Assembly (NCBI GenBank): GCA_030447385.1
Contig: JAUJOY010000001.1
Coordinates: forward strand, 528,565 to 592,564
Source of the DNA: Mycobacteriales bacterium
GTDB taxonomy: Bacteria > Actinomycetota > Actinomycetes > Mycobacteriales > SCTD01
Reading direction: 5' to 3'
Length of the DNA stretch: 64,000 bases
In this document: in pieces, positions 1-64,000 of the stretch
How the letters are laid out: every line of letters starts with the position of its first letter
How positions within the stretch are numbered: position 1 is the first letter of the stretch
Program-made: the position numbers and the translations under genes
The notes under the pieces: generated by a model
The model's database searches: none
Seen by the model: the letters and a program-made list of their open reading frames with translations, nothing else
What the model was told of the DNA's origin: nothing

Positions 1-53
1 GAGACGACAGGCCGACCCACTTCCGGAGCTCAGCGGGCCTGGATCTCCCGGCC

Positions 54-659
54 TTGTCAGATCTGGCGTCATCGGGTCAGTCGTGGGGAGCCGCGCAAGT
101 TCTCGCGGTCACCGTTGCCGAGGCCGTCGCGGCCACCGCTGCGGCCGAGGTCGCCGCGGAGGCCGCCCGGACGGCGCAGATCGCGGTGGACACCGCCTCC
201 GCGGCTGCCTCGAGCCTCCGCCAGGGCCGATCAGGTGGCCAGCCTGGCCGCCGCGGCGGTCACTCTTGCGGCCGGCCCGGCCGCACCCTCCATCCTGGGA
301 CCTGAGGTCGGCGACGGTCCTTCGACCGGCTCCCCGTTCTCGATCGCGCGCGCATCACGCAGCAGGGGAGCCTGCCGGTCCGGCACGTGGACGAGGTCAC
401 CGCCACGCAGCAGGCTGTCGTGCGGGCCGCGGCCGTGGCCGCCGCCGCTGCCGCCGCCAAGATCGCCGTGCGGGTCGCGGCGGTAGCCGCCGCCGCAGCA
501 ACGGCCGCTCTGGACGCAGCCGCCGTCATCGGGGAGCAGCTGGCGCAGGACGCCACCGAGGCGGCGTCGGTCGTTGCCGCCTCCACCGCCCCGTCTGACG
601 GCGCGCGGACCTGCATTCCCAGGACAGGCGGTGGCGGCAAGCGCGGTGAGCCGGTGTGA
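54..659 (+). pseudogene. Ala-rich helical coding remnant upstream of EAL gene
   Basis: Two stretches in one frame (54-305 and 387-659) read as long Ala/Val-rich helix, for example AAAVAAAAAAAKIAV and AEVAAEAARTAQIAV. A third stretch of similar character (about 225-380, ADQVASLAAAAVTLAAG) lies in another frame between them. Continuous coding would need two frame changes, one near 225 and one near 380. The last part ends at a TGA that overlaps the GTG at 656 of the EAL gene, so both were probably one transcription unit or one original protein. No domain is recognised; the Ala-rich helices could be a linker or signalling coiled coil. The 5' end may lie outside the window. Confidence 0.35.
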
Positions 660-1697
660 CACCCTCCCCGACGATGGTCGAGATCCGTGTGGAGGACGAG
701 CAACCCAGGACCGCTGGGATGACCAACCGCGGGCGGGATGCCGATCTGGCCACCGAGCTGCGAGTGGGCATCGACACCGGCCAACTGCGTCTGTGGTTCC
801 AGCCCATCGTCGCCACCGGCACGGGCCAGCCCGTCGGGGTGGAGTCGCTCGTTCGGTGGCAGCATCCGGCTCGCGGCCTGCTCGGCCCGGCGGAGTTCAT
901 GGAGGTGGCCGAGACCACCGGGCTGGTCATCCCGCTGGGCCAGTGGGTGCTCGAGGAGGCGTGCCGGGTCGCGGTCGACCTGGCCGGCCGAGCCGATGGC
1001 GCCCTCACCGTCGGCGTGAACCTGTCGGGCCGTCAGCTGTCAGATCTGGCGTTCGTGGACCAGGTGCGGTCCACTCTGCACGCGCAAGGCTGCCCGGCCG
1101 GCCACGTGGTCTTCGAGGTGACCGAGACCGCCCAGGCCCGCGACCTGGCCACCGTCATCGATGCCCTGCGCCGCCTGCAGGACCTCGGCGCGGGTGTAGC
1201 GCTGGACGACTTCGGCACCGGCTACTCCTCCTTGATCTACCTCAAGCACGTGTCCGCAGATGACCTCAAGATCGACCGCTCGTTCATCCAAGGCCTCGGC
1301 ACAGATCGCATCGACACCGCGATCGTGACGTCGTTGATCCGCCTGGCGCACGCGAGCTTTCAACGTGCGCTGCGTGGCCAAGGGCGTCGAGACGGTCGAG
1401 CAGCTCGAGCTTCTCGACTCGCTGGGCTGCAACTTCGCTCAGGGCTATCTGTTCAGCCGCCCTCTGGACGAGAGGGCCCTCGAGCCTGGCTTGATCAGCG
1501 AGTGCATCTCGGCGAGCTGGCCGTGCCGGGGCGACAGCTACCGCCCGGCGGTGGGGACCATCGTCACGATGAACAAGGCGGGCGCGAGTCGGCAGACCAT
1601 CGCTGCGGCCCTGAACGCCGACGGGAGCCGCACCGTGCGGGGCGTCCGCTGGTCGGTCCGCAGTGTCGGCCAGGTCCTCGGAGATGCGGTGGAGTAG
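656..1697 (+). pseudogene. EAL-domain c-di-GMP phosphodiesterase, frameshifted
   Basis: EAL domains hydrolyse cyclic di-GMP to pGpG. Visible motifs in order are the EAL-equivalent VGVESLVRWQHP, FMEVAETTGLVIPLG, VNLSGRQL, the Glu motif FEVTET, the metal-binding LDDFGTGYSS, LKIDRSFI, and then in another frame AKGVETVEQLELL and FAQGYLFSRP. The frame changes near 1357, just before the conserved AKGVET segment, consistent with one inserted base. All catalytic motifs survive across the two frames. The C-terminal ~55 residues (about 1540-1690) resemble the small helix-turn-helix at the end of serine recombinases (QTIAAALNADGSRTVRGVRW). There is no GGDEF domain. The gene is either recently inactivated or a sequencing indel; the protein as read would lose the last third of the EAL barrel. 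Confidence 0.8.
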
Positions 1698-1742
1698 AGA
1701 GCCCTGCGCGTCCGGCCATCACCACGACGGCGGACATCGACA

Positions 1743-1777
1743 ACGACGGCCCGGTCCCCGAGGGACCGGGCCGTCGT
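1743..1777 (+). terminator. Strong hairpin terminator after the EAL gene
   Basis: A perfect 16-bp inverted repeat (1743-1758 with 1762-1777) is separated by the 3-nt loop CGA. It lies 46 bases past the EAL stop. It has no U tract, as is usual in high-GC actinobacteria. Confidence 0.75.
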
Positions 1778-1913
1778 GATGTCCCCTTCTGCGCACGGAC
1801 GTCGGCATCGGCTGCTCCGGACGGCTCAACGTTCAGAGGAGTGGCGCAACTGTGAACCATCCTGACTAGCCTCGTCGTGATCTTGGTTGGCGGGTGCGGT
1901 TGTAGTTCAGGAG

Positions 1914-3098
1914 TTATCTCGCAGGCGTGGTTGAGCGCCGCGTCGGTCGGTGTCCGAGTGGCGTGAGGTGGATTTTCAAGGGTGCTGAGCCGCTGGTGCC
2001 CGGCCAGCACGGCCAGGGAGCCGCGAGGCAGGCGGAGCAGGTGTCGCCGGCCGGTGCGAACGACGCGGCCGGCGACGTTGAGCAGCCGCAGTCGCAGCCG
2101 CTTGGGTTCCCAGGTTCGGGCGGCAGTGCCGGTGAGCGCGAGGTGTTGGGTCCAGGCGAGTAGGTCGGCCGCGACGACCTCGAGCCAGGTTCTTCGTTGG
2201 CGGCGAAGTTGTGCAGCGGAAGCCCGGTGTCCTTCAGGCAGCCGTCCTCGGCCCGGGCGCGCTGGCGGTGCAGCCGTGCTCGGCGACCGCTGGTGACGTT
2301 GGTCGCGAAGATCGTGATGCGCCAGCGGTGTCGGTCAGCCGCGCCTGCGCGCCGGGGTGCGGCCGTCGCTGCCGGGCAATGACGCGCCACCATGGGTTGC
2401 GGGCTGGCCGCAGGAGCGGGTCAGTTCGGCGACCTTGCGCCCCGTCGCGGGCTGCCCGGCGACGTCGATCGCGGCTCGCCACGCCCGTCGAGGCAGACCC
2501 CGCCAGCGCATCGATGATCGGCTGATGGGCGCCGACGTAGCGCACGACGTGGACGCTGCTACAGCCGTGGACACCGGCCGGCTGTCCCCGCGGACCAGCA
2601 CCCGACATGAAGCGGACGGGCGACAGCGCCTGGGTCAGGACGGCGATGTGGTCCGCGGCGTCGTTCGCGGTCGGATGCGCAGCAGAGCACGCCGGCCGGT
2701 CCCGCCACCGTGGTCAGCGAACGCCAGCAGCGGGTGGAAGCCTGTTTCCAGGTCGGCGTCGCGCCTTCCTTCTCCGAGTGCGCCAGCCCGATCGTGGCGT
2801 CCAGATCGATGCCGGTCGTCGGCCGCTCGCGCGCAGCGGCTCGCGCCGCCCGTAGCGCTGCCTCGCATCAGCGGCCAGCGTCGCGATCAACCGCGAGACC
2901 GTCGGATCGGACGCGGCCGCCTGGCTTGGACCACCGCAACGTCGGCCAGGCAGCGCCCAGCGCGATCGCGACCGCCAGGTCGAGCACGACTGTCATGCTG
3001 CGCCCACGCCGCCCGCCACGGCACCAACCCATCGCGTAGCGCTCATCAAGGCCGCTGACCTGCGCGTGAACCAACAGCGCCGCCTTCGGAGAGATCAA
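1914..3098 (-). mobile_element. Degenerate IS1380-family transposase
   Basis: Fragments of one transposase are scattered over three frames on the minus strand. From N to C they are a VLDLAVAIALG segment near 2980, the AHSEKE and GFHPLLAF.DHG segments near 2720-2800, HRWRITIFATN near 2330, and RARAEDGCLKDTGL with LPLHNFAANE near 2190-2270. These match the order and wording of IS1380-type DDE transposases as known from the family. No full-length frame exists, and many indels have accumulated. I could not identify terminal inverted repeats, so the ends given are those of recognisable coding remnants. Confidence 0.65.
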
Positions 3099-3342
3099 CG
3101 ACCACCGCCAGCCACTAGCCGCAACCGTGTCGTGCGCCCGTTATCGAGGCGCTCTTCACCTTCTCGTCGCAAGCAACAGGATCCCAAGCAGAGCAGGCAC
3201 TTCCGTAGTTCCAGGCCGCGTGTCCTACGTCCTGATCAAGCCCCAGAAGAAAGATCGAGGCTAGTAATGCTGTAGCGCAGGGGTTTTGGCGAGAAAGGAA
3301 GTACGCCGAGCTGCGCCCGCAAGAGACCAGGTGGTTCTCGCC
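3099..3342. other. Intergenic stretch before CalY-like gene
   Basis: No convincing gene is seen here. The stretch separates the IS remnant from the start of the CalY-like gene and would hold its promoter. No clear -35/-10 pair was identified by eye. Confidence 0.4.
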
Positions 3343-3909
3343 ATGAACACCTCGAAGAAGATCCGCGTCATCGCCGCCCTCGGCACCCTCTCGGGCGCTG
3401 GGCCGGCACGTTGCCACCTTCACCGACGACGCGACGTCGTCGTCGACGTTCGCCACCGGAACCGTCAACATGGAACTTCGCCGACGACACGACCGACGCC
3501 TACAGCCTTCACGACCCTGTCGACCAGCAACATGAAGCCGGGCGACGTCAAGTTCGCGACGCTCAAGGTGGAAAACGCCGGCGATCGCGAGCACCTACAC
3601 CACGACGTCCGCCTGACCGCCCTGGGCGCGGTCGTCGGAGCCGGCGACGCCGCCGGACAGCGTTCGCTGGCACTGTCATCGCGAGTGGGGCCCTGTCGTC
3701 GGCCGCGATCTCGACCGCGCGGGCGTTGGGTGCGCAGCCAGTGAGACGCTGTGCTTCAGGGTGGAGCCTCCCCACTGCCTCCGACAACACCTTCCAGGGC
3801 CTGACCACCACCTCGACCTTCACCTTCTCGCTGACCCAGGCGCAACCTGATCCTGCCCGGCGCCTCCTACGAGGCGGCCGGGGCACAGCAGTTGGAAGGG
3901 CTTCCATGA
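3343..3909 (+). pseudogene. CalY/TasA-like secreted protein, heavily frameshifted
   Basis: The start ATG (3343) reads MNTSKKIRVIAALGTLSGA, a signal-peptide-like N-terminus. Family-like pieces follow in changing frames: ATFTDDATSSSTFATGTV, FADDTTDAYS, TLSTSNMKPGDVKFATLKVENAG, ETLCFRVE, TASDNTFQGLTTTSTFTFSL and a C-terminus SYEAAGAQQLEGLP ending at 3907-3909. Together these resemble CalY/TasA (camelysin, peptidase M73-like) fibre subunits, which depend on a SipW-type signal peptidase. Reading them all needs about seven frame changes in 570 bases, so this copy cannot make the protein as sequenced. A signal peptidase gene follows directly, as in sipW-tasA loci. The family call rests on motif resemblance and gene order. 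Confidence 0.65.
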
Positions 3910-4040
3910 CCGCCTTGCTGGCAGACGACGCACGCCCGGTCCTGCCCACCAGCGCGTCGGCTGCGCAGGGGACGGCACCGCAGGAGCCTTCGTCGTCGCG
4001 CCGACCGTTCGCTCCACGTCGGCCACGGCCCAGCCCATGA
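3906..4040 (+). CDS. Small uncharacterised ORF between CalY-like and signal peptidase genes
   Basis: A 44-residue ORF begins with ATG overlapping the CalY-like stop (ATGA at 3906) and ends with TGA overlapping the signal peptidase ATG (ATGA at 4037). The product (MTALLADDARPVLPTS...) is Ser/Pro/Arg-rich with no recognised domain. It may be a genuine coupling ORF or a displaced N-terminal extension of the signal peptidase in a decayed operon. Confidence 0.25.
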   Translation: MTALLADDARPVLPTSASAAQGTAPQEPSSSRRPFAPRRPRPSP

Positions 4041-4571
4041 CCTCGCGGCCACCGTCGCAGCGCCCCGGCCGGCCTCGACAGAGCGACCCAGGACTGCCGG
4101 AAGCCGGCTCGCCGGACGTCCTGCTCACCCTCGCTTCGGTGCTCGGCCTCGTCGTGCTCGGGATCACCGTGACCGCACACGTGACGGGTCTGCGGCCGCT
4201 GGTCGTGAAGTCGGGCTCGATGGAGCCGACCATCCCCACGGGCGGCATGGTGCTCGTACGGACCATCCCTGCAGCCGACATCCGGGTCGGCGATGTCGTG
4301 GCGGTGGAGCGTCCGGACCGCACCCGTGTCACGCACCGGGTCACCGGGATCGTGCTCGAGAGCCTACGGCGCAGCTCACCCTGAAGGGTGACGCCAACGA
4401 GGACCCCGACCCGCTGCCCGTTGCGGTCGCCTCCGCCGGCAAGCTCGTCGCGAGCGTTCCGTCCATCGGCCGGGTCTCGGCCTTCTTCGCCAGCGCCAAG
4501 GGCGGCTTCGTCCTCGGCTGCCTGTTCACCGCGGCCGCGCTGCCGGTGATACGGAGGCGCGAGGATCATGA
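4037..4571 (+). pseudogene. ER-type (SipW-like) signal peptidase I, frameshifted
   Basis: The protein would cleave signal peptides at the outer face of the membrane. An N-terminal membrane segment (LLTLASVLGLVVLGITV) is followed by the catalytic-Ser box KSGSMEPTIPTGG, RVGDVVAV, and THRVTGIVLE. That box carries His where bacterial type I enzymes have Lys, the mark of the ER/SipW type. The frame then breaks near 4362, and the rest continues one frame over as LTLKGDANEDPDPLPV, a C-terminal membrane segment (FVLGCLFTAAALPVI) and an RRRE tail. It sits between the CalY-like and surface-protein genes, whose products it probably processed. The end overlaps the next ATG at 4568; the exact stop is uncertain because of the frameshift. 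Confidence 0.75.
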
Positions 4572-4996
4572 ACGCCCTCCGGCCACTGCTCGTGGCTGCT
4601 CTCGCCGGCGCGGTTGCCGCAGGAGCGGTCCCGCTGGCACATGCCGCCTTCGTCGACCCGGCGACGGCCTCGGTGACCTTCTCGACCGGCTCGCTGTCAG
4701 CACCGAGCGGCCTGACGGTGCAGAAGCGCTGCACCCTTGGGGCCCTCGGGGTGGTCCTCGGTGCTGCGCTGGACCTGTCGTGGACGCCGTCGAGCACCAC
4801 CTGGGCCAGCGGGCAGTGGGTCATCGTCACCGACGACGGCGGCAGCGAGATCGCCAACCAGTCCCTCAGTCCGACGGCGAACTCGACGACCGTCGACCTC
4901 CCGCTGGTCTCCGGCGGCACCTACACCTCCGCGGTCCGGGCGACGTACGGCGGCTGGAGCTCTGCGCCGGCGACGGCGACGACGACCGGCTGCTGA
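4568..4996 (+). CDS. Secreted surface protein downstream of SipW-like peptidase
   Basis: This intact 142-residue protein has a clear signal peptide (MNALRPLLVAALAGAVAAG..., cleavage probably after LAHA near residue 27). The mature part is Ser/Thr/Ala-rich and beta-rich: VTFSTGSLSAPSGLTVQ, LDLSWTPSSTTW and a repeat-like end YTSAVRATYGGWSSAP. This layout resembles a short fibronectin-III-like or SipW-dependent surface protein. The gene overlaps the end of the broken signal peptidase gene, so it was probably in that operon. No sortase motif or C-terminal anchor is visible. The exact role is unknown. Confidence 0.7.
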   Translation: MNALRPLLVAALAGAVAAGAVPLAHAAFVDPATASVTFSTGSLSAPSGLTVQKRCTLGALGVVLGAALDLSWTPSSTTWASGQWVIVTDDGGSEIANQSLSPTANSTTVDLPLVSGGTYTSAVRATYGGWSSAPATATTTGC

Positions 4997-5132
4997 CACC
5001 GGGCGGAGGTGTGGCCGGCAAACGGTGATCGGCTGCGCCGGATGGCCCAGCGGGTATGGGCACTGCGGGGTGACCACAACCATCCGGACTAGTTATGGTG
5101 CCCGCTCGGCATCTGTCCGAAACTAGCTGTGT

Positions 5133-5149
5133 AGCCGGACTATCCGGCT
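5133..5149 (+). promoter_or_regulatory. Perfect short inverted repeat upstream of WxL-like gene
   Basis: AGCCGGA and TCCGGCT are separated by CTA, 20 bases upstream of the ATG at 5170 and just before the ribosome-binding site (AGGAG at 5159-5163). It could be an operator, or a hairpin in the 5' leader. Confidence 0.4.
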
Positions 5150-5169
5150 CGTGGAGCTCAGGAGACGCC

Positions 5170-5727
5170 ATGCGCAAGGTCCTCACGCTGGGCGCCGTCG
5201 TCGTTCTCGGCGGGTTCGCCGCCACCGCCGCACCCGCCTCAGCCGCTGATGTCACCACCACCTTCGCTGTCGAGGCCGGCACCCTGTCGATCGCGTCGGC
5301 TGCCACCACCGCCAACCTCGGCAAGGCCACGACCAGCCTCACCGGGAGCGCGGTGACGGGGACGATGCCCAAGGTGACCGTCACCGACAACCGCGGCTCG
5401 ACCCTGGGGTGGAACAGCAGCGTGGCCTCCACCGCCTTCACGGCCACCGTGGGCACCACGACGCACACGATCGCGGCCAGCAAGGCGAAGACCTACATCC
5501 TCCCGGCCAACGGCCCGACGCTGACGTCCGCCGCTCTGTCCGCAGTGCCGACGACCACAGCCATCGACGCTGCCACCGGGCTGACCCTCGGCGCGGCCCA
5601 GGTCTTCGTGACGGCGACCACGACGGCTAGCAACTCCGTCGACTACACGCCGACCGTGCAGGTCACCATCGACAGCAACGTGGTCAGTGCCACCTACAGC
5701 GGCACCGTCAGTCACACCGTCGTCTAG
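5170..5727 (+). CDS. WxL-like secreted surface protein
   Basis: A 185-residue protein with a signal peptide (MRKVLTLGAVVVLGG..., cleavage near APASA-AD). The mature region is Thr/Ser/Ala-rich, reading TTTFAVEAGTLSIASAA, then KVTVTDNRGSTLGWNSSV and ending VQVTIDSNVVSATYSGTVSHTV. This arrangement (T.T.F.V.AGTL.I, VTDNRG...GW, final SGT...HTV strand) is typical of WxL-type cell-wall-associated beta proteins of Gram-positives, although a strict W-x-L triplet is absent here (GWNS). The start is the ATG at 5170, with AGGAG 6 bases upstream. The DUF916 gene follows after a terminator, which fits the WxL / WxLIP gene pairing known from Firmicutes. Confidence 0.7.
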   Translation: MRKVLTLGAVVVLGGFAATAAPASAADVTTTFAVEAGTLSIASAATTANLGKATTSLTGSAVTGTMPKVTVTDNRGSTLGWNSSVASTAFTATVGTTTHTIAASKAKTYILPANGPTLTSAALSAVPTTTAIDAATGLTLGAAQVFVTATTTASNSVDYTPTVQVTIDSNVVSATYSGTVSHTVV

Positions 5728-5740
5728 ATCATCCAGGCAT

Positions 5741-5765
5741 ACGGGGCGGCCACCGGCCGCCCCGT
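5741..5765 (+). terminator. Hairpin between WxL-like and DUF916 genes
   Basis: A perfect 11-bp stem (ACGGGGCGGCC with GGCCGCCCCGT) has a 3-nt loop and lies 13 bases after the stop at 5727. It probably ends most transcripts of the WxL-like gene, so that the abundant secreted protein and its membrane partner are made in different amounts. Confidence 0.7.
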
Positions 5766-5807
5766 GCTGTCGTGTCCAGTATCACTGGGTGAGGACGGGG
5801 GAGCCGC

Positions 5808-6830
5808 ATGGGGTTGTTCTGGATCGCGATCCTCGCCGTCCTCGGCCTGGTCCTCGGTCCCGCGGCGGCGCAGACCAGGCCGGACACGGACAGGAGCGGA
5901 CTCGGCATCCGACTGCTGGACGCACCGACGGAGCGGCGCGATGACCCGCGGGCACAGGTCTACGTCGTGGACCACGTGCAGCCTGGAGCCAAGCTCTCGC
6001 GCCGCGTCGAGGTGGTGAACCGGACTGGCCGGGCCGCCCGGGTCTCGCTCTATCCCGCCGCGGCCGAGCTCACCGCCGGCTCGTTCCAGGTGCTGCCGGG
6101 TGCCGCGGCGAACGAGCTGACCGGGTGGATGCGGGTGAGCCCGCCGACCCTCGACCTGGCCTCCGGCGCCAGCGCCACCGCCACCGTGAGCATCGCCGTG
6201 CCGGCCGACGCCGGTGGCGGAGAGCGCTACGCAGCAGTTCTGGCCGAGGTCCAAGGAGCCTCGGATGCGCCGGGCATCACGATCACCAACCGGGTGGGGG
6301 TGCGCGTCTACCTCAGCGTCGGCGGGCCGAAGGAGCCGGTCAGCGACTTCGAGATCAGCACGCTGCAAGCCGGTCGTCAGGCCGACGGCCGCCCGGTCGT
6401 CACCGCACAGGTGCGCAACACCGGAGCCCGCGCCTTGGACATGAGCGGCGCGCTGTCCCTGACCCAAGGGCCGGGCGGGCTGTCGGCGGGTCCCTTTCCC
6501 GCCGAACTGGGGACGACCTTGGCGCCCGGGGAGACCAGCCCGGTGCAGGTAGTCCTCGATGCGGCCATCCGGGGCGGCCCGTGGCTGGCTACCCTCACGC
6601 TGCGCAGCGGGCAGCTCGAGCGAGCGGCCGAGGCGACGATCACCTTCCCGGACGACGCGGGTCAGCGGGCGGAGCCCGTCGCCGCGAAGGCGGTGCCCCT
6701 CACGCAGGATCCCAACGTCCTGATCCCCCTTGCGGGCGGGCTGATCGGCCTGATCCTGCTGGTGCTGCTGTTCCTGCTCTACCGGCGACGTCGCCGGGAC
6801 CGGGAGGAAGACGCGGCGGCCGCTCAGTAG
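5808..6830 (+). CDS. DUF916 (WxLIP-like) membrane-anchored surface protein
   Basis: This 340-residue protein has an N-terminal signal segment, an extracellular region and a C-terminal membrane helix (VLIPLAGGLIGLILLVLLFLL) with an RRRRR cytosolic stop. Residues ~28-145 look like DUF916: GIRLLDAP, PRAQVYVVDHVQPGAKLSR, VEVVNRTGRAARVSLYP, W.RVSPPTLDLASGASATATVSIAVP, ERYAAVLAEV. In Firmicutes this domain (WxLIP) binds peptidoglycan and WxL proteins; that role is extended here by family and by the adjacent WxL-like gene. A second Ig-like half (residues ~170-285, VTAQVRNTGARALDMSG) follows. The 3' end overlaps the convergent DsrE-like gene by 7 bases. Confidence 0.8.
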   Translation: MGLFWIAILAVLGLVLGPAAAQTRPDTDRSGLGIRLLDAPTERRDDPRAQVYVVDHVQPGAKLSRRVEVVNRTGRAARVSLYPAAAELTAGSFQVLPGAAANELTGWMRVSPPTLDLASGASATATVSIAVPADAGGGERYAAVLAEVQGASDAPGITITNRVGVRVYLSVGGPKEPVSDFEISTLQAGRQADGRPVVTAQVRNTGARALDMSGALSLTQGPGGLSAGPFPAELGTTLAPGETSPVQVVLDAAIRGGPWLATLTLRSGQLERAAEATITFPDDAGQRAEPVAAKAVPLTQDPNVLIPLAGGLIGLILLVLLFLLYRRRRRDREEDAAAAQ

Positions 6831-7186
6831 ACGAGCGCCTGGGCCCCGTCGGCCATCACCTCGGACACGAAGACGGCTGCGCCGGCGAGGCGGACGCCCG
6901 GCAGGACGTCGCCTGCGGTCAGCCCCCGCCGCGCGGCGCACTGGGTGCACAGCGTCAGCGTGCCCATGCTGAGCAGGGCGTCGCGCAGCTCGGCCAGCGG
7001 AGCGCTGTGCGGGAGCACGAACTCCTCCGCGCGGCCGGGAACCGCCATCCACGAGGCCTCCCCGGTGAGCCACAGCGAGACGGCGACGCCGGACGAGCAC
7101 GCGATCGCCGCGACGGTGAATGCCTGCGCGCACTTCTCGGGTGCCTCGGCACCTGCGGTCAGCTTCACGACGAGGGTGTCCGGCAT
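6824..7186 (-). CDS. DsrE/DsrF-like family protein
   Basis: A 120-residue soluble protein with the fold pattern of DsrE-like sulfur-handling proteins: an N-terminal strand (MPDTLVVKLTAG), then CAQAFTVAAIACSSGVAVSLWLTGEA, a helix region ELRDALLSMG, the Cys pair LCTQCAARRG and a GAAVFVSEVMADG end. Several Cys residues could carry sulfane sulfur, but the family is functionally diverse. It is convergent with the DUF916 gene and divergent from the small membrane ORF at 7241. The catalytic partner is not known. Confidence 0.75.
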   Translation of the reverse strand: MPDTLVVKLTAGAEAPEKCAQAFTVAAIACSSGVAVSLWLTGEASWMAVPGRAEEFVLPHSAPLAELRDALLSMGTLTLCTQCAARRGLTAGDVLPGVRLAGAAVFVSEVMADGAQALVY

Positions 7187-7240
7187 GCCTACCAGTGTGC
7201 GCCTCGGTAGGCTGAAGCACTAAGACCCGAAGGAGCTCTC

Positions 7241-7342
7241 GTGCTCGAGTTCGTCTACTCCGGAATCCTCGTGGCGGCTTTCGTCTTCATCGCGTGGTTC
7301 GCCGTCTACGTGGTCTACAAGCTGTACCAGGGTCAGCGTTAG
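7241..7342 (+). CDS. 33-residue single-pass membrane peptide
   Basis: A GTG-started ORF with ribosome-binding site AAGGAG ending 5 bases upstream. The product is MLEFVYSGILVAAFVFIAWF followed by AVYVVYKLYQGQR: one membrane helix with a short basic cytosolic tail. It sits 2 bases before the nitrobindin-like gene (GTG at 7345), so the two are probably co-translated. No family name is assigned. Confidence 0.6.
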   Translation: MLEFVYSGILVAAFVFIAWFAVYVVYKLYQGQR

Positions 7343-7344
7343 GC

Positions 7345-7866
7345 GTGACTGACCCTGCCCTGCACGAGCGTCTCGAGCCGCTGTCGTTCCTGCTCGGCAC
7401 CTGGCGTGGCCTCGGCGTCGTCGGCTACCCGACGGTCGAGGAGCGGCGCTACGAGCAGGAGCTCGTCTTCGCGCACGACGGCCGGCCGTTCCTCGAGTAC
7501 GCCAGCCGCACCTGGATCCTCGACGAGTCCGGCTCCCGGGTGCGCCCCGCCGCCCGCGAGGTCGGCTGGTGGCGGCCGGGCAAGGAGACTCGCGATGTCG
7601 AGCTCCTGCTGGCGCATCCCACCGGAATCGTCGAGGTCTACCTCGGTCAGGTCACGTTCTCGAAGGTCGAGCTGCGGACCGACGTCGTCGCGCGGACCGG
7701 GACGGCCAAGTCGGTGACCGCTCTGCACCGGCTGTACGGGGTGGTCGACGGCGACCTCGCGTACGCGGTGGACATGGCCGCGGTCGCCCAGCCGCTGCAG
7801 CCGCACCTGTCGGCCCGGCTGTCGCGGGTAGCGGATCTGGACCTGCGAGACTCCGGGCGTGGATGA
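7345..7866 (+). CDS. Nitrobindin / FABP-like heme-binding protein
   Basis: A 173-residue protein of the THAP4/nitrobindin-like beta-barrel family, which binds ferric heme and reactive nitrogen species in characterised members. Visible family segments are LEPLSFLLGTWRGLGVVGYPT near the N-terminus (residues ~8-28), FLEYASRTWILDE, ETRDVELLLAHPTGIVEVYLG and a C-terminal HLSARLSRV. The start is the GTG at 7345, right after the 33-residue membrane ORF. The stop overlaps the GTG of the next small gene (7859). The conserved His near the C-terminus (PHLSARL) fits heme ligation. Confidence 0.8.
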   Translation: MTDPALHERLEPLSFLLGTWRGLGVVGYPTVEERRYEQELVFAHDGRPFLEYASRTWILDESGSRVRPAAREVGWWRPGKETRDVELLLAHPTGIVEVYLGQVTFSKVELRTDVVARTGTAKSVTALHRLYGVVDGDLAYAVDMAAVAQPLQPHLSARLSRVADLDLRDSGRG

Positions 7867-8008
7867 CATCGACGACCCCGAGGCGCGTCGGGCTGCCTGG
7901 CAGCGACAGCAGCGTCGGCTGCGACGCAGCCGGGACCTGGGGCTGCTGGTGCTGGCGCTCGGCGTGCTGATCCTGGTCTACGTGGCCCTCGTCGCAAGCA
8001 GCCGCTGA
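7859..8008 (+). CDS. 49-residue membrane protein
   Basis: A GTG start overlaps the nitrobindin-like stop. The product has an acidic/basic N-terminal half (VDDIDDPEARRAAWQRQQ) and one membrane helix (LGLLVLALGVLILVYVALV) near its end. The overlap and the next gene only 7 bases downstream argue for a real coupled gene. Function unknown. Confidence 0.5.
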   Translation: MDDIDDPEARRAAWQRQQRRLRRSRDLGLLVLALGVLILVYVALVASSR

Positions 8009-8015
8009 GGTCCAC

Positions 8016-8330
8016 GTGCCCGACGAGCCTCGCGACGACGACACCGACCGCTTCTGGCCGTGGCGGGAGGGGGACCCGCCCCCGCCCCTGCGCGCGCATC
8101 CGCCACCGGCCGCTCCCTGGGCACAGGCTCCGGAACCGGAGCGGCTCCCGCGTCCGCCGCGCCGACCCACGACAGCCCCTCGCGCCCGCTCCGCCCCGTC
8201 ACGCGACCGGGTGTTGCGACAGCGGCCGTCACTGGCGGCACCGCAGGGTCGCCAGCGGGTGCTGGACATCGCTCTGCTGGTGCTGGCGGTGGTGGTGGTC
8301 ATCCTCGTCGTGCTCGCCCTGCAGGGCTGA
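8016..8330 (+). CDS. Pro-rich protein with C-terminal membrane anchor
   Basis: A 104-residue protein starting at GTG. The N-terminal 80 residues are Pro/Arg-rich and probably disordered (EGDPPPPLRAHPPPAAP). The end is a single hydrophobic helix (VLDIALLVLAVVVVILVVLAL). It is the last gene of the small run 7241-8330 and is followed by a strong hairpin. Function unknown. Confidence 0.5.
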   Translation: MPDEPRDDDTDRFWPWREGDPPPPLRAHPPPAAPWAQAPEPERLPRPPRRPTTAPRARSAPSRDRVLRQRPSLAAPQGRQRVLDIALLVLAVVVVILVVLALQG

Positions 8331-8358
8331 CCGGGAAGCGGGCTGAGGCCGGACAGCA

Positions 8359-8394
8359 GGAAGCCCCCGGAGCCTGGGGGCTGCGGGGGCTTCC
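8359..8394. terminator. Bidirectional hairpin terminator
   Basis: A perfect 11-bp stem (GGAAGCCCCCG with CGGGGGCTTCC) with a 14-base loop sits between two convergent genes, so it can serve both strands. Confidence 0.7.
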
Positions 8395-8421
8395 TTGCCA
8401 AAAGCGGTGGGGCAGTGCCCT

Positions 8422-8937
8422 TTAGGCGAGGCCGCCCGGCATGGTCTCGCGCCGGCGGCGGGAGGCCACGACGATGCCTGCGCCGATCCCGACGAGCGCG
8501 ACACCGGCGATCGTCAGCGGCACGAGCTGGTCCGACCCAGTCTGCGGCAGCTGGCCCCGGCCGGGGTTGGCCGCCTGCGCCGCGACGACGGTGAAGGGGA
8601 TGACGATCCGGTTGCCCGCACACGTGAAGACGACCTCGTTGCGCCCGGGCCGGGCGTCGCCCGGGACCGTGAACGTCGTGCTCGCGTTGCCATTAGCGGC
8701 GACCGGCGCCGCGCTGGTGTCGTCGAAGACGGTGACCTGAGCGGTTGAGTCTGTGGGACATGAGCCGGCGCCGCTGTTGGCCGTGACCGTCTGGCCGAGT
8801 ACCACTGTCTCGTCGCTGATCGACGCGGGCTGCGCGGGCGGGTAGTCCTGTGCGACCGCAGGGGCACTCATGCCCAGCATGGCGGCGCCCGCAAGCGAGA
8901 GGGCGGCGGCGGCCGAGGCCAGCGTGCGTGGGGTCAT
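8422..8937 (-). CDS. LPxTG (LPQTG) cell-wall-anchored surface protein
   Basis: A 171-residue protein with a signal peptide (MTPRTLASAAAALSLAGAAM...VAQ), a short extracellular beta domain (residues ~32-125, VVLGQTVTANSG, TTFTVPGDARPGRNEVVFTC) with one Cys pair, and a complete sorting signal: LPQTG, membrane helix LVPLTIAGVALVGIGAGIVV, RRRR tail. A sortase would link it to peptidoglycan; no sortase gene is in the window. The start is set at 8937, where AGGAG precedes ATG, rather than an in-frame start further upstream. It is divergent from the DUF4012 gene. Confidence 0.8.
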   Translation of the reverse strand: MTPRTLASAAAALSLAGAAMLGMSAPAVAQDYPPAQPASISDETVVLGQTVTANSGAGSCPTDSTAQVTVFDDTSAAPVAANGNASTTFTVPGDARPGRNEVVFTCAGNRIVIPFTVVAAQAANPGRGQLPQTGSDQLVPLTIAGVALVGIGAGIVVASRRRRETMPGGLA

Positions 8938-9090
8938 GGAGGCACTCCTGAAGGGATGGGCGAAGCAAGTCACCGGGGAGACTGTCACACGAGGTGGGCA
9001 CCCGGCGAGTTTTTCGAATGAACATTTACTGGGCCATCGTCAACTGCCGCCACGCACTGAAGTGGCGTCGGCGGATATTCTGGGCGGATC

Positions 9091-10833
9091 GTGTCCCGAC
9101 ATCGTGCCGGATCGTCCGCCGCTGGCCGCGTCGTCCTCACCCTCCTGGTCTGCTGCGCTCTGGCGATCGGGTGGTTGGGATTTCGCGGGATCCAGTTGCG
9201 CAGCGCCCTTCTCGCAGCGCAGAGTGGTCTCACTCAGGCGGTCGGCGGCGCCGGTTCCGGGAAGATCGAGGCCGTCGCAGACGCGCAGAGGCAGGCGTCG
9301 AAGGACGTGGGCAGGGCCCGTCAGGCGGCGGACGATCCGCTGTGGCGGCTGGTTTCGCACGTTCCGGTGATCGGCCGGTCGTTCGCCGTCGCGGGGGAGG
9401 CGTCGGCGGTCGTCGCCGTGATCGTCGACGACGTGCTCCCCCCGCTGATCGAAGGAGGAGCCCAGCTGCAGGGAGGGCAGCTGCTGGTCGACGGCCGGGT
9501 CGACCTCGGCCTGCTCGCCGCCCTCGCCGAGGACGTGTCAGCGGCCGAAACGAAGGCCAGAGCGGCTCAGGGTGCGGCGGACCGGATCTCCTCGCGGTAC
9601 CTGCCGCCGCCGGTCTCGGATGCCCGCCAGGACCTGGTCGCTCAGGTTCGGGATCTGGCTGCAGGGCTGACGACCAGCCGTGAGGTGCTGGGCCTGGCGC
9701 CCAGCATGCTCGGAGCGGACGGGCCGCGCCGCTACTTCCTCGCCGTGCACAACAACGCAGAAGTACGCGGGACCGGGGGGCTCGTGGGCGCCTACGCCGT
9801 CCTGCGCGCCGAGGGCGGCCGCCTGTCCCTGGAGCGCGTGGGGACAAATGACGACTTCCGCACGGCACCGGCCCCCGTGGTGGATCTCGGGCCGGAGTTT
9901 CGCGAGCGCTACGACCGCGAGTTCTCCCGGAGCTACTGGTCCGCGGCGGTGCTGACGCCGGACTGGCCCAGCGCAGCACAGATCATGGCCGGGCTGTGGC
10001 GGAAGCAGGGCGGGGAGGCGCTGGACGGCGTCCTGGGGGTGGACCCCGTGGCCATGGCCGAGATCCTGGCGGTGACCGGGCCGGCGCAGGTCACCGGCCG
10101 GTCGATCAGCGCACTGAACGTCGTGGACTTCGTCATGCGGGACGAGTACGCGCAGTTCGCCGACGACAGCGTGGAGCGCAAGCAGGTGCTCGCCGAGCTG
10201 GCGCGAGGGCTCTACGAGAAGGTGTCCGGCGGGAGCTACAGCGCTCCGGCGATGCTGTCGGCGATGGGCCGGGCCGCCAGCTCGGGTCACCTCCAGGTCT
10301 GGTCAGCCCGGTCGCAGGAGCAGGACGTGATCGCTCCGCTGCGCGCTTCGGGGGCGCTGCCGGCAGAGGACGGGGCCTACCTGCACGTGGTGAGCAACAA
10401 CGCGGCCGGCAACAAGATCGACTACTACGTCCGCAGGCGGGTCTCCTATGCCCGCGCCGCGCCGGGTGAGGCGACCGCCACCGTCGTGCTCACCAACACG
10501 GTGGACCCGAAGGCAGTGCCGCCCATCGTCATCGGCCGGCTGGACGAGCCGATCTTCCCGGTCGAGCCCGGCCAGACCCGCCAGCTGATCAGCGTCTACG
10601 CCGGGCTCGGGCAGAACGTCCTCCGGATGTTCGTGGACGGGGTCGAGGCGTCAGCCGACCTCGGCACCGAGCGCGGCCACGGTGTCGGCACGGTGGTGGT
10701 GGAGATCCGGCCCAGCCGTCCCACCGTGATCACTGCTGAGATGACCGATCCGGGAGGGCTGCTGACCTACCGGCAGCAGCCGCTGGTCGTGGACGACGAG
10801 CTGGATCTCGACGTTCCCTTCGTCGTGGACTAG
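9091..10833 (+). CDS. DUF4012 membrane-anchored extracellular protein
   Basis: A 580-residue protein with one N-terminal membrane helix (VVLTLLVCCALAIGWLGF) and a large extracytoplasmic part. The DUF4012 signature is seen in RRYFLAVHNNAEVRGTGGL and the following GLVGAYAVLRAEGGRL region (residues ~210-240). DUF4012 proteins commonly sit in actinobacterial polysaccharide loci, and their biochemical role is not settled. A GTG start at 9091. The 3' end overlaps the convergent BY-kinase gene by 4 bases. It marks the left edge of the polysaccharide locus. Confidence 0.8.
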   Translation: MSRHRAGSSAAGRVVLTLLVCCALAIGWLGFRGIQLRSALLAAQSGLTQAVGGAGSGKIEAVADAQRQASKDVGRARQAADDPLWRLVSHVPVIGRSFAVAGEASAVVAVIVDDVLPPLIEGGAQLQGGQLLVDGRVDLGLLAALAEDVSAAETKARAAQGAADRISSRYLPPPVSDARQDLVAQVRDLAAGLTTSREVLGLAPSMLGADGPRRYFLAVHNNAEVRGTGGLVGAYAVLRAEGGRLSLERVGTNDDFRTAPAPVVDLGPEFRERYDREFSRSYWSAAVLTPDWPSAAQIMAGLWRKQGGEALDGVLGVDPVAMAEILAVTGPAQVTGRSISALNVVDFVMRDEYAQFADDSVERKQVLAELARGLYEKVSGGSYSAPAMLSAMGRAASSGHLQVWSARSQEQDVIAPLRASGALPAEDGAYLHVVSNNAAGNKIDYYVRRRVSYARAAPGEATATVVLTNTVDPKAVPPIVIGRLDEPIFPVEPGQTRQLISVYAGLGQNVLRMFVDGVEASADLGTERGHGVGTVVVEIRPSRPTVITAEMTDPGGLLTYRQQPLVVDDELDLDVPFVVD

Positions 10834-12284
10834 AAGGGCCGCGTCTGCGGCTGGAGGCTCTGCCCCGGTGGGACGTCAAGCGCGCGGACGGCGTCCTCGG
10901 TCGACATCTGCGGCTTGCGCTTGTCGCTCTGGTAGGAGCCGTAGCCGGATCCGTATCCCTGGTAGGCATCCGGACCCTTGGTCGGGACCATGGTCAGGAC
11001 CACGCCGAGCACCTTGGCGTCCACCGCCCGCAAGGCGCTGAGAGCCTGCCCCAGCTGGTCCTTGCGGGTCTTGCGGGCGTGCACGCACAGCACCGCGCCG
11101 TCGGTCAGGGTCGCGAGGATGGCGCCGTCGGTGACCGGAAGCAGTGGCGGAGCGTCCACCAGCACCAGGTCGAACCGCTCCTCGAGCGTCTTCATCAGCT
11201 CGCCCATGCCCCGGGACGACAGCAGCTCGCTCGGGTTCGGCGGCAGCGGCCCGCTGGGGAGGAGCTCCAGGAGGCCGTCACCCCACGGCTGCAGGGCGTC
11301 CTCGAGTCGGACCCGCCCGATGAGGACGTCGGTCATGCCGACCGCGCCCTCGATGCCGAGGTAGTCGGCGACACGGGGACGGCGCAGGTCGCCCTCGATG
11401 AGGCAGACCCGTACACCGGCCTGGGCGAGGGTGATCGCCAGGTTGCAGGCGGTGGTGCTCTTGCCCTCCTTCGGCACGGAGCTGGTCAGCACCAGGGACC
11501 GCAGCGGCCCGTCCACCTGCACGAACTGCAGGTTGGTGCGCAGCTGGCGAAAGGCTTCGGACCGTACGCTGCGCGGGCTGTCCGACACGATCAGCGGCCG
11601 CCTGCTGGTCTGAGCCTCGTAGGCGATCGCCCCCAGCGTGGCGGCGCCCGTCGCTTCGAGGATGTCGTCGGGGTTCTTGACGGTGTTGTCGAGGGTCTCC
11701 CGCAGGACGGCGAGGCCGATGCCGAGCAGCAGGCCGAGCACGAGCGCCAGCGCGAGGTTGCGCGCCGGGCGCGGGGACACGGGGTCGGTCGGCAGTGCCG
11801 GCTGCTCGACGACGCTCACCTTGATCGGCGAGGCGCCGCCGCTGGCGGGGCGCTCCAGCGCGGTGACGACCTCCGGGAACCGGTCGGCGAGGCCCTGCGC
11901 GATCTGCTGAGCCCGCACGGGGGAGGCGTCGGTGACCGTGGCCTCCAGGAGCACGGTGTCCGGGACCACTGCTGCGCTCACCCGGTCGACGACGTCCGCG
12001 GCCTCGACTCCGCCCAGGGTGTCGGCTACGGCCTGGGCGGTGGCCGGTCCCGCCACGATGTCGGCGTAGGAGCGCACCCGCTGCTGGGAGAACACCCCCC
12101 CGGCGAAAGTGGTGCTGACGTCCTCGGTCGGGGTCGAGACGAAGAAGGTGACTTCTGATCGGTACTGGGGTGTTGCCTGCATGGTCGCGAGAGCCGCAGC
12201 GCCGGCCGCCAGCAGGACGCACAGCGCGATCAACCGCCACTGCTTGCGCAGGACGCGGACGTAGTCGCGAAGCTCCACCGCCAC
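10830..12284 (-). CDS. Wzz/BY-kinase: polysaccharide chain-length regulator with tyrosine autokinase
   Basis: A 484-residue fusion controlling polymer length and export. The N-terminal Wzz part has membrane helix 1 (LIALCVLLAAGAAALA) and helix 2 (LALALVLGLLLGIGLAVL, residues ~180-200), with a periplasmic-type loop between. The C-terminal kinase domain carries Walker A SSVPKEGKSTT, Walker A' LIEGDLRRP and Walker B LVLVDAPP. The tail holds a Tyr cluster (YQGYGSGYGSYQ), the expected autophosphorylation site. It is divergent from the CapD-like gene with 109 bases between. In Wzy-dependent systems it pairs with the Wzy and Wzx found later in this locus. Confidence 0.9.
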   Translation of the reverse strand: MAVELRDYVRVLRKQWRLIALCVLLAAGAAALATMQATPQYRSEVTFFVSTPTEDVSTTFAGGVFSQQRVRSYADIVAGPATAQAVADTLGGVEAADVVDRVSAAVVPDTVLLEATVTDASPVRAQQIAQGLADRFPEVVTALERPASGGASPIKVSVVEQPALPTDPVSPRPARNLALALVLGLLLGIGLAVLRETLDNTVKNPDDILEATGAATLGAIAYEAQTSRRPLIVSDSPRSVRSEAFRQLRTNLQFVQVDGPLRSLVLTSSVPKEGKSTTACNLAITLAQAGVRVCLIEGDLRRPRVADYLGIEGAVGMTDVLIGRVRLEDALQPWGDGLLELLPSGPLPPNPSELLSSRGMGELMKTLEERFDLVLVDAPPLLPVTDGAILATLTDGAVLCVHARKTRKDQLGQALSALRAVDAKVLGVVLTMVPTKGPDAYQGYGSGYGSYQSDKRKPQMSTEDAVRALDVPPGQSLQPQTRPF

Positions 12285-12393
12285 CCGCCTTCCGCCGAGT
12301 TGAGTTTGCTGGTTTAGGTCACGATCGAGCGTCGGGCCCCGCTAGGCTGCCTGAGCGGTCAGCGTACGTGCCCGGAAGGAAGGCGGCCCGCGC

Positions 12394-14241
12394 ATGCTCC
12401 AGCGGGTGTCGCGCGCGCACTGGCTGCGGACGGCGCAGGTCGCCGTAGATCTGAGCGCGTGGACGCTGGGGCTGACTCTGGCGCACGCCTTGCGCTACGA
12501 CCTGGTGCTGGAGCGGATCTCTCTGTCCGGGGCGGCCTGGGCCACACTGAGCGTGGGTGTGCTGCAGGTCGCCTTCGGGTTCCTCGGCCACCTCTACCGC
12601 GGGCGCTACCGCTACGGCTCGTTCGACGAGGTGCTGGGAGTGCTGCTCGCGGCGGCTTGCGCCGCGGTCGGCCTGGCGGTGCTGAACGAGGCGGTGCCCT
12701 CGACGCAGTGGACGCCTCGGTCGGTGCCGTTCATCGGGGCCTTCATCGCGTTCACCTTCATGCTGGGGGTGCGCTACCTATGGCGGATGCACCGGGAGAG
12801 CGAGCGACGGGGGCTCGGCCGTAGAGCCGGCGAAGCGGCCACGCCGCTGCTGCTCTTCGGAGCCGGCGAGGGTGCGGATCAGGCGCTGGTGGCCATGCTG
12901 CACGACTCGACCAGCCGCTACCTTCCGGTGGGTCTGATCGACGACGACCCCGCAAAGAGCAACCTGCGGCTTCGCGGCGTGAAGGTCTTGGGCACCCGCC
13001 AGGACCTTCCGCGGGTTGCTGCGCTGACCGGAGCCGAGTCGCTGCTGCTGGCGGTGCCCAGCGCCGACGGGGCCCTCGTGCGGGAGGTCAGCGCCCTGGC
13101 GCAGGCGGCCGGGCTGACCGTCAAGGTCCTGCCCACCGTCGACAGCCTGATGGACGGACGAGTCGGGGTCGAGGACATCCGAGACCTGGACCTGGCCGAC
13201 CTGCTCGGCCGCCGACAGATCGAGCTCGACCTCGACAGCATCGCGGGATACCTGACCGGCAAGCGGGTTCTGGTCACCGGAGCCGGCGGCTCGATCGGCT
13301 CGGAGCTGAGCCGGCAGATCGCGCTGTACGGGCCGAGCGAGCTCATCCTGCTCGATCGCGACGAGTCGGCACTGCACGCCGTCCAGCTGTCGATCACCGG
13401 TCGGGCCCTGCTCGATGGGGAGGACCTGGTCCTCGGCGACATACGCGATCTCGACCACATGCACCGGATCTTCCAGCAGCGGCGACCGCAGGTCGTGTTC
13501 CACGCCGCTGCCCTCAAGCACCTCACGCTGCTGGAGCGCTTCCCTGGCGAGGCGGTGAAGAGCAACGTCTGGGGCACCCTGACCGTCCTGGAGGCTGCCC
13601 GCGAGGCGGGCGTCGAGCACTTCGTGAACATCTCGACCGACAAGGCGGCCGATCCGACAAGCGTTCTCGGCTACTCCAAGCGGATTGCCGAGCGGCTCAC
13701 CGCCGAGGTCGCCACCCGAAGCGACGGGATCTTCGTGTCGGTGCGCTTCGGCAACGTGCTGGGCAGCCGCGGGTCGGTGCTCACGTCCTTCACCGCCCAG
13801 ATCGCGGCGGGCGGTCCGGTGACCGTGACGCACCCTGACGTGACCCGCTTCTTCATGACCGTCCAGGAGGCCGTGCAGCTGGTGATCCAGGCGGCTGCGG
13901 TCGGCAATGACGGGGAGGTCCTCGTGCTCGACATGGGGGAGCCGGTTCGCATCGACGACGTCGCCCGTCGGCTGGTCGACCAGTCCGCCCGCACGGTGGA
14001 GATCGTCTACACCGGTCTACGGCAGGGTGAGAAGCTGCACGAGGACCTGCTCGGGGCGGGTGAGCCCGACCTGCGGCCGAACCACCCACTCATCTCGCAG
14101 GTGGTGGTCAAGGCACTGGCGCCCGCGGAGGCGCTGGCCCTGGACCCATGGGAGCCACCTGAGGCGGTCATCACCGCTCTGCGCAGATGGTGCTGCGGTG
14201 CCGCGGCCAGTCTGGACGAGCAGGCCCCGCTCAGCCGCTGA
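12394..14241 (+). CDS. CapD/FlaA1-like membrane nucleotide-sugar 4,6-dehydratase
   Basis: A 615-residue enzyme with four N-terminal membrane helices (residues ~15-135), a linking CoA-binding-like Rossmann region (LLLFGAGEGADQAL) and a C-terminal SDR domain from ~residue 285: GAGGSIGSELSRQI (NAD site), HAAALKHLTLLE, NISTDKAADPTSVLGYSK. These are hallmarks of the UDP-GlcNAc C4,6-dehydratase/C5-epimerase group that starts FucNAc, QuiNAc or bacillosamine-type sugars. The position of the classical catalytic Tyr (YxxxK) is Leu here (L-G-Y-S-K), as the membrane-type enzymes replace it by Met or other residues. The product sugar cannot be fixed from sequence. The 3' end overlaps the convergent wecB-like gene. 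Confidence 0.85.
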   Translation: MLQRVSRAHWLRTAQVAVDLSAWTLGLTLAHALRYDLVLERISLSGAAWATLSVGVLQVAFGFLGHLYRGRYRYGSFDEVLGVLLAAACAAVGLAVLNEAVPSTQWTPRSVPFIGAFIAFTFMLGVRYLWRMHRESERRGLGRRAGEAATPLLLFGAGEGADQALVAMLHDSTSRYLPVGLIDDDPAKSNLRLRGVKVLGTRQDLPRVAALTGAESLLLAVPSADGALVREVSALAQAAGLTVKVLPTVDSLMDGRVGVEDIRDLDLADLLGRRQIELDLDSIAGYLTGKRVLVTGAGGSIGSELSRQIALYGPSELILLDRDESALHAVQLSITGRALLDGEDLVLGDIRDLDHMHRIFQQRRPQVVFHAAALKHLTLLERFPGEAVKSNVWGTLTVLEAAREAGVEHFVNISTDKAADPTSVLGYSKRIAERLTAEVATRSDGIFVSVRFGNVLGSRGSVLTSFTAQIAAGGPVTVTHPDVTRFFMTVQEAVQLVIQAAAVGNDGEVLVLDMGEPVRIDDVARRLVDQSARTVEIVYTGLRQGEKLHEDLLGAGEPDLRPNHPLISQVVVKALAPAEALALDPWEPPEAVITALRRWCCGAAASLDEQAPLSR

Positions 14242-15331
14242 GCGAGGTCGGCCGTAGCCGACCTCCGGGGGACGGGGTAGTCAGCACGTCGGCGATCCGC
14301 TCGGCCGCCTTGCCGTCCCAGAGGGCGGGGCGACGTGGTGAGGGCGGACAGGCCAGCGTCTCGAGCGCCGCGCGAACGACGTCCGGCGGGTGCGTCCCGA
14401 CGACCCGGTTCGTGCCCTCGGTCACCGTGATGGGCCGCTCGGTGTTGTCGCGCAACGTCAGGCACGGCACGCCCAGCACCGTCGTCTCCTCCTGGACCCC
14501 GCCCGAGTCGGTCAGCACCAGCCGGGCGCGCGCCTGCAGCGCGAGGAAGTCGAGGTAGCCGGCCGGCTCCACGGGCAGTAGCCCGTCCGGCAGATGCTCC
14601 GCCAGCCTCGACCGGGTGCGCGGGTGGACCGGGAAGATGATCGGCAGCTGCGCCGTGACCGCACCCAGCGCCTCCAGCAGGGCAGCGAGCTGTGCCGGGT
14701 CGTCCACAGTCGCGGGCCGGTGCAGCGTGAGCAGCCCGTAGTCCCCGCTCGTCAGGCCCAGCCGGCCAGCCGGATCGCGTTCACGGGCGCGCGGAAGGTT
14801 GGCCATCAGCGTGTCGACCATGACGTTGCCGACCAGGTGCACCTGATCCTCGCGATAGCCCTCGCCCCGCAGGTTGTCCACCGCATCGGGTGAGGGAGCG
14901 AGCAGGTAGTCGCTGACCCGGTCGGTGACGACGCGGTTGACCTCCTCCGGCATCGACCAGTCACGGCTGCGCAGGCCCGCCTCCACGTGCGCGACGAGAG
15001 ATCCCCCTTTGGCAGCCACCAGCGCACAGGCCATGGTGCCGTTGACATCACCGACCACGACCACGGCGTCTGGCCGAATTGCCTCTACCAGCGGCTCGAA
15101 GGCCTCCATGGTGCGAGCTGCTTGAAGCGCATGACTGCCGGAGCCGACGGCGAGGTAGTGGTCCGGTGCACGGATTCCCAGCTCGTCGAAGAAGACGTCG
15201 TTCATGACCCGGTCGTAGTGCTGCCCGGTGTGGACCAGCACCACCTCGGCACCGGCCGCCTCGAGCGCGTCCATGACCGGCTTGACCTTCATGTAGTTCG
15301 GCCGCGCTCCGGCGACGCAGACGGCACGCAT
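14231..15331 (-). CDS. wecB: UDP-N-acetylglucosamine 2-epimerase (non-hydrolysing)
   Basis: This 366-residue cytosolic enzyme interconverts UDP-GlcNAc and UDP-ManNAc. Family motifs are AGARPNYMKVKPV at the N-terminus, LVHTGQHYD, VVGDVNGTMA, VEAGLRSRDWSMPEEVNR, LTLHRPATVDD and LTDSGGVQEETTVLGVPCLTLR. The start was set at the ATG 15331, because the family begins directly with the AGARPN strand. Together with the WecC-type dehydrogenase at the other end of the locus (38578-39828), it gives UDP-ManNAcA. It is divergent from the transferase at 15385. Confidence 0.9.
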   Translation of the reverse strand: MRAVCVAGARPNYMKVKPVMDALEAAGAEVVLVHTGQHYDRVMNDVFFDELGIRAPDHYLAVGSGSHALQAARTMEAFEPLVEAIRPDAVVVVGDVNGTMACALVAAKGGSLVAHVEAGLRSRDWSMPEEVNRVVTDRVSDYLLAPSPDAVDNLRGEGYREDQVHLVGNVMVDTLMANLPRARERDPAGRLGLTSGDYGLLTLHRPATVDDPAQLAALLEALGAVTAQLPIIFPVHPRTRSRLAEHLPDGLLPVEPAGYLDFLALQARARLVLTDSGGVQEETTVLGVPCLTLRDNTERPITVTEGTNRVVGTHPPDVVRAALETLACPPSPRRPALWDGKAAERIADVLTTPSPGGRLRPTSLSG

Positions 15332-15384
15332 GGGGGGCAGTATGGGCGCAACTGCTCCACCCCCGTCCCCTGTGAGGCAGGTCT

Positions 15385-16347
15385 GTGTTCCCGGCGGCGG
15401 CATCGGCGTTCCTCGTCAGCCTCGCCCTGCAGCCACTGGTCATCGCGGTCCTGCGGCGCAGGGGGGTGCTCGACAACCCCTCGCAGCGCTCGTCCCACAC
15501 CGTGGCGACGGTGCGTGGCGGGGGCGTGGCCGTCGTTGCGGGCCTCCTCGCCGGCTCGGTGACCCTGGGGGCGTCGTCCACCGCGCTGGCGTTGCTGGCG
15601 GGCACGCTGCTTGCCGGGGCGGTGGGTCTGGTCGAGGACCTGCGCGGCGTGCCGGTCCTGGCTCGGCTGCTGCTCCTGATCGGGGCGGCTCTGCCGGTAG
15701 CCCTCCTGGCGGGGAACCGCCTGCACGCGGCGGCCGGAGTTCTCGTGCTGCTCTACGTCGTCGCGGTGGTCAACGCCACGAACTTCATGGACGGCATCAA
15801 CGGCATCTCGGCCGCGCAGGGGCTCGCCGGGGGCGCCGCCTTCGCCGTGATGGGCCACGTGCTCGACGAGCCCGTTCTTGCCGGATTCGCCGCCGCGGTG
15901 GCGGCGGCGACGCTGGCCTTCGCGCCGTACAACGTCCCGCGGGCCAGGGTCTTCCTCGGTGACTGCGGCAGCTATGCCCTCGGTGCGGCGCTGGCCGGGC
16001 TGTCGGTCCTCACCTGGGTGGCCGGTGCGCCCCTCGAGGCAGCCGTGGCTCCGCTCATGCTCTACCTCGCGGACACCGGGAGCACGCTGCTGCGCCGGTA
16101 CCGCAACGGTGAGGTCTGGCACCAGCCGCACCGCACCCACGTCTACCAGCGCCTGACCGACCTTGGCTGGAGCCACACTCGCGTCAGCGGCCTGGTGCTC
16201 GCGCTGATCTCCCTATGCTCTCTGCTCGGTGCGGCCTCGGCAGGCAGTGTGCCGCTGCGCGTCGCCGGCGACCTGGGCCTGGCGGCTGTCCTCTCCGGCT
16301 ACCTGGCCCTGCCACGACTGCTCCGGGAGAGAAGGCTCACCGCGTGA
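15385..16347 (+). CDS. WecA/MraY-family polyprenyl-phosphate sugar-1-phosphate transferase
   Basis: A 320-residue integral membrane protein, about ten helices, that starts a lipid-linked repeat unit by moving a HexNAc-1-phosphate to undecaprenyl phosphate. Motifs are LDNPSQRSSHT, LVEDLRG (usually DD), NATNFMDGINGI, FLGDCGSYALG and HRTHVYQRL. These identify the glycosyltransferase-4 (WbpL/WecA) type rather than MraY of cell-wall synthesis. A GTG start. The stop overlaps the next GTG (GTGA at 16344), opening a five-gene coupled operon to 22151. This is probably the priming enzyme of the locus. Confidence 0.9.
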   Translation: MFPAAASAFLVSLALQPLVIAVLRRRGVLDNPSQRSSHTVATVRGGGVAVVAGLLAGSVTLGASSTALALLAGTLLAGAVGLVEDLRGVPVLARLLLLIGAALPVALLAGNRLHAAAGVLVLLYVVAVVNATNFMDGINGISAAQGLAGGAAFAVMGHVLDEPVLAGFAAAVAAATLAFAPYNVPRARVFLGDCGSYALGAALAGLSVLTWVAGAPLEAAVAPLMLYLADTGSTLLRRYRNGEVWHQPHRTHVYQRLTDLGWSHTRVSGLVLALISLCSLLGAASAGSVPLRVAGDLGLAAVLSGYLALPRLLRERRLTA

Positions 16348-17570
16348 CGAAGGTCCTGCTCGTCACGCACTACTTCCCCCCGGAGGTCGGGGCGCCGCAG
16401 GCCCGGCTCTCCGAGATGGCCCAGGCCTGGGCCGGAGCGGGCGCTGAGGTGACGGTGCTCACCGGCATGCCCAACCACCCGACCGGCGTCCTGCTGCCCG
16501 CCTACCGCGGGACCGTTCTGCGCCGGGAGAAGCGCGACGGCTACCGGGTGGTCCGGACGTGGCTGTACGCCACGCCCAACGAGGGGATCGTCAAGAAGAC
16601 CCTCGGCCACCTGTCCTTCATGGTGACCTCGGTCCTGCTGGGCGTCTGGCAGACCGGCCGGCCGGAGGTCGTCGTCGTCTCCTCCCCGACGTTCTTCTCC
16701 ATCGGCTCGGCCTGGCTGATCGCCCGGCTCCGGCGGGCCCGTCTCGTGGTCGAGGTCCGCGACCTGTGGCCGGCGATCTTCGTCGAGCTCGGGGTGCTGA
16801 AGAACTCGACCCTGATCGGCATCCTCGAGCGCTTGGAGCTGGCGGCCTACGCCGCAGCCGACGCGGTCGTCGTCGTCTCCGAGGGGTTCCGGGAGAACCT
16901 CGTGAGCCGCGGCGTCCCCGGGAGCAAGGTGCACACCATCCGCAACGGTGTCGACCTCCAGCGGTTCCCGAAGGACGGCTCCCCCGATCCCGACGTCCGG
17001 CAGCGACTCGGAGCGGGGCCGAAGGACCTGCTGGTGCTCTATCTGGGTGCCCACGGCATCTCGCAGGGACTGCCGGCGGTCGTCGAGGCCGCTGCGCTGG
17101 TGCAGGACGAGCCCCTGCACTTCGCCTTCGTGGGGGAGGGAGCCGACAAGAAGCGGCTGCAGCAAACGGTGGAGCGACTGGGCGTCACGAACTGCACCCT
17201 GCACCCCGCGGTGGCGCGCGCGCAGGTGCCGCAGCTGCTGGCTTCTGCCGACATCTGCCTTGTCCCGCTCCGGAACGTCCCGCTGTTCTCCACCTTCATC
17301 CCGTCGAAGATCTTCGAGTACCTCGCGGCGGAGAAGGCCGTCGTCGGGTCGGTACGCGGCGAGCCGGGGCGCATCCTCGCGGAGTCCGGGGCCCTGGTCG
17401 TCGAACCGGAGCAACCCGTCGAGCTGGCAGTCGCACTGCGCGCGTTGGCGCAGGACGCGGATCGTCGGCGGGACATGGGATCGAGAGGTCGCCGTTATGT
17501 GGCAGCGCACTTCGACCGCAAGGAGCTGGCCGCGCGCTACCTGGACCTGTTGAAGCGGCTCGTGCGATGA
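16344..17570 (+). CDS. GT4-family glycosyltransferase (WbuB-like)
   Basis: A 408-residue two-domain (GT-B) enzyme adding a sugar to the lipid-linked intermediate. Motifs are the N-terminal LLVTHYFPPEVGAPQARLSEM, EVRDLWPAIFVELG, TIRNGVDLQRFP at the linker, YLGAHGISQGLP and the donor-site FIPSKIFEYLAAEKAVV. The text is closest to WbuB/FucNAc-transferase-type enzymes. A GTG start overlaps the preceding stop, and the ATGA overlap with the next gene shows strong coupling. Directly following the priming transferase, it is a good candidate for the second sugar. Confidence 0.85.
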   Translation: MTKVLLVTHYFPPEVGAPQARLSEMAQAWAGAGAEVTVLTGMPNHPTGVLLPAYRGTVLRREKRDGYRVVRTWLYATPNEGIVKKTLGHLSFMVTSVLLGVWQTGRPEVVVVSSPTFFSIGSAWLIARLRRARLVVEVRDLWPAIFVELGVLKNSTLIGILERLELAAYAAADAVVVVSEGFRENLVSRGVPGSKVHTIRNGVDLQRFPKDGSPDPDVRQRLGAGPKDLLVLYLGAHGISQGLPAVVEAAALVQDEPLHFAFVGEGADKKRLQQTVERLGVTNCTLHPAVARAQVPQLLASADICLVPLRNVPLFSTFIPSKIFEYLAAEKAVVGSVRGEPGRILAESGALVVEPEQPVELAVALRALAQDADRRRDMGSRGRRYVAAHFDRKELAARYLDLLKRLVR

Positions 17571-18436
17571 GGTTGCTCGTCACTGGGGGCAGCGGCTTCA
17601 CCGGTCGGCACCTGGTGCGCGCAGCCCTGGACGCGGGCAAGGAGGTGTGCGCCGTTGTCCGCTCGGTGGAGGCCGCGCGGACGGTGGAGGCACTCGGGGC
17701 GAGCGCTGTGCCCGGGGACCTCGACGATCCCGCGAGTCTGGACGCTGCGTTCGCGACGCCGGCCGACGCGTTGATCAACATCGCCAGTCTTGGCTTCGGA
17801 CACGCACCTGCCATCGTGGCGGCGGCAGAGGACGCGGGTCTTCGGCGGGCGGTCTTCGTCTCGACAACCGCGGTCACCACTGCCCTGCCGGCCGCCAGCA
17901 AGCGGGTCCGGCTGGCGGCTGAGGAGACCGTCCGGCAGAGCGCGCTCGACTGGACGATCCTGCGGCCCACGATGATCTACGGGGCACCGGGCGACCGGAA
18001 CCTGTGCCGGCTCCTGCAGCTCCTGAAGCGCACACCTGTCCTGCCGCTGCCCGGTGGCGGCCGCCGCCTGCAGCAGCCGGTGCACGTCGAGGACCTCGCG
18101 GCCGCACTGCTGGCCGCGGTGGGCACCGAACACGCCATCAGCCGCACCTACGTCATCGCCGGTCCTACCGCCCAGCCGTTCCGGGATCTGGTGCTCCACG
18201 CCGGCAACGCCGTAGGCCGCCTCCCCCGGCTGGTCAGCGTCCCGCTGCGGCCGACGATCGCGCTGCTGCGCCTTTACGAACAAGTGGCTCCGCGGCCCCG
18301 CATCAAGGCCGAACAGCTCGAGCGGCTGGCCGAGGACAAGGCCTTCTCCATCGAGGCGGCCGAGCGTGATCTCGGCTACGCGCCGAGGTCGTTTCTCGAA
18401 GGCATCACGGCCGAGGCCGCGGCCCTGAGCCGTTGA
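17567..18436 (+). CDS. Atypical SDR / NAD(P)-binding epimerase-like protein
   Basis: A 289-residue Rossmann protein: LLVTGGSGFTGRHLVRAAL at the N-terminus, AVPGDLDDPASL, VFVSTTAVTT, LDWTILRPTMIYGAPGD and a PVHVEDLAAALLAAV segment. The classical YxxxK pair is missing: the region reads TALPAASKRVRLAAEE, typical of atypical SDRs. Reductase/epimerase activity on a nucleotide or lipid-linked sugar is likely but unproven. It starts within ATGA of the glycosyltransferase stop and ends in a TTGA overlap with the heparinase-like gene. Confidence 0.8.
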   Translation: MRLLVTGGSGFTGRHLVRAALDAGKEVCAVVRSVEAARTVEALGASAVPGDLDDPASLDAAFATPADALINIASLGFGHAPAIVAAAEDAGLRRAVFVSTTAVTTALPAASKRVRLAAEETVRQSALDWTILRPTMIYGAPGDRNLCRLLQLLKRTPVLPLPGGGRRLQQPVHVEDLAAALLAAVGTEHAISRTYVIAGPTAQPFRDLVLHAGNAVGRLPRLVSVPLRPTIALLRLYEQVAPRPRIKAEQLERLAEDKAFSIEAAERDLGYAPRSFLEGITAEAAALSR

Positions 18437-20040
18437 CGACGGACATGGGCCGGTGGGTGCTGACCGCCCGCACGGTGCGGCACCTCCGCCCGGAGCAGCT
18501 GGCCCACCGCGTGCGCCTGCACGTGCAGCGCCGCGTGGTGCAGGCGGCGCCGGGGGTGGTGGAGGCAGGGCTACGGCGGAGGCAGCCGACCGCGTCCGGC
18601 TGGCCGGACGGCTTCATGCCGATAGACGGACGAGTGCCGGCTGCCTGCTCGATCGAGGAGCTCGACGCCGGCCGGTTCACCCTGCTGGGCCAGAGCCGGA
18701 CCGTCGAGGACTGGCGCTCGACGGCTCCCCCGCAGCTGTGGCGCTACCACCTGCACTACTGGGACTGGGCGTGGGCGCTCGCGCAGCACCCGGACCGGCT
18801 GCGGGCCCGCGCGGTGTTCCGGCGGCTGTTCCGGCAGTGGCAGGAGCAGACCCGGTTCGGCCATTGGGACGAGTGGTCGCCCTACGTCGCCGCCGTGCGG
18901 GCTTGGTCCTGGTGTGGCCAGTACGACGCGCTGGTGCGCGGCTCGGACCTCGACGGGGAGTTCGTCGCCCTGCTGGGCGTCCACGCCGGCTACCTCCGCG
19001 CACATCTGGAGCTCGACGTCGGCGGCAACCACCTGATCAAGGACCTGAAGGGTCTCGTCGGCCTGGCGCTCCTCCTGGGGGACCACCGGCTGCTGGCCCG
19101 GATTCTGTGGCGGCTGCGCCAGCACGTGGCCCGGCAGATCCTCGACGACGGTGGGCACGTCGAGCGGGCGCCCGCGTACCACTGCCAGGTGCTCACGGAC
19201 CTCGTGGACCTCGACGGCCTGCTGGGTGAGAGCAGCCCCGTGTGGCTGGCCGAGGCCGTTGCGCGGATGCGGGTCTGGTTGGGACTGGTGCTGCTGCCGG
19301 ACGGGTCGGTCCCGCTGCTCAACGACGGCTTCCCGATCCCGACTGCTCTCGTCGATGCCCTGCGGCCGGGTCCCGCGGCGCCTGACGGACTGACGTTGCT
19401 GGCTGATACGGGACTGGCGGTCCTGCGGCGCGGCCAAGCCCACGTGCTCGCCGACGTAGGGCTGCCCTGCCCGGACGACCTGCCGGCGCACGCTCACGCC
19501 GACACCTTCGGCTTCCTGCTGCACGTCGGTACGAAGTGCCTGGTCTCGGAGGTCGGCACGTCGACGTATGCAGCTGGCGACGTCCGGGCCTTCGAGAGGT
19601 CCACGGCTGCACACAGCACCGTGCAGGTGGATGACGCGGACTCCACCGAGGTGTGGGGTGCCTTCCGGGCGGCGCGGCGGGCCCGGCCGACGGTCCTGCG
19701 AGCGGACGACGACGGCACGTCGATCACCCTGAGCGCCGCGCACGACGGCTACCGGCGGCTTCAGGGGCGGCCGGTCCACCGGCGCACGTGGCTCCTCACG
19801 GCGGACCGCCTGCGGGTGGCAGACGAGGTCCTCGGCGCAGGTGAGCACGACCTGACGGCCCGGCTGCACGGGACCCCTCTCGACGCGGTGCTCTCGCCGT
19901 CCGTGGACTGGGACCACGAGGAGGTGCTGGCTGCACAGGGCTGGGAGGACCGGGTGCCGGCACCTGCCCTCGTGCACCGTGAGCGTGCGAGGCTGCCGTG
20001 GCGCTTCGAGGTGGAGCTGTCGACGAGAGGGAGTTCGTGA
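18433..20040 (+). CDS. Heparinase II/III-like (alginate lyase family) protein
   Basis: A 535-residue protein started by TTG within TTGA. The N-terminal half is an (alpha/alpha) toroid-like region (YHLHYWDWAWALAQ, GNHLIKDLKGLVGLALLL, ERAPAYHCQVLTDLVDL). The C-terminal half is a heparinase II/III beta sandwich (AHAHADTFGFLLHV, EVGTSTYAAGDVRAFERST, AAHSTVQVDDADSTEVWGAF). Such proteins cleave uronic-acid-containing glycans by beta-elimination. No signal peptide is seen, which is common for the versions placed in exopolysaccharide operons. It is coupled to the fused oxidoreductase gene that follows. Substrate may be the locus polymer containing ManNAcA-type residues (inference). Confidence 0.85.
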   Translation: MTTDMGRWVLTARTVRHLRPEQLAHRVRLHVQRRVVQAAPGVVEAGLRRRQPTASGWPDGFMPIDGRVPAACSIEELDAGRFTLLGQSRTVEDWRSTAPPQLWRYHLHYWDWAWALAQHPDRLRARAVFRRLFRQWQEQTRFGHWDEWSPYVAAVRAWSWCGQYDALVRGSDLDGEFVALLGVHAGYLRAHLELDVGGNHLIKDLKGLVGLALLLGDHRLLARILWRLRQHVARQILDDGGHVERAPAYHCQVLTDLVDLDGLLGESSPVWLAEAVARMRVWLGLVLLPDGSVPLLNDGFPIPTALVDALRPGPAAPDGLTLLADTGLAVLRRGQAHVLADVGLPCPDDLPAHAHADTFGFLLHVGTKCLVSEVGTSTYAAGDVRAFERSTAAHSTVQVDDADSTEVWGAFRAARRARPTVLRADDDGTSITLSAAHDGYRRLQGRPVHRRTWLLTADRLRVADEVLGAGEHDLTARLHGTPLDAVLSPSVDWDHEEVLAAQGWEDRVPAPALVHRERARLPWRFEVELSTRGSS

Positions 20041-22151
20041 AGCAGGTCGTCCAGCCCATCGGCGGCGGGGCCGTGGAGGTGCTGGATGTGCCACGCCCGA
20101 CGATCGGGGCAACCGAAGTCCTCGTCCGGACCCTGGCCAGCGTCATCTCCCCGGGGACCGAACGCGCCGTCACCTCGCTGGCGCAGTCGTCGCTGCTCAG
20201 CAAGGCGCGGGCGCGTCCTGATCTTGTCCGGCAGGTCGTGAAGAAGGCTCGGAACGAGGGCCTGAGCTCCACGATGCAGACCGTCCGGGCGAGGCTGGCC
20301 TCGGACCTGCCGTTGGGCTACTCGGCCGCCGGGATCGCCATGGAGGTCGGTCAGGCCGTCGCCGGCATCCGGCCCGGCCAGCTGGTCGCCACCGGCGGTG
20401 CGGGCCAGGCCAATCATGCCGAGTGGCAGGCAGTTCCCGGTCTTCTGTGCGCAGCCGTGCCGGAGGGGGTGACGCCGCAGGACGCGGCGTTCACGACGAT
20501 CGCCTCGATCGCCCTGCATGGTCTTCGCCTGGCCGAGGTCGGCCCCGGGTCGAAGGTGGTGGTGATCGGCCTCGGCCTGGTAGGGCAGCTGTCCGCGCGG
20601 CTGGCCATGGCATCGGGGTGCGACGTCGTCGGCATCGACGTATCTGCTGGGCCGCTGCGTGTCGCTGCCGAGTCTGGCGTGCTGGCCTTGGAGGAGAAGG
20701 GCCAGGCCACGACTGAGGCCGTCCTCGCCTGGTCACGCGGTAGGGGGGCCGACGCGGTCCTGCTTTGCGCCGCCGGCTCGTCATCCACGGTCGCTCAGCG
20801 CACGCCCGCGCTCTGTCGGGACCGTGCCCGGGTCGTCGTCGTGGGAGACGTGGGTCTGGAGCTGTCCCGGACGCCCTTCTACGAGAAGGAGCTGACTTTG
20901 CTGTTCGCCCGCTCCTACGGCCCGGGCCGCTACGAGCGGGAGTACGAGGAGTACGGCGTCGACTACCCGGCGGGGCAGGTCCGCTGGACGGAGGGCCGCA
21001 ACTTCGAGGCTGTGCTGGACCTGATCGCGTCGGGGCGTCTGCAGGTTGCGGACCTGGTCACGCACACCTTCCCGATCGCCGGGGCGACGGGCGCGTACGA
21101 GCTCATCGAGTCCCGCCGCGAGCCCTACCTCGCCATCGCCCTGACCTACCCGGAGACCCAGCCGGACCGCGAGCCGCCGCTGCTGGTTACCCCACCCCGC
21201 GCGTCGTCGTCTCCTGGTGTCGGCTGGATCGGTGCCGGCGGCTACTCCACGGGCGTCCTGCTGCCAGCTTTCGCTGCAGCCGGGTTCGACCGGCTGGTGG
21301 CCGTGGCTTCCGCGAGTGGCCTTTCGGCGCGGCGAGTTGCCGATCGAGCTGGCTTCGAGAAGGCGCTCAGCTCGGCCGACGAGGTGATCGCGGACCCGGA
21401 CGTCGAGGTCGTCGTCATCGCGACACCTCACGACACCCACGCGGACTACACGGTGCGCGCGCTGCAGGCGGGCAAGCACGTCTGGTGCGAGAAGCCGCTC
21501 GCCCTGTCGATGGAGGAGCTGAACCGGGTCGAGGCCGCGTGGCGGGAGAGCGGCTGCGTCCTCATGGTGGGGCACAACCGCCGGTGGGCGCCGCACGTCC
21601 TGGCTGTCGCCGAGCAGCTGCGGGGTCCGGCAGTGGTGACCTACCGGGTGAGCGCTGGGCCGGTGCCGGCGAGGCACTGGTACGCAGACCGACGGCAGGG
21701 AGGACGCCTCCTTGGGGAGGTGTGCCACTTCGTCGACACGTGTGCGGCTCTGGTCCGATCGGAGGTCGTCGACGTGCGTGCTCTCGCTGGCCCGGGGGGC
21801 GAGCAGCTGCTGGCAGAGGACATGGTGCTGGCGCTGCGTCACGCGAACGGGTCGCTGTCGACCATCAGCTACGCGAGTGGTGGCAGTGCAGGGACGCGAA
21901 AGGAACGGGTCGAGGTGTTCGGGATGGGGCACACGTGGATGCTGGACGACTTCCGGACGGCGGAGCGGGACGGCAAGGAGCTGTCGCCCTCCGGTCGGCA
22001 GGACAAGGGGCAGGGCGCTGCGGTGCGGCACTTCCGACAGGCGCTGGACGGTACCCCCGCGCCGACGGTGGCACTGCTCGCCACGACGCGCGCGGTCCTG
22101 TCGGCGGGTGCGGCGATGACCTCTCAGGCCGGCAGCGCGATCGTCATGTAG
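20037..22151 (+). CDS. Bi-domain oxidoreductase: MDR dehydrogenase fused to Gfo/Idh/MocA
   Basis: A 704-residue fusion. Residues ~1-385 form a medium-chain (zinc-type) alcohol-dehydrogenase-like domain (ISPGTERAV, GYSAAGIAMEVG, VVVIGLGLVGQLSARLA). Residues ~395-704 form a Gfo/Idh/MocA dehydrogenase (VGWIGAGGYSTGVLLPAF, VVIATPHDTHADYTVRALQAGKHVWCEKPLAL). Both halves keep their nucleotide-binding GxGxxG, so the protein may run two linked redox steps on one sugar. It starts with GTGA overlap to the heparinase-like gene; this pairing is recurrent in bacterial polysaccharide loci. It ends convergent with the FkbM gene, overlapping 28 bases. Confidence 0.85.
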   Translation: MKQVVQPIGGGAVEVLDVPRPTIGATEVLVRTLASVISPGTERAVTSLAQSSLLSKARARPDLVRQVVKKARNEGLSSTMQTVRARLASDLPLGYSAAGIAMEVGQAVAGIRPGQLVATGGAGQANHAEWQAVPGLLCAAVPEGVTPQDAAFTTIASIALHGLRLAEVGPGSKVVVIGLGLVGQLSARLAMASGCDVVGIDVSAGPLRVAAESGVLALEEKGQATTEAVLAWSRGRGADAVLLCAAGSSSTVAQRTPALCRDRARVVVVGDVGLELSRTPFYEKELTLLFARSYGPGRYEREYEEYGVDYPAGQVRWTEGRNFEAVLDLIASGRLQVADLVTHTFPIAGATGAYELIESRREPYLAIALTYPETQPDREPPLLVTPPRASSSPGVGWIGAGGYSTGVLLPAFAAAGFDRLVAVASASGLSARRVADRAGFEKALSSADEVIADPDVEVVVIATPHDTHADYTVRALQAGKHVWCEKPLALSMEELNRVEAAWRESGCVLMVGHNRRWAPHVLAVAEQLRGPAVVTYRVSAGPVPARHWYADRRQGGRLLGEVCHFVDTCAALVRSEVVDVRALAGPGGEQLLAEDMVLALRHANGSLSTISYASGGSAGTRKERVEVFGMGHTWMLDDFRTAERDGKELSPSGRQDKGQGAAVRHFRQALDGTPAPTVALLATTRAVLSAGAAMTSQAGSAIVM

Positions 22152-22885
22152 GGGGGAGTGGCCAGGGGCATGCCATAGGACGGTCGCTCGCCATCGTAGA
22201 ACGAGTATCCGTGCTGCTGTAGCAACCTCTGGACGACCGGGGCGTTCTCCTGGGCAACCTCGCACACGATGCGGGGCCGCAGCGCGAGAACCTTCGCCGC
22301 ACCGGCAAGTACGAGTGCCTCGGCGCCCTCCACGTCGATCTTCAGGACGTCCGGTGGGGCGAAGTGCTCGAGAAGGAGGTCGAGGGTGACCGTCGGGACC
22401 GTCTGGGCCTCTCTGACACCGCCAGTCTGCGTCGAGCCGGTGGTGACGCCGAGGTAGTTGGTGGAGCGGCTGCGAACCGCGATGTTGAAGGTCGCCACCC
22501 CGATCCGGTCACTGGCCGCGGCGGGCAGGATCTGAACGGGTGCCCCGGGCTGCGCGAGTGAGGCAGAACGGCGTAGTAGACCGACGTTCCACGTGTCGGC
22601 CTCCACGGCGAGCACCGACCCCTGTGAACCCGCCCGCAGGGCCGCCGAGAAGGTGAACAGGCCCGCGTTTGCGCCCACATCCCAGACGTTGTCACCATCG
22701 TGGACGAGACGCTCCACGGCACGAAGCAGGTCCGGGTCGACCGCCCGCAGGCGTGGCTTGAGATAGCGCAGGCCAGACTCCGAGGACACGTAGATGCGGA
22801 CCGCCTCGTACGGAGGTGGGAGACGCCGACGAAGCACGAGACGATGAGTGGCCTTCTCTGCGGCCGCTCGCCAGTTGAGGCTCAT
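22124..22885 (-). CDS. FkbM-family methyltransferase (copy 1)
   Basis: A 253-residue SAM-dependent O-methyltransferase. SAM-site motif VWDVGANAGLFTFSAAL (residues ~65-82), acidic EAD at strand 2 end (VLAVEADTWN), and the family mark LKIDVEGAEALVLAGA (~190-205). FkbM enzymes in glycan loci usually methylate sugar hydroxyls. Its start overlaps the stop of the upstream asparagine synthase-like gene (4-base overlap at 22882-22885), forming a minus-strand run 22124-28240. Confidence 0.85.
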   Translation of the reverse strand: MSLNWRAAAEKATHRLVLRRRLPPPYEAVRIYVSSESGLRYLKPRLRAVDPDLLRAVERLVHDGDNVWDVGANAGLFTFSAALRAGSQGSVLAVEADTWNVGLLRRSASLAQPGAPVQILPAAASDRIGVATFNIAVRSRSTNYLGVTTGSTQTGGVREAQTVPTVTLDLLLEHFAPPDVLKIDVEGAEALVLAGAAKVLALRPRIVCEVAQENAPVVQRLLQQHGYSFYDGERPSYGMPLATPPYMTIALPA

Positions 22886-24660
22886 GTTCGCTGCTGGACC
22901 TCCCGCTTGAGGTGAGCATCGAGGACTTGCCGGGCTCGAGCGAAGTAGCTGCCCTGCCGGTGACCGCGTTGTCCAGGGGCGTGATCACCCCGGTGCACCA
23001 GGCGCGCCGGCGCAGCGAAGCCACGCTTGGGGCGGTGAGCCAGTAGCTTCCCGAGCTCCTGCTCGGCCAGTGCCTTGGTCAGCCACTTCCCGCGGCCTCG
23101 GCGGACCAGCGCGTGGTCTGGCAACGCGCGGGACCAGGTCACGAGGTCGAGGTCCAGCCAGGGGACCCGGATCTCGACGCCGAACTCCATGCCTGCCCGG
23201 TCGGCGTATGCGAGTCCCAGACCTGGGAGATAGACCTCCTGGTCGACAGCGATCACCTTGCGCAGGAAGGACGCGCGTTCGGGCTGCCGCTCGTAAGCCA
23301 GCCGGTGCTGGGACCACACCACCTCGTTCGTGACCTCGGCCTCGGTGCAGCCGAGGGCGACTGCCCGCTCACGCGCGGTCGAATAGCTGCACAGGTGCAT
23401 GTATGCCGAGAAGGGATCGCGCTCGGTCATCGCCCGGCTGAGGCGGCCGGCGTACTCGACTCCGACGCGACCGTTAGCCGCTCTGGCCAGACCGCGCTCT
23501 AGAACTCGTCCAGCGTGACCCAGCTGCACGCGTTCGAGGGCGCCAGCAACGACGTGTCGTCGGTAGCCGCCGAAGACCTCGTCGCCACCCTGGCCGGCAA
23601 GGAGGACCTTGCATCCGTCGGCCCGGGCAGCACGGGCGATCTCCCTGGTGAGCTCGTATGCCGGATCGGCGAACAGGTCACCACTCGGGGGGAGGAGCAC
23701 CGGCTCGGCCTCCTCCCCTGGCACGTAGGTCGTCGGCGTGCCGAACCGCTGCTCGAGCTGCCGGACGGCGCTGGCGTCCTCCGCCAGTCCCTCGGTGCCC
23801 GTCTCCTGCCCCCACTCGATCGTGTACGCGCGGGTCAGCCCTTCACCAGCCGCCCACCAGAGCAGGCTGCTGTCGACGCCACCCGACGCCATGAGGCCGA
23901 CCGGCACGTCCGACAGCAGCTGCCGCTGACTGGCGGAGCGCACGTGCTGCCGTACCTCCTCGAGCAGTCCGCGGCCCGGCGGGGCGCTCCCGGACGTCGC
24001 GTAGCTGACCGCATCGCGCGTGATCTCCCCGTCTCGCCACACCAGGACCTCCCCCGGAAGCAGGCTCGTCACGCCGAGGTGCGGCGTGCGGGGTTGGGGG
24101 ATCCAGAGGAAGGTCAGGAACTGCGCGAGGCCGATCGTGTCGGGCGCACCCACGGGCGCACCCATGCGGTCGAGGGCTTTGATCTCGGACGCGAACCACA
24201 GCCGCTGCCCGTCCTGCGTGATGAAGAGCGGTTTGACGCCGAGTGGGTCACGTGCGAGCACCACCTCACCAGCGGCGGTGTCCACCACTGCGAGCGCATA
24301 GATGCCGTTCAGCCGGTCCAGTGCGCCAACACCCTCACGCGCCCACAGGTGCAGGACCACCTCACCGTCCATGTCACTGCGGAACACGTCCCCGCGCGCC
24401 TCGCACTCGCGGCGGAGCTCCGGGTAGTTGTAGATCTCCCCGTTGTAGACCAGCACCAGCCGCCCGTTGTGGCTCACGAAGGGCTGTTCCCCGTTGGCGG
24501 ACAGGTCCTGGATGGCCAGCCGCTCATGCACCAGATCAGCGGTGGCGTTGCCGACCGAGACAACCAGGCGGCCACGCGAGTCCGGCCCCCGGTGCTGCAG
24601 GCAGGGGTCCGGAACGGGCGATCCGGCAGCGGCCCCGATCAGCCCGGCTAGCCCGCACAC
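22882..24660 (-). CDS. Asparagine synthase-like glutamine amidotransferase (copy 1, intact)
   Basis: A 592-residue enzyme. The GTG at 24660 is chosen as start because it puts the glutaminase nucleophile Cys at position 2 (MCGLAGLIGA). Class II GATase features are HRGPDSRGR and YNGEIYNYPELR. The synthetase domain holds the PPi loop MASGGVDSSLLWW and LLAGQGGDEVFGGY. In polysaccharide loci such enzymes amidate uronic acids (WbpS-type) rather than make asparagine; this role is inferred from context. It precedes FkbM copy 1 by a 4-base overlap and follows the methyltransferase at 24674. Confidence 0.85.
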   Translation of the reverse strand: MCGLAGLIGAAAGSPVPDPCLQHRGPDSRGRLVVSVGNATADLVHERLAIQDLSANGEQPFVSHNGRLVLVYNGEIYNYPELRRECEARGDVFRSDMDGEVVLHLWAREGVGALDRLNGIYALAVVDTAAGEVVLARDPLGVKPLFITQDGQRLWFASEIKALDRMGAPVGAPDTIGLAQFLTFLWIPQPRTPHLGVTSLLPGEVLVWRDGEITRDAVSYATSGSAPPGRGLLEEVRQHVRSASQRQLLSDVPVGLMASGGVDSSLLWWAAGEGLTRAYTIEWGQETGTEGLAEDASAVRQLEQRFGTPTTYVPGEEAEPVLLPPSGDLFADPAYELTREIARAARADGCKVLLAGQGGDEVFGGYRRHVVAGALERVQLGHAGRVLERGLARAANGRVGVEYAGRLSRAMTERDPFSAYMHLCSYSTARERAVALGCTEAEVTNEVVWSQHRLAYERQPERASFLRKVIAVDQEVYLPGLGLAYADRAGMEFGVEIRVPWLDLDLVTWSRALPDHALVRRGRGKWLTKALAEQELGKLLAHRPKRGFAAPARLVHRGDHAPGQRGHRQGSYFARARQVLDAHLKREVQQRT

Positions 24661-24673
24661 AGGGCGAGGACCC

Positions 24674-25411
24674 TCACCGCTTGACGCCCTCGACAACCAG
24701 GAACCAGCCGAACCGGTTGCCCGTGCAACGGGCCAGGCCGGGCGCCACCCGTCGGTCCCAGTGGGTGAGGACAGGGCGCACCCTCAGCTGCTGGAGGTGC
24801 GGCCTCAGCAGAAGCTCGAGCTCCCTCTGAATGTAGGCCCGGGTGCCTGGGCTCTCGACGTGCCCGACCGCGTCGTTCAGGCTCGTGCACGGCTTTCCGC
24901 GCAGCAGCCCCCACCGCACCCACGCGGCCGCGGCCAACCACGACCTCCGGTGGTAGACCATCACCGCAAAGCGTCCGCCCGGCTTCACGACCCGTGCCGC
25001 CTCGATCAGAGCACGGTCCGAGTCCGGAGTGTGGTGCAGGACACCCCACGACCAGACGACGTCGAAGGCGCCGGAGACGAAGGGCAGGTGCTCCGCGTCT
25101 GCTCGCAGGACAGCGCCGTGCAGCCCTTCCGCCTCCAGCCGCTGCCGGCTCAGCTCGACCGCTCGGGAGGTGAGGTCGACTCCGGTGACGTTGCCGCCTG
25201 CACGGGCCCACCGCACGAGGTCTGCGCCCATACCGACTCCGATCTCGAGGACCTGCTGGCCCCCTCCGGTGTCGAACTGCGCGACGCGCAGGATCTCGGG
25301 CTCCAACTGATAGCGGACCTCGTCCTGCTGCGCCCCGTAGCGTTCGCCGCACGCCTCCCGCTCCCAGAAGTCCGCCACGGACTGCTTGGCTGGAAGCATG
25401 GGCGGTGTCAT
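24674..25411 (-). CDS. Class I SAM-dependent methyltransferase
   Basis: A 245-residue enzyme with SAM-binding motif VLEIGVGMGADLVRWARAG (residues ~52-70), motif II GVDLTSRAVELSRQRLE and post-motif segments FDVVWSWGVLHHTPDSD and VKPGGRFAVMVYHR. The start is set at the ATG 25411 (MTPPMLPAK); a second in-frame ATG 12 bases later is possible. Substrate unknown, probably a sugar or lipid-linked glycan of this locus. It lies between the intact and the broken asparagine synthase-like genes. Confidence 0.8.
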   Translation of the reverse strand: MTPPMLPAKQSVADFWEREACGERYGAQQDEVRYQLEPEILRVAQFDTGGGQQVLEIGVGMGADLVRWARAGGNVTGVDLTSRAVELSRQRLEAEGLHGAVLRADAEHLPFVSGAFDVVWSWGVLHHTPDSDRALIEAARVVKPGGRFAVMVYHRRSWLAAAAWVRWGLLRGKPCTSLNDAVGHVESPGTRAYIQRELELLLRPHLQQLRVRPVLTHWDRRVAPGLARCTGNRFGWFLVVEGVKR

Positions 25412-25446
25412 GGCGCGGCCCACGCTAGCCGAAGTGCGGTGACGGC

Positions 25447-27218
25447 TCAGGCCAGCGACCGGAGCCACTGGTCGAGCACCACGAGAGCCCAGGCGTGCGA
25501 CCAGGGCGACCGTCCGTGCTGCCACCCGTCGACGACGCAACGACCGGTGGCCGGTTCTACGTGCTCCCACACGGGCGCCTCCGGACGACTCACCAGCTGC
25601 AGTGCATCGCGGAGCAACCCCCGGCGCATCCAGTCGTCGATGGGCAGACTGAAGCCCTGTTTCGGCATCGATGCCAGTTCGACGAGCCGATCGTCCCCGA
25701 GCCCGCGCGAAATGGCCCTTGCCGAGCCCGGCCACGCCACCAGCGCCAACTGCGGCACCGAGGAAGGGCCGGTCGACCAAGGGCACGCGCAGCTCCACCG
25801 ACGAGGCCATCGAGAAGGCGTCGGCGTCCGGAAGCAGGGTGCTCTGCAGGTACAGCCGGTACTCGGCGGCCGTCAGGGCAGCCGAGTCCAACCGCCCGAT
25901 CCCGACGGGCGCCTCCTGCACGAGGTCAGCGTCGTCGGCCAGACCGAGCCCTCGGACGACGAGGTCGCGCGACCACACTTGCCGCTGCAGCAGGCTCAGG
26001 TCCCAGGCATCCCGCGGCCCACCGCTCCCGAGCATCTCGTGCGCTTTGGCGGGAAGGCGGCTGCGTCCAGCCCGGCCGCCCAGACTGATGGCTCTCCGGA
26101 CTGGTGCCACGCGGCTCGCCGCGGCGAGGCCGCGGAGATAGCGCAGGTACCTGAAGTGGGAGTATCCCCCGGTCGCCTCGTCCCCGCCCAGACCTGACAG
26201 GGCGACCTTGAAGCCGGCCGCCTGCACCGCCCGGCACACGACAAAGGTGTTCAGGCCGTCGAGACTCGGTCGTTGCATCGCGCGGAAGAAGTCGTGGACG
26301 TCGCCGGGGCTCGGCGTCCGCCTCACCACCTCATGGGAGTGGCCGAACCGCGGCTGTTCTGGCGGCCTCCGTTGCCTCCTCGCTTTCCCCCCAGGTCGAC
26401 GGTCAGGCAGTGCAGCTGCTGCCCGGCCTCGCGGGGGCCCCAGGCCAAGGCGCTCGAGTCGAGACCGCTGGAGAGCAGCAGCGCAGTCGGGACGTCGCTG
26501 CGCAAGTGGAGCGAGACGCTCTCCCGCAGCTCCCTGGCGACGGCTCGGGACAGGCCTTGCGCAACCTCGAGGCCCGGCTCGACAGGACCTTGATCGACCA
26601 GATCCGCGCCCCGAAAGGCCAGCCACGTGTTGGGCGGAACCGCGCTGATCTCCTTGAAGGGGCTTCCGCCGGTGCTGAGCGATCCCAGGTGGAGGAAGCG
26701 GGCGATCGCGGCTGGGTCAACGCAGTCCCCGGTGCGCCTGAGCGGCCGCACCTCGGAGGAGGCGATCAGCTCGTCGCCTGTCCGCCTCCAGTAGAGCGGC
26801 TTGATGCCAAGCGGATCGCGTACAAGGACCAGGAGACCACGCTCGAGATCGGCGAGAACGATGGCGAACATGCCCCGCAGGAGGCGGAAGGCATCGGTGC
26901 CGAAGCGGCTGTAGAGCTGCGGGATGACGGCGCCGTCGCTCCCGCCGGGACCCAAACCGTGCTCGCGGATCAGCTCGCGGTAGTTGTACACCTCGCCGTT
27001 GAAGACCGCCGTACATGATCCGTCAGGTGCGTGAGAGGCTGATCGCCCGCCGCCCCGGGGGTGATGATTGCCAGTCTGGTGTTGCCCAGGCATGAGGCGC
27101 CCGCGATCGCGGAGAAGGCTCCGTCAGGTCCGCGGTGGCGCTGTGCGGCGTTGATCCTGGACACCGTGCGTCGCGCATGGTCAGGGGATGCTGCCGTGCT
27201 GGCACATACCCCGCACAC
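25447..27218 (-). pseudogene. Asparagine synthase-like amidotransferase (copy 2, broken)
   Basis: The start GTG (27218) puts Cys at position 2 (MCGVCASTA). Recognisable parts in order are HRGPDGAF, VFNGEVYNYRELI, DPLGIKPLYW, the altered PPi loop LLLSSGLDSSALA (Ser replaces the first Gly of SGGxDS), GHSHEVV, VALSGLGGDEATGGY, SSVELRVPLVDRPFLG and LASMPKQGFSLPI. The reading frame changes near 27030, 26372, 26350 and 25700, so four indels separate the pieces. The remnant covers the whole ~590-residue length, so decay is recent. Its function probably matched copy 1; losing it could change the amidation of the polymer. Confidence 0.8.
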
Positions 27219-27304
27219 CGCGGCAGCCTTCCAGCCAGGATTTGCTCCGACACTACCGGCCTGGTCTTCAGCTGCTAACTGTAGCGATGGCGGAGTCAGG
27301 GGCA

Positions 27305-28240
27305 CTATCGCCGTGGGCCAATGGGCTTTACGAAGATCTCCCCGCCCCGATCCAGGTCCGCGGCCGGCGAGAGCCCGCCAGGCCCGGCGCGAAAGAGCTC
27401 GTAGTCGTAAGCCTGAAAGAACTCGACGAACCGGTTGGCGGAGTCCATGTCCCCGGGCCGGGCCCACTCCATCTGAATGAGCTGCAGCCTCTTGTCCAGG
27501 AGGCTCTCATGGGCACCCATCAGTACCGCGAGCTCGGCGGTTTCGACGTCCACCTTCACGTACGCTGATCGCCCGTCGAGTACGAGATCAAGTGTGGTCA
27601 GTGTGACCTCTTCGCCTTCCTCACCAGGTAGCGCAAGGCGGTTCATTGGTCCTTCGTCCGTCGTCAATCGTGCGACGCCCGGGCTCGCGCCCATCGCGCA
27701 CTCCAGAACGGTGATGTCGTACTCGTTCAGCGCAACGTTTGCTCGCAGCTGCCAGACCGTATGGGAGCTTGGTTCGATGGCTACGACACGGGCGCCACAC
27801 TCCGCGGCCCAGAGGGAGTAATAGCCTACGTTGGCCCCCACGTCGATGAAGAGGTCGCCGCGACTGAGCCACCGACGCCATTCGAGCATCTCGTAGTAGT
27901 CCGGCGGATTGAAGTAGAGGGGTTTTGACGACGACGGCTCGTGCAACCGGGCCCACATCAGGGAGCGCTCGCCGATCCGCGTGAGCGTCGGCTTCCCGAG
28001 CAGGCGCCCCCGCGCCTGGTAGCAGATGGCCCGCCAAACCTGCCTGACACGTCGATCTTGATTTGCCGGGTGGGTCCACACCAGTTGCAGAATCTGTACT
28101 GCCTCACGGATCGACGCGAGGGCCCGTCGCATAGCCACGGGGGCCGACGGTACCAGCCATACCTGGATCGCCCTGCGGGCCGTCAGTGCGGCAACCAGGC
28201 GTGGCGACCGCCGGGACACCCGCACGGAGCCAGGAAACAC
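27305..28240 (-). CDS. FkbM-family methyltransferase (copy 2)
   Basis: A 311-residue enzyme with a ~110-residue N-terminal extension of basic helical character. SAM motif LFIDVGANVGYYSLWAAE (residues ~128-146), acidic motif VVAIEPS, and VKVDVETAELAVLMGAHES (~228-246), where Thr-Ala replace the usual Glu-Gly of the DxEG family mark. It clearly differs from copies 1 and 3, so it is not a recent duplicate. It is divergent from the glycosyltransferase at 28298. Confidence 0.8.
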   Translation of the reverse strand: MFPGSVRVSRRSPRLVAALTARRAIQVWLVPSAPVAMRRALASIREAVQILQLVWTHPANQDRRVRQVWRAICYQARGRLLGKPTLTRIGERSLMWARLHEPSSSKPLYFNPPDYYEMLEWRRWLSRGDLFIDVGANVGYYSLWAAECGARVVAIEPSSHTVWQLRANVALNEYDITVLECAMGASPGVARLTTDEGPMNRLALPGEEGEEVTLTTLDLVLDGRSAYVKVDVETAELAVLMGAHESLLDKRLQLIQMEWARPGDMDSANRFVEFFQAYDYELFRAGPGGLSPAADLDRGGEIFVKPIGPRR

Positions 28241-28297
28241 TAGCCTGCAGCGAAGTGGTCGGTGCTCGGTTCAGGCGCCTCAGGCCGGGAGAGCAGC

Positions 28298-29266
28298 ATG
28301 AGCGATGTCGTCGTCGATGCCGCGGGGGCTGCCATGGGGGGAGCCAGCCGGTTTCTGGTGGAGTTGGACCGCTACCTCGAAGGCTCTGCCAGGTCAGACG
28401 TCCTCGTGCTGGGTGCGGGCCGACGGCTCGAGCCATCCTGGCTCGTTCGTCGCGAGGTGGAGGCCCGCGGGAGTACGCGGCGGATTGCCCTGAACAACGT
28501 CTCCTTCGTGGCTCTAGGCGGTCACCGGTCTGTGCTGCTGCGCAATGCGCTGCATTTCCCCTTCCCGTGGGAGCGGCACCTGCTTCCGCCCGGTTCGGCA
28601 CGCAAGGTGGCCATCGAGGCGCATGTCGTGCGCATCGCCGCGCTCCGTGCCGACTTGCTCATCGCGCCGAGCTCGAGCATGGCGGACCGCGTCCGTCGCT
28701 GGCTGCCGTCCACGACCGACCGCACGGTCGTCTGGCCCCATCCGGTGTCGCCCCGGGGCGGCGACGCAGTTCGAGAGCCAGGCCTCGTCGTGTGCCCAGT
28801 CCTGTTTGCACCGTACAAGAAGCTGGGACCTCCCCTCAGGCTGCTGTCGAAGGCTGCCGGTTTGCTGCGCCAACGGGGGACAGAGGTCCGCATCGAGGTC
28901 ACGGCAACGGAGCAGGAGCTGGTGGCAGAAGGTCTCTCGGATGCGGGTTTCGCCGCCCTCGGGCGCCTCAATGTGGCGGAGGTTGAACATGCACTGGCCC
29001 GCGCCACCGCCGTCTTCTACCCGACAACGGTGGAGTCCTTCGGCTACCCGCTGGCGGAGGCAAGGGTCAATGGTCAGCCGGTTCTGGCGCCTGGGAACCG
29101 GCACAACAGAGAGGTTGCAGGTGCGGCTCTGGTCCCCTTCGCCACGGACGCGGCAGAAGAGATGGATCTCGTGAGGGCCCTCGAGCATGCGCTGCATGCG
29201 GAGGTGAAGGCGAACCCGGTCGAGCGACCAGGGTGCTACTTCGACCGTCTGCTCGGTGCACGGTGA
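28298..29266 (+). CDS. GT4-like glycosyltransferase (reduced N-terminal domain)
   Basis: A 322-residue GT-B type protein. The N-terminal part has a Rossmann start (VVVDAAGAAMGGASRFLVEL). The middle part carries LLIAPSSSMADRVRRWLP (acceptor-domain end), and the donor domain shows TTVESFGYPLAEARVNGQPVLAPGNRHNREVAG (residues ~245-280), a GT4 E-x7-E-like element. The ATG at 28298 is the start. The stop is coupled to the next gene by GTGA. Sugar specificity is unknown. Confidence 0.75.
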   Translation: MSDVVVDAAGAAMGGASRFLVELDRYLEGSARSDVLVLGAGRRLEPSWLVRREVEARGSTRRIALNNVSFVALGGHRSVLLRNALHFPFPWERHLLPPGSARKVAIEAHVVRIAALRADLLIAPSSSMADRVRRWLPSTTDRTVVWPHPVSPRGGDAVREPGLVVCPVLFAPYKKLGPPLRLLSKAAGLLRQRGTEVRIEVTATEQELVAEGLSDAGFAALGRLNVAEVEHALARATAVFYPTTVESFGYPLAEARVNGQPVLAPGNRHNREVAGAALVPFATDAAEEMDLVRALEHALHAEVKANPVERPGCYFDRLLGAR

Positions 29267-29325
29267 CAGATCTCGGCTTCGGCCCTTGGGACGAAGGCCA
29301 ACTCCCGCAAGGGGGAAGTGTGCCG

Positions 29326-30189
29326 GTGACTGCGGTCGTGCTGACCAAGGATGAAGAGCGGAACATCGCCCGCTGCCTGAGGTCGCTGAGGTGGTGTGCG
29401 CAGGTTGTCGTCGTCGACAGCGGGAGCAGCGACCGGACGGTGAGCCTGGCCGAGGAGCTTGGTGCCGACGTCGTACACCAGCCGTGGCGTGGTTTCGCGC
29501 TACAGCGCGAGGCTGCCCTGCGCCTGGAGGTCGTCCGGCACGACTGGGTCTACTTCGTCGATGCCGACGAGTGGGTCTCCGCTGCGCTGGCGCGTGAGGT
29601 CGCGGAGGCTCTGTCGGGTCCCCACGGCGCCTACCGCCATCGGCTCCGCCTCGTCTTCCTGGGCAGGTGGATCGAGCACTGCGGCTGGTACGGCGGCAGC
29701 TGGGTGATTCGGCTGGGCCGTCGTTCCGCCATGTCATTTGCAGCGGCTGAAGCACTGGGAGAGCGCCCCGACGTGCGCGGGTCGATCGGGACACTTCGAT
29801 GCGACATCGTGGACGAGGACTTGAAGGGGCTGACCGCGTGGCTCTCCAAGCACGTCAGGTACGCGCAGATCGAAGCCGATCGTCGCCTTCAGGCGTCCAC
29901 GGCGCTACCCGAGCGGGTCCGCCGATGGTGGCGAGGGGAGCGCGCCGGTCGGTCGGCCGGACGCTCCCTGGCCAAGGACGTGGTCTTCCCCGCTGTCCCA
30001 GCCCGCCCGGTGCTCCTCTTCCTCTACATGTACCTGCTCCGAGCGGGGTTCTTGGACGGCCGCCCCGGGCTCGTGTTCTGCACACTGCACGCCTGGCATG
30101 AAATGGTCGTCGGACAGCTCGTCCGCGCAGGCGCCTCCGCCTCGCCCGCTTCCAGGGAGGCCAGTCATCCCCTCGCCGGGCGGTGCTGA
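29326..30189 (+). CDS. GT2-family glycosyltransferase (WaaE/KdtX-like)
   Basis: A GT-A enzyme, ~287 residues. N-terminal TAVVLTKDEERNIARCLRSL, VVVDSGSSDRT, FVDADEWVSAAL (DxD metal site) and a Trp-rich middle (WIEHCGWYGGSWVIRLGRR) match beta-glycosyltransferases of the WaaE/KdtX kind. The end (VLLFLYMYLLRAGFLDG) is a membrane-associating helix. The start is uncertain: GTG 29326 has a well-spaced AAGGGGGAA; GTG 29263 overlaps the preceding stop and would add 21 residues. Confidence 0.85.
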   Translation: MTAVVLTKDEERNIARCLRSLRWCAQVVVVDSGSSDRTVSLAEELGADVVHQPWRGFALQREAALRLEVVRHDWVYFVDADEWVSAALAREVAEALSGPHGAYRHRLRLVFLGRWIEHCGWYGGSWVIRLGRRSAMSFAAAEALGERPDVRGSIGTLRCDIVDEDLKGLTAWLSKHVRYAQIEADRRLQASTALPERVRRWWRGERAGRSAGRSLAKDVVFPAVPARPVLLFLYMYLLRAGFLDGRPGLVFCTLHAWHEMVVGQLVRAGASASPASREASHPLAGRC

Positions 30190-30195
30190 GAACCG

Positions 30196-31263
30196 TCAGT
30201 GCAGCCCCAACAGGCGGCGCAGGTCCTGGTCCAGCCGGGCTGCGGAGAACTGACGATCCACAAGACCTTGAGCGGCGCCGCTCCGATCCTGTGCCAGCAG
30301 ACGGTCGATGATGTCGATGAGCTCCGTGCCTTCTCGACACTGCTCGCCGGTGAGCCCAGGAATGAACGCGTCGCTGCTGCCGCTTCCGGTGGGCGCGACG
30401 ACGGAGCAGCCTGCAGCCTGCGCCTCGATGAGCACGATGCCGAAGCCCTCCCCCGATGCGTCTGGGCCGGTCGCGAGAACCGTCGCCAGGACGAGGACCT
30501 TCGTGCGCCCGTAGAGCGAAGCCAGTTCCTCGTCGGAGACGTCGACCAGCAGATCGACCCCTGCGAGCTCGCAGTCGCGCCTGACGTGCTCGAGGACCGG
30601 GCCTCGTCCGGCGGCAGCAGCCGTGACGGGCCTTCGCTCGCGGAGCCCTCGCACAGCTTCCAGGTAGGCCGGCCCGCCTTTGGTGCTCCACTCTCCGAGC
30701 CGGAACACCGTCAACAGGTCGATGTTCCGCTCGGAAGGCGCACAGGCTGCTGCCGTAAGGACATCGTGCCACTGGGGTGTGAGAGCCGGGCGAATGATGA
30801 CGGGGACACGGGTGATCATGCTGAGTGCCCCAGCTGAGAAGCTGCTGATCGTCACGAGCTGTAATGACTTCCACGACCGGATCGTCCAGTTCTGCCACCA
30901 AGAGCACCCAGACCAGATGTCGCTGCCATAGAAGAACAAGCATATGCGTGCTGGTCGGCAGACGATGGCGAGCATGAGAGCCACGGGCAGGAGGCCCGGA
31001 TGCATGATGAGGACCTGCGCGGGGCGGTTCCTCCACACGTGTCGTAGTACTGCGAGCACGAGGGCTCCCTTGGCCCGCACAGGGCGGGAGCCCAGGCGCC
31101 GCAGCGCGATCTCGTCGACGGTGCAGCCGATGCGGCCCAGACTCACGCTGACCGCCGAGGCGTAGCGCTCGATGCCGCCCCCCTGTCCCGCTGAAGGCAG
31201 CACGACCAGCACCTTGATGTCACTGCTCTTGATGTCGGATCCGGTCATCTGCACTGCCCGCAT
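30196..31263 (-). CDS. GT4-family glycosyltransferase
   Basis: A ~355-residue GT-B enzyme. Residues ~10-40 give the N-terminal Rossmann motif (VLVVLPSAGQGGGIERYASAVS); the C-terminal domain has VFRLGEWSTKGGPAYLEAVR, LVDVSDEELASLYGRTKVLVLA and the donor loop GEGFGIVLIEAQAAGCSVVA (E-x7-E). The start is placed at ATG 31263, with GGAGG 9 bases upstream; three other ATGs lie within 25 bases. It follows the Wzy-like gene on the same strand. Confidence 0.85.
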   Translation of the reverse strand: MRAVQMTGSDIKSSDIKVLVVLPSAGQGGGIERYASAVSVSLGRIGCTVDEIALRRLGSRPVRAKGALVLAVLRHVWRNRPAQVLIMHPGLLPVALMLAIVCRPARICLFFYGSDIWSGCSWWQNWTIRSWKSLQLVTISSFSAGALSMITRVPVIIRPALTPQWHDVLTAAACAPSERNIDLLTVFRLGEWSTKGGPAYLEAVRGLRERRPVTAAAAGRGPVLEHVRRDCELAGVDLLVDVSDEELASLYGRTKVLVLATVLATGPDASGEGFGIVLIEAQAAGCSVVAPTGSGSSDAFIPGLTGEQCREGTELIDIIDRLLAQDRSGAAQGLVDRQFSAARLDQDLRRLLGLH

Positions 31264-31321
31264 CCGCATCATCCTCCGCCCGCAGGTGCTGCCGCATGGT
31301 CCGTCATCCCCAACTCGACCT

Positions 31322-32860
31322 TCAGGTAGGTCCCGCAACGGGGATGCGCCGGCGAGAACTTGTCAAGTTGTCACCTTCTCTCGTTCGGGCGGAATCAACG
31401 GCCTTGGGTGCTCGCTGGATCAAACGCACCGCGAGGGCGGGAGCGATGAGAATGGTGGGAAGACTCAACAGCAGCGTGACGATGTCCGTCTCCCACTTGA
31501 CGACCGTCGGGAAGGCAGCCAGAACCAGAAAGAGCAGACCCACCGACTCGTTGATGTCGTCGGTGTCGTCGACGATCCTGAGCAGGACACCCAGGAGCAG
31601 CATGCCGATGACGGCCACCGGAAGACCGCCGTGCCGGTAGAGGTCACCTATCGGTGTGATGGCAGAGGAGCTTCGGATACTCGACGGCAAGCTGTAGTAT
31701 TCCCGGCTGAACTGGGCGGAGATGTCGTACACCGGCTTCGAGGGCCACAGGAGGCGTGGCACGACTCCTGCGAGGGGCGCCACCGCAAGTTCGCTGACGC
31801 TGCGGAATGGGATGGTGTCCGGGCTGCGCTGCATGATGATCGCAACGTTGTCGATCTCCCGGACCCGCCCTAGGAGCTGGCTTCCACTGTTCAGGACCGT
31901 GTCAGGTGAGATGGAAGAGGCGGTGTCCGCTGCCACCCCTAGACCCGCCGCGGCCGCAGCCGGCGGATTCAGATTGCCGCTGCTGCCACGAACCTCCTGT
32001 CGGTACGCTTCATTGAAGGGGTTGACGACGGCAATGAAGGCGACGAGGGCCACCAGCAACAGGCGAAGTGGTAGCCGTTGGCGCACCGCACCGTGCGCGA
32101 AGACCAGGGCGACGCCGACCAGGGCTGTTTCCTCCTTGGTGCCGCTGAAGAACGCCGAGGCCAGAGCCGTGGCCGCGACCACGACGACGGCAGCCCCGCT
32201 GCCCTGGCGGGGCTGTCTCAGATGCGACATGTAGAGCACCGCAAGTCCGAAGTACGTGAAGAGGCTGAGCAGCGCAGCAATCTGCGCGGTGCTGGAACTG
32301 CCCGGTATGACGCTCTGCAGGTAGCCGAACTGGCCGAACGCGATCTGCCAGGCCGTTGCCGCCAGGCCGATCCCGGCGAGGCGGAGGCCACCCGACGTGT
32401 CGGTCGCGGAATGCGGAACCTGGAGTAGTACGCGCCGGACGGCCCGGCTGGGGCCGCGCACCGGAGCTAGGGCGTGCGTAGCGACATAACCCAGGACAAA
32501 AGCTGCGAAACATACCCCGACGACAACGCAGGCCCGGACGACGCTCTCCGGCATGATGGTGACGGGCGCGTCTGTTGCCAGACGCCTCTGCCAGGTCAAC
32601 GTCGAGAGCCCGAAGAAGAGCGTGAATGAGGCGGCTGCCCACACGCCCAGCTTGCCCAGGGCCAGCGACGTCCCGAGCCGGCGACCAACGGAGCAGATCA
32701 TGGCAGCGGCGAGGCCCGCGAGTGCAAGCAGGAGCCCGTAGACGGCTATCCGTTGTCCGACATCGTTTCGGCCGACCTCGAGGCTGGCCAGGAGCACGGT
32801 CGCTGCGGTCGCTGTGACGAGCAAGGCCATTGCTCGGGGAACACTGACCGTCGAGGTCAC
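31322..32860 (-). CDS. Wzy-like O-antigen/exopolysaccharide polymerase
   Basis: A ~512-residue polytopic membrane protein with about 10-12 hydrophobic helices (for example VYGLLLALAGLAAAMI, VRACVVVGVCFAAFVLGYV, LLLRLLLVALVAFIAVVNP) and a large polar loop before the last helices (residues ~325-420). The loop with VVPRLLWPSKP and the layout match oligosaccharide-repeat polymerases, a family with little sequence conservation. As the only such protein in the locus it is the likely Wzy. The start is taken at GTG 32860 with a GGGGA box; TTG 32890 would add 10 residues. Confidence 0.75.
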   Translation of the reverse strand: MTSTVSVPRAMALLVTATAATVLLASLEVGRNDVGQRIAVYGLLLALAGLAAAMICSVGRRLGTSLALGKLGVWAAASFTLFFGLSTLTWQRRLATDAPVTIMPESVVRACVVVGVCFAAFVLGYVATHALAPVRGPSRAVRRVLLQVPHSATDTSGGLRLAGIGLAATAWQIAFGQFGYLQSVIPGSSSTAQIAALLSLFTYFGLAVLYMSHLRQPRQGSGAAVVVVAATALASAFFSGTKEETALVGVALVFAHGAVRQRLPLRLLLVALVAFIAVVNPFNEAYRQEVRGSSGNLNPPAAAAAGLGVAADTASSISPDTVLNSGSQLLGRVREIDNVAIIMQRSPDTIPFRSVSELAVAPLAGVVPRLLWPSKPVYDISAQFSREYYSLPSSIRSSSAITPIGDLYRHGGLPVAVIGMLLLGVLLRIVDDTDDINESVGLLFLVLAAFPTVVKWETDIVTLLLSLPTILIAPALAVRLIQRAPKAVDSARTREGDNLTSSRRRIPVAGPT

Positions 32861-32963
32861 GGTCGGTCCCCATTCTCGGAAGGAGGGCAAGTTCGCAGAT
32901 CAGCGTCGAGGCGACGGGCGGATGTGGGCCCGGCGCGGCCGCGGCTCCGGAGGGGATGTTTCG

Positions 32964-33851
32964 TCATCCTGACTCCATCCCCCACCAACTCAACGTCGGC
33001 AGGCGGCCTCGCCAAGACGGCAGGAAGGCCAGATAGTTCGCCTCTCGAAAGCTCTCGAGCTCGGGATGCCACCGGTCGTAGGTCTCGATGCCGCGAGGGG
33101 TGACCTTGCCAAGATCGTAGCCGTTGCCCTGCAGTAGGAGGAACGCGTCGAGCAGGAAGCAGCGAGCGTCGATCCAGCGGGCGTTGTACTCGAACTGCAC
33201 GAGTGAGATCGCCGCCTTGGAAAGCATCTCCTGGCTGCCGCGAAGCACTGCGAGGTCGTGGCCTTCTGCATCGATCTTGAGCAGGGTGACCCGCTCGAGA
33301 TCGTTCTGTCGGCAGAAGTGGTCAACGGTCGACAGCTCGATGAGCTCCGTTCTGCCGGAACCACGTCCGTCGGCGAAGGGAACCACCGAGTTGGACCCCG
33401 CCCCCTCGTGCACCACGACAAGCTCCGCTGAGCCCGGTTGGTCGGAGAGACCGAACTGGTGGACCTCTGCTCGGCCCGCGAGGCACTCGCACGCCCGCTC
33501 CCAGGAGCTTCTCGAAGGCTCGAAGCAGTGCACTTGTGAGATCCTCCCGGACTGCTCCAGCAGAGACGTGGACCACTCGCCGAAGTGCGCCCCCACATCC
33601 AGGACCACGGGTGCCGGATCAGTCAGGGCGGCCCGTTGGACGATCCGCTCCCCGTTCGTGCTGATGTCGTTGGAGACGTCCAGGCGTACCTCGCTGGTCA
33701 GCCGTCGAGCAAGACGCGCTGCCCTCCGTCGACCCAGGATGCGGACGGAGAACTGCAGCACGCTGGAAAGGGCTTGCTGGTGGCCCGGACGTCGGAGGTG
33801 GGCCGGAGTGGCTGTTACGCTGGCTGCCCTCTCCATCGGCTGGTCTGACAC
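32964..33851 (-). CDS. FkbM-family methyltransferase (copy 3)
   Basis: A 295-residue SAM-dependent methyltransferase. SAM motif VVLDVGAHFGEWSTSLLEQ (residues ~82-100), acidic site VHCFEPSRSS, and LLKIDAEGHDLAVLRGSQEM (~205-224), where the usual KxDVEG reads KIDAEG. A family-typical C-terminal part follows (FEYNARWIDARCFLLDAF). It is third of the locus and differs from the other two. The ATG at 33851 starts 82 bases after the neighbouring glycosyltransferase stop. Confidence 0.85.
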   Translation of the reverse strand: MSDQPMERAASVTATPAHLRRPGHQQALSSVLQFSVRILGRRRAARLARRLTSEVRLDVSNDISTNGERIVQRAALTDPAPVVLDVGAHFGEWSTSLLEQSGRISQVHCFEPSRSSWERACECLAGRAEVHQFGLSDQPGSAELVVVHEGAGSNSVVPFADGRGSGRTELIELSTVDHFCRQNDLERVTLLKIDAEGHDLAVLRGSQEMLSKAAISLVQFEYNARWIDARCFLLDAFLLLQGNGYDLGKVTPRGIETYDRWHPELESFREANYLAFLPSWRGRLPTLSWWGMESG

Positions 33852-33932
33852 TGGCTCCTACCCTTCGTACTCGAACTGGGATGTGCGCTGCTGCCGATGG
33901 TGGAAGGGTCCTCGTTCGGATCCGGGCTGGGC

Positions 33933-34910
33933 TCAGAGCAACCAGTCAAGCAGCAGACGCAGGCGGTCGGAATACTTGTGTTCCGCGTGCGCCCGGCTGC
34001 TCGCCCGGTCCCCCATCTCCCTGGCCGGCAAGTGGCCATGCACAGCTGCGTTGGCCGCCTCGTGCAGCTGGTCGTACGTGGAGAAGCTCACCACCTCTTC
34101 ACTGCTGAACAGTGCATCCAGCGCTGGCCGCGCCTCGGTGAGAAGGAGACCCCCGGAGCCGGCAGCCTCGAAGAGCCTGGCGTTGACTCCGTGCATCTCG
34201 GCAGGGTGGAGGTTGTTGAGGACCGCGGCTGCCGACCGGAAGACCTCTGCCTTCCTCAGTCCCGTCACGTGCTCCCCGGTGTAGAGCGACTGGAGCCGGC
34301 CAGGGCTCGACCAGCGAGGGAAGCCGCTGCCGTAGAGCCGCAGCGGGATGCCCGAGTCGTGGAGTCGGCGCAGTAGCTGAAGGCGGGTCTGGTAGAGGTT
34401 TCCAACGACGACGATCTCCCGCCTGTGAGGTACCACGGTCGGTGGGCGGTGGAGTGACGGGTTGCATGCCTCTGGGAGGTAGTGCACGTTCGAGGTGTAG
34501 ATAGCGTTCAGACGCTCCACCAGCAGCAAGTCCTTGAAGGCTACGACGTCGTAGCCTGCCGCGAGCATGGTCATTCGTCCGAGGTTGTTGACAGGGTCCG
34601 GAAACCAGAAGGCCGTCTTGCAGCCCGACTTGCGCAGCCGTGTGACAACGGAGGGTGCCAGTCTCGCGTCGGCGGACAGCACCACGTCAGGCTCCGCCGC
34701 CAGGATTCGACGGGACACCCGGCGCTGCCATGCATCATCCAGCCAGGCGGACCTGAAGGCCACCTCGGACAGCACGGCGGCGGGTGCTCCCGGCACCTGT
34801 GGGCGGACTTCTTCCACGGCGGTGACCGAGCAGCCCAGGTCACGTAACCCACTCGCGATGTTGTAAGCGAAGCTGTCGGTCCATGCAGCGCCGACGACGA
34901 CGGCCTTCAC
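33933..34910 (-). CDS. CgeB-like glycosyltransferase
   Basis: A 325-residue GT-B fold protein. N-terminal VKAVVVGAAWTDSFAYNIASGLRDL, then FWFPDPVNNLGRM (a CgeB-type signature for reading donor/acceptor), YDVVAFKDLLLVERL, YLPEACNPSLH and the C-terminal ERNxRxFEAxGSGG-like AEMHGVNARLFEAAGSGGLLL. These mark the CgeB/spore-maturation-type glycosyltransferase family. A GTG start at 34910 overlaps the preceding methyltransferase stop (GTGA), so both are translated together. Confidence 0.8.
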   Translation of the reverse strand: MKAVVVGAAWTDSFAYNIASGLRDLGCSVTAVEEVRPQVPGAPAAVLSEVAFRSAWLDDAWQRRVSRRILAAEPDVVLSADARLAPSVVTRLRKSGCKTAFWFPDPVNNLGRMTMLAAGYDVVAFKDLLLVERLNAIYTSNVHYLPEACNPSLHRPPTVVPHRREIVVVGNLYQTRLQLLRRLHDSGIPLRLYGSGFPRWSSPGRLQSLYTGEHVTGLRKAEVFRSAAAVLNNLHPAEMHGVNARLFEAAGSGGLLLTEARPALDALFSSEEVVSFSTYDQLHEAANAAVHGHLPAREMGDRASSRAHAEHKYSDRLRLLLDWLL

Positions 34911-35665
34911 CTGGTGGCGCCGCCAACCGGCACGGCGGTCCACCCAGCCATTCGGAACGTCAGGTTCTGCGTCACCACATGTCCGCGCACGACGCCGGTC
35001 TCGGCTGCAAGTGCCACCTTCATGGCGCCGCTTGCCGCTCGCCACACCAGTGATCGCGCAGTGCTCCGGAGCCCGTGAGGAGATGGGGCACAGGGTCGCA
35101 CGTCCAGCTCCTGGAAGCCTGTGGCGCTGGCCAGCTGACGTAGGCTCCTTGCCGTGAACCACGACTCGTGGGTCAGGTCCCCGTAGCGGATGAGCCCGGC
35201 GAACGGGCTGCCCGCGTTCGGCACCCGCGCAATAAGGCAGCCACCAGGACGAAGGGCGGCGTGGACCAGATCGACGACCTCGAGAACCTCCGGGCGCGTC
35301 AGGTGCTCCAGCACGTCGGTGGCAAGGACGACGTCGAAGCCGGCCGGGGCCCCAGCGAGCAGGCGCCGGAAGTCCTCCTGAACAACGTTTGCGAACAGGC
35401 CCCGGCGGTGGGCGATGTGCACCTGCTCGGGACTCACGTCGACACCGCGCACGTTGTTGTAGCCCGCCGCCAGGACAGCCTCGACGAGGGCTCCTTGACC
35501 GCACCCGATGTCCAAGACCCGGGCCTGCCTCGACTCCGGCATGAGAGGGAGCAGATCGTTCCTGAATGCCAACCGCGTCGCGGGGATGTCAACCTCGCCG
35601 GCGTGTGTGGTGGCGTAGGCGGCGTAGAGCCTCTCGCGAAAAAGTTCGTGCCCAACCGCGCTCAT
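34907..35665 (-). CDS. Class I SAM-dependent methyltransferase
   Basis: A 252-residue protein with SAM motif VLDIGCGQGALVEAVLAAGY (residues ~45-64), GVDVSPEQVHIAHRRGL, FDVVLATDVLEHLTRPEVLEVV and GGCLIARVPNAGSP. Such modules often modify sugars alongside CgeB-type transferases, and here both genes overlap by 4 bases. The start at 35665 likewise overlaps the Wzx stop (ATGA), so Wzx, methyltransferase and CgeB-like gene form one unit. Confidence 0.8.
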   Translation of the reverse strand: MSAVGHELFRERLYAAYATTHAGEVDIPATRLAFRNDLLPLMPESRQARVLDIGCGQGALVEAVLAAGYNNVRGVDVSPEQVHIAHRRGLFANVVQEDFRRLLAGAPAGFDVVLATDVLEHLTRPEVLEVVDLVHAALRPGGCLIARVPNAGSPFAGLIRYGDLTHESWFTARSLRQLASATGFQELDVRPCAPSPHGLRSTARSLVWRAASGAMKVALAAETGVVRGHVVTQNLTFRMAGWTAVPVGGATR

Positions 35666-36945
35666 GTCTGCACGCTAGCGGTGATACCTGCCTCTGGTGG
35701 TGGCGGCTCTCCTTCTGGACTGTCGCGTTCCGCGGTCTGGCCATGCGCGGCCCGCAGCAGCAGGCCGCTGGCGAGGATGTAGGACGCTGTCGAACTGATG
35801 GCCGCGCCCATGGCTCCCAGGGTCGGCACGAGTGCGCAGAGCAGCATGAGGGTGATGACGGCGGCGACGCCCTCCGCCCGGGCCACGAGCAGTGCTCGAT
35901 CCAACCCTCGAAGAGCGTCACTGAGCACCTGGTTGAGCCCGAGGAAGACGGCTCCGGGCGCGAGCACGAGGACGAGTGGCAACATGTCGGCGTACTCCTG
36001 GCCGATGACGGCAGGGACAACCGTCGCGGCCATGATCACGACAACGACAGCTCCGACAACGCCCGCTACCGACGCGCCGATGACAGCTTGACGCAGCGTT
36101 CGCTTGGTCCCCGTGGCGTCACCAGTTCGCCTCGCAAGCGCCGGCATCACGACGGATCCGAAGGCCGACGTGATGGGAAAGACGAGCATCGTCAAGGACA
36201 CCGCGACGGCGTACAGCCCTAGTTCGGCGAGGGGGACGATGAGGCTGAGAATCAGCTGGTCGACCCGGCTGTTGATCAGATACGGGGCCTGTGATGCAAG
36301 GCTCTTGAGGCCGTAGGACACGAGCGGGCGCCTCAGGGATCGGGATGCAGGCTCGCGAACTGCCCGCGTTCGTCTCCACGCCCAGAGTGCGCTGCCGGTG
36401 CCGATGAATGTTGAGAAGGCGATCGCGACCGTCGCCGACAGCAGAGTCAGGGCTCCGACCGCCTGTAACACCACGAGCGTCGCGGCGAAGACCGCCGGCT
36501 GAATGAGTCGGACCCGCGACCAGCGGTGGATGTCGCGACCCTGCAGGGCGAACACCCAGATGCCGCCCAAGATCGTGATCGGCAGCGCGCCGAAGGCGAC
36601 AAGATAGGCGGCGCGGAGCATGTCGTCGTCCGGCGCGAGGAGCGGCGTCAGGCAGAAGCCGACTATGCTCGCGGCCACGCTGAGGGGAAGCAGCAGCCGC
36701 AGGCTTGTCGACACGGCGGCAGCTCCGTTGCCGGATCTGGCCGTGAAGTAGCAGACCGCGGATCCCAGGCCAAGGCCTGCGAACAGGCCGATGGTGCCGG
36801 TCCATGCCGTCACTGCGGCATAGCCACCCCGGCCCGCTGGTTCGAGTGTGCTGGCAAGCAGCAGTCCGGTGCCCGTTCCCAGAACCTGTCCGACGAGATT
36901 GGATGACGCGGCGACAGCAACCTGCCTGAGGTAGGAGGACGTCAC
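35662..36945 (-). CDS. Wzx-like oligosaccharide flippase (MOP superfamily)
   Basis: A 427-residue polytopic protein with about 12 membrane helices (for example LGLGSAVCYFTARSG, SLASQAPYLINSRVDQLILSLIVPLAELGLYAVAV, SGLLLRAAHGQ). The N-terminal start SSYLRQVAVAASSNLVGQVLGTGTGLLLA is typical for Wzx proteins that move undecaprenyl-linked repeat units across the membrane. With the Wzy-like and Wzz/BY-kinase proteins it completes a Wzy-dependent system. It is the first gene of the 33933-36945 unit. Confidence 0.85.
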   Translation of the reverse strand: MTSSYLRQVAVAASSNLVGQVLGTGTGLLLASTLEPAGRGGYAAVTAWTGTIGLFAGLGLGSAVCYFTARSGNGAAAVSTSLRLLLPLSVAASIVGFCLTPLLAPDDDMLRAAYLVAFGALPITILGGIWVFALQGRDIHRWSRVRLIQPAVFAATLVVLQAVGALTLLSATVAIAFSTFIGTGSALWAWRRTRAVREPASRSLRRPLVSYGLKSLASQAPYLINSRVDQLILSLIVPLAELGLYAVAVSLTMLVFPITSAFGSVVMPALARRTGDATGTKRTLRQAVIGASVAGVVGAVVVVIMAATVVPAVIGQEYADMLPLVLVLAPGAVFLGLNQVLSDALRGLDRALLVARAEGVAAVITLMLLCALVPTLGAMGAAISSTASYILASGLLLRAAHGQTAERDSPEGEPPPPEAGITASVQT

Positions 36946-37042
36946 GGGGCATGTCCAACCCGGAAGCCTGCATGGCCCGACCGAGCCCAGAACAAGGTGA
37001 GAACAAGGATCGGCATGGTCATAGCGGCATCAGCCGCGGACG

Positions 37043-38182
37043 CTATTGCGCGAGCGCAAGGGTGGCGTCCAGGTAGCCCCGTGCGGTTGCGGTCAGGGAG
37101 TGCGTCTCGAGGCGGCGCGCGGCCTCAATTCGCCAGCCTTCTTCCGGAGCCCTTCTCCCCGCCAGGATGAGCGCTGCGGCGAGCGCCTTGACGTCGCCAG
37201 CGGGGAAGACCTCGCCCACGCCCCGGACGAGATCGGGCGCACAACCGACGCGGTCGCTCACCACAGGCAACAGGCCGGTGGCCAGGGCCTCATTCACTAC
37301 GAGCCCCCAGGGCTCCAGGATGGAGGGCAGCACGAAGACGTCGCCGAGGGCCAGGATCGACGGCAGGTCACTCTGATTGATGAAACCCGGCAGGGCCAGC
37401 CTCAGCCCGGCCCCCTCACCCCTCACCTGCTCCAGGAGCGGGCCGTCCCCGATCATCAGCAGGTTGGGGTCGTCCGGGTGCTGCTGCACCGCTCGCACAA
37501 GGTCGAGCGGACGCTTCTTGGGAATGAACTTGCCAGCGAAGACATACGTCGTACGTCGAGGGTCGAGGCCGAGTTGAGCCAGCGCCTGCGCCCTTCCGTG
37601 GCGCGCTCCTGCAGCGGCACGCCGGAACCGCTCCGTGTCAACGCTGTACGGCGCCGAGTAGACCGCCTTTGCCCCGAAGTGCTGGTAGAAGCAGGCGTTG
37701 TAGCTTCCGTTGGCGAGCCCGCCAGCGGCGCCCCGGACGCTCGTATAGGCGAGCGCCTCGCGCACGAGCCGTCTCCACCCCACAACGTTAGCCTCCGGCC
37801 ATGCCTCACCACGCAGCAGATACGGTCGCCCGTACGCTCGACAGAGACCGGTGGCGTACAACATCCACGGTTGGCTGTGCCCGTGGATCACGACGACGTC
37901 CGCGCGTCGTACCGCGCGCGCGAGGCCGACTCTCGCGCCTCCGGAGCAGTCCGTGAGGAAGGTGTGGCGGTAGCCCTCAAGCAGGTCGAGGTCCCAGCTG
38001 ATCGTCCGGTCGAACTGAGCGTCGTGATAAGGCTCAAGCCCAGCACGGCTCAAGAAGACGACTTCAAGGTCAACATCGTCGTGCCGGGCCATTTCGGCGT
38101 AGAGCGGGACCTGGTACTGAACGACATGAGGCGCGATGACGACCAAACGAGGACGCGGCCCGCGAGGGCCGGAGCCACCCAT
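37043..38182 (-). CDS. GT4-family glycosyltransferase
   Basis: A 379-residue GT-B enzyme. Motifs are LVVIAPHVVQYQVPLYAEM (N-terminal Rossmann), VVVIHGHSQPWMLYATG, YNACFYQHFGAKAVYSAPYSVDTERF, TYVFAGKFIPKKRPLDLVRAV and the donor loop FVLPSILEPWGLVVNEALATGLLPVV (E-x7-E). The start at ATG 38182 gives a protein beginning directly before the first strand; longer in-frame extensions upstream are Arg/Pro-rich and not family-like. A ~395-base leader separates it from the dehydrogenase gene. Confidence 0.85.
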   Translation of the reverse strand: MGGSGPRGPRPRLVVIAPHVVQYQVPLYAEMARHDDVDLEVVFLSRAGLEPYHDAQFDRTISWDLDLLEGYRHTFLTDCSGGARVGLARAVRRADVVVIHGHSQPWMLYATGLCRAYGRPYLLRGEAWPEANVVGWRRLVREALAYTSVRGAAGGLANGSYNACFYQHFGAKAVYSAPYSVDTERFRRAAAGARHGRAQALAQLGLDPRRTTYVFAGKFIPKKRPLDLVRAVQQHPDDPNLLMIGDGPLLEQVRGEGAGLRLALPGFINQSDLPSILALGDVFVLPSILEPWGLVVNEALATGLLPVVSDRVGCAPDLVRGVGEVFPAGDVKALAAALILAGRRAPEEGWRIEAARRLETHSLTATARGYLDATLALAQ

Positions 38183-38577
38183 CGTTCTTCGCACCCGCCC
38201 GGGTGGTCGCCTCGCGGAAGGCGCCACGTCGGCCCCTACACCGCCAGCGCCAGGCAGCGACGTCCCTGCCACACGCTGCTCCCGGGGTCGACGGTCAGAA
38301 CACCCGTTCTGAGGTCTCCTAGGTGGCCACCGTACCAAGGATAGGTGGTCACTCGAAGGGAACGAGATTCCGGTGCGGGATGTCAGCCGGCAGGCTGAAA
38401 GCCACTCCGACCCACGCCGCTTCCCGCGCCGCGGCCTCCGGTACCCGGTGCGGTTGCTTTGCGTGCCCGCAGCGGACATCTGCAGCAAACCTCCAGGAAG
38501 GCAGGCAATCAGCCTCGACAGGCCCCGAAGGTCACGCCGTGACGAGCTTGGCGCCCGGCAAGCATCTGCTGCAGCAG
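38183..38577. other. Long intergenic region with a short perfect hairpin
   Basis: No protein gene is supported in this 395-base gap between two minus-strand genes. At 38295-38312 lies the palindrome TCAGAAC / GTTCTGA with loop ACCC, about 115 bases upstream of the glycosyltransferase start; it could be an operator or a leader hairpin. The rest shows no clear feature. Confidence 0.45.
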
Positions 38578-39828
<1,251 letters not shown>

Positions 39829-39923
39829 GGGGTCAGGCTAGAGGATTGACTGCGGGCGGTCGCCGCACAGACGCCCGAGCCAGGTGTGTCGCCAAGACCG
39901 CTCCTTAGCCCCTGACAGATCTG

Positions 39924-40268
39924 GTGATGAACCTTGTGGCGGATCATGCAGTTTGGCCCGCCGGATGCCGACAAGTCAGCATGAGCATTCACGTGATGGC
40001 CATGGCGGAGCGTGCGGACGTCGTTGCCGTGCGGCGCTGCGAGGACTGCAACCGCCAGTGGCGCCCCGGCAACAGGGAGTTCGACCCGCTCGGGCTGCGC
40101 CTACGGCGGGTCGCGCGCCGGGCCGGAGTCGCACGATCATGGGCCCGCCCCCGTCCACATCACCGGTGCCCGTCCTGCTGTTCCACCGTGACCACCCTTG
40201 GCTACCTCATGGGCGACGAGCCGCTTGTGGGAACCGCCCTGCGGAATGCGCTCCACCCCGCGGCCTGA
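39924..40268 (+). CDS. Small zinc-ribbon-like hypothetical protein
   Basis: A 114-residue ORF with two CxxC pairs: RRCEDCNRQW and HHRCPSCCSTV (about 40 residues apart), the look of a small zinc ribbon. The surrounding text has Arg-rich linkers. The true start may be ATG 39981 (MSIHVMAMAERAD), because codon use becomes typical only after that point. It is flanked by the WecC-like gene and the toxin-antitoxin pair, with no coupling. Support is only the motif and codon use. Confidence 0.42.
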   Translation: MMNLVADHAVWPAGCRQVSMSIHVMAMAERADVVAVRRCEDCNRQWRPGNREFDPLGLRLRRVARRAGVARSWARPRPHHRCPSCCSTVTTLGYLMGDEPLVGTALRNALHPAA

Positions 40269-40465
40269 GGCTGGGGCAGGACTGCGGACGTCCGTCTCGC
40301 CCCCCCGCGAGTGACCATGTGATCCTGCAGCACGTCGCACTTGCGTGAAGATGCTCCAAATCCGCAACCTGGCCAAGCTGATCGAGACCGGCGGCAGGTG
40401 GGCCGAGCCGCCGGCCGCCTCACAGCCCCTCAGTGGTCAGCCGGGCACGCCGCCCAGCACCCGCC

Positions 40466-40963
40466 TCAGCCCCGCCGCCGCCCGAACCGAGCAGGCACAG
40501 CCGGCGCCTCCAGGACGAGGTCGTCCAGCACGAGGACCGCCCCGTCCTTCGTACGCTCCGCCAGCCGTCGGTCGTTGGTGATCAGCACAGCCTGCGCCTC
40601 CGCGGCGGTGGCGAGGACGACGGCGTCGGAGTGGGAGAGCCCCTCGTCGCCGTGCACCTGCGCCGCGACCGCGCCGAGCCGGGCCGCCAGGCTGGCGACC
40701 CGGGTGGTCATCGGCAGCACCGTCAGTCCGGGGAGGGCTTCGAGCGCCCGGGCGAGGGCGGTGCCTCGCGCTGTGGCGCCCTGCGCTCGGGGCTGGGCGA
40801 GCAGCTCCTGGACGACCAACGCCGGGGTGACCACCCGCCGTTCGCCCCGCTGGGCCGGCCGCAGCACCTGCTCGACGAGGAACCGGCCCCGGTCCGAGGA
40901 AGGCTGCTCGAACAGGTAGACGAAGCAGTTGGTGTCCAGCGCGACGACGTCAGGCAGGCGCAC
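40466..40963 (-). CDS. PIN-domain toxin (VapC-like)
   Basis: A 165-residue PIN-domain RNase. The four-acid site is visible: D in VVALDTNCFVYLF (residue ~9), E in TPALVVQELL (~53), D in LSHSDAVVLAT (~113) and D in VLITNDRRLAE (~131). These proteins cut specific RNAs when the paired antitoxin is lost. The start overlaps the 3' end of the antitoxin gene by 14 bases, the usual antitoxin-then-toxin order. It is directly next to the accessory polysaccharide locus, typical of stabilising modules. Confidence 0.85.
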   Translation of the reverse strand: MRLPDVVALDTNCFVYLFEQPSSDRGRFLVEQVLRPAQRGERRVVTPALVVQELLAQPRAQGATARGTALARALEALPGLTVLPMTTRVASLAARLGAVAAQVHGDEGLSHSDAVVLATAAEAQAVLITNDRRLAERTKDGAVLVLDDLVLEAPAVPARFGRRRG

Positions 40964-41198
40964 TCTCGAACCCGTCGTCGCGCTGGATCCGCTGGTAGGC
41001 GACCGCGTCCTGGCCGGCGAACAGGCCCCGGCCGGCCTCGATCAACCGCAGCAGGGGGTCCGACTCGACCTTCTCGAGCACGAGTCGACCGAAGTCGTCG
41101 AGCTGGGCGTGCAGCATGTCCCCGTCACGCACCCCCATCCGGCGCCGCAGCTCGAGCGGGATCACGACCTGAGAGCGTTGGCCCACGCGGATCTCCAC
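40950..41198 (-). CDS. AbrB/MazE-type antitoxin
   Basis: An 82-residue protein with an N-terminal swapped-hairpin DNA-binding domain (EIRVGQRSQVVIPLELRRRMGVRDGDML) and a C-terminal toxin-binding part (LLRLIEAGRGLFAGQDAVAYQR). The start is the GTG at 41198, preceded by AGGGGG at good distance; longer forms upstream are not supported. The 8-bp palindrome at 41224-41231 just upstream is a candidate autoregulatory site. Confidence 0.8.
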   Translation of the reverse strand: MEIRVGQRSQVVIPLELRRRMGVRDGDMLHAQLDDFGRLVLEKVESDPLLRLIEAGRGLFAGQDAVAYQRIQRDDGFESAPA

Positions 41199-41223
41199 AG
41201 GCAGACCCCCTTTCGTCTGCACT

Positions 41224-41231
41224 GTGTACAC
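41224..41231. promoter_or_regulatory. Palindrome upstream of toxin-antitoxin operon
   Basis: GTGTACAC is a perfect palindrome 26 bases upstream of the antitoxin start. This is a usual position for antitoxin autoregulation, but 8 bp alone is weak evidence. Confidence 0.35.
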
Positions 41232-41362
41232 CCTGCTGTGGGTGCATTGCCCCACTTCGCCCGCTGTGAGCGTGGGTTCACGTAGCTGGAACCCTCCACC
41301 GCGGTTCCGCAGATTCCTACCTGACAGACGGCGCTGCGGCACTTACGCTTGTCGCACACGGG

Positions 41363-41453
41363 AAAGGAGGTGATCCAGGATCAGTATTTCTTGGACTCGT
41401 GAGGTGGCTGTCCGCTAGGACGCCGTAGCAAGGACCGCTTGCTGGATCACTCC
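41363..41453 (+). ncRNA. Candidate structured RNA with Shine-Dalgarno / anti-SD closing stem
   Basis: 41363-41378 reads AAAGGAGGTGATCCAG, an exact complement of the 16S rRNA 3' end. At 41442-41453 lies CTGGATCACTCC, which pairs with it (12 bp, one bulged G). Between them fold two hairpins: GGC(T)GTCC/GGACGCC with loop GCTA (41406-41424) and AGCAAG/CTTGCT (41427-41443). The SD would be sequestered in the closed form. A minimal frame GTG ATC CAG GAT CAG ... TGA (41370-41402) encodes a 10-residue peptide. The 3' half (GCCGTAGCAAGG...CTGGATCAC) also resembles the 1492-end segment of 16S rRNA. A full rRNA gene is absent. Whether this is a regulator, a leader or a relic is unknown. Confidence 0.45.
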
Positions 41454-41496
41454 GCGCCTTCTACGGGCGCAGGCGAATCCACAGACAGGCACCAGG

Positions 41497-41557
41497 CCCC
41501 CGGGCGCCGGACATCGTCCAGCCGGCCCTCCGACCCGTCGGAGGAAGCGCCCGGGGG
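41497..41557 (-). terminator. Nested hairpins downstream of phoD remnant
   Basis: Outer stem CCCCCGGGCGC (41497-41507) with GCGCCCGGGGG (41547-41557). Inner perfect 8-bp stem CCTCCGAC/GTCGGAGG (41527-41544). It lies right after the phoD reading end and before the RNA candidate. Confidence 0.6.
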
Positions 41558-41580
41558 TCCGCCTTGCCCACAGCCCGCCT

Positions 41581-43160
41581 TCAGACCGGGTTCAGCCCCG
41601 GGCGCCCCTCCTCGACCACGAAGGAGGCCCGCGTCGAGACCGGCGCGCCGGGCTGCTTCACGTACGGCAGGACCTTGAAGTCGGCCCGCATCTGATCGGC
41701 CGTGAAGCGGGTCGAGACGTAGCCGCGCTGGGAGTTGGCGAAGCGGATGTGCGGGTTCTCGACCAGCTGCCCGTCGGTGGCGCGGGTCCGGTCCGACCCG
41801 TCGGCTCCGCTGGTGATCGACGAGGTGACCAGCTCGACGCCCACCGTCGCCGAGGCCGGGTCGTCGAAGTTGGCCTTGAGGTCGTTGGCGTAGTGCCGGT
41901 GCACGCGCCGGTGAGCACCACGGGGTTGCGCACGCCGCGGGCGGCGATGCCGGCGAGAACCCGGTCGCGGGAGGCCTTGTAGCCGTCCCAGCCGTCCATG
42001 CTGACGCGCTGCTCCCGGGCCGAGCGCGAAGTCGCGCTGAGCGAAGAACACCTGCTGGCCGAGCACGTCCCAGGTGGTGCTGGAGGCGCCGAGGCCGTTC
42101 AGCAGTCACTGCTCCTGCTCGGAGCCGGTGATCGTGCGCGAGGGTTCCAGCCGCTGCGAGCATCCCGACGTGGCGCCGTCGCCGCAGGCCCGGTCGCTGC
42201 GGTACTGCCGGGTGTCGAGCATGTGGAAGCTCGCCAGCTGCCCCCACTGGACGCGGCGGTACAGCTGCAGGTCGATGCCCTGCGGGACCGACGTCCGGCG
42301 CAGCGGCATGTCTCGTAGTAGGCCTGGAAGGCGGCTGCCCGGCGCTGCAGGAAGTGGGGCTGCGGGATCTCGGGCTTCTCGGGGACCTCGTCGGCCCAGT
42401 TGTTGTCGACCTCGTGGTCGTCCCAGATGACGACCCAGGGCGCGACGGCGTGCGCGGCCTGCAGGTCCGGGTCGGACTTGTACTGCGCGTGCCGCTGGCG
42501 GTAGTTCGCCAGCGTCTCGGTCTCCGGCCCGGCGTGGTCGCGCACGTTGCCGCCGGGCGCGTTGTAGACCCGGGCCTTGTACTCGTAGATGTAGTCGCCC
42601 AGGTGCAGGACCAGCTCGGGCTGCTCCTCCGCGAGACGTCGGTAGGCGGTGAAGAAGCCGTGCTCGTACTGCGAGCAGGACGCGAACGCCATCCGCAGGG
42701 AGTCCGGCCGGCCGTTCAGCGCAGGCGCGGTACGGGTGCGGCCGACCGGGGACAGGTGGCCTTGCGCCCGGAACCGGTAGAAGTGCTCCCGGCCGGGCTC
42801 GAGCCCGGCCAGCTCCACGTGCAGGCTGTGTGCCGACTCCGGACGCGTCTGCTTCGTCCCGTGGCGCAGGACGCGGCGGAAGCCCTCGTCGCCGGCGAGC
42901 TGGCACTGCACGGGGATGACCCGCTGCGGCACGCCGCCGAGGCCGTCCTCGGCCAGCGGCGCGGACGCGAGCCTGGTCCACAGCACCATCCCGTCCGCAG
43001 ACGGGTCACCGGAGGCGACTCCGAGCTGGAAGGGCTCGCCGAGGCGGCCGGAGCGGGGGTTGCGCGGGGCGGCGCCGGCGAGACCGCCGGGCAGGGTGGC
43101 GACGGCAGCAGTCGTCAGGCCCGTGACGAGGAACGAGCGGCGAGACAGGGATGTGGGCAA
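41581..43160 (-). pseudogene. phoD: PhoD-type alkaline phosphatase, broken
   Basis: The start TTG (43160, after GGAGGAG) gives a twin-arginine signal peptide (SRRSFLVTGLTTAAVATLPGG). PhoD parts follow: FQLGVASGDPSADGMVLWTRL, FASCSQYEHGFF, LHLGDYIYEY, WDDHEVDNNW, RRTSVPQGIDLQLYRRV and WDVLGQQVFFAQRDF, then LTG.VHRHYANDLKA and EGRPGLNPV. The product would be secreted by Tat and cleave phosphodiesters. Frame changes occur near 42312, 42003 and 41912, and a TGA sits where Trp is expected (42106-42108). So at least four lesions exist, and the enzyme cannot be made. A PHO-box-like element lies upstream. Confidence 0.85.
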
Positions 43161-43223
43161 GGGATCTCCTCCGGAAGGCTGGAGCGCGACCTTGCCGGGC
43201 CCCGGGTGACGGGCGCGGCGCCA

Positions 43224-43256
43224 TCGAGGAGAAGTCCGGGTGAACGTCCGGCGAGC
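43224..43256 (-). promoter_or_regulatory. Candidate PHO-box half site upstream of phoD
   Basis: On the minus strand GTTCACCCGGA (43235-43245), a close match to the GTTCACC-type 11-bp unit of actinobacterial PhoP boxes, lies ~75 bases upstream of the phoD start. The flanking 11-mers (GCTCGCCGGAC and CTTCTCCTCGA) match poorly. Confidence 0.4.
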
Positions 43257-43273
43257 CTGAGGTGCTGGGCGAC

Positions 43274-43789
43274 CTACCGGTTCAGAGCGAGGACCCGGGC
43301 GGTGTCCAGCGGGTACTCGCCCAGCGTCGTCGGGACCGGCCCGGCCAGCAGGCAGGCTCCGGTCACGAGCATCAGTGCGCCGACGCCCAGCCCGATCCCG
43401 ACGGCACGGCGGCCGGTGGCTGCGCCGGCGTACGCCCATCCGCCCAGCAGGAGCGAACCCAGCGCGACCAGCACCGGTGAGGGTCCGGTGTGGATCGAGA
43501 TGTGCCCGAGCCACAGGTCCATCGACGGCTCGTGCGGCATCCGCGCGTAGCGGAACATCAGGTCCGGCACGATCGAGAGCAGCTGCCCGCCGACGAGGGC
43601 AGCGGCAGCGGGCACGCGGCGTCCCGACGTCGCAGCGATCAGGGCCGCGACTGCGAGCCCCAGCCCCCACCCGACCTGCTGGTGCAGCAGCCAGTGCCAC
43701 CACGTGCCGTAGCTGTCGTAGGTGAGCGCCACCACGAGCTCGAGCGAGAGCAGCCCGGCCCAGGCGGCCAGTGCGCCGAGCCGCTTCAT
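43274..43789 (-). CDS. Polytopic membrane protein
   Basis: A 171-residue protein with about five hydrophobic helices: LAAWAGLLSLELVVALTY, GWGLGLAVAALIAATSG, AALVGGQLLSIVPDLMF, VLVALGSLLLGGWAYAG and VGIGLGVGALMLVTGACLLAG. Between helices are His-containing loops (TWWHWLLHQQ, HISIHTGPS). Resemblance to DUF-type actinobacterial membrane proteins only; no catalytic motif. Start ATG 43789 overlaps the stop of the upstream gene (4-base overlap), so both are co-translated. Confidence 0.6.
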   Translation of the reverse strand: MKRLGALAAWAGLLSLELVVALTYDSYGTWWHWLLHQQVGWGLGLAVAALIAATSGRRVPAAAALVGGQLLSIVPDLMFRYARMPHEPSMDLWLGHISIHTGPSPVLVALGSLLLGGWAYAGAATGRRAVGIGLGVGALMLVTGACLLAGPVPTTLGEYPLDTARVLALNR

Positions 43790-44262
43790 CCGTGCCCGCC
43801 CGCCAGGTGGTCGAGCAGCACCTCCTGCTCGAAGGAGTGCTGCGCCCACCCCGGGTCGTAGGACCGGTAGCGCACGAGCGAGTCCCCGTCGAGCAGGACG
43901 TAGCCGGCCTGGCACTCCGACGTCGCGAGCGGCAGGGCCAGCCGCTGCGCGAGCAGCGGGTCGGTGCTGACGACCAGGCCGTACGGCCCGTCGAGCACGC
44001 GCGGAGGAGCCGGAAGCAGCGCGGGACAGGTCAGCACGATCATGGTGGGCTGCCCGTTGATCGCCTCGACGCCGGGCACGCGTTCGGACAGCGACAGGAT
44101 GTCGAGCTGCAGCAGGCCGTCGTCCGGCGCGGACGCGTGGCCGGAGGCGAACCACGCGGCGACCAGAGCGACCGAGACCGCCTGCACGGCGAGCACGAGG
44201 CCGATGTCCCGGCGGAGCCCGCGCCGCTCGACCTCCGGCGGTTCCCCTGCCGCGTCGACCAT
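43786..44262 (-). CDS. Membrane-anchored hypothetical protein
   Basis: A 158-residue protein with one N-terminal membrane helix (DIGLVLAVQAVSVALVAAWFAS, residues ~19-40) and an extracytoplasmic part containing a Cys pair (LTCPALLPAPP, TSECQAGYVLLDGD). It may be a secreted/anchored protein of a short two-gene unit with the polytopic protein behind it. No family recognised. Confidence 0.5.
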   Translation of the reverse strand: MVDAAGEPPEVERRGLRRDIGLVLAVQAVSVALVAAWFASGHASAPDDGLLQLDILSLSERVPGVEAINGQPTMIVLTCPALLPAPPRVLDGPYGLVVSTDPLLAQRLALPLATSECQAGYVLLDGDSLVRYRSYDPGWAQHSFEQEVLLDHLAGGHG

Positions 44263-44335
44263 GGCGGGAGAGTACGGCGGGTCCGCGCGCTCGAGCCGAG
44301 GCGGTGGTTCGAGCGCGGCGGGCCTGGCGGAGGGG

Positions 44336-44779
44336 CTACGGCGGCTCGACCGGCGGGAGCGGGGGGTCGGACGGCGGTTCCGTCGGCACGGAGTCCGGGC
44401 TCTCCAGCGGAGCAGGGGCGGAGCTGCGCACGGGTGCGGGCGACCGTGGGGTGAGGCGCCGGACGGCGGTGCGCCGTGGGGCTGCGGTCGACGCCTTCGG
44501 GCTCGGGAAGGCCGAGGTGACCCGACGCGACGCGGGCGCTGGGCTGGTGACGAGGGGGCGCACAGCTGTGGGGGAGGGGGACGGCGGCGGAGGCGCCGGC
44601 AGCCCGGACGGCCCGGGCGTCGGTGAGCCAGCAGGTGACGGGCTTGCGGACGGGGTCGGGACCGCCGGGCGCAGGACGCTGTCAGGCGGCTGCCGCGGCT
44701 GCAGCGCAACGACGGCCAGCGCCAGGACAGCGACGGCGAGCGAGGCCAGGCCTGCGTCGGAGGCCGCGAGTCTGCTCAC
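44336..44779 (-). CDS. Pro/Ser-rich anchored protein
   Basis: A ~147-residue protein with N-terminal membrane helix (GLASLAVAVLALAVVAL) and a long Pro/Ser/Thr/Ala-rich, low-complexity extracellular tail (PTPSASPSPAGSPTPGP). GTG 44779 is used as start. The strong GC bias makes false reading frames easy here, so support is moderate. Confidence 0.4.
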   Translation of the reverse strand: MSRLAASDAGLASLAVAVLALAVVALQPRQPPDSVLRPAVPTPSASPSPAGSPTPGPSGLPAPPPPSPSPTAVRPLVTSPAPASRRVTSAFPSPKASTAAPRRTAVRRLTPRSPAPVRSSAPAPLESPDSVPTEPPSDPPLPPVEPP

Positions 44780-44795
44780 CCTTGGCAACCGTAGG

Positions 44796-45635
44796 TCAGC
44801 CCTGCTGCACAGCCGTCTCGAAGGCCTCGCGCAGCGCGGCGGTCACCGGTCCGAGGCCCAGCTCCCGGCCGTCGAGCCGCAGGACCGGCGCGACCCCTCG
44901 TACGCTCGAGAGCAGCATCACCTCGTCGGCCGAGCGGAGCTCCTCGACGGTGCCGGCCCGGGTCTGGACGGGCACCTCCACCAGTCCCAGCGCGACCGCG
45001 ACGGTGGTCCCGGCAAGGATGCCGACCTCGTCCGGCGGCGGCGTCACGAGCCTCCCCCCGGTCACCCAGGCGACCGTGGCGGTGGGTGCCTCGAGGACGT
45101 ACCCGTCGCTGCTCACCCAGACGACGTCCTGGGCCCCTTCAGCCTCGGCAGCGCGGATGCTGGCCATGTTGACCGCGTACGACGTCGACTTCACGCCGCC
45201 GAGCAACCAGGGGGCGCTGCTGCGCACGCCGGCCGGCACGCCCAGGGTGAGGGTCACGACGCTCACCCCGTGCAGCCGCGCCGACAGCGTCTCGGACGGC
45301 ACCGGCGCGACGAGGGCGAACCCCACGGGGCGACCGCCGGGCGGCCCCTTCGTGCAGGTGAGGCGGAGCATCCCGTCGTCCGCGTCGTAGGCATCGGTGG
45401 CGAAGCTCGCCAGCTCTGCCCACCCGCCCGGCAGGGGGATCGCCAGCCGGGCCGCCGAGCGGGCCAGGCGCTCGAGGTGCAGCGAGAGGAAGGCCGGTCG
45501 CCCCGACGCCACCCGCAGCGTCTCGAACACCGCCTCGCCCCGTGCCACGCCGAGGTCGTCCGCCCGCAGGATCGGCGTCGTGGGGTCGACCAGCCGCGGG
45601 CCGCCTTCCAGCAGCGCGAGGACGGCTCCGGTCAC
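44796..45635 (-). CDS. Class IV aminotransferase (ADC lyase/branched-chain type)
   Basis: A 279-residue PLP-fold-type-IV protein. Visible are the GEAVFETLRV region (residues ~33-42), FLSLHLERLARSA, the PLP Lys in GGVKSTSYAVNM (~147), EGAQDVVWVSSDGYVLEAPTATV and LRSADEVMLLSSVRGVAPV. The set fits 4-amino-4-deoxychorismate lyase or D-amino-acid/branched-chain aminotransferase; PabC-like is most likely given length. It is divergent from the Fur-family gene with only 24 bases between, so both promoters overlap. Confidence 0.8.
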   Translation of the reverse strand: MTGAVLALLEGGPRLVDPTTPILRADDLGVARGEAVFETLRVASGRPAFLSLHLERLARSAARLAIPLPGGWAELASFATDAYDADDGMLRLTCTKGPPGGRPVGFALVAPVPSETLSARLHGVSVVTLTLGVPAGVRSSAPWLLGGVKSTSYAVNMASIRAAEAEGAQDVVWVSSDGYVLEAPTATVAWVTGGRLVTPPPDEVGILAGTTVAVALGLVEVPVQTRAGTVEELRSADEVMLLSSVRGVAPVLRLDGRELGLGPVTAALREAFETAVQQG

Positions 45636-45659
45636 GGGTCGAGGCTAGTGTCCGGGGCC

Positions 45660-46109
45660 ATGGGACGCAGCGTGCCGGAGGGGTCCCTCGGCGGGGAGTG
45701 GCAGGCGCAGCTGCGGGCCCGCGGCTACCGCCTCACCCCGCAGCGCCAGCTCGTGCTGGAGGCGGTCGGCGAGCTGGGCCACGCGACGCCCGAGGAGATC
45801 GTGACGGCGGTACGGCGTACGGCCTCCGGCATCAACATCAGCACCGTCTACCGGACGCTGGAGCTGCTCGAGGAGCTCAGCCTCGTCGAGCACACGCACC
45901 TGGGTCATGGGGCGCCGACCTACTCCATCGCGACCGAGGACGGCCACGTGCACCTCGTCTGCCGGGACTGCGGGGGGATCGAGGAGGTTCCGCCCTCGGT
46001 GGTGGGGCCGGTGGTCGACGTGCTGGCGGCGACCCGCGGGTTCGCCGTCGACGTGGGGCACTTCGCATTGTTCGGCCGGTGCCGCGCGTGCGGCCAGGCG
46101 AGCGCCTGA
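45660..46109 (+). CDS. Fur-family metal-responsive regulator
   Basis: A 149-residue protein. Winged helix: GYRLTPQRQLVLEAV, GHATPEEIVTAV, INISTVYRTLELLEEL. Dimer/metal part: DGHVHLVCRDCGGIEEV and CRACG near the C-terminus. Two CxxC pairs suggest a structural zinc. The metal sensed cannot be fixed; in this synteny block of Streptomyces a nickel-responsive Nur is known (recalled, not checked). It is 24 bases from the divergent aminotransferase gene and precedes ygfZ, a possible target. Confidence 0.85.
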   Translation: MGRSVPEGSLGGEWQAQLRARGYRLTPQRQLVLEAVGELGHATPEEIVTAVRRTASGINISTVYRTLELLEELSLVEHTHLGHGAPTYSIATEDGHVHLVCRDCGGIEEVPPSVVGPVVDVLAATRGFAVDVGHFALFGRCRACGQASA

Positions 46110-46186
46110 GCGGTGGGGAATCCAGACGGCCGGCCGGGCCTTCGCGAAGGCGTGACCCTTCTCCTGACGATGCGAGGAGTTCCCGC

Positions 46187-47137
46187 GTGACCAGCCCGCT
46201 GCTCTCGCAGCCCGGCGCCGTCGCCGCCGATCCGCCCGACGTCGGGGTGGCCGCGCACTACGGCGATCCCTACGCCGAGCAGCGCGCGCTCACCGCCGGG
46301 ACCGCGCTGGTCGACCTGTCCCACCGACCGGTGCTGCGCGTGGCCGGGCCCGACCGGCTGACCTGGCTGCACAGCCTGCTCACCCAGCACCTCACCGAGC
46401 TGGCGCCCGGGCAGTGGACGCAGGCGCTGGTCCTGTCGCCGCAGGGGCACGTCGAGCACCACCTGACGCTGCTCGACGACGGCGCGCAGCTGCTGGCGCA
46501 CGTCGAGCCCGGGACGCTGGGTGCACTGATCGAGTTCCTGCAGCGGATGCGCTTCCTGCTGCGGGTCGACGTCGAGGACGTCACCGAGGAGTACGCGGTG
46601 GTGCATTCGGCGGGCCTCGACCGCTTCGTGCCGCGCGCGTCCCTGTCCGCTCTCACCGGTCCCCTCGCCGGGATCGGCGCGTACGAGGCGCTGCGGGTCG
46701 CGGCCCGCCGGCCCCGGCTGGGCGTCGACACCGACCACAAGACGATCCCGCACGAGGTGGGCTGGCTCGGCAGCGCGGTGCACCTCGACAAGGGCTGCTA
46801 CCGCGGCCAGGAGACAGTCGCGCGGGTCTACAACCTCGGGCGCCCGCCGCGCCGGCTGGTGCTGCTGCACCTTGACGGCTCCGACAGCGAGCTGCCGGCT
46901 GTGGGCGACCCGGTGCTGTCGGAGGACCGTGCGGTCGGGCGGGTCGGCACGGCGGTGCGACACCACGAGCTGGGTCCCCTGGCGCTGGCCGTCGTCAAGC
47001 GGCAGGTGCCGGACGACGCGGTGCTCGTGGCCGGATCCGTTGCTGCGTCGATCGACCCGGCGGCGGCGTTCGACGCGCCGGTGTCGCCGGCGCGGCAGGC
47101 GGCGGCTGCACGGGAAGGGCTCCTGCGCAGGCGGTAG
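46187..47137 (+). CDS. ygfZ: YgfZ/GcvT-like folate-binding iron-sulfur repair protein
   Basis: A 316-residue protein of the YgfZ/IbaG-GcvT fold, needed for some Fe-S enzymes through folate. The family mark KGCYRGQE is present (residues ~203-210, HLDKGCYRGQETVARVYN), with LVDLSHRPVLRVAGPDRLTWLHSLLTQ at the N-terminus and EVGWLGSAVHLDK before the Cys. The GTG start has GAGGAG upstream. The IS630 element lies 11 bases past its stop and leaves it intact. Confidence 0.88.
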   Translation: MTSPLLSQPGAVAADPPDVGVAAHYGDPYAEQRALTAGTALVDLSHRPVLRVAGPDRLTWLHSLLTQHLTELAPGQWTQALVLSPQGHVEHHLTLLDDGAQLLAHVEPGTLGALIEFLQRMRFLLRVDVEDVTEEYAVVHSAGLDRFVPRASLSALTGPLAGIGAYEALRVAARRPRLGVDTDHKTIPHEVGWLGSAVHLDKGCYRGQETVARVYNLGRPPRRLVLLHLDGSDSELPAVGDPVLSEDRAVGRVGTAVRHHELGPLALAVVKRQVPDDAVLVAGSVAASIDPAAAFDAPVSPARQAAAAREGLLRRR

Positions 47138-47148
47138 CCGCAGGTCTA

Positions 47149-48297
47149 GTGGTGTGTCGCGCAAATGAGTGTTGGGTTAGGCGGTATCCTCATGTGTGAC
47201 CGCAGGAGCAGCGCCCTTGATGATGTCGACCACTCAGCGCCGCGTGCTCGAGCGGGTGGCGAAGTCCAAGACGGCGGCGCATTCGTGAGGTCGTGCGGGC
47301 ATCGGTGCTGCTCGATGCCGCCGCGGGAGTGCCGAACACCGCGATCGCGTCGCGCCATCAGGTCACGGCTGTCTCGGTGCGCAAGTGGCGCGCGCAGTTC
47401 CAGCAGCAGGGACTGACGGACTGGGGCAAGGTCGCCCCCGGACGCGGCCGCAAGCCCTCGATCCCGGCGGAGACGATCGCGCGGATCGTGGAGTTGACCA
47501 CGACCACCAGACCGGCGGGGCACACGCACTGGTCGAGCCGAAGGATGGCCGAGCAGGTCGGGGTCAGCAAGGACACGGTGCAGCGGGTGTGGTCGAGCTC
47601 GGTCTGCAACCGCACCGGGTGACCACGTTCAAGGTCAGCAACGACCCGCACTTCACCGACAAGCTCATCGACATCGTCGGGCTCTACCTCGACCCGCCGG
47701 AACGCGCGGTCGTGCTGTGCATGGACGAGAAGAGCCAGATCCAGGCCCTGGACCGGACCCAGGCCACCCTGCCGATGACCAAGGGCCGGGCCGGCACCAT
47801 GACCCACGACTACAAGCGCAACGGGACCACCACCCTGTTCGCCGCGCTGGACGTGCTCACCGGCCGGGTCATCGGTCAGTGCCTGCCACGGCACCGGCAC
47901 CAGGAGTTCCTGGCGTTCCTCAAGACCATTGACTCCGAGGTCCCCAAGGGCCTGCAGGTCCACGTCATCCTGGACAACTACAGCACCCACAAGCACGCCG
48001 AGGTGCAACGCTGGCTGAGCAGACACAAGCGGTTCCACCTGCACTTCACCCCGACCAGCAGCAGCTGGCTCAACCAGGTCGAGAACTGGTTTGGCACCCT
48101 CACCGACAAGAATCTGCGCCGCGGGGTGTTCGGCAGCGTCAACGAACTCATCGTCAGCATCGAGGAGTTCCTCGAAGTCACCAACGACAACCCGAAGCCC
48201 TACATCTGGACCGCTACCGCCGAATCCATCCTCGCCAAAGTCGCACGCGCACGCAGCAGCCTCCAGCAAGTAGTCAGCCAATAAAGCGACGCACCAC
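47149..48297 (+). mobile_element. IS630-family insertion sequence with TA target sites
   Basis: An 1149-bp element. Ends are GTGGTGTGTCGC (47149-47160) and GCGACGCACCAC (48286-48297), a 12-bp inverted repeat with one mismatch. TA dinucleotides flank both ends (47147-47148 and 48298-48299), the target duplication expected for IS630/Tc1-type elements. It sits between ygfZ and the DUF4388 gene and breaks neither. The transposase frame is disrupted (see next entry). Confidence 0.88.
47220..48284 (+). pseudogene. IS630 transposase, frameshifted
   Basis: The N-terminal HTH part runs from ATG 47220/47223 (STTQRRVLERV), breaks near 47277, goes on as [21 protein letters not shown] with VRKWRAQF and [23 protein letters not shown], and breaks again near 47603 (TGA at 47620-47622). 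The catalytic part follows in the other frame: [17 protein letters not shown], first D in [11 protein letters not shown], second D in [11 protein letters not shown] and the Glu in [10 protein letters not shown], so the DDE triad is complete. The break near 47603 could be a programmed frameshift, known in some IS630 members, but the first one argues for decay. Confidence 0.75.
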
Positions 48298-50864
48298 TAG
48301 CTCCGGCCGAACAGCCCCTTGCGCTTCTTCTGCGCCGCTGCCGAGACCGGACGCGGCGCAGTGGGGCGCGGCGCCCTTGCCTCGGGGGAGGGCGGGCCGT
48401 CGTCCGCCAGACCGAGGGAGCTGAGCTCGCGCAGCAACGCGGCGGTGTCGGTGTCGGCTGCCGCGTAGGAGCGCATCTCGTCGTCGTCGTACGCCCACTC
48501 TGCCGGCGCGGGAGCCGGCGGCTCGGGCTCGGGCTCCGCCGGGGGTGCCTCCGCCGAGGCGGACGCATAGAGCTCGGCGAAGGCGCCGGCCTGCAGATCT
48601 GCGTACGCCTCGAGATAGGCGGGATCAGGCACCCCGTCGTACGACGTCGCGTCGGGCTCAGCCGATGCCGCCGTGCGATGCCACGCCTCGTCGTCGAAGC
48701 GGCCCTGCTCGGCGGCGGCCTGCTCGGCAGCGACCTGTGCGGCGGCGGCCCGCTCGGCGGCGGCCTGCTCGGCGGCGACCTGTGCGGCGGCGGCCTGCTC
48801 GGCAGCGGCCTGCTCGGCCGCAGCCCGCTCGGCGGCAGCCCGATCGGCCTGGTGCTGCACCTCCACCTGCCGGGTGTACTCCGCGGCCTCTGCGGTGCGA
48901 CGGACCTCTTCCCGTTGCTGGGCGTACGCGGCGGCTTCCGCGGCTTGGCGAGCCTCCTCTGCCTGCCGCGCATCCTCTGCGAGCCAGGCCTGCTCGGCGG
49001 CCTCGGCGGCGGCTCGGGCTTCCTCCGCGGCGCGGTGCTCTGCTGCCTGTCGGGCCTGCGCTTCCTGCCGCGCGTGCTCCGCGGCCTGCCACGCCTCCTC
49101 GGCCAGACGGGCCTGTTCGACCTGCCGGGCATGCTCGGCGGCGCGGCGGGCTTCCTCCTCTCGCGCGGCCTCCTCGGCCCGGCGGGCCTCCTCCAGCCGG
49201 CGGTAGTAGGCCTCAGCCTCGGCGGCGAGGCGGGCCTCCTCCGCTGCCCGCGCCTCCTCGGCGAGCCGCTGCTCCTCCGCCAGCCGCGCCTCTTCGGCCA
49301 GCCGCGCCTCCTCGGCGAGTCGGGCCTCTTCGATGAGCCGGGCCTCCTCGGCCAGCCGGTCCTCTTCGGCTAGCCGGGCTTCCTCGGCCAGCCGGGCTTC
49401 CTCGGCGAGCCGGGCTTCCTGGGCCAGCCGGTCCTCTTCGGCTAGCCGGGCTTCCTGGGCCAGCCGGTTCTCCTCGGCGAGCCGGGCTTCCTCGGCAAGC
49501 CGCGCTTCCTGTGCCGCCTGCGCCTCCGCCGCCCTTGCGGCCTCGGCCTCGGCCTCGCGTCGCACCTCCTGCAGGTCGACGACCTCGGCGACGTGGCCCT
49601 CCGGCAGGAGGTCATCGCGTCGGGCCTGCTCGGCGGCCCGGGCCTGTTCGAGATCGGCCTGTGCGGCAACCAGCTCCTCGGCGTCGCGAGCCCGCCGCCG
49701 CGCATCCCGGCTGGCCCGCTCCTGTGCTCGTGGATCGGCAGGCGTGTCCGGCCTCCCGCTGCGGGGGGCGCGGTTCATCGGAGCCGAGAACATGTCGTCA
49801 CCTGCGCTGCCGGGCCCGAGCAGCGCCGAGAGGGCCTGCGACACGCGCGAGATGGAGCCGTTGACAGCCGCGTCGTCCGCGGGCGCTTCCAGGTGGCGGG
49901 CCTCAGCAGCGGGGTCCAGGTCCGCGTGGGGGCCGGAGCCCTGGAGGGACCGGCGACCCTGCGCCGGCACCGCCGCCGGGCGGTCCAGCCCGCTCAGCGC
50001 ACCGAGCATCCGGGCCGCCAGTGCTGCCGGCCGCAGGTCAGGAGCCCCGACGAACTGCGGCTCCTCGTCGTCGTCCGGAGCCGGCTCCTCGTCCTGCTCC
50101 TCGGGGAACGCCTCCACCGCCGGCGGCTCCACCTCCAGCAGCCCCGCGGTGACGAGCGCGACGACGACGTGCCCAGCCTCGTACAGCGTGAAGCCGCAGT
50201 CCGCCGCGAGCTCGGACAGCGTGCGCACCCCGTCGACCTTGCACAGCAGCGACCACGCCTCGGGGTCGATCTCCATCGAGTCGCCGCCGCCGGAGGAGGC
50301 CGACAGGACAGGCACGGCGTGCGGGCCGTGCACGATCCGGGTCAGGTCGGCCCACGTGCGGCGCCGCAGCTCGATGTCGGCGAGCAGGCCGGCGATGTCG
50401 GAGGCGGGGGCGACGTCGTCGCGGGTGCGCTCGTTGATGCGCAGCTTCCACGTACCCGTGCGCCACTCGAGCAGGTCGTCGAGGCCGTCGCGTACCTGCT
50501 CCCGGACGAAGGCCTCGACGACCGCCCGGTCGACGTAGCTCAGGTGGACCAGCAGCTCGCCCAGCCGCCAGCCCTGCAGCTCGGTCCGCTGGGCCTCGAG
50601 AGCCTCGGCCAGGGCTTCTGGCGCAAGGGCGCCCCCGGACACGAGGCGGGCGCCGATCTGCGGGCGGGTGCCGGGGGGGACGACGGAGTAGATGCGTCCG
50701 TCCCGCAGGTAGATCCTGGCGACCTGGCCCTCGGGCGGGGTGAGGTGCAGGCAGCCGCTGGCACTGCCGTCCGCGAGCTGTGTCAGGACCCGGGCAAGCG
50801 GCGTGGAGGCAAGGTCGCCCTTGAGCACCTTCGCCTCCTCCGCAGCCCGGGATGCGTCCGCCAC
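48297..50864 (-). CDS. DUF4388 protein with very long coiled coil
   Basis: An ~855-residue protein. The N-terminal ~110 residues form a DUF4388 (PatA-N-like) domain: VLKGDLASTPLARVLTQLADG, GCLHLTPPEGQVARIYLRDGRIYSV. A winged-helix-like segment near residue ~205-255 follows (WSLLCKVDGVRTLSELAADC). From ~405 to ~745 comes an uninterrupted Glu/Ala/Arg coiled coil built from ARLAEE-type hexapeptides and AAEQAA repeats. The basic end KKRKGLFGRS closes it. The start is uncertain: GTG 50864 or GTG 50909. Such proteins may be cytoskeleton-like scaffolds, but no function is known here. Stop codon TAG lies on the IS630 target TA. Confidence 0.75.
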   Translation of the reverse strand: MADASRAAEEAKVLKGDLASTPLARVLTQLADGSASGCLHLTPPEGQVARIYLRDGRIYSVVPPGTRPQIGARLVSGGALAPEALAEALEAQRTELQGWRLGELLVHLSYVDRAVVEAFVREQVRDGLDDLLEWRTGTWKLRINERTRDDVAPASDIAGLLADIELRRRTWADLTRIVHGPHAVPVLSASSGGGDSMEIDPEAWSLLCKVDGVRTLSELAADCGFTLYEAGHVVVALVTAGLLEVEPPAVEAFPEEQDEEPAPDDDEEPQFVGAPDLRPAALAARMLGALSGLDRPAAVPAQGRRSLQGSGPHADLDPAAEARHLEAPADDAAVNGSISRVSQALSALLGPGSAGDDMFSAPMNRAPRSGRPDTPADPRAQERASRDARRRARDAEELVAAQADLEQARAAEQARRDDLLPEGHVAEVVDLQEVRREAEAEAARAAEAQAAQEARLAEEARLAEENRLAQEARLAEEDRLAQEARLAEEARLAEEARLAEEDRLAEEARLIEEARLAEEARLAEEARLAEEQRLAEEARAAEEARLAAEAEAYYRRLEEARRAEEAAREEEARRAAEHARQVEQARLAEEAWQAAEHARQEAQARQAAEHRAAEEARAAAEAAEQAWLAEDARQAEEARQAAEAAAYAQQREEVRRTAEAAEYTRQVEVQHQADRAAAERAAAEQAAAEQAAAAQVAAEQAAAERAAAAQVAAEQAAAEQGRFDDEAWHRTAASAEPDATSYDGVPDPAYLEAYADLQAGAFAELYASASAEAPPAEPEPEPPAPAPAEWAYDDDEMRSYAAADTDTAALLRELSSLGLADDGPPSPEARAPRPTAPRPVSAAAQKKRKGLFGRS
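48703..48845 (-). repeat. Ala/Gln/Glu codon repeat in DUF4388 gene
   Basis: A run of near-identical units encoding AAAEQAA, AAAAQVAAEQAA and similar; the unit of 12 residues AAAAQVAAEQAA occurs twice almost perfectly. It probably expands or contracts by slippage. Confidence 0.6.
49226..49515 (-). repeat. Tandem 18-bp repeats encoding ARLAEE hexapeptides
   Basis: About 16 units of six residues (ARLAEE, NRLAQE, DRLAEE, ARLIEE, QRLAEE) in a head-to-tail coiled coil. The high DNA identity indicates recent duplication or gene conversion. Confidence 0.75.
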
Positions 50865-51071
50865 GTTGGGGCGTCCCGCCTGTCCGGCATCGGCAGGAAC
50901 CGGGTGCACGTTGAGCCGCCGCCGTGGCGTCGCCGCCCGCCCGGTGCCGGCCGACGCGGGAGGGATCCTGCGGACCGGGCTTTGCGGCTGCGGGCATCTG
51001 TCACGATGGGCTGTCACGATCGGCTGTGACGGTCGGCAGGGCACCTGATCCCCAGCGCGAAGGAGCACGGC

Positions 51072-51653
51072 GTGAGCGTCGAAGGCACCGCCGATGCGCC
51101 CCGGCAGGGGAACCGCCGGATCGACCGGGTGCTGGCGGAGGGCTACCTGGAGGGGCTGTCGCAGCTCTCCCTGGACGACGTGCGGACACGTCGGGCCGAG
51201 GCTGAGCAGGAGGAGGCGGACCTCTCCTACATCCGCCGCATGATCCAGGGGCGCCTCGACATCCTGCGCGCCGAGATGAACCGCCGCGACGGTGCGCTGA
51301 CCGGCTCCCTGGTCGAGGGCCTCTCAACGATCCTCGCGGACGAGCCCCGAGGCGCCGCCCGGGGCATGGGTCGCCACATCACGGTGGAGCCCTCGCGCAT
51401 CGACAGCCACCGACGCTACGTCGAGGCGCTCGTCGCCGACGTCGACCTGTCCGACGTGTCCGCCCGCTCCACCGACGAGCTCGCGCACGCGCTGCGCACG
51501 CTGTCGGAGGAGGAGCGGGCGGTGTCCGCCAAGCGACGCGCCCTGCACGATGTGCTGGACGCGTGCAGTGCGGAGATCACCCGCCGCTACCGCGAGGGTG
51601 AGGCTGACGTCGGCGCCCTGCTCGCTTCGCAGCCTCAACCGCCTGCGGGGTGA
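51072..51653 (+). CDS. rsiG: RsiG-like c-di-GMP-binding anti-sigma factor (AmfC-like)
   Basis: A 193-residue, mostly helical protein. It carries the published c-di-GMP motif of RsiG, E(X)3S(X)2R(X)3Q(X)3D, in EADLSYIRRMIQGRLD (residues ~48-63), and a second copy near residue 150 in ERAVSAKRRALHDVLD, where His stands at the Gln position. RsiG holds WhiG-type sigma factors inactive when loaded with c-di-GMP and so blocks sporulation until the messenger falls. The gene is often annotated as aerial mycelium formation protein. GTG start with AAGGAG upstream. It is coupled (GTGA) to the asparaginase gene. No whiG is in the window. Confidence 0.8.
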   Translation: MSVEGTADAPRQGNRRIDRVLAEGYLEGLSQLSLDDVRTRRAEAEQEEADLSYIRRMIQGRLDILRAEMNRRDGALTGSLVEGLSTILADEPRGAARGMGRHITVEPSRIDSHRRYVEALVADVDLSDVSARSTDELAHALRTLSEEERAVSAKRRALHDVLDACSAEITRRYREGEADVGALLASQPQPPAG

Positions 51654-52669
51654 GCCCCGGCGCGATGCCGGGGGAGGACCACCCGGGGCCGCACGACCCT
51701 GCGCCCTCCGCCCTCCCCGTCCTCGTCGAGCTGGTCCGCAGCGGGCTCGTGGAGAGCACGCACACCGTGTCGGTCGTGGTCCTGTCCCCGGACGGGTCCA
51801 CCCGGGTCGCGCTCGGCCGGGTCGACGGGCCGATGCTTCCGCGCTCGGCGAACAAGCCGCTGCAGGCGGTCGGGCTGCTCGACGCCGGGTGGCAGGCCGG
51901 TCCCGAGGCGCTCGCGCTCGCGGCGGCGTCCCACGCCGGGGAGTCGCGCCACCTCGACGTCGTACGCCGCATCCTCGCCGCCGCGGGACTGGCCGAGACG
52001 GCGCTGCAGTGCCCGGTGATGCTGCCGCTGTCGGAGGCCGCTGCGCACTCGCTGCTGCGCAGCGGCGGTTCCGCCACGCCGCTCACGATGAACTGCTCGG
52101 GCAAGCACGCCGCGATGCTGGCCTGCTGCGTCGCGAACGGCTGGTCGACCGAGGACTACCTGGTGCCCGGGCATCCGGTGCAGCAGGCGGTGACAGCGGG
52201 TGTCCAGCGGCTCGCGGGGGAGACCGTCCGGCACCTCGCCGTCGACGGCTGCGGTGCGCCGCAGCACGCCCTGACCCTGCGCGGCCTGGCGAGCGCCTTC
52301 CGGGCGCTGGCCACCGGGAGCGGTTCCGAGGCGCGTACTGCCGCCGCGATGCGCACGCACCCCGACCTGCTCGGAGGCACGGGGCGCAGCGTCACCGAGC
52401 TGCTCACCGCGGTGCCCGGCGTCGTGGCCAAGGAGGGCGCCGAGGGCGTCTACGCGGCGGCGCTGCGCGACGGGGCCGCCGTCGCGGTCAAGGTCACCGA
52501 CGGGGCGAACCGGGCGGCGACGCCGGTCCTCGTCGCCGGCCTCCGCCTGCTCGGCCTGTCGGGCGAGGTGCTCGACCGGTTGGCGACGGTGCCGGTCCTC
52601 GGCGGGGGTGTGGAGGTGGGGGTGCTGCGGGTGCGGCCCGGCAGCTTCCCGCTGCCTGACGCCTCGTGA
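51650..52669 (+). CDS. Asparaginase, rhizobial (ReAV/AnsA-like) type
   Basis: A 339-residue hydrolase converting L-asparagine to aspartate and ammonia. Family residues are visible: S-x-x-K in PRSANKPLQAV, Ser in ASHAGESRH, Cys and Lys in MNCSGKHAAML, and the Lys of VVAKEGAEGVYA. They correspond to the Ser-Lys tandems and Cys-Lys pair known for the R. etli enzyme. The GTG at 51650 overlaps the rsiG stop (GTGA), so both are made together, although a functional link is not evident. Confidence 0.85.
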   Translation: MSPGAMPGEDHPGPHDPAPSALPVLVELVRSGLVESTHTVSVVVLSPDGSTRVALGRVDGPMLPRSANKPLQAVGLLDAGWQAGPEALALAAASHAGESRHLDVVRRILAAAGLAETALQCPVMLPLSEAAAHSLLRSGGSATPLTMNCSGKHAAMLACCVANGWSTEDYLVPGHPVQQAVTAGVQRLAGETVRHLAVDGCGAPQHALTLRGLASAFRALATGSGSEARTAAAMRTHPDLLGGTGRSVTELLTAVPGVVAKEGAEGVYAAALRDGAAVAVKVTDGANRAATPVLVAGLRLLGLSGEVLDRLATVPVLGGGVEVGVLRVRPGSFPLPDAS

Positions 52670-52717
52670 GGGTCGATCCGCCACGCCCCTGGCCGCCCAC
52701 CGCCGACTCGGCGCCCC

Positions 52718-52749
52718 GTGCTAGCAGCTGCGCGTGCAGTTGCTAGCAC
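52718..52749. promoter_or_regulatory. 9-bp inverted repeat upstream of HTH gene
   Basis: GTGCTAGCA (52718-52726) and TGCTAGCAC (52741-52749) are perfect inverted copies with 14 bases between, so the half-site centres are about two turns apart. The right copy runs into CTCCC, giving a TAGCACTC sequence similar to a CIRCE half. It lies 58 bases upstream of the HTH start. Confidence 0.55.
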
Positions 52750-52806
52750 TCCCACGTACTGTGGTCGAGAATCCTGCGACAGCAGGTTCGCCGAAAGGAG
52801 CTCGCA

Positions 52807-53376
52807 TTGGCCGGCATCCCCGTCCGCCACCTCGGCGACTACATCCGCGAGCAGCGCGGTGCCAGCGACATCTCGCTGCGCCAGCTGGCCAAGCTGGCCG
52901 GGGTCAGCAACCCCTACCTCAGCCAGATCGAGCGCGGCCTGCGCAAGCCCAGCGCGGAGATCCTCCAGCAGATCGCCAAGGCGCTGCGGATCTCGGCCGA
53001 GGCGCTGTACGTGCAGGCCGGCATCCTCGAGCAGCGGGAGGGCAGCGGCCTGCTGGCCGACGCCATCCACGCCGACGACGGGCTCAACGAGCGGCAGAAG
53101 CAGGTGCTGCTCGAGATCTACGACTCGTTCCGCAAGGAGAACACCGCGGCCGGCCCGGCAGCCCAGGACGCCTCCGTCTCCCTGGTCACCGCGTCCTCCG
53201 AGATGCCCCCGGCCCTCAGCACCACGCCGATCGCGTCCGCCCCGAGCACGAGAGCCCGCGCGACGAAGAAGGCCGCCGCATCCGGCACTGCCGACTCCAC
53301 TGCAGGCAAGCGGTCGCGAGCGCCTCGTCGCCGGCCGCCGGCAGACGCGCCGCCGGTGTCCGAGGACGCGGTCTAG
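52807..53376 (+). CDS. Xre-type HTH regulator with basic tail
   Basis: A 189-residue DNA-binding protein. N-terminal HTH_3 domain: LGDYIREQRGASDISLRQLAKLAGVSNPYLSQIERGLRKPSAEILQQIAKAL (read here in parts, residues ~8-60). A helical linker (GLNERQKQVLLEIYDSFRKE) follows, then a Ser/Thr/Ala-rich, Lys/Arg-rich tail (TRARATKKAAASG). TTG start with AAAGGAG upstream. The arrangement HTH - DUF2516 is conserved in actinobacteria (for example near Rv0474-Rv0476). The inverted repeat just upstream is a candidate own operator. Confidence 0.85.
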   Translation: MAGIPVRHLGDYIREQRGASDISLRQLAKLAGVSNPYLSQIERGLRKPSAEILQQIAKALRISAEALYVQAGILEQREGSGLLADAIHADDGLNERQKQVLLEIYDSFRKENTAAGPAAQDASVSLVTASSEMPPALSTTPIASAPSTRARATKKAAASGTADSTAGKRSRAPRRRPPADAPPVSEDAV

Positions 53377-53407
53377 ACCGCTCCCCCGCTGGGGGAGGAT
53401 GTCGGCC

Positions 53408-53692
53408 ATGACCTCGTACGCCCCGGAGAACCTGCTGCTGCTCGGTCTCGGGCTGGCGTTGCTGGCGCTCAAGCTGTGGGCCCTCGTCGACGCGTGCACG
53501 CGCCCGGCGCCGTACTTCCCGGCTGCCGGCAAGCTGACGAAGCTCGCCTGGGTGGCCATCCTCGCCGCGGCGGTGCTGCTGGGCGGTCTGTCGGTGCTGG
53601 GACTGTTCGGCCTGGTCGGCACGGTCGCCGCGATCGTCTACCTGGTGGACGTGCGTCCGGCCGTACGCGACCAGCGCCCGGGCGGCTGGTGA
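53408..53692 (+). CDS. DUF2516 membrane protein
   Basis: A 94-residue protein with two membrane helices: LLLLGLGLALLALKLWALVDA (with family-like ALVDACTRP after it) and a C-terminal VAILAAAVLLGGLSVLGLFGL / VGTVAAIVYLVDVRP. The ATG at 53408 has GGGGGAGG 9 bases upstream; the ATG at 53399 is too close to it. It follows the HTH gene by 31 bases, as in other actinobacteria. Function unknown. Confidence 0.8.
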   Translation: MTSYAPENLLLLGLGLALLALKLWALVDACTRPAPYFPAAGKLTKLAWVAILAAAVLLGGLSVLGLFGLVGTVAAIVYLVDVRPAVRDQRPGGW

Positions 53693-53787
53693 CCGGGCAA
53701 GCGCCCCACCTCGGTGATCTACGCCTTGTCGGGATCGTTCCCGCTGAGCCGACCCCGAGAAGGGGAAGATCGACGCGGCAGCGGAAC

Positions 53788-54036
53788 TCAGGGGGTCGTA
53801 CGGGGAGCGTGCTGGAGCTCGGGGGCCAGCCCGCCGGCCGCTTCCTGGCCGACGTGGATGAAGACCAGCCCGTCCTCCTCGTTGCCCTTGACGCTCGCGG
53901 TCTCCCCGTTGGCCTCGTAGACCTCCACGAGCCCGGGGGCGTCCGAGGCGGCCAGGAGCCGGCGGACGCCTTCGGCGACCTTCGTCGTCTCCCCGTTCCG
54001 GATGCCACCGCGCAGGACCACCAGCTCATCGGACAT
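53788..54036 (-). CDS. Small conserved hypothetical protein
   Basis: An 82-residue acidic protein, MSDELVVLRGGIRNGETTKVAEGV..., with a regular mix of strand and helix (LVEVYEANGETASVKGNEEDGLVFIHVG). No motif is recognised. ATG 54036 chosen by the change from Arg-rich to normal composition. It is convergent with DUF2516 and divergent from the SsgA-family gene. Confidence 0.5.
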   Translation of the reverse strand: MSDELVVLRGGIRNGETTKVAEGVRRLLAASDAPGLVEVYEANGETASVKGNEEDGLVFIHVGQEAAGGLAPELQHAPRTTP

Positions 54037-54221
54037 GCGTCGCAGTCTGCCCGGGGACGTCCGGGCGAACCCGCCCGGACCGGCTCGTCCCCTGCTGGGG
54101 CAAAGGTCCCGATTGCGCCGCCGCCGGCCGGGTGAGGCCGCCACGGAGCCGTCACCGCCGGGCCGACCCGTCGTTGCGCAGGGTGTCGTACGCCACACGT
54201 CGCTGAGCGAGAGGCCGGTTC

Positions 54222-54656
54222 ATGCCCCGGAACGCCACCGTACGCACCGAGCTGCAGCTCCGCCTGGTCGTGCCTGGCGGACCGTCCCTTCCGGTTCTCG
54301 CGGACGTGCGTTACGCCGCCAACGACCCGTGGGCCGTACGCGTCGCGTTCCAGGTCGGCCGGGCGGCGGACGGCGAGGACGACGCCGTGGTGGAGTGGAT
54401 GTTCGCCCGCCAGCTGCTGACCGACGGCGTCGCCTGCTCGGTGGGGGATGGGGACGTGCGGGTCTGGCCCTCCATCTCGAACCACGAGCCGGTGATCAAC
54501 CTGGCCATGACCTCCCCCTCCGGCTCGGCGCTGTTCGAGATGGACCGGGACGCGCTGGTGGAGTTCCTGCAGCAGACCTACCTCGCGGTCCCGACCGGGT
54601 CCGAGGAGGACCTCGTCGACCTCGACGCCGAGCTCGCCCTCCTGCTCGAGGGCTAG
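54222..54656 (+). CDS. SsgA/SsgB-family sporulation and cell-division regulator
   Basis: A 144-residue member of the SALP family. Family text: [47 protein letters not shown] (residues ~56-70), [32 protein letters not shown]. These proteins occur in morphologically complex actinobacteria and bring FtsZ to future septa via SsgA. The presence agrees with the RsiG gene nearby and suggests spore formation. The 5' leader is ~185 bases from the previous gene. Whether it is SsgB or another paralogue is undecided. Confidence 0.85.
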
Positions 54657-54798
54657 ATCCACCCCCGCGCTGCGCCGCGGGCTCCGACGCCGGGGAAGCC
54701 TGCCCTGGCGCGCGGCGTTTCGGAGGGCGGGGCAGACTGCCTCAGCAGCGCCGGTCGGACGGCGCCGTGCAGGCGACGTTCGGCGAGAGGTGCGGCTC

Positions 54799-56118
54799 AT
54801 GACCCTGACCGCTTCGCTGACCGCGCTGTGCCCACGCCGGGTCGCCGTGCTGTCCGTGCACACCTCGCCGCTCGAGCAGCCCGGGACGGGTGACGCCGGC
54901 GGCATGAACGTCTACGTCGTCGAGACGTCCAAGCGCCTTGCCACGCTGGGCGTCGAGGTCGAGATCTTCACCAGGGCGACCAGCAGCGACCTCCCGCCGG
55001 TGGTCGAGCTCGCGCCGGGAGTCACCGTCCGGCACCTCACCGCCGGCCCGTTCGAGGGGCTGAGCAAGGAGGACCTGCCGGCGCAGCTGTGCGCGCTGAC
55101 CTCCGGCGTGCTGCGCGCCGAGGCGGCGCACGAGCCAGGCTGGTACGACGTCGTCCACTCGCACTACTGGCTGTCGGGTCAGGTCGGCTGGCTCGCCACG
55201 GAGCGCTGGGGCACGCCGCTCGTGCACACCGCCCACACCCTCGCGAAGGTCAAGAACCTGGCCCTTGCCGACGGCGACACCCCCGAGCCGCTGCGCCGGG
55301 TGGTCGGCGAGCAGCAGGTCGTCGAGGCGGCGGACCGGCTGGTCGCCAACACCGCAGACGAGGCTCGTGAGCTCGTCGACCTGTACGGCGCCGAGCCCTC
55401 CCGGGTCGTCACCGTCGCGCCCGGGGTCGACCTCGAGCACTTCCGCCCCGGGCGGGCCGGCGACGCGCGAAGCCGGCTCGGCGTGCGCCCGGACGCGGTG
55501 CTGCTGCTGTTCGTCGGGCGCATACAGCCGCTCAAGGCGCCCGATGTCCTGCTGCACGCCGCCGCCCGGATGCTGGAGCAGGAGGCGGCTGCCGGCGGTA
55601 CCGACCTGCGGGACCGGCTCGTGATCGCGGTGGTGGGCGGTCCGAGCGGCACGGGCCTGCTGGAGCCCACCGCGCTGCAGGACCTCGCGCACTTCCTCGG
55701 CCTCGCCGACCGGGTGCGCTTTGAGTCGCCACAGGGTGGGGCGTTCCAGCGCGACCGCCTGCGCGACTGGTACCGCGCGGCGGACCTCGTCGCCGTGCCC
55801 AGCCACAACGAGTCCTTCGGCCTGGTCGCGCTGGAGGCGCAGGCCTGCGGCACGCCGGTCGTGGCGACCGACGTCGGGGGCCTGCGCACCACGGTGCGCT
55901 CCGGCCGCTCGGGGCTGCTGGTCCCCGGGCACGGCGCCGGCCAGTGGGCAGACGCTCTCCGTGCCGTGCTGGCCGACCGCAGGCGCCTGTCGCGAGGTGC
56001 TCTCGCCCACGCGACGGGCTTCTCGTGGGACGCCACCGGCGACGGTCTGATCGCGACCTACCGGCACGCGCTGGCCCAGCGACAGGGCGCGGAGCGGCTC
56101 CTGCGGGCCGCCTGGTGA
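54799..56118 (+). CDS. mshA: D-inositol-3-phosphate glycosyltransferase (mycothiol synthesis)
   Basis: A 439-residue GT4 enzyme, first step of mycothiol synthesis: transfers GlcNAc from UDP-GlcNAc to inositol-3-phosphate. Identity from [81 protein letters not shown] and donor loop [22 protein letters not shown] (E-x7-E). Start is ATG 54799, with GAGAGG 7 bases upstream, rather than the GTG at 54790. The stop overlaps the YbjN-type gene (GTGA). Confidence 0.93.
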
Positions 56119-56618
56119 GCACCGTCCACGACAGCGCCGTCCACGACACGCTGAAGAGCGCGCTGGACGAGGCCGGCCTGGACTACAGCTCCCCCGGGAA
56201 GGGCCAGTTCCTCGTCGTCCTGCCGGGGACCCACAAGCTCGCCACCCACTGCTGGCTCGTCGCCGGCCGGCACAGCCTGCTCGTCGAGGCGTTCGTCGTG
56301 CGCAAGCCCGACGAGAACGCCGAGGAGTTCGGCCGCTTCCTGCTGCGCCGCAACGCCCGGATGTACGCCGTGGCGTTCTGCACCGATCCGGTCGGCGACG
56401 TCTACCTGGTCGGGCGGCTGCCGCTGGCAGCGGTCACCGCCGACGAGGTGGACCGGATCCTCGGCGCCGTCCTGCAGTACGCCGACGAGGCCTTCGACCC
56501 GCTGCTGGAGATCGGGTTCGCCTCCTCGATCCGTCGTGAGTGGGCCTGGCGGCAGAAGAACGGCGAGTCGACGGCCAACCTCGCCGCCTTCGCGCGCTTC
56601 GCCGACCCGGACCGCTGA
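56115..56618 (+). CDS. YbjN-domain protein
   Basis: A 167-residue protein of the YbjN family (type III secretion chaperone-like fold). Typical parts are [66 protein letters not shown] and [27 protein letters not shown] start in the mshA stop. The place after mshA and before gpmA is conserved in actinobacteria, but the function is unknown. Confidence 0.8.
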
Positions 56619-56664
56619 GGGGGCCCTTCCCCACGGCAGCGGCCGCTACGGGAGGATCATGCTC

Positions 56665-57408
56665 ATGGCGACTCTCGTGCTGCTCCGCCACGGCGAGAGC
56701 GAGTGGAATGCGAAGAACCTGTTCACCGGCTGGGTCGACGTCGACCTGACCGAGCTGGGCAACGAGCAGGCGCGGCTCGGCGGCCTCGAGCTGCACAAGG
56801 CGGGGCTGCTCCCGACCATCGCCCACACCTCGCTGATGACGCGCGCCATCCGTACGGCCAATCTCGCGCTGGAGGCCTGCAACCGCAGCTGGATCCCGGT
56901 GAAGCGGCACTGGCGGCTCAACGAGCGGCACTACGGCGGGCTGCAGGGCAAGGACAAGAAGGTGACGCTCGAGGAGTACGGCCAGGAGCAGTTCCAGCTC
57001 TGGCGCCGCTCCTACGACGTCCCGCCGCCGCAGATCGAGCCCGGCTCCGAGTGGGACGTGAGCTCGGACCCCCGCTACGCCCATCTCACGACCGACCTGG
57101 TCCCGCGCACCGAGTGCCTTCAGGACGTGGTGCACCGGATGCTGCCCTACTGGTACGACGCGATCGTGCCCGACCTGCAGGCCGGCGAGGTGGTTCTGGT
57201 GGCCGCCCACGGCAACTCGCTGCGGGCGCTGGTCATGCACCTGGACCGCTTGTCCGAGCAGGAGGTCGTCTCCTTGAACATCCCGACGGGGCAGCCGCTG
57301 CGCTACGACCTCGACGACGACATGCACCCGACCAACCCCGGCGGGACCTACCTCGACGAGCAGGCTGCGCGTGCCGCCGCCGAAGCCGTCGCCCGTCAGG
57401 GACGCTGA
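56665..57408 (+). CDS. gpmA: 2,3-bisphosphoglycerate-dependent phosphoglycerate mutase
   Basis: A 247-residue glycolytic enzyme interconverting 3- and 2-phosphoglycerate. Catalytic His in [31 protein letters not shown]-like region ([14 protein letters not shown]), [12 protein letters not shown], second His in [14 protein letters not shown] and [16 protein letters not shown] 56665 is chosen because GGAGG is 9 bases upstream; ATG 56659 is too near. Length and sequence are normal for the family. Confidence 0.93.
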
Positions 57409-57409
57409 C

Positions 57410-58090
57410 ATGGCCAAGAAGAAGAAGCGCCCCACGCCGCCTCCCCCGCCGGTGCGCCGCAAGCCGCCGCGTCCGGTGGTGACCGAGCCGAAGCGCGGCT
57501 CCAGCGCCCGCCGCGTCCAGCCCACCGCCGCCGAGTCGCGCGCCAACGTGCGCCGGGCACTCGTCGCCGGTGTGCTGGCGACTGCGGTGCTCGCAGCCGT
57601 CGTCGGCCTGGTGGTGCTCAACCGCCGGGGGGACGCCGAGCTGCGCAAGGCACTGACCTCCGGCACCTGCGAGGTGGACACGAAGTCCGACCCGACCGGC
57701 GGGCCCAACAACAACCACGTGCCCAGCCCGACGTACGGCGTGAACCCGCCCTCAGCCGGCAACCACCTCGGCACGGGCTCCACCAGCAGCGGCGTCTACG
57801 CGGGCACCCGCGTCCCCCCGGACGGCCTGCTGGTGCACTCGCTCGAGCACGGCTACGTCATCGTCTGGCACCAGCCGAGCCTTCCCCAGGCCGAGCGCGA
57901 CCGGCTCGGGGACTTCCAGCGCGCGCACGACGGCGACGTGATCGTCGTGGAGCGCGCCTCGCTGCCGGTGCCCGTTGCGGCGACGGCCTGGGAGCAGCGG
58001 CTCCTGTGCCAGCAGGTGGAGATCGACGTGCTGGAGCGCTTCCTCGACACCTACGTCGGCAAGGGGCCGGAGAACCCGCCGCGCGGCTGA
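57410..58090 (+). CDS. DUF3105 membrane-anchored protein
   Basis: A 226-residue protein: a basic Pro-rich N-terminus, one membrane helix (ALVAGVLATAVLAAVVGLVVL, residues ~50-70) and an extracellular DUF3105 domain (HVPSPTYGVNPPSAGNHLGTG, LLVHSLEHGYVIVWHQP). The conserved HxxxG/ LEHG pattern is intact. ATG starts 1 base after the gpmA stop. It is convergent with phoU, 19 bases apart. Function unknown. Confidence 0.8.
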   Translation: MAKKKKRPTPPPPPVRRKPPRPVVTEPKRGSSARRVQPTAAESRANVRRALVAGVLATAVLAAVVGLVVLNRRGDAELRKALTSGTCEVDTKSDPTGGPNNNHVPSPTYGVNPPSAGNHLGTGSTSSGVYAGTRVPPDGLLVHSLEHGYVIVWHQPSLPQAERDRLGDFQRAHDGDVIVVERASLPVPVAATAWEQRLLCQQVEIDVLERFLDTYVGKGPENPPRG

Positions 58091-58108
58091 GCGGCGACAG
58101 GGCAGTGC

Positions 58109-58759
58109 CTACGTGACGATCACTCGCTCGCCGGTCACGAGGTAGACCACCCGGCGCGCGACCGAGACCGCATGGTCGGCGAAGCGCTCGTAGTAGCGGC
58201 CGACCAGCGTCACGTCGATCGCGGCCTCGACGCCGGCCGCCCACGCGTCGTCGAGGATGCTGTGGAACAGCTGGCGGTGCAGCTCGTCCATCACGTCGTC
58301 GTCCTTCTCGAGCTCGGCGGCCATGTCGAGGTTGCGGCTCGCGATGACGCTGCCCGTCTTCGCGACGATCTCGGCGGCGGCGTTGCCCATCTGCAGCACC
58401 GTCGACCGCAGTGGCGCCGGCACCGCGGAGGCGGGATAGCGGCGGCGCGCGATCTTGGCGACGTGGGCCGCGTTGTCCCCCATGCGCTCGAGGTCCGCGA
58501 CCATCCGCAGCGACGTGACGAGGATGCGCAGGTCGCCCGCGACCGGCTGCTGGCGCGCCAGCAGGTCGAACGCCCGCGCCTCGATGTCGCGGTAGCGGGC
58601 GTCGACCGCGTCGTCGTTGCTGATGACCATCTCGGCCAGCGCGAGGTCTGCATCGAGCAGCGCCGTCGTCGCGCGGCTCATCGCCGAGCCCACCTGGTGA
58701 GCCATCTCCACCAGCGCCGTGGAGATGCTGTCCAGCTCGTCGTGGTAGGTGTCCCGCAT
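58109..58759 (-). CDS. phoU: Phosphate-signalling regulator PhoU
   Basis: A 216-residue helical protein of two PhoU repeats with metal-binding acid motifs: RDTYHDELDSISTALVEMAHQV, ISNDDAVDARYRDIEARAFDLL, LRMVADLERMGDNAAHVAKIARR in repeat 1 and ELEKDDDVMDELHRQLFHSIL, GRYYERFADHAVSVARRVVYL in repeat 2. PhoU dampens the SenX3 kinase when phosphate is plentiful. Divergent from senX3, with a PHO box in the shared intergenic region. Confidence 0.92.
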   Translation of the reverse strand: MRDTYHDELDSISTALVEMAHQVGSAMSRATTALLDADLALAEMVISNDDAVDARYRDIEARAFDLLARQQPVAGDLRILVTSLRMVADLERMGDNAAHVAKIARRRYPASAVPAPLRSTVLQMGNAAAEIVAKTGSVIASRNLDMAAELEKDDDVMDELHRQLFHSILDDAWAAGVEAAIDVTLVGRYYERFADHAVSVARRVVYLVTGERVIVT

Positions 58760-58786
58760 ACGGTCACGGTAGCCGCAGGAGGCGCT

Positions 58787-58819
58787 CCCGCATGAACCCG
58801 CGCGGTACGTGAGGTGAAC
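58787..58819 (-). promoter_or_regulatory. PHO box in phoU / senX3 intergenic region
   Basis: Three contiguous 11-bp direct repeat units are read on the minus strand: GTTCACCTCAC, GTACCGCGCGG and GTTCATGCGGG. Two match the GTTCAYC-type unit bound by PhoP/RegX3 in actinobacteria. It lies 28 bases from phoU and 53 from the senX3 start, so it likely controls both. Confidence 0.7.
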
Positions 58820-58871
58820 TTCGCCTGCGTTGCCGTCCTCGGCCGTCGCGGCCCCACCTACGCTCGGCGTC

Positions 58872-60062
58872 GTGACCGTCGTCGGCGTGCTCGTCGGGCT
58901 CGTTGCCGGCGTCCTGCTGGGCGCCGGGCTGGCGCTGGTGTGGCTGCGGCGCTCGACCCCGGATCGGCAGCCAGCCCCAGCAGAGACCGTCGAGCAGGTC
59001 GCTGCCCCGCCCTCGTCGGTCGACGTCATCGACGCCCTCCCGGTCGCCGTCGCGGTGCTCGACGCCAGCGACACGGTGGTCCTCGCCAACCGGTCGGCGC
59101 TGCGGCTCGGGCTGATCCGGTCCGACCGGCTCGACGTCGCCGAGCTGCGTCGGCTGGTGCGCGACGTGCGCCGTACCCGCGCCGCGCAGGAGGTGGAGGT
59201 GGAGCTGGAGCCCACCCGTCTCGGCCGGACCCCCGAGGCGGTACGCGTCCGGCTGGTCCCGGTCGGCGCGGGCGGCCACGTCGCTCTGCTCGTCGAGGAC
59301 GTCACCGAGGCGCGTCGCGTCGAGGCGGTCCGCCGCGACTTCGTCGCCAACGTCAGCCACGAGCTCAAGACCCCCGTCGGGGCGATGGCGCTGCTGTCGG
59401 AGGCGCTGCAGGACGCCAGCTGCGACCCCGAGGCGGTACGCCGCTTCGCCGGCCGGGTCCAGCACGAGGCCGACCGGCTGGGCCGACTCGTGCAGGAGCT
59501 CATCGACCTGTCGCGACTGCAGGGAGCGGACCCGCTGCCGGCGCCCACGGCCGTCCCGGTGGACTCGGTGGTCGCCGAGGCGGTGGACCGCGCGCGCACC
59601 GCGGCCGCCGCGCACGGCATCGAGATCGTGCGCGGTGGGGAGACCGGCCTCACCGTCGCGGGCAGCGAGTCGCAGCTGGTGACCGCCGTCGGCAACCTCA
59701 TCGAGAACGCGGTGCACTACAGCCCGGGGCAGACGCGGGTGGCGGTGGCCGTGAAGCGGCACGGCGAAGCGGTCGAGATCACCGTCACCGATCAGGGGAT
59801 CGGCATCGCGGAGAAGGACCTCGAGCGCGTCTTCGAGCGGTTCTACCGGGCCGACCCCGCCCGCTCGCGGGCCACCGGCGGGACCGGGCTCGGACTCGCG
59901 ATCGTCAAGCACGTGGCCACCAACCACGGCGGCGAGGTGAGCGTCTGGAGCGTCGAGGGGTCGGGGTCGACGTTCACGCTGCGACTTCCGGTGATGGCTG
60001 TCGCGCGGCCCCCCGGCAGGGCTCCACAACCGCACCATGACGACGGGAGAGGGGTCGCGTGA
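58872..60062 (+). CDS. senX3: Phosphate-sensing histidine kinase SenX3/PhoR
   Basis: A ~396-residue kinase. N-terminal membrane helix (VVGVLVGLVAGVLLGAGLAL), a PAS-like region (ALPVAVAVLDASDTVV), H-box FVANVSHELKTPVG (phospho-His), and ATPase boxes NLIENAVHYSPG, DQGIGIAEKDLERVF, RFYR, GGTGLGLAIVKH. Start taken at GTG 58872; an in-frame TTG at 58830 would add 14 residues. The gene overlaps regX3 by 4 bases (GTGA). Confidence 0.92.
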   Translation: MTVVGVLVGLVAGVLLGAGLALVWLRRSTPDRQPAPAETVEQVAAPPSSVDVIDALPVAVAVLDASDTVVLANRSALRLGLIRSDRLDVAELRRLVRDVRRTRAAQEVEVELEPTRLGRTPEAVRVRLVPVGAGGHVALLVEDVTEARRVEAVRRDFVANVSHELKTPVGAMALLSEALQDASCDPEAVRRFAGRVQHEADRLGRLVQELIDLSRLQGADPLPAPTAVPVDSVVAEAVDRARTAAAAHGIEIVRGGETGLTVAGSESQLVTAVGNLIENAVHYSPGQTRVAVAVKRHGEAVEITVTDQGIGIAEKDLERVFERFYRADPARSRATGGTGLGLAIVKHVATNHGGEVSVWSVEGSGSTFTLRLPVMAVARPPGRAPQPHHDDGRGVA

Positions 60063-60745
60063 CGCGAGTACTGGTCGTGGAGGACGAGGAGTCCATCTCC
60101 GATCCGTTGTCCTACCTGCTGCGCCAGGAGGGCTTCGAGGTGGCGGTCGCCGCCACCGGACCTGAGGGCATCGCCGAGTTCGACCGGGGCGGCGCCGACA
60201 TCGTCCTGCTGGACCTCATGCTGCCGGGACTGTCGGGCACCGAGGTGTGCCGGACGCTGCGGGCGAAGTCGTCGGTACCGGTCATCATGCTGACCGCGCG
60301 GGACAGCGAGATCGACAAGGTGGTCGGGCTCGAGCTCGGGGCGGACGACTACATCACCAAGCCGTTCAGCACCCGCGAGCTGATCGCCCGCGTCCGGGCG
60401 GTCCTGCGGCGGGGCAGCGAGACCGAGGAGGAGGCGAAGGGGAAGGGGACGCTCGAGGCCGGACCCGTGCGGATGGACGTCGAGCGGCACGTCGTCACGG
60501 TCGACGGCCGGCAGCTGGCCCTGCCGCTCAAGGAGTTCGAGCTGCTGGAGATGCTGCTGCGCAACGCCGGGCGGGTGCTGACCCGGGGCCAGCTCATCGA
60601 CCGGGTGTGGGGCGCGGACTACGTGGGTGACACCAAGACGCTGGACGTCCACGTGAAGCGCCTGCGGGCCAAGATCGAGCCGGACCCGGGCAGCCCGCAG
60701 CACCTGGTGACGGTGCGCGGGCTGGGCTACAAGTTCGAGGCCTGA
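60059..60745 (+). CDS. regX3: OmpR-family response regulator RegX3/PhoP
   Basis: A 228-residue regulator. Receiver: [14 protein letters not shown], phosphoacceptor Asp in [38 protein letters not shown]. Winged helix C-terminus: [59 protein letters not shown]. Controls phosphate starvation genes. It ends in overlap with the convergent Cys-rich gene. Confidence 0.93.
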
Positions 60746-61518
60746 GCCGGGTCCGCCGGGTGCCGGGCGGTCCCGGCCGCGCGCCCGGCGCACAGCCGGG
60801 CGAGCTCGGTGTAGCCGGGCATCCCGAGAAGCGCGGTCAGCTCCGGGGCGTAGGACAGGTAGAGCGGCTCGGTGCCGACGTGCGCGTCCGGTGAGGAGGT
60901 GCACCACCAGTGCAGGTCGGCGCCGCCCGGGCCCCAGCCCCGGCGGTCGAACTCGCCGAGCGAGGTCACCAGGATCGGCACGTCGTCCGCCCGGGTGACC
61001 TCCTCCTGCGTACGCCGCACCGGCAGCTGCCAGCACACGTCCGGCTTGGTCTCGAGCGGGTGCAGCCCGATCCGCTCGGCCAGCGCGTGCAGGGCGCAGC
61101 CGGCGCCACCCGGGAAGCCGCGGCGGTTGAGGAACACGCAGGCGCCGTCGATCGTCCGGGTGCGCCGTGCCGGCTCGCCCTCGAGCTCGTCGACCTCGGA
61201 GATGCCCTGCGCGCGGGCGATGCCGGCGTGCTGCCAGTGCTGCGGCTCGAGCCGCTGCGCGAACCCGTCGATCCGGGCCTCGTCCTCCTCGTCGGCGTAG
61301 AAGGCGCCGTGCGAGCAGCAGCCGTCGTCCGGCCTGCCCTCCTCGATGCCCCGGCAGCCGCGGCCGTAGACGCAGGTCCAGGACGACAGCAGCCAGGTCA
61401 GGTCGGCGCGGATCAGCCCCTGCGCGTCCGCGGGGTCGACGAACTCGACCCAGTCGCGCGGGAAGTCCGGCGCGACCTCCGGGCGCACCGCCGGCATCCC
61501 CAGGTCGGTCGCCGTCAC
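60727..61518 (-). CDS. Cys-rich hypothetical protein (metal-chelating-like)
   Basis: A 263-residue soluble protein with about nine Cys, several in the arrangement [43 protein letters not shown] and [10 protein letters not shown]. The layout resembles DUF3109/YkgJ-like zinc- or iron-chelating proteins. The GTG at 61518 is used as start because the text changes there to normal composition. It is convergent with regX3 (19-base overlap) and divergent from the ppx-like gene. Function unknown. Confidence 0.55.
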
Positions 61519-61584
61519 GGCGCAGAGCCTAGCGACGTACGCCGGCCCGCTCGCGGACCGTCGCGGTAGGTAGCCTCCGCCTCC

Positions 61585-62517
61585 ATGCGGCTCGGCGTGC
61601 TCGACGTGGGCTCCAACACGATCCACCTGCTCGTCGTCGACGCCCACCAGGGCGGCCACCCCGACCCGGTCCGCTCCCACAAGGACGTGCTGCGCCTGTC
61701 CGAGCTGCTGCTTCCCGACGGCTCGCTCGGCGCGCACGGCACCGACGTCCTCGTGGGTGCGGTCACCGAGGCGCGCAAGGCCGCGGCCGAGGAGGGCGTC
61801 GCGGACCTCCTCGCCTTCGCCACCTCGGCCGTACGCGATGCCACCGACTCCGCCGAGGTGCTCAGCGCCGTACGGGAGCGCTCGGGGGTGGACCTGCTCG
61901 TGCTGCCCGGCGAGGACGAGGCGCGCCTCACCTTCCTCGCGGTGCGCCGCTGGTTCGGCTGGAGCTCGGGCCGGCTGCTGTGCCTCGACATCGGCGGCGG
62001 CTCGCTCGAGCTCGCGGCCGGTCTGCACGAGGAGCCCGAGGTGGCGCTGTCCCTGCCGCTCGGCGCGGGGCGGCTGACCCGGGAGCGCCTGTCGGCCGAC
62101 CCGCCGTCCCCGAAGGACGTGCGCGCCGTGCGGGCGCACGCCCGCAAGCAGCTCGAGGCCGTACGCCCGGAGCTGCTCGGCGGAGGCGAGGTCGACAGGG
62201 GGGTCGTGACGTCCAAGACGTTCCGGTCGCTGGCCCGGCTCGACGGGGCCGCCCCCTATGCGCAAGGGCCGCTCGTGGCGCGGCAGCTGCGCCGCAGCGG
62301 GCTGGAGCGGATCGTGCGCCAGCTCACACCGATGACCGCTGCGGAGCGGGCGGAGCTGCCCGGCGTCTCGCCGAGCCGGGCGGGCCAGCTGCTCGCGGGC
62401 GCGATCGTCGCGCACGAGGCCCTGGACGTCCTGGGCCTCCGGGAGGTCTCGGTGTGCCCCTGGGCGCTGCGTGAGGGCGTCATCCTGCGCCGCCTCGACT
62501 GGCTGGCGAACGGCTAG
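61585..62517 (+). CDS. ppx: Ppx/GppA-family exopolyphosphatase
   Basis: A 310-residue ASKHA phosphatase degrading polyphosphate or pppGpp. Phosphate-1 loop [45 protein letters not shown], phosphate-2 [14 protein letters not shown] and the final [11 protein letters not shown]. Short form without a C-terminal HD domain, typical for actinobacterial Ppx. Near senX3-regX3 as in M. tuberculosis ppx1 (Rv0496). Confidence 0.88.
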
Positions 62518-62570
62518 GGCGTACCTCGCCCGTCCTCCGGCCCACCCGTCGGCCCTAACCTGGGCACGTC

Positions 62571-63449
62571 ATGGACACCCCACCCGCGCTGCCGCCCGTG
62601 GTGCAGGCACCTCCGGCCAAGGTGGTGCTCTCGACCGCGAGCGCCTATCCCGAGTCGACGGCCACCGCCTTCGAGATCGCCGCGCGGCTGGGCTACGACG
62701 GCGTCGAGGTCATGGTCTGGACCGACCCGGTCAGCCAGGACGTCACCGCGCTGCGCCGGCTGTCGGACTACCACGGCATCCCGATCCTCGCGCTGCACGC
62801 GCCGTGCCTGGTGATCACCCAGCGGGTGTGGGGCACCGACCCGTGGGTCAAGCTGGTCCGCTCCAAGGAGGCCGCGGAGGAGTGCGGGGCGCAGACCGTC
62901 GTCGTCCACCCGCCGTTTCGCTGGCAGCGGGAGTACGCCCGGCAGTTCCTCGGCGGGATCCAGCAGATGGCCGACGAGACGGACGTGCGCTTCGCGGTGG
63001 AGAACATGTTCCCGCTGCGCGCCCGCGGGCGGGAGGTCAGCCCGTACGCCCCCGACTGGGACCCGACGACGGACGACTACCCGCACTTCACGCTGGACCT
63101 GTCGCACACCTCGGTGTCCCGATCGGACGCGCTCGCGATGGCGGCGGTCATGGGGGACCGGCTCTCGCACGTGCACATCGCCGACGGCGTCGGGACCGCG
63201 CGCGACGAGCACCTCGTCCCCGGCCGCGGCACGCAGCCGTGTGCCGAGCTGCTGGAAGGGCTGGCGGCGCAGCGGTTCGACGGCCTCGTGGTCGTCGAGG
63301 TCAACACCCGTCGGGCCGAGGACCGGGCCGAGCGGGAGGCCGATCTCGCGGAGGCGCTGGCCTACACCCGGCTCAACCTGGCGGCGCCACTGCTGGAGCG
63401 GCCGGGTGTGGACCGGCCGGCCGTGGACCAGCCGGCCCCCCTCGGCTGA
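62571..63449 (+). CDS. Sugar phosphate isomerase/epimerase-like TIM barrel
   Basis: A 292-residue AP-endonuclease-2-type barrel. Seen are [100 protein letters not shown] and [12 protein letters not shown]. Metal-binding acids and His are intact. The gene follows ppx as in other actinobacteria. Substrate is not known. Confidence 0.8.
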
Positions 63450-63462
63450 GCGCCGTCCGTTC

Positions 63463-64000
63463 GTGAGCCTGCCCCTGCGGATCGCCCTGTCGCTGCTCTC
63501 CCGGCCCGCGGTGCACCGCTTCGGCCCGGACCCCTCGCAGGTGGCGGACCTGCACCTGCCGCCCGGGGCCGGGCCGCATCCGGTCGCGGTCGTGCTGCAC
63601 GGCGGCTACTGGACCACCCGGTTCGGCAAGCTGGTCTGCCGTCCGCTGGCTCGTGACCTCGCCGGCCGGGGGTTCGCGGCGTGGAACCTCGAGTACCGCC
63701 GGCTCGGCGACGAGCGCGGCGGCGGCGGGGGGTGGCCCATGACGTTCGAGGACGTCGCGAACGGCGTCGACGCACTCGGCGACGTGGACACACCCCTGGA
63801 CCTGTCGAGGGTGGTCCTCGTCGGCCACTCCGCAGGCGGCCAGCTCGCGCTGTGGGCCGCGGCGAGGCCGATCCTGCCGGCGGGCGCCGTTGGCGCGGCT
63901 CCCCGCGTACGCGCCAGCGCCGTCGTCGCGCTCGCGCCCGTCACCGCTCTGGCCCACGCGGGGACCTCGGCCGTGCAGCTCATGGGCGGCCGGCCGGAGG
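63463..64000 (+). CDS. Alpha/beta hydrolase, truncated by window end
   Basis: A partial 179-residue reading from GTG 63463. It shows the oxyanion motif VVLHGGYWTTRFGKLV, NLEYRRLGD and the nucleophile elbow GHSAGGQLALWAAAR, as in esterase/lipase-type hydrolases (kynurenine formamidase-like or HSL group). The C-terminal Asp-His part lies beyond 64000. Confidence 0.75.
   Translation, partial: MSLPLRIALSLLSRPAVHRFGPDPSQVADLHLPPGAGPHPVAVVLHGGYWTTRFGKLVCRPLARDLAGRGFAAWNLEYRRLGDERGGGGGWPMTFEDVANGVDALGDVDTPLDLSRVVLVGHSAGGQLALWAAARPILPAGAVGAAPRVRASAVVALAPVTALAHAGTSAVQLMGGRPE

Follow-up and report, generated by a model that had tools for sequence, protein, structure and literature searches.

What does a protein with the fold of a polysaccharide lyase do in a locus that appears to build a polysaccharide? 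The question is raised by a stretch of 64,000 nucleotides from an actinobacterial contig (JAUJOY010000001.1, Mycobacteriales), here called the window, in which five genes follow one another on the forward strand. The run opens with a WecA/WbpL-like polyprenyl-phosphate HexNAc-1-P transferase (15385..16347; PF00953, E 5.7e-28), which judging by its family would be the initiating enzyme. It continues with a WcaI-like GT4 glycosyltransferase (16344..17570; PF13579/PF00534; 203 bits against NF007640, under the cutoff of 276), an SDR (17567..18436; PF13460/PF01370), a protein of the heparinase II/III fold (18433..20040; PF07940 (Hepar_II_III), E 1.6e-43; PF16889, E 3.5e-5) and an oxidoreductase in which an MDR and a Gfo/Idh/MocA protein are fused (20037..22151; PF00107, PF01408). 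The window further encodes a WbpM-like UDP-HexNAc 4,6-dehydratase (12394..14241, forward strand; PF02719, E 1.1e-97) and, on the reverse strand, the UDP-GlcNAc 2-epimerase WecB (14231..15403; TIGR00236, 284.2 bits vs a cutoff of 210), an asparagine-synthase-like amidotransferase (22882..24696; PF00733, PF13537) that is a possible uronamide former, and a WecC/TviB-like UDP-sugar 6-dehydrogenase (38578..39828; TIGR03026, over cutoff).

The genes of the lyase-fold protein and the fusion are genuine, and the overlaps described in the initial annotation are indeed present: TTGA at 18433-18436 holds the SDR stop and the TTG of the lyase gene, and GTGA at 20037-20040 the lyase stop and the GTG of the fusion. 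The chain begins further upstream than had been noted, already at the PF00953 gene, whose stop overlaps the GT4 start in GTGA (16344-16347), followed by ATGA (17567-17570) between GT4 and SDR. GTG 16344 is the likely GT4 start, because the NF007640 match begins at residue 46 of the longer open reading frame. The GTG start of the fusion is well supported by the purine-rich GAGAGGGAG just 5' of it and by its N-terminal VKQ, which matches the MKQ of homologues. The TTG start of the lyase gene is less certain, since an alternative ATG at 18445 (residue 5) would abolish the overlap.

The lyase-fold protein

The lyase-fold protein scores above the Pfam curated cutoffs for PF07940 (149.4 bits vs 24) and PF16889 (23.7 vs 22), and its family already carries a RefSeq name, "alginate lyase family protein". 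The predicted structure (pLDDT 91.9) combines an (alpha/alpha) barrel with an antiparallel beta-sheet, and the fold that this model matches best is that of heparinase III (Z 29.4-30.4 over 456-464 residues); human dermatan-sulfate C5-epimerase 1 (DS-epi1, 6hzn) also aligns with the model (Z 17.8, rmsd 4.3, 450 residues aligned). A PDB search with the single sequence returned just one chance haemoglobin match, and 6hzn is absent from the 20 sequences listed at E <=10 for profile A4 against PDB chains. Strong matches to the family occur in 21/369 genomes of one bacterial class.

Across 80 close homologues, the conserved residues include N199, H200, Y249, H353, H355, Y379 and H394: Y249, H353 and Y379 are kept in 80/80 and N199 and H200 in 79/80, the sole exception being a cut sequence. 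H200, Y249 and Y379 fall in the motifs of DS-epi1 His205, Tyr261 and Tyr473, as mapped by motif and from the available text of two papers (PMC8006597, PMC11848413), a set common to lyases. The homologue alignment also shows a conserved face on the N-terminal helix (T14/L18/Q22/R26), and a distant Sphingobium homologue (locus L005) is devoid of the HAHAD motif. The initial annotation had taken the enzyme to be cytosolic, and in agreement with this no signal peptide was seen at any of the homologue N-termini (0/80) in a simple hydropathy scan (mean of at least 1.6 over 15 residues, covering the 13 residues ahead of T14 and the 45 that follow it). These N-termini and the biosynthetic neighbours argue against an exported degradative lyase, which we rejected as the main reading.

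Genes recurring with the lyase-fold protein

The neighbourhoods of 80 lyase loci were compared, 79 of which could be mapped (L042 was missed). The recurring set is fusion-(WecB)-lyase-GT4, found in several bacterial phyla and on one archaeal contig. All mapped loci taken together, GT4 is present at 73/79, the fusion at 59/79 and WecB at 46/79; where at least 9 kb were available on both sides (n=29), GT4 and the fusion were each found 28 times, WecB 22 times and an SDR six times. The proposal that SDR, lyase and fusion recur as a set thus stands in part: lyase and fusion do recur in polysaccharide-biosynthesis loci, whereas the SDR does not (13/79), directly adjoining the lyase gene at eight of the mapped loci, all actinobacterial records. 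With the duplicate pairs L075/L120 and L086/L133 counted once each, the PF00953 transferase was found at 9/14 SDR loci vs 10/83 others (p 7e-5) and the WbpM-like dehydratase, more weakly linked, at 5/14 vs 11/83 (p 0.05), while the SDR-fusion association in the same comparison was not significant (p 0.16). As the SDR tracks the PF00953 transferase and not significantly the fusion, we rejected it as a third partner in the chemistry; it probably forms part of a distinct deoxyaminosugar block and probably acts as a 4-keto-reductase for a QuiNAc/FucNAc-type sugar.

The nearby sugar-nucleotide dehydrogenase is of the UDP-ManNAc type in 14/18 scanned lyase loci, although the window's own dehydrogenase reaches 244.5 bits against NF008286 (WecC), under the cutoff of 459. 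At a more distant lyase locus (L135) the dehydrogenase is of the UDP-glucose type. AsnB-bearing lyase loci also hold the fusion in 16/17 cases, and a DegT-type aminotransferase is not a regular neighbour (4/79). Four annotated loci, on an E. coli IncC plasmid, the E. coli AR_0077 chromosome, a Citrobacter plasmid and a Sulfitobacter plasmid, combine lyase and GT4 with wecB and wecC (or another sugar-nucleotide dehydrogenase), and tblastn found no fusion in the examined stretch of any of them; lyase, GT4 and a supply of HexNAcA therefore look like the minimal unit.

The linkage of lyase and fusion that had been read from the window was borne out in two even genome draws, in which both genes occurred together beyond chance: 17 times vs 2.6 expected (p 4e-13; 363 genomes of one class) and 7 times vs 1.05 expected (p 1.5e-5; 374 genomes of the window's phylum). 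Seed genomes had been removed from these counts (G272, G296 and G283, corresponding to L075, L086 and L050, and G481, which shares the coordinates of L012); with them kept, the p values were 1.6e-14 and 2e-6. Both genes were also same-contig neighbours in drawn genomes. No lyase-family gene lay within 11 kb in 9/31 and 14/30 of the genomes with a fusion, and 8/21 strong-lyase genomes had no fusion within 6 kb. Co-evolution of lyase and GT4 was considered as well, with an earlier distance-matrix r of 0.83 (0.67 minus rows L012-L020) that took in only GT4s above 250 bits. At 33 common, unfiltered loci no pair stands out (lyase-GT4 0.40, lyase-fusion 0.37, lyase-WecB 0.37), and this claim was therefore dropped.

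The fused oxidoreductase

The fusion comprises an MDR half (about residues 1-372) and a Gfo/Idh/MocA half (about 393-704), and it does hold the two nucleotide-binding domains ascribed to it at the outset (PF00107 and PF01408; motifs GLGLVG 178-183 and GAGGYS 399-404; model pLDDT 88.5). In the second half, the PF01408 match (E 3.8e-26) is accompanied by the features expected of Gfo/Idh/MocA proteins, a Rossmann domain, the EKP lysine (K486, 60/60 aligned fusions) and a downstream histidine (H564, 59/60); H127 is kept in 60/60. The MDR half probably lacks the usual zinc motifs: ADH_N is not among the Pfam domains matched, and the columns in which zinc-dependent MDRs usually have Cys and GHE read S-x-GTE and G-Y in the sequence alignment. 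Quinone oxidoreductases are among the PDB matches of this half, and none of the 50 PDB matches listed for the fusion covers both halves well, with query TM-scores not exceeding 0.41. RefSeq already names this family "bi-domain-containing oxidoreductase", a name used in plasmid records and, among the papers listed, in one; both share an MDR and a Gfo/Idh/MocA domain in one chain, with no difference in kind, and identity to members from Parabacteroides, Streptomyces and Sphingobium is 37-42%. Phage cargo was considered and rejected as an origin of the fusion, PHROGs giving a generic alcohol dehydrogenase match for it and none for the lyase.

Proposed function and alternative readings

The lyase-fold protein more likely reshapes an acidic sugar during coat assembly than degrades one. 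The idea of uronate remodelling put forward in the initial annotation is supported by the lyase-fusion linkage, the polysaccharide loci, the WecB and UDP-ManNAc dehydrogenase genes and the absence of a visible signal peptide; its SDR step is not, and lyase activity is only one option for the fold. Lyases and a C5-epimerase alike use this fold and these catalytic residues, according to the available text of PMC8006597 and PMC11848413. From the gene set, its conservation and co-occurrence, the predicted fold, the conserved residues and the N-termini devoid of an export signal in the simple scan, we infer substrate, C5 inversion, lipid-linked site and the role of the fusion. Tentatively, we prefer a reading in which a cytoplasmic enzyme turns a lipid-linked N-acetylhexosaminuronic acid from a D-ManNAcA-type into an L-GulNAcA-type residue by inversion at C5, and the fusion contributes another redox change. 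This would take place on the cytoplasmic side of the membrane, while an exopolysaccharide repeat of the Wzx/Wzy type is being assembled. The PF00953 transferase would start the lipid-linked intermediate, WecB and the WecC-like dehydrogenase would supply UDP-ManNAcA or a relative, and the GT4 enzyme would attach the N-acetylhexosaminuronic acid. The lyase-fold enzyme may then abstract the C5 proton via Tyr/Tyr/His, and re-addition of a proton from the opposite face would leave an L-configured residue (L-GulNAcA out of D-ManNAcA). The fusion could pair two redox half-reactions on this residue, one half oxidising and the other reducing, with net inversion at C3 or C4.

It counts against an epimerase that heparinase III, a true lyase with the same aligned Asn-His/Tyr/His set, is closest in both sequence and fold. 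A true cytoplasmic lyase might cleave the 4-linked sugar off lipid-linked intermediates that contain uronate, either as a quality-control step or so that stalled undecaprenyl carriers are released; the fusion would then be incidental or act on a nucleotide sugar. We regard this as unlikely: it would be wasteful for the cell to eliminate a sugar from a lipid-linked intermediate of its own making, and an editing role leaves the link to GT4 and the fusion across many phyla unexplained. The scheme implied by the initial annotation can be made explicit as elimination to a 4,5-unsaturated uronic residue, oxidation of the allylic 3-OH by the Gfo half and reduction of the enone C4=C5 by the MDR half to a 4-deoxy uronic acid. 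Zinc-free MDRs are often C=C reductases, which together with the quinone oxidoreductase matches and the genetic linkage favours this route. It nevertheless requires a sugar to be gained at O4 and then lost, leaves aside the four loci with lyase and GT4 but no fusion, and yields a 4-deoxy-hexuronic acid, to our knowledge not a usual repeat-unit sugar, so that we consider it quite improbable.

The order of events might also be reversed, the fusion acting first on UDP-HexNAcA by 3-keto formation and reduction (WbpB/WlbA-like) and the lyase-fold protein processing the resulting rarer sugar after transfer. The catalytic Lys and His kept in the Gfo half and the frequent position of WecB between fusion and lyase agree with this order; the known WbpB route, however, includes a DegT-type aminotransferase, and with that gene so rare at lyase loci the route would be incomplete, making this sequence of steps rather doubtful. 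Finally, the cytoplasm is an odd place for a lyase, and the distant Sphingobium homologue lacks HAHAD, as might be expected if the protein were catalytically dead and served GT4 as a scaffold or glycan-binding subunit. With catalytic and metal-site residues kept in 79 or all of 80 close homologues, and a cut sequence as the one exception, this is very improbable.

Significance and comparison with known systems

L-configured aminouronic acids such as L-GulNAcA are found in bacterial matrix polysaccharides. If the C5-epimerase reading is correct, a family annotated as alginate lyase and linked to UDP-ManNAcA genes becomes a concrete candidate for C5 inversion, annotations suggesting polysaccharide degradation would be corrected, and the fold, familiar from exported lyases and an animal epimerase, would gain a cytoplasmic biosynthetic member. 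Our literature search, mostly of papers outside subscription, returned no title or opening describing the fusion-lyase-GT4 gene set, no described function for either RefSeq family and, among lyase-bearing loci, none whose glycan structure has been solved. We put forward as speculative the broader idea of a widespread, undescribed prokaryotic pathway, in which a DS-epimerase-like enzyme, misnamed lyase, would make L-HexNAcA residues on cytoplasmic lipid-linked oligosaccharides and a single-chain two-dehydrogenase enzyme would invert a second centre by internal redox exchange.

Heparinase III (PL12; 4mmh, 5jmd, 4fnv) has its whole two-domain fold in common with the lyase model, and the Asn-His, Tyr-His, His and Tyr positions of 5jmd align with it. 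Identity is 15-17%, however, and PL12 enzymes are exported and belong to degradation loci, whereas the family described here lacks a visible export signal and has GT4, WecB and the fusion as biosynthetic neighbours. DS-epi1 has the same superfamily fold, probably with His/Tyr/Tyr at the corresponding motifs, but is only 11% identical, is missed by the sequence profile and works in the Golgi on a polymeric substrate (PMC8006597), not on the cytoplasmic lipid-linked oligosaccharide proposed here.

A parallel to the proposed product is the Vibrio cholerae polysaccharide VPS, which contains L-GulNAcA; its authors suggest C5 inversion of D-ManNAcA, the enzyme being unnamed in the available text (PMC3901696). 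A review guesses VpsB (PMC4432689), and the available text of neither source establishes the C5-inverting enzyme. A lyase-fold enzyme in the vps cluster is doubtful, because vpsA-K comprise 11 genes in 11,464 nt (PMC7485978), leaving little space for 540 residues; VpsJ, given as of "unknown function" (PMC5109742), is likewise a doubtful candidate member of the family, the cluster size speaking against it. Like the locus described here, the vps cluster encodes a UDP-sugar dehydrogenase (vpsB), its product requires C5 inversion of ManNAcA (PMC3901696), and it follows a Wzx/Wzy scheme (PMC7485978) like that of the pathway proposed here.

Gene run and surrounding locus

The heparinase-fold gene (18433–20040; hereafter lyase) is the fourth of five overlapping plus-strand genes. 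It is preceded by a PF00953 transferase (15385–16347), a GT4 gene reaching from its GTG start at 16344 to 17570 and an SDR (17567–18436), and followed by the last gene of the run, encoding an MDR and Gfo/Idh/MocA oxidoreductase in one chain (fusion; 20037–22151). The 4-base stop/start overlaps initially described between SDR, lyase and fusion were confirmed, and the chain extends back to the PF00953 transferase; ATG 18445 is an alternative lyase start to the overlapping one at 18433. Nearby lie genes for an asparagine-synthase-like protein, FkbM methyltransferases and a UDP-sugar dehydrogenase, as well as a WbpM-like dehydratase, WecB, a Wzz/tyrosine kinase, a flippase and glycosyltransferases, based on which the run sits in an exopolysaccharide locus. 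Across the 3.4-Mb host genome and 40 relatives, the lyase was present only in the host; parts of the fusion matched in 41/41 genomes, the listed matches in the other 40 being single-domain. Its distribution is thus patchy, which is typical of surface-polysaccharide loci.

Three FkbM-type methyltransferases are encoded in the locus (22124–22885, 27305–28240, 32964–33851 (−)). A 650-aa frame at 24674–26626 (−), adjoining a complete AsnB, encodes an asparagine-synthase-like segment (PF00733) followed by a SAM methyltransferase (PF08241). Also within this locus, ORFs 28514–29794, 29855–31036 and 31322–32890 (−), of 393–522 aa, gave no Pfam match at 0.001; the second overlaps the glycosyltransferase ORF 30196–31338 and may be spurious.

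Recurrence of lyase, fusion and GT4

Using alignment A3 of four lyases as query, we obtained at least 506 confirmed loci (at least 587 stretches) and analyzed the 80 best, which as a sample are skewed towards the window protein; the lyase was mapped in 79 and many contigs were short. Of the SDR–lyase–fusion set that the initial annotation described as recurring in exopolysaccharide loci, the fusion held up (59/79), joined by GT4 (73/79), whereas the SDR was found on only 13/79. WecB was present on 46, a sugar-nucleotide dehydrogenase on 16 and AsnB on 13. Loci flanked on either side by ≥ 9 kb (n = 29) contained fusion in 28, GT4 in 28, WecB in 22, dehydrogenase in 9, SDR in 6 and AsnB in 6 cases, and in 27 of them fusion and GT4 each lay < 3 kb from the lyase on the same strand. 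Among the 79 mapped loci, GT4 was downstream of the lyase in 60/73 and the fusion upstream in 53/59 loci; the window and its actinobacterial relatives differ from this order. Genes were labelled by BLAST against a small number of reference proteins, so that "GT4" is a broad term.

These 80 loci include Proteobacteria, Actinomycetota, Bacteroidota, Nitrospira, Planctomycetes and one Woesearchaeota contig; the nearest named homologues of the window lyase among them are Actinomycetota MAGs, and the genome with the L012 coordinates is listed under the same phylum. Two lyase-family genes occur in L040 and in L025, L028, L053 and L055; in the latter four, the second (474–678 aa) is followed on a rough map by an unlabelled 400–426-aa gene and a 558–567-aa GT4. 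In Nitrospira loci L044, L045, L066 and L079, fusion–lyase–GT4 is preceded by a gene (label h2) homologous to that of a Sphingobium hypothetical protein.

The lyase (Hepar_II_III_C/N) and fusion (MDR + Gfo/Idh/MocA) families are not new, because RefSeq already has names for both: lyase homologues are annotated as "alginate lyase family protein" or "heparinase II/III family protein", fusion homologues as "bi-domain-containing oxidoreductase". What may be new is the gene set and its role: the literature searched yielded no description of a fusion–lyase–GT4–WecB module or of a biosynthetic role.

Even genome draws were searched at E ≤ 1e-10 (lyase) and E ≤ 1e-60 (fusion). In 369 genomes from the class of the Thiosymbion record carrying L036, 41 had the lyase, 31 the fusion and 21 both; without six seed genomes, which had already given loci (n = 363), the counts were 35, 27 and 17 (2.6 expected, Fisher p = 4e-13). 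The draw from the window's phylum (n = 376) gave 16, 30 and 9, and without two seeds (n = 374) 14, 28 and 7 (1.05 expected, p = 1.5e-5). A lyase lay within 6 kb on the same contig in 18/31 fusion genomes of the class (14/27 without seeds) and 8/30 of the phylum (6/28); with the distance extended to 11 kb and any PF07940 gene counted besides the lyase, a search leaving out five genomes with partial fusion matches, the values were 22/31 (18/27) and 16/30 (14/28). Conversely, 13/21 strong-lyase genomes (9/15 without seeds) had a fusion within 6 kb, and the eight without it argue against a strict link. The class draw yielded 17 strong-lyase loci, of which L120 and L133 had also been part of the first locus set; 10 of the 17 contained the fusion, and four (L122, L130, L131, L134) none of the marker genes.

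The SDR had been proposed as a partner in the lyase–fusion chemistry, which the 97 distinct mapped loci do not bear out. Its association with the fusion was not significant (12/14 SDR loci vs 57/83 others, p = 0.16), whereas the PF00953 transferase tracked it (9/14 vs 10/83, p = 7e-5). Together with this transferase and the WbpM-like gene, the window SDR resembles the Pseudomonas aeruginosa WbpM/WbpV/WbpL set, and on this likeness it probably belongs to a FucNAc or QuiNAc set.

Uronic acid supply and loci without the fusion

In the survey for a WecC-type partner that the initial annotation had proposed, 14/18 dehydrogenases scanned exceeded the UDP-ManNAc dehydrogenase cutoff (NF008286), five of these coming from Lysobacter or Luteimonas and not being independent. 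The set comprised the window's enzyme, 16 from close-lyase loci and that of the distant-lyase locus L135, leaving out L083 (partial) and L137. Those of the window, L012 and L032 fell below the cutoff, and that of L135 was UDP-glucose-dehydrogenase-like. A WecB-family gene was found in 36/36 lyase genomes searched, but also in 11/14 controls, WecB being common.

Three loci, on an Escherichia coli IncC plasmid, on a Citrobacter plasmid and in the chromosome of E. coli AR_0077, contain wecB and wecC, further glycosyltransferase genes and the lyase, with GT4 immediately behind it; on a Sulfitobacter plasmid, wecB, the lyase and GT4 are accompanied by a gene for a sugar-nucleotide dehydrogenase. 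No fusion was detected in these stretches by tblastn with four fusions. As four annotated loci thus combine lyase, GT4 and supply genes, the minimal unit looks like lyase plus GT4 with ManNAcA-type supply, the fusion being an addition. Three GT4s scanned from fusion-less loci (L003, L138, L006) scored highest with WcaI-like NF007640, below its cutoff. The AR_0077 locus lies in the galF–gnd interval, next to O8/O9-type O-antigen genes, and the E. coli lyase DNA matched in 9/5,426 E. coli genomes, five over at least 80% of its length. The wecB–wecC–lyase–GT4 surface-sugar clusters L003 and L139, on Enterobacteriaceae plasmids, carry IS elements close to either end (IS26; ISKpn26 and ISEc33).

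Active sites and proposed role

Asn199 and His200 are kept in 79/80 lyases (the exception, L081, is a cut sequence), and Tyr249, His353, His355, Tyr379 and His394 in all of the best 80. The lyase profile found heparinase III (5jmd, E = 5e-31) with catalytic motifs aligned, differing by a Gln at the position of His355. The lyase model (pLDDT 91.9) matched heparinase III with Z of about 30, and human dermatan-sulfate epimerase DS-epi1, of the same fold, less closely (Z 17.8). According to published work, PL12, PL15, PL17, PL21, PL33 and PL39 lyases and DS-epi1 have this fold in common, together with the greater part of the catalytic residues (PMC11848413). The authors of the DS-epi1 study propose a triad of His, Tyr and Tyr, and suggest that minute changes may turn a lyase into an epimerase (PMC8006597). 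The conserved residues are therefore compatible with both elimination and C5 epimerization and settle neither. A heparinase-family protein beside the fusion in Sphingobium (L005:14234–15946) reads PSQSD where HAHAD is expected, possibly an inactive or altered member.

A signal peptide had been named beforehand as speaking against a cytosolic enzyme; a hydropathy scan, begun 13 residues ahead of T14 and ended 45 residues beyond it, showed no signal-like hydrophobic stretch in the 80 lyase N-termini, where T14/L18/Q22/R26 form a conserved helical face. In Wzx/Wzy systems, polymerization takes place outside the cytoplasm, and a true lyase in the cytoplasm would therefore cleave the lipid-linked repeat of the cell itself. 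A simpler use of the active site would be to invert C5 of a residue that the partner GT4 has placed: GT4 would add a uronic residue, D-ManNAcA, which the lyase-fold enzyme would invert to L-GulNAcA.

In the fusion, Lys486 (60/60) and His564 (59/60) are conserved in the Gfo half, and H127 (60/60) and S38, G40, T41 and E42 (59/60 each) in the MDR half, which appears to lack the usual zinc motifs in the alignment of 60 fusions; a conserved MDR loop (about 294–318) is a low-confidence region of the model. The two dehydrogenase halves sharing one chain suggest that oxidation by one is coupled to reduction by the other.

Vibrio cholerae VPS contains L-GulNAcA, which has been proposed to arise by C5 inversion of D-ManNAcA, no enzyme being named (PMC3901696); a review guesses at VpsB (PMC4432689).

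Follow-up and report, generated by a model that had tools for sequence, protein, structure and literature searches.

The 64,000-nucleotide stretch of DNA analysed here (the window) carries a predicted stand-alone RNA gene of about 210 nt, a member of the Ms_IGR-5 family, in which ribosome recruitment and RNA folding appear to be interlocked. Comparison of homologues shows the arrangement: an extended Shine-Dalgarno sequence (SD) lies between helix P0 and the GUCC/GGAC helix H1, followed by a mini-ORF with conserved start, frame and stop, the last codons of which are part of helix P2. We give about even chances to the reading that this RNA traps ribosomes, which refold it as they translate, its output in trans being a guess.

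Results and Discussion

The RNA (Table 1) matches Rfam family RF02471 (Ms_IGR-5) over the whole length of the model (positions 1-184) with 71.9 bits (E 2.9e-15), above the Rfam gathering score of 45 bits, and this is the sole Rfam match in the window. The element belongs to a known Rfam family and is hence not a new RNA. The Rfam model finds it in 8 of 9 genomes of the genus, 22 of 24 of the family, 254 of 299 of the order and 70 of 396 of the phylum; no match was obtained in 14 control genomes. With a new model, R1, based on an alignment of 57 diverse homologues (A1), the family was detected in 142 of the 396 phylum genomes, including lineages missed by the Rfam model. The roughly 235 homologues, a set that includes divergent copies and is counted as sequences, not as independent events, have a common architecture that is unrelated to 16S rRNA except for the SD complement. 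A mobile or phage origin was considered and rejected: the homologue pattern had no match in viral contigs, and phage and plasmid collections gave short partial matches only.

Table 1. Features of the Ms_IGR-5 RNA and its surroundings in the window.
Feature	Positions	Strand	Basis or remark
Whole RNA, Rfam RF02471 Ms_IGR-5	41356..41565	+	covariance-model match, single copy in genome
Candidate promoter CTGACA, 17 nt, TACGCT; start near 41356	41321..41349	+	homologues keep TANNNT there
P0 5' strand CACG, partner 41398-41401	41357..41360	+	covariation
Extended SD, complement of 16S 3' tail (GGGAAAGGAGGTGATCCAG region)	41361..41378	+	18 bp, -34.3 kcal/mol
H1 5' strand (A/G)UCC, partner GGAC 41393-41396	41373..41376	+	nearly invariant pairing
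Mini-ORF ATC AGT ATT TCT TGG ACT CGT GAG GTG GCT GTC CGC TAG (12 codons + stop)	41380..41418	+	start/frame/stop conserved
GGAC, H1 3' strand, possible alternative partner of GUCC 41516-41519	41393..41396	+	possible competition
P0 3' strand CGUG (codon 7 + G of codon 8)	41398..41401	+	covariation
P2 5' strand GGUGGCUGUC (codons 8-11)	41403..41412	+	two-sided changes; in MFE
Proposed anti-SD CTGGATCACTCC, in variable loop	41442..41453	+	not in MFE
Conserved GCGAAUCC box directly before P2'	41473..41480	+	alignment A1
P2 3' strand (P2') GACAGGCACC	41484..41493	+	one G-G mismatch in window copy, common to family
3' hairpin GGCCCCCGGGCGC...GCGCCCGGGGGTC, inner loop with GUCC (41516-41519)	41495..41559	+	MFE
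Sugar-nucleotide dehydrogenase-like gene	38578-39828	-	
PIN-domain toxin + MazE/AbrB-type antitoxin, divergent from RNA gene	40466-41342	-	
PhoD-like phosphatase gene split over two frames (N-terminal 42099-43703, C-terminal 41581-42066)	41581-43703	-	
Aminotransferase class IV gene, 3.4 kb from RNA	44799-45644	-	

An earlier note on this DNA had described an exact complement of the 16S 3' tail, and this observation is confirmed. The sequence AAAGGAGGTGATCCAG at 41363-41378 has no second match in the window even when 3 mismatches are allowed (0.23 expected by shuffling), and the exact 16-mer occurs twice in the genome, namely at the RNA locus and, on the complementary strand, at the genome's own 16S tail, which ends ...GCGGCTGGATCACCTCCTTTCT. 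The complementarity is far beyond chance, because the duplex with the own tail is the best among all sites sampled on the two strands of the window, and the next unrelated site reaches -24.5 kcal/mol. Within the family this pairing ranges from -25.8 to -34.3 kcal/mol, with a median of -30.1.

Behind the SD, 233 of 235 homologues contain an ATG, GTG, TTG, ATT or ATC in frame with a stop and without interruption, whereas the other two frames, which were not selected for in locus gathering, give counts of 1 and 0. The mini-ORF has 10-17 codons, starts 7-13 nt past GGAGG and has its stop at a constant position in the RNA. In this stop slot, 15 bases past the start of GAGGTG and likewise not selected for, 201 distinct homologues have TAG (177), TGA (17) or TAA (7), and never a sense codon. 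Many loci were collected or located by GGAC...GTGAGGTG patterns, so that the invariance of those particular letters is partly by construction. We also saw the mini-ORF in 39 of 40 divergent genomes picked up via R1, some of them from lineages already within the alignment of this model. In 8 divergent loci the stop is one base closer to AGGUG, which changes the reading frame with respect to the RNA motif, and each of these loci has a matching start (for example TTG CAT AGC ACC AGT GGA GGT GGC AGT AGC TAG). From the conserved start, frame and stop, the features expected of the ORF in a dual-function sRNA, we strongly infer that the mini-ORF is translated. The earlier note had suggested a leader with a 10-residue peptide; it had not located the conserved ORF, which in the window has 12 codons from ATC.

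Start codons other than ATG are used in 187 of the 235 mini-ORFs. The ATC of the window recurs in L045/L093, with ATT in the same slot in L049 and L070; altogether ATC or ATT occupies the start slot in 10 of 235 homologues including the window (41380-41382), rare starts that stand behind a near-perfect SD. UAG terminates 203 of 235 mini-ORFs (86%). Among nearby long ORFs that are likely genes, taken from the fetched loci and from the window, it ends 92 of 543 (17%), and TGA is the dominant stop. Possible reasons for this preference (window stop at 41416-41418) are RF1 dependence or pairing of GCUAGC.

The encoded peptide behaves differently from the ORF that frames it. Codons 2-4 are variable at all three positions and codons 5, 7 and 12 almost only at the first, and the GAG GTG codons show no variation, third positions included, their letters being partly fixed by the locus-gathering patterns. 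Such a pattern is expected from RNA pairing, since GGAC is part of H1, codon 7 with the following G is part of P0 and GGUGGCUGUC is part of P2. Peptides of the type ...RT(R/C)EVA(A/V)R are common among the Actinomycetia mini-ORFs; other lineages have unrelated peptides, for instance LHSTSGGGSS, whose frame differs with respect to the RNA motif. Both the substitution pattern and the frame change speak against selection on the peptide sequence. Start, length and stop are kept but the peptide is not, which suggests that translation itself, rather than the peptide, is used by the RNA.

Evidence for the helices comes from paired changes. In P0, codon 7 and the next G pair with the four bases that lie 9-6 positions upstream of GGAGG, and changes occur at every position: pairing is found in 203 of 235 homologues, whereas shuffled partners average 93 and never exceed 106 (1000 shuffles). 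The main pairs are CACG/CGTG (93), CACA/TGTG (55) and CCAG/CTGG (17), and minor ones are CGAC/GTCG (7), CACT/AGTG (6) and CCAC/GTGG (6), as well as CTTC/GAAG, CGTA/TACG and CGTG/CACG. Many of the unpaired cases look like one-base register shifts. H1 is nearly invariant, with 97% of cells paired and no two-sided change; the A in the 5' strand of the window copy breaks one pair and improves the 16S pairing. An extension of H1 was rejected, as its 1.25 bp hardly exceed the 1.07 bp expected by chance. P2, GGUGGCUGYC/GRCAGYCACC, comprises 10 bp with two-sided compensation at six pairs and 96.5% of cells paired, a percentage that is inflated by the choice of the P2' ends partly by complementarity. 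Taken jointly, P2 and H1 are 96.7% paired versus 34-41% after sliding. The comparison shows that the last codons of the mini-ORF are sequestered by the compensated stem P2; a short ORF that overlaps RNA structure is a trait of cis-acting leaders and attenuators.

Further downstream the word GUCC, mostly 20-26 nt past P2', is present in 162 of 162 homologues, with a shuffling expectation of 73, and 143 of them have it in a hairpin loop. This loop GUCC could rival the SD-side GUCC as the partner of GGAC. The 3' hairpin itself is probably a terminator without a U-run. In the MFE fold of the window copy (z = -4.05), P2 and the 3' hairpin are formed, together with a hairpin whose loop holds the start codon. 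The GCGAAUCC box at 41473-41480 resembles the 3' half of the tRNA T-loop (CGAAUCC).

We propose that docking of a 30S subunit, by way of the long SD:anti-SD duplex, would open H1 and P0. The ribosome would then initiate at a start codon that is usually weak (in most copies TTG, GTG, ATC or ATT), translate the 10-17 codons and terminate at a stop, mostly UAG, whose placement would let the ribosome hold P2 by its 5' strand. At this point P2' could switch partner, as could the GCGAAUCC/GUCC elements, and translation would serve as the motor between a closed and an opened state of the RNA. Docking and translation are proposed because their signals are conserved, and the trans output is a guess. 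Less certain is that the opened 3' half might act in trans on RNA or protein, and that this action might report ribosome availability or the capacity for initiation and termination. We would put slightly under even chances on the complete scheme, an ancient phylum-wide RNA that recruits ribosomes by the 16S tail, has a sequence-free mini-ORF translated solely to refold it and reports in trans in its opened form. That ribosome and RNA structure interplay in some way is likely.

In the sources surveyed Ms_IGR-5 is catalogued as an sRNA without function; it now has a testable anatomy, with a hyper-SD flanked by helices that covary or are conserved, and with an ORF of which start and stop are kept phylum-wide and the peptide is not. 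This questions the non-coding reading of Ms_IGR-5 and widens its known range. If our reading is true, there would be an RNA class whose function is being translated, in the phylum of Mycobacterium and Streptomyces, and it would offer a direct handle on how such cells might sense ribosome availability.

Other explanations share part of this evidence. The RNA may be a ribosome sponge, in which the long pairing and the weak start mainly serve to sequester 30S subunits or free anti-SD tails and the mini-ORF just releases trapped ribosomes. The strength of the pairing throughout the family and the many non-ATG starts agree with such a role, which we nevertheless regard as rather unlikely: it leaves the fixed stop position, P2 and the conserved 3' half unexplained and would require very high abundance. 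We give less credence to a dual-function RNA or small mRNA with the 10-17-residue peptide as its product. Conservation of start, frame and stop and the common Actinomycetia peptide would fit, but the variation tracks the RNA helices, and the peptides of other lineages are unrelated and lie in a different frame. A similarly improbable case is a cis leader, in which the next gene would be transcribed or translated under the control of mini-ORF and stems, in the manner of leader-peptide attenuation; the combination of hyper-SD, short ORF, stem over the ORF end and 3' hairpin is indeed attenuator-like, but the neighbours vary among lineages and are often convergent, and in the window the next gene is the broken phoD on the opposite strand. 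Finally, an untranslated structured sRNA with SD complement and ORF as structural by-products would suit the Rfam class (sRNA) and the strong helices. The near-universal in-frame start and stop, set against 1 and 0 in the other frames, and the fact that start codons replace one another, as do stop codons, make it very improbable.

Two further readings go back to the earlier note, of which the discrete RNA element, the extreme SD and a short ORF are borne out and the specific SD/anti-SD closure is not. It had proposed a translation switch in which the SD is hidden by an anti-SD copy, CTGGATCACTCC, in a 12-bp stem. The complementary sequence does exist, but it forms 9 bp, a one-base bulge and 3 bp instead of a continuous helix. 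Similar words of the CTGGATC type are restricted to a subset of the family (L045, L049, L051, L041 and close copies), where they stand in the variable loop; 0 of the 7 other copies of the own genus have one, so that within the genus no anti-SD strand is conserved. The stem also crosses the conserved P2 and is missing from the MFE fold, and we rejected it; such a switch is hardly credible for this RNA. The note had also seen a resemblance between the 3' half and the 16S rRNA terminus and considered a relic of a 16S gene. Short stretches, GTAGCAAGG...CTGGATCAC, are locally alike, but they are confined to the variable loop and missing from relatives. The rest is a full-length RF02471 match with some 235 homologues of non-16S architecture, and the homology to 16S does not extend over the element. 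A search of the window for rRNA gave no match, in line with the note's remark that no rRNA gene surrounds the element, and we consider the relic refuted by the family alignment (A1) and its probability negligible.

Homologues of the RNA have been met before. One is transcribed in S. lividans (PMC8079986), one forms a transcription unit of the sRNA kind in S. avermitilis (PMC8780764) and one is annotated in M. smegmatis (PMC10454040), where IGR-5 is credited to Li et al. 2013, as cited in PMC10454040. Small-RNA transcription is on record for the Streptomyces and mycobacterial homologues. Homologues in M. abscessus and M. smegmatis are ribosome-protected (PMC4974804), with the authors' caution that sRNA footprints may stem from other RNPs. 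The window RNA and Ms_IGR-5 (RF02471) are alike in the SD complement, GGAC, GUGAGGUGG, GCGAAU, the 3' hairpin and the single copy. Unlike the anatomy presented here, the Rfam entry describes an sRNA with a consensus structure without P0 or P2 and with no annotated ORF. A conserved ORF without a conserved peptide, P0 and the phylum-wide range are absent from the Rfam match and the literature surveyed; a prior mention of the ORF in Li et al. 2013 is possible. Regulatory uORFs and leader peptides, of which toiL upstream of topAI in E. coli is one example (PMC12121999), likewise have a short ORF overlapping RNA structure, and their fold is altered by the position of the ribosome, as may be the case here. 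They act in cis on the next gene, and Ms_IGR-5 has no conserved downstream gene. Peptide-coding dual-function sRNAs (PMC5521070) also combine a small RNA with a translated short ORF, translation being a prediction in our case; unlike theirs, the Ms_IGR-5 peptide sequence is not conserved. 6C RNA (RF01066) and Ms_IGR-5 are separate families. 6C RNA is a C-rich loop antisense RNA. Like Ms_IGR-5 it is stand-alone, conserved across Actinobacteria and reported among the ribosome-protected sRNAs (PMC4974804).

A promoter at the listed site and a transcript start near 41356 are probable, judged from the sequence; a scan with standard consensus promoters and terminators found nothing. Across the compared homologue loci there is no conserved gene downstream of the RNA, and thus no conserved same-strand target as expected for a cis leader. 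We read the RNA as a stand-alone gene because its neighbours differ between lineages. In mycobacterial and Rhodococcus-type loci it often follows an aminotransferase class IV gene (pabC-like) and often faces a convergent gene of the THAP4-like/nitrobindin family. In four Pseudonocardiaceae-like loci it is followed by a dihydroorotate dehydrogenase gene, and in three loci of the own genus (L035, L110, L111) a sugar-nucleotide dehydrogenase, named by sequence only and a relative of the gene at 38578-39828 of the window, lies directly downstream on the same strand. In the window, the RNA lies between the PIN/MazE-type pair and the broken phoD, much as the earlier note had placed it, the split phoD being either a pseudogene or the result of sequencing errors. 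The aminotransferase class IV gene of the window (44799-45644, minus strand) is possibly a remnant of the old gene order seen in mycobacteria.
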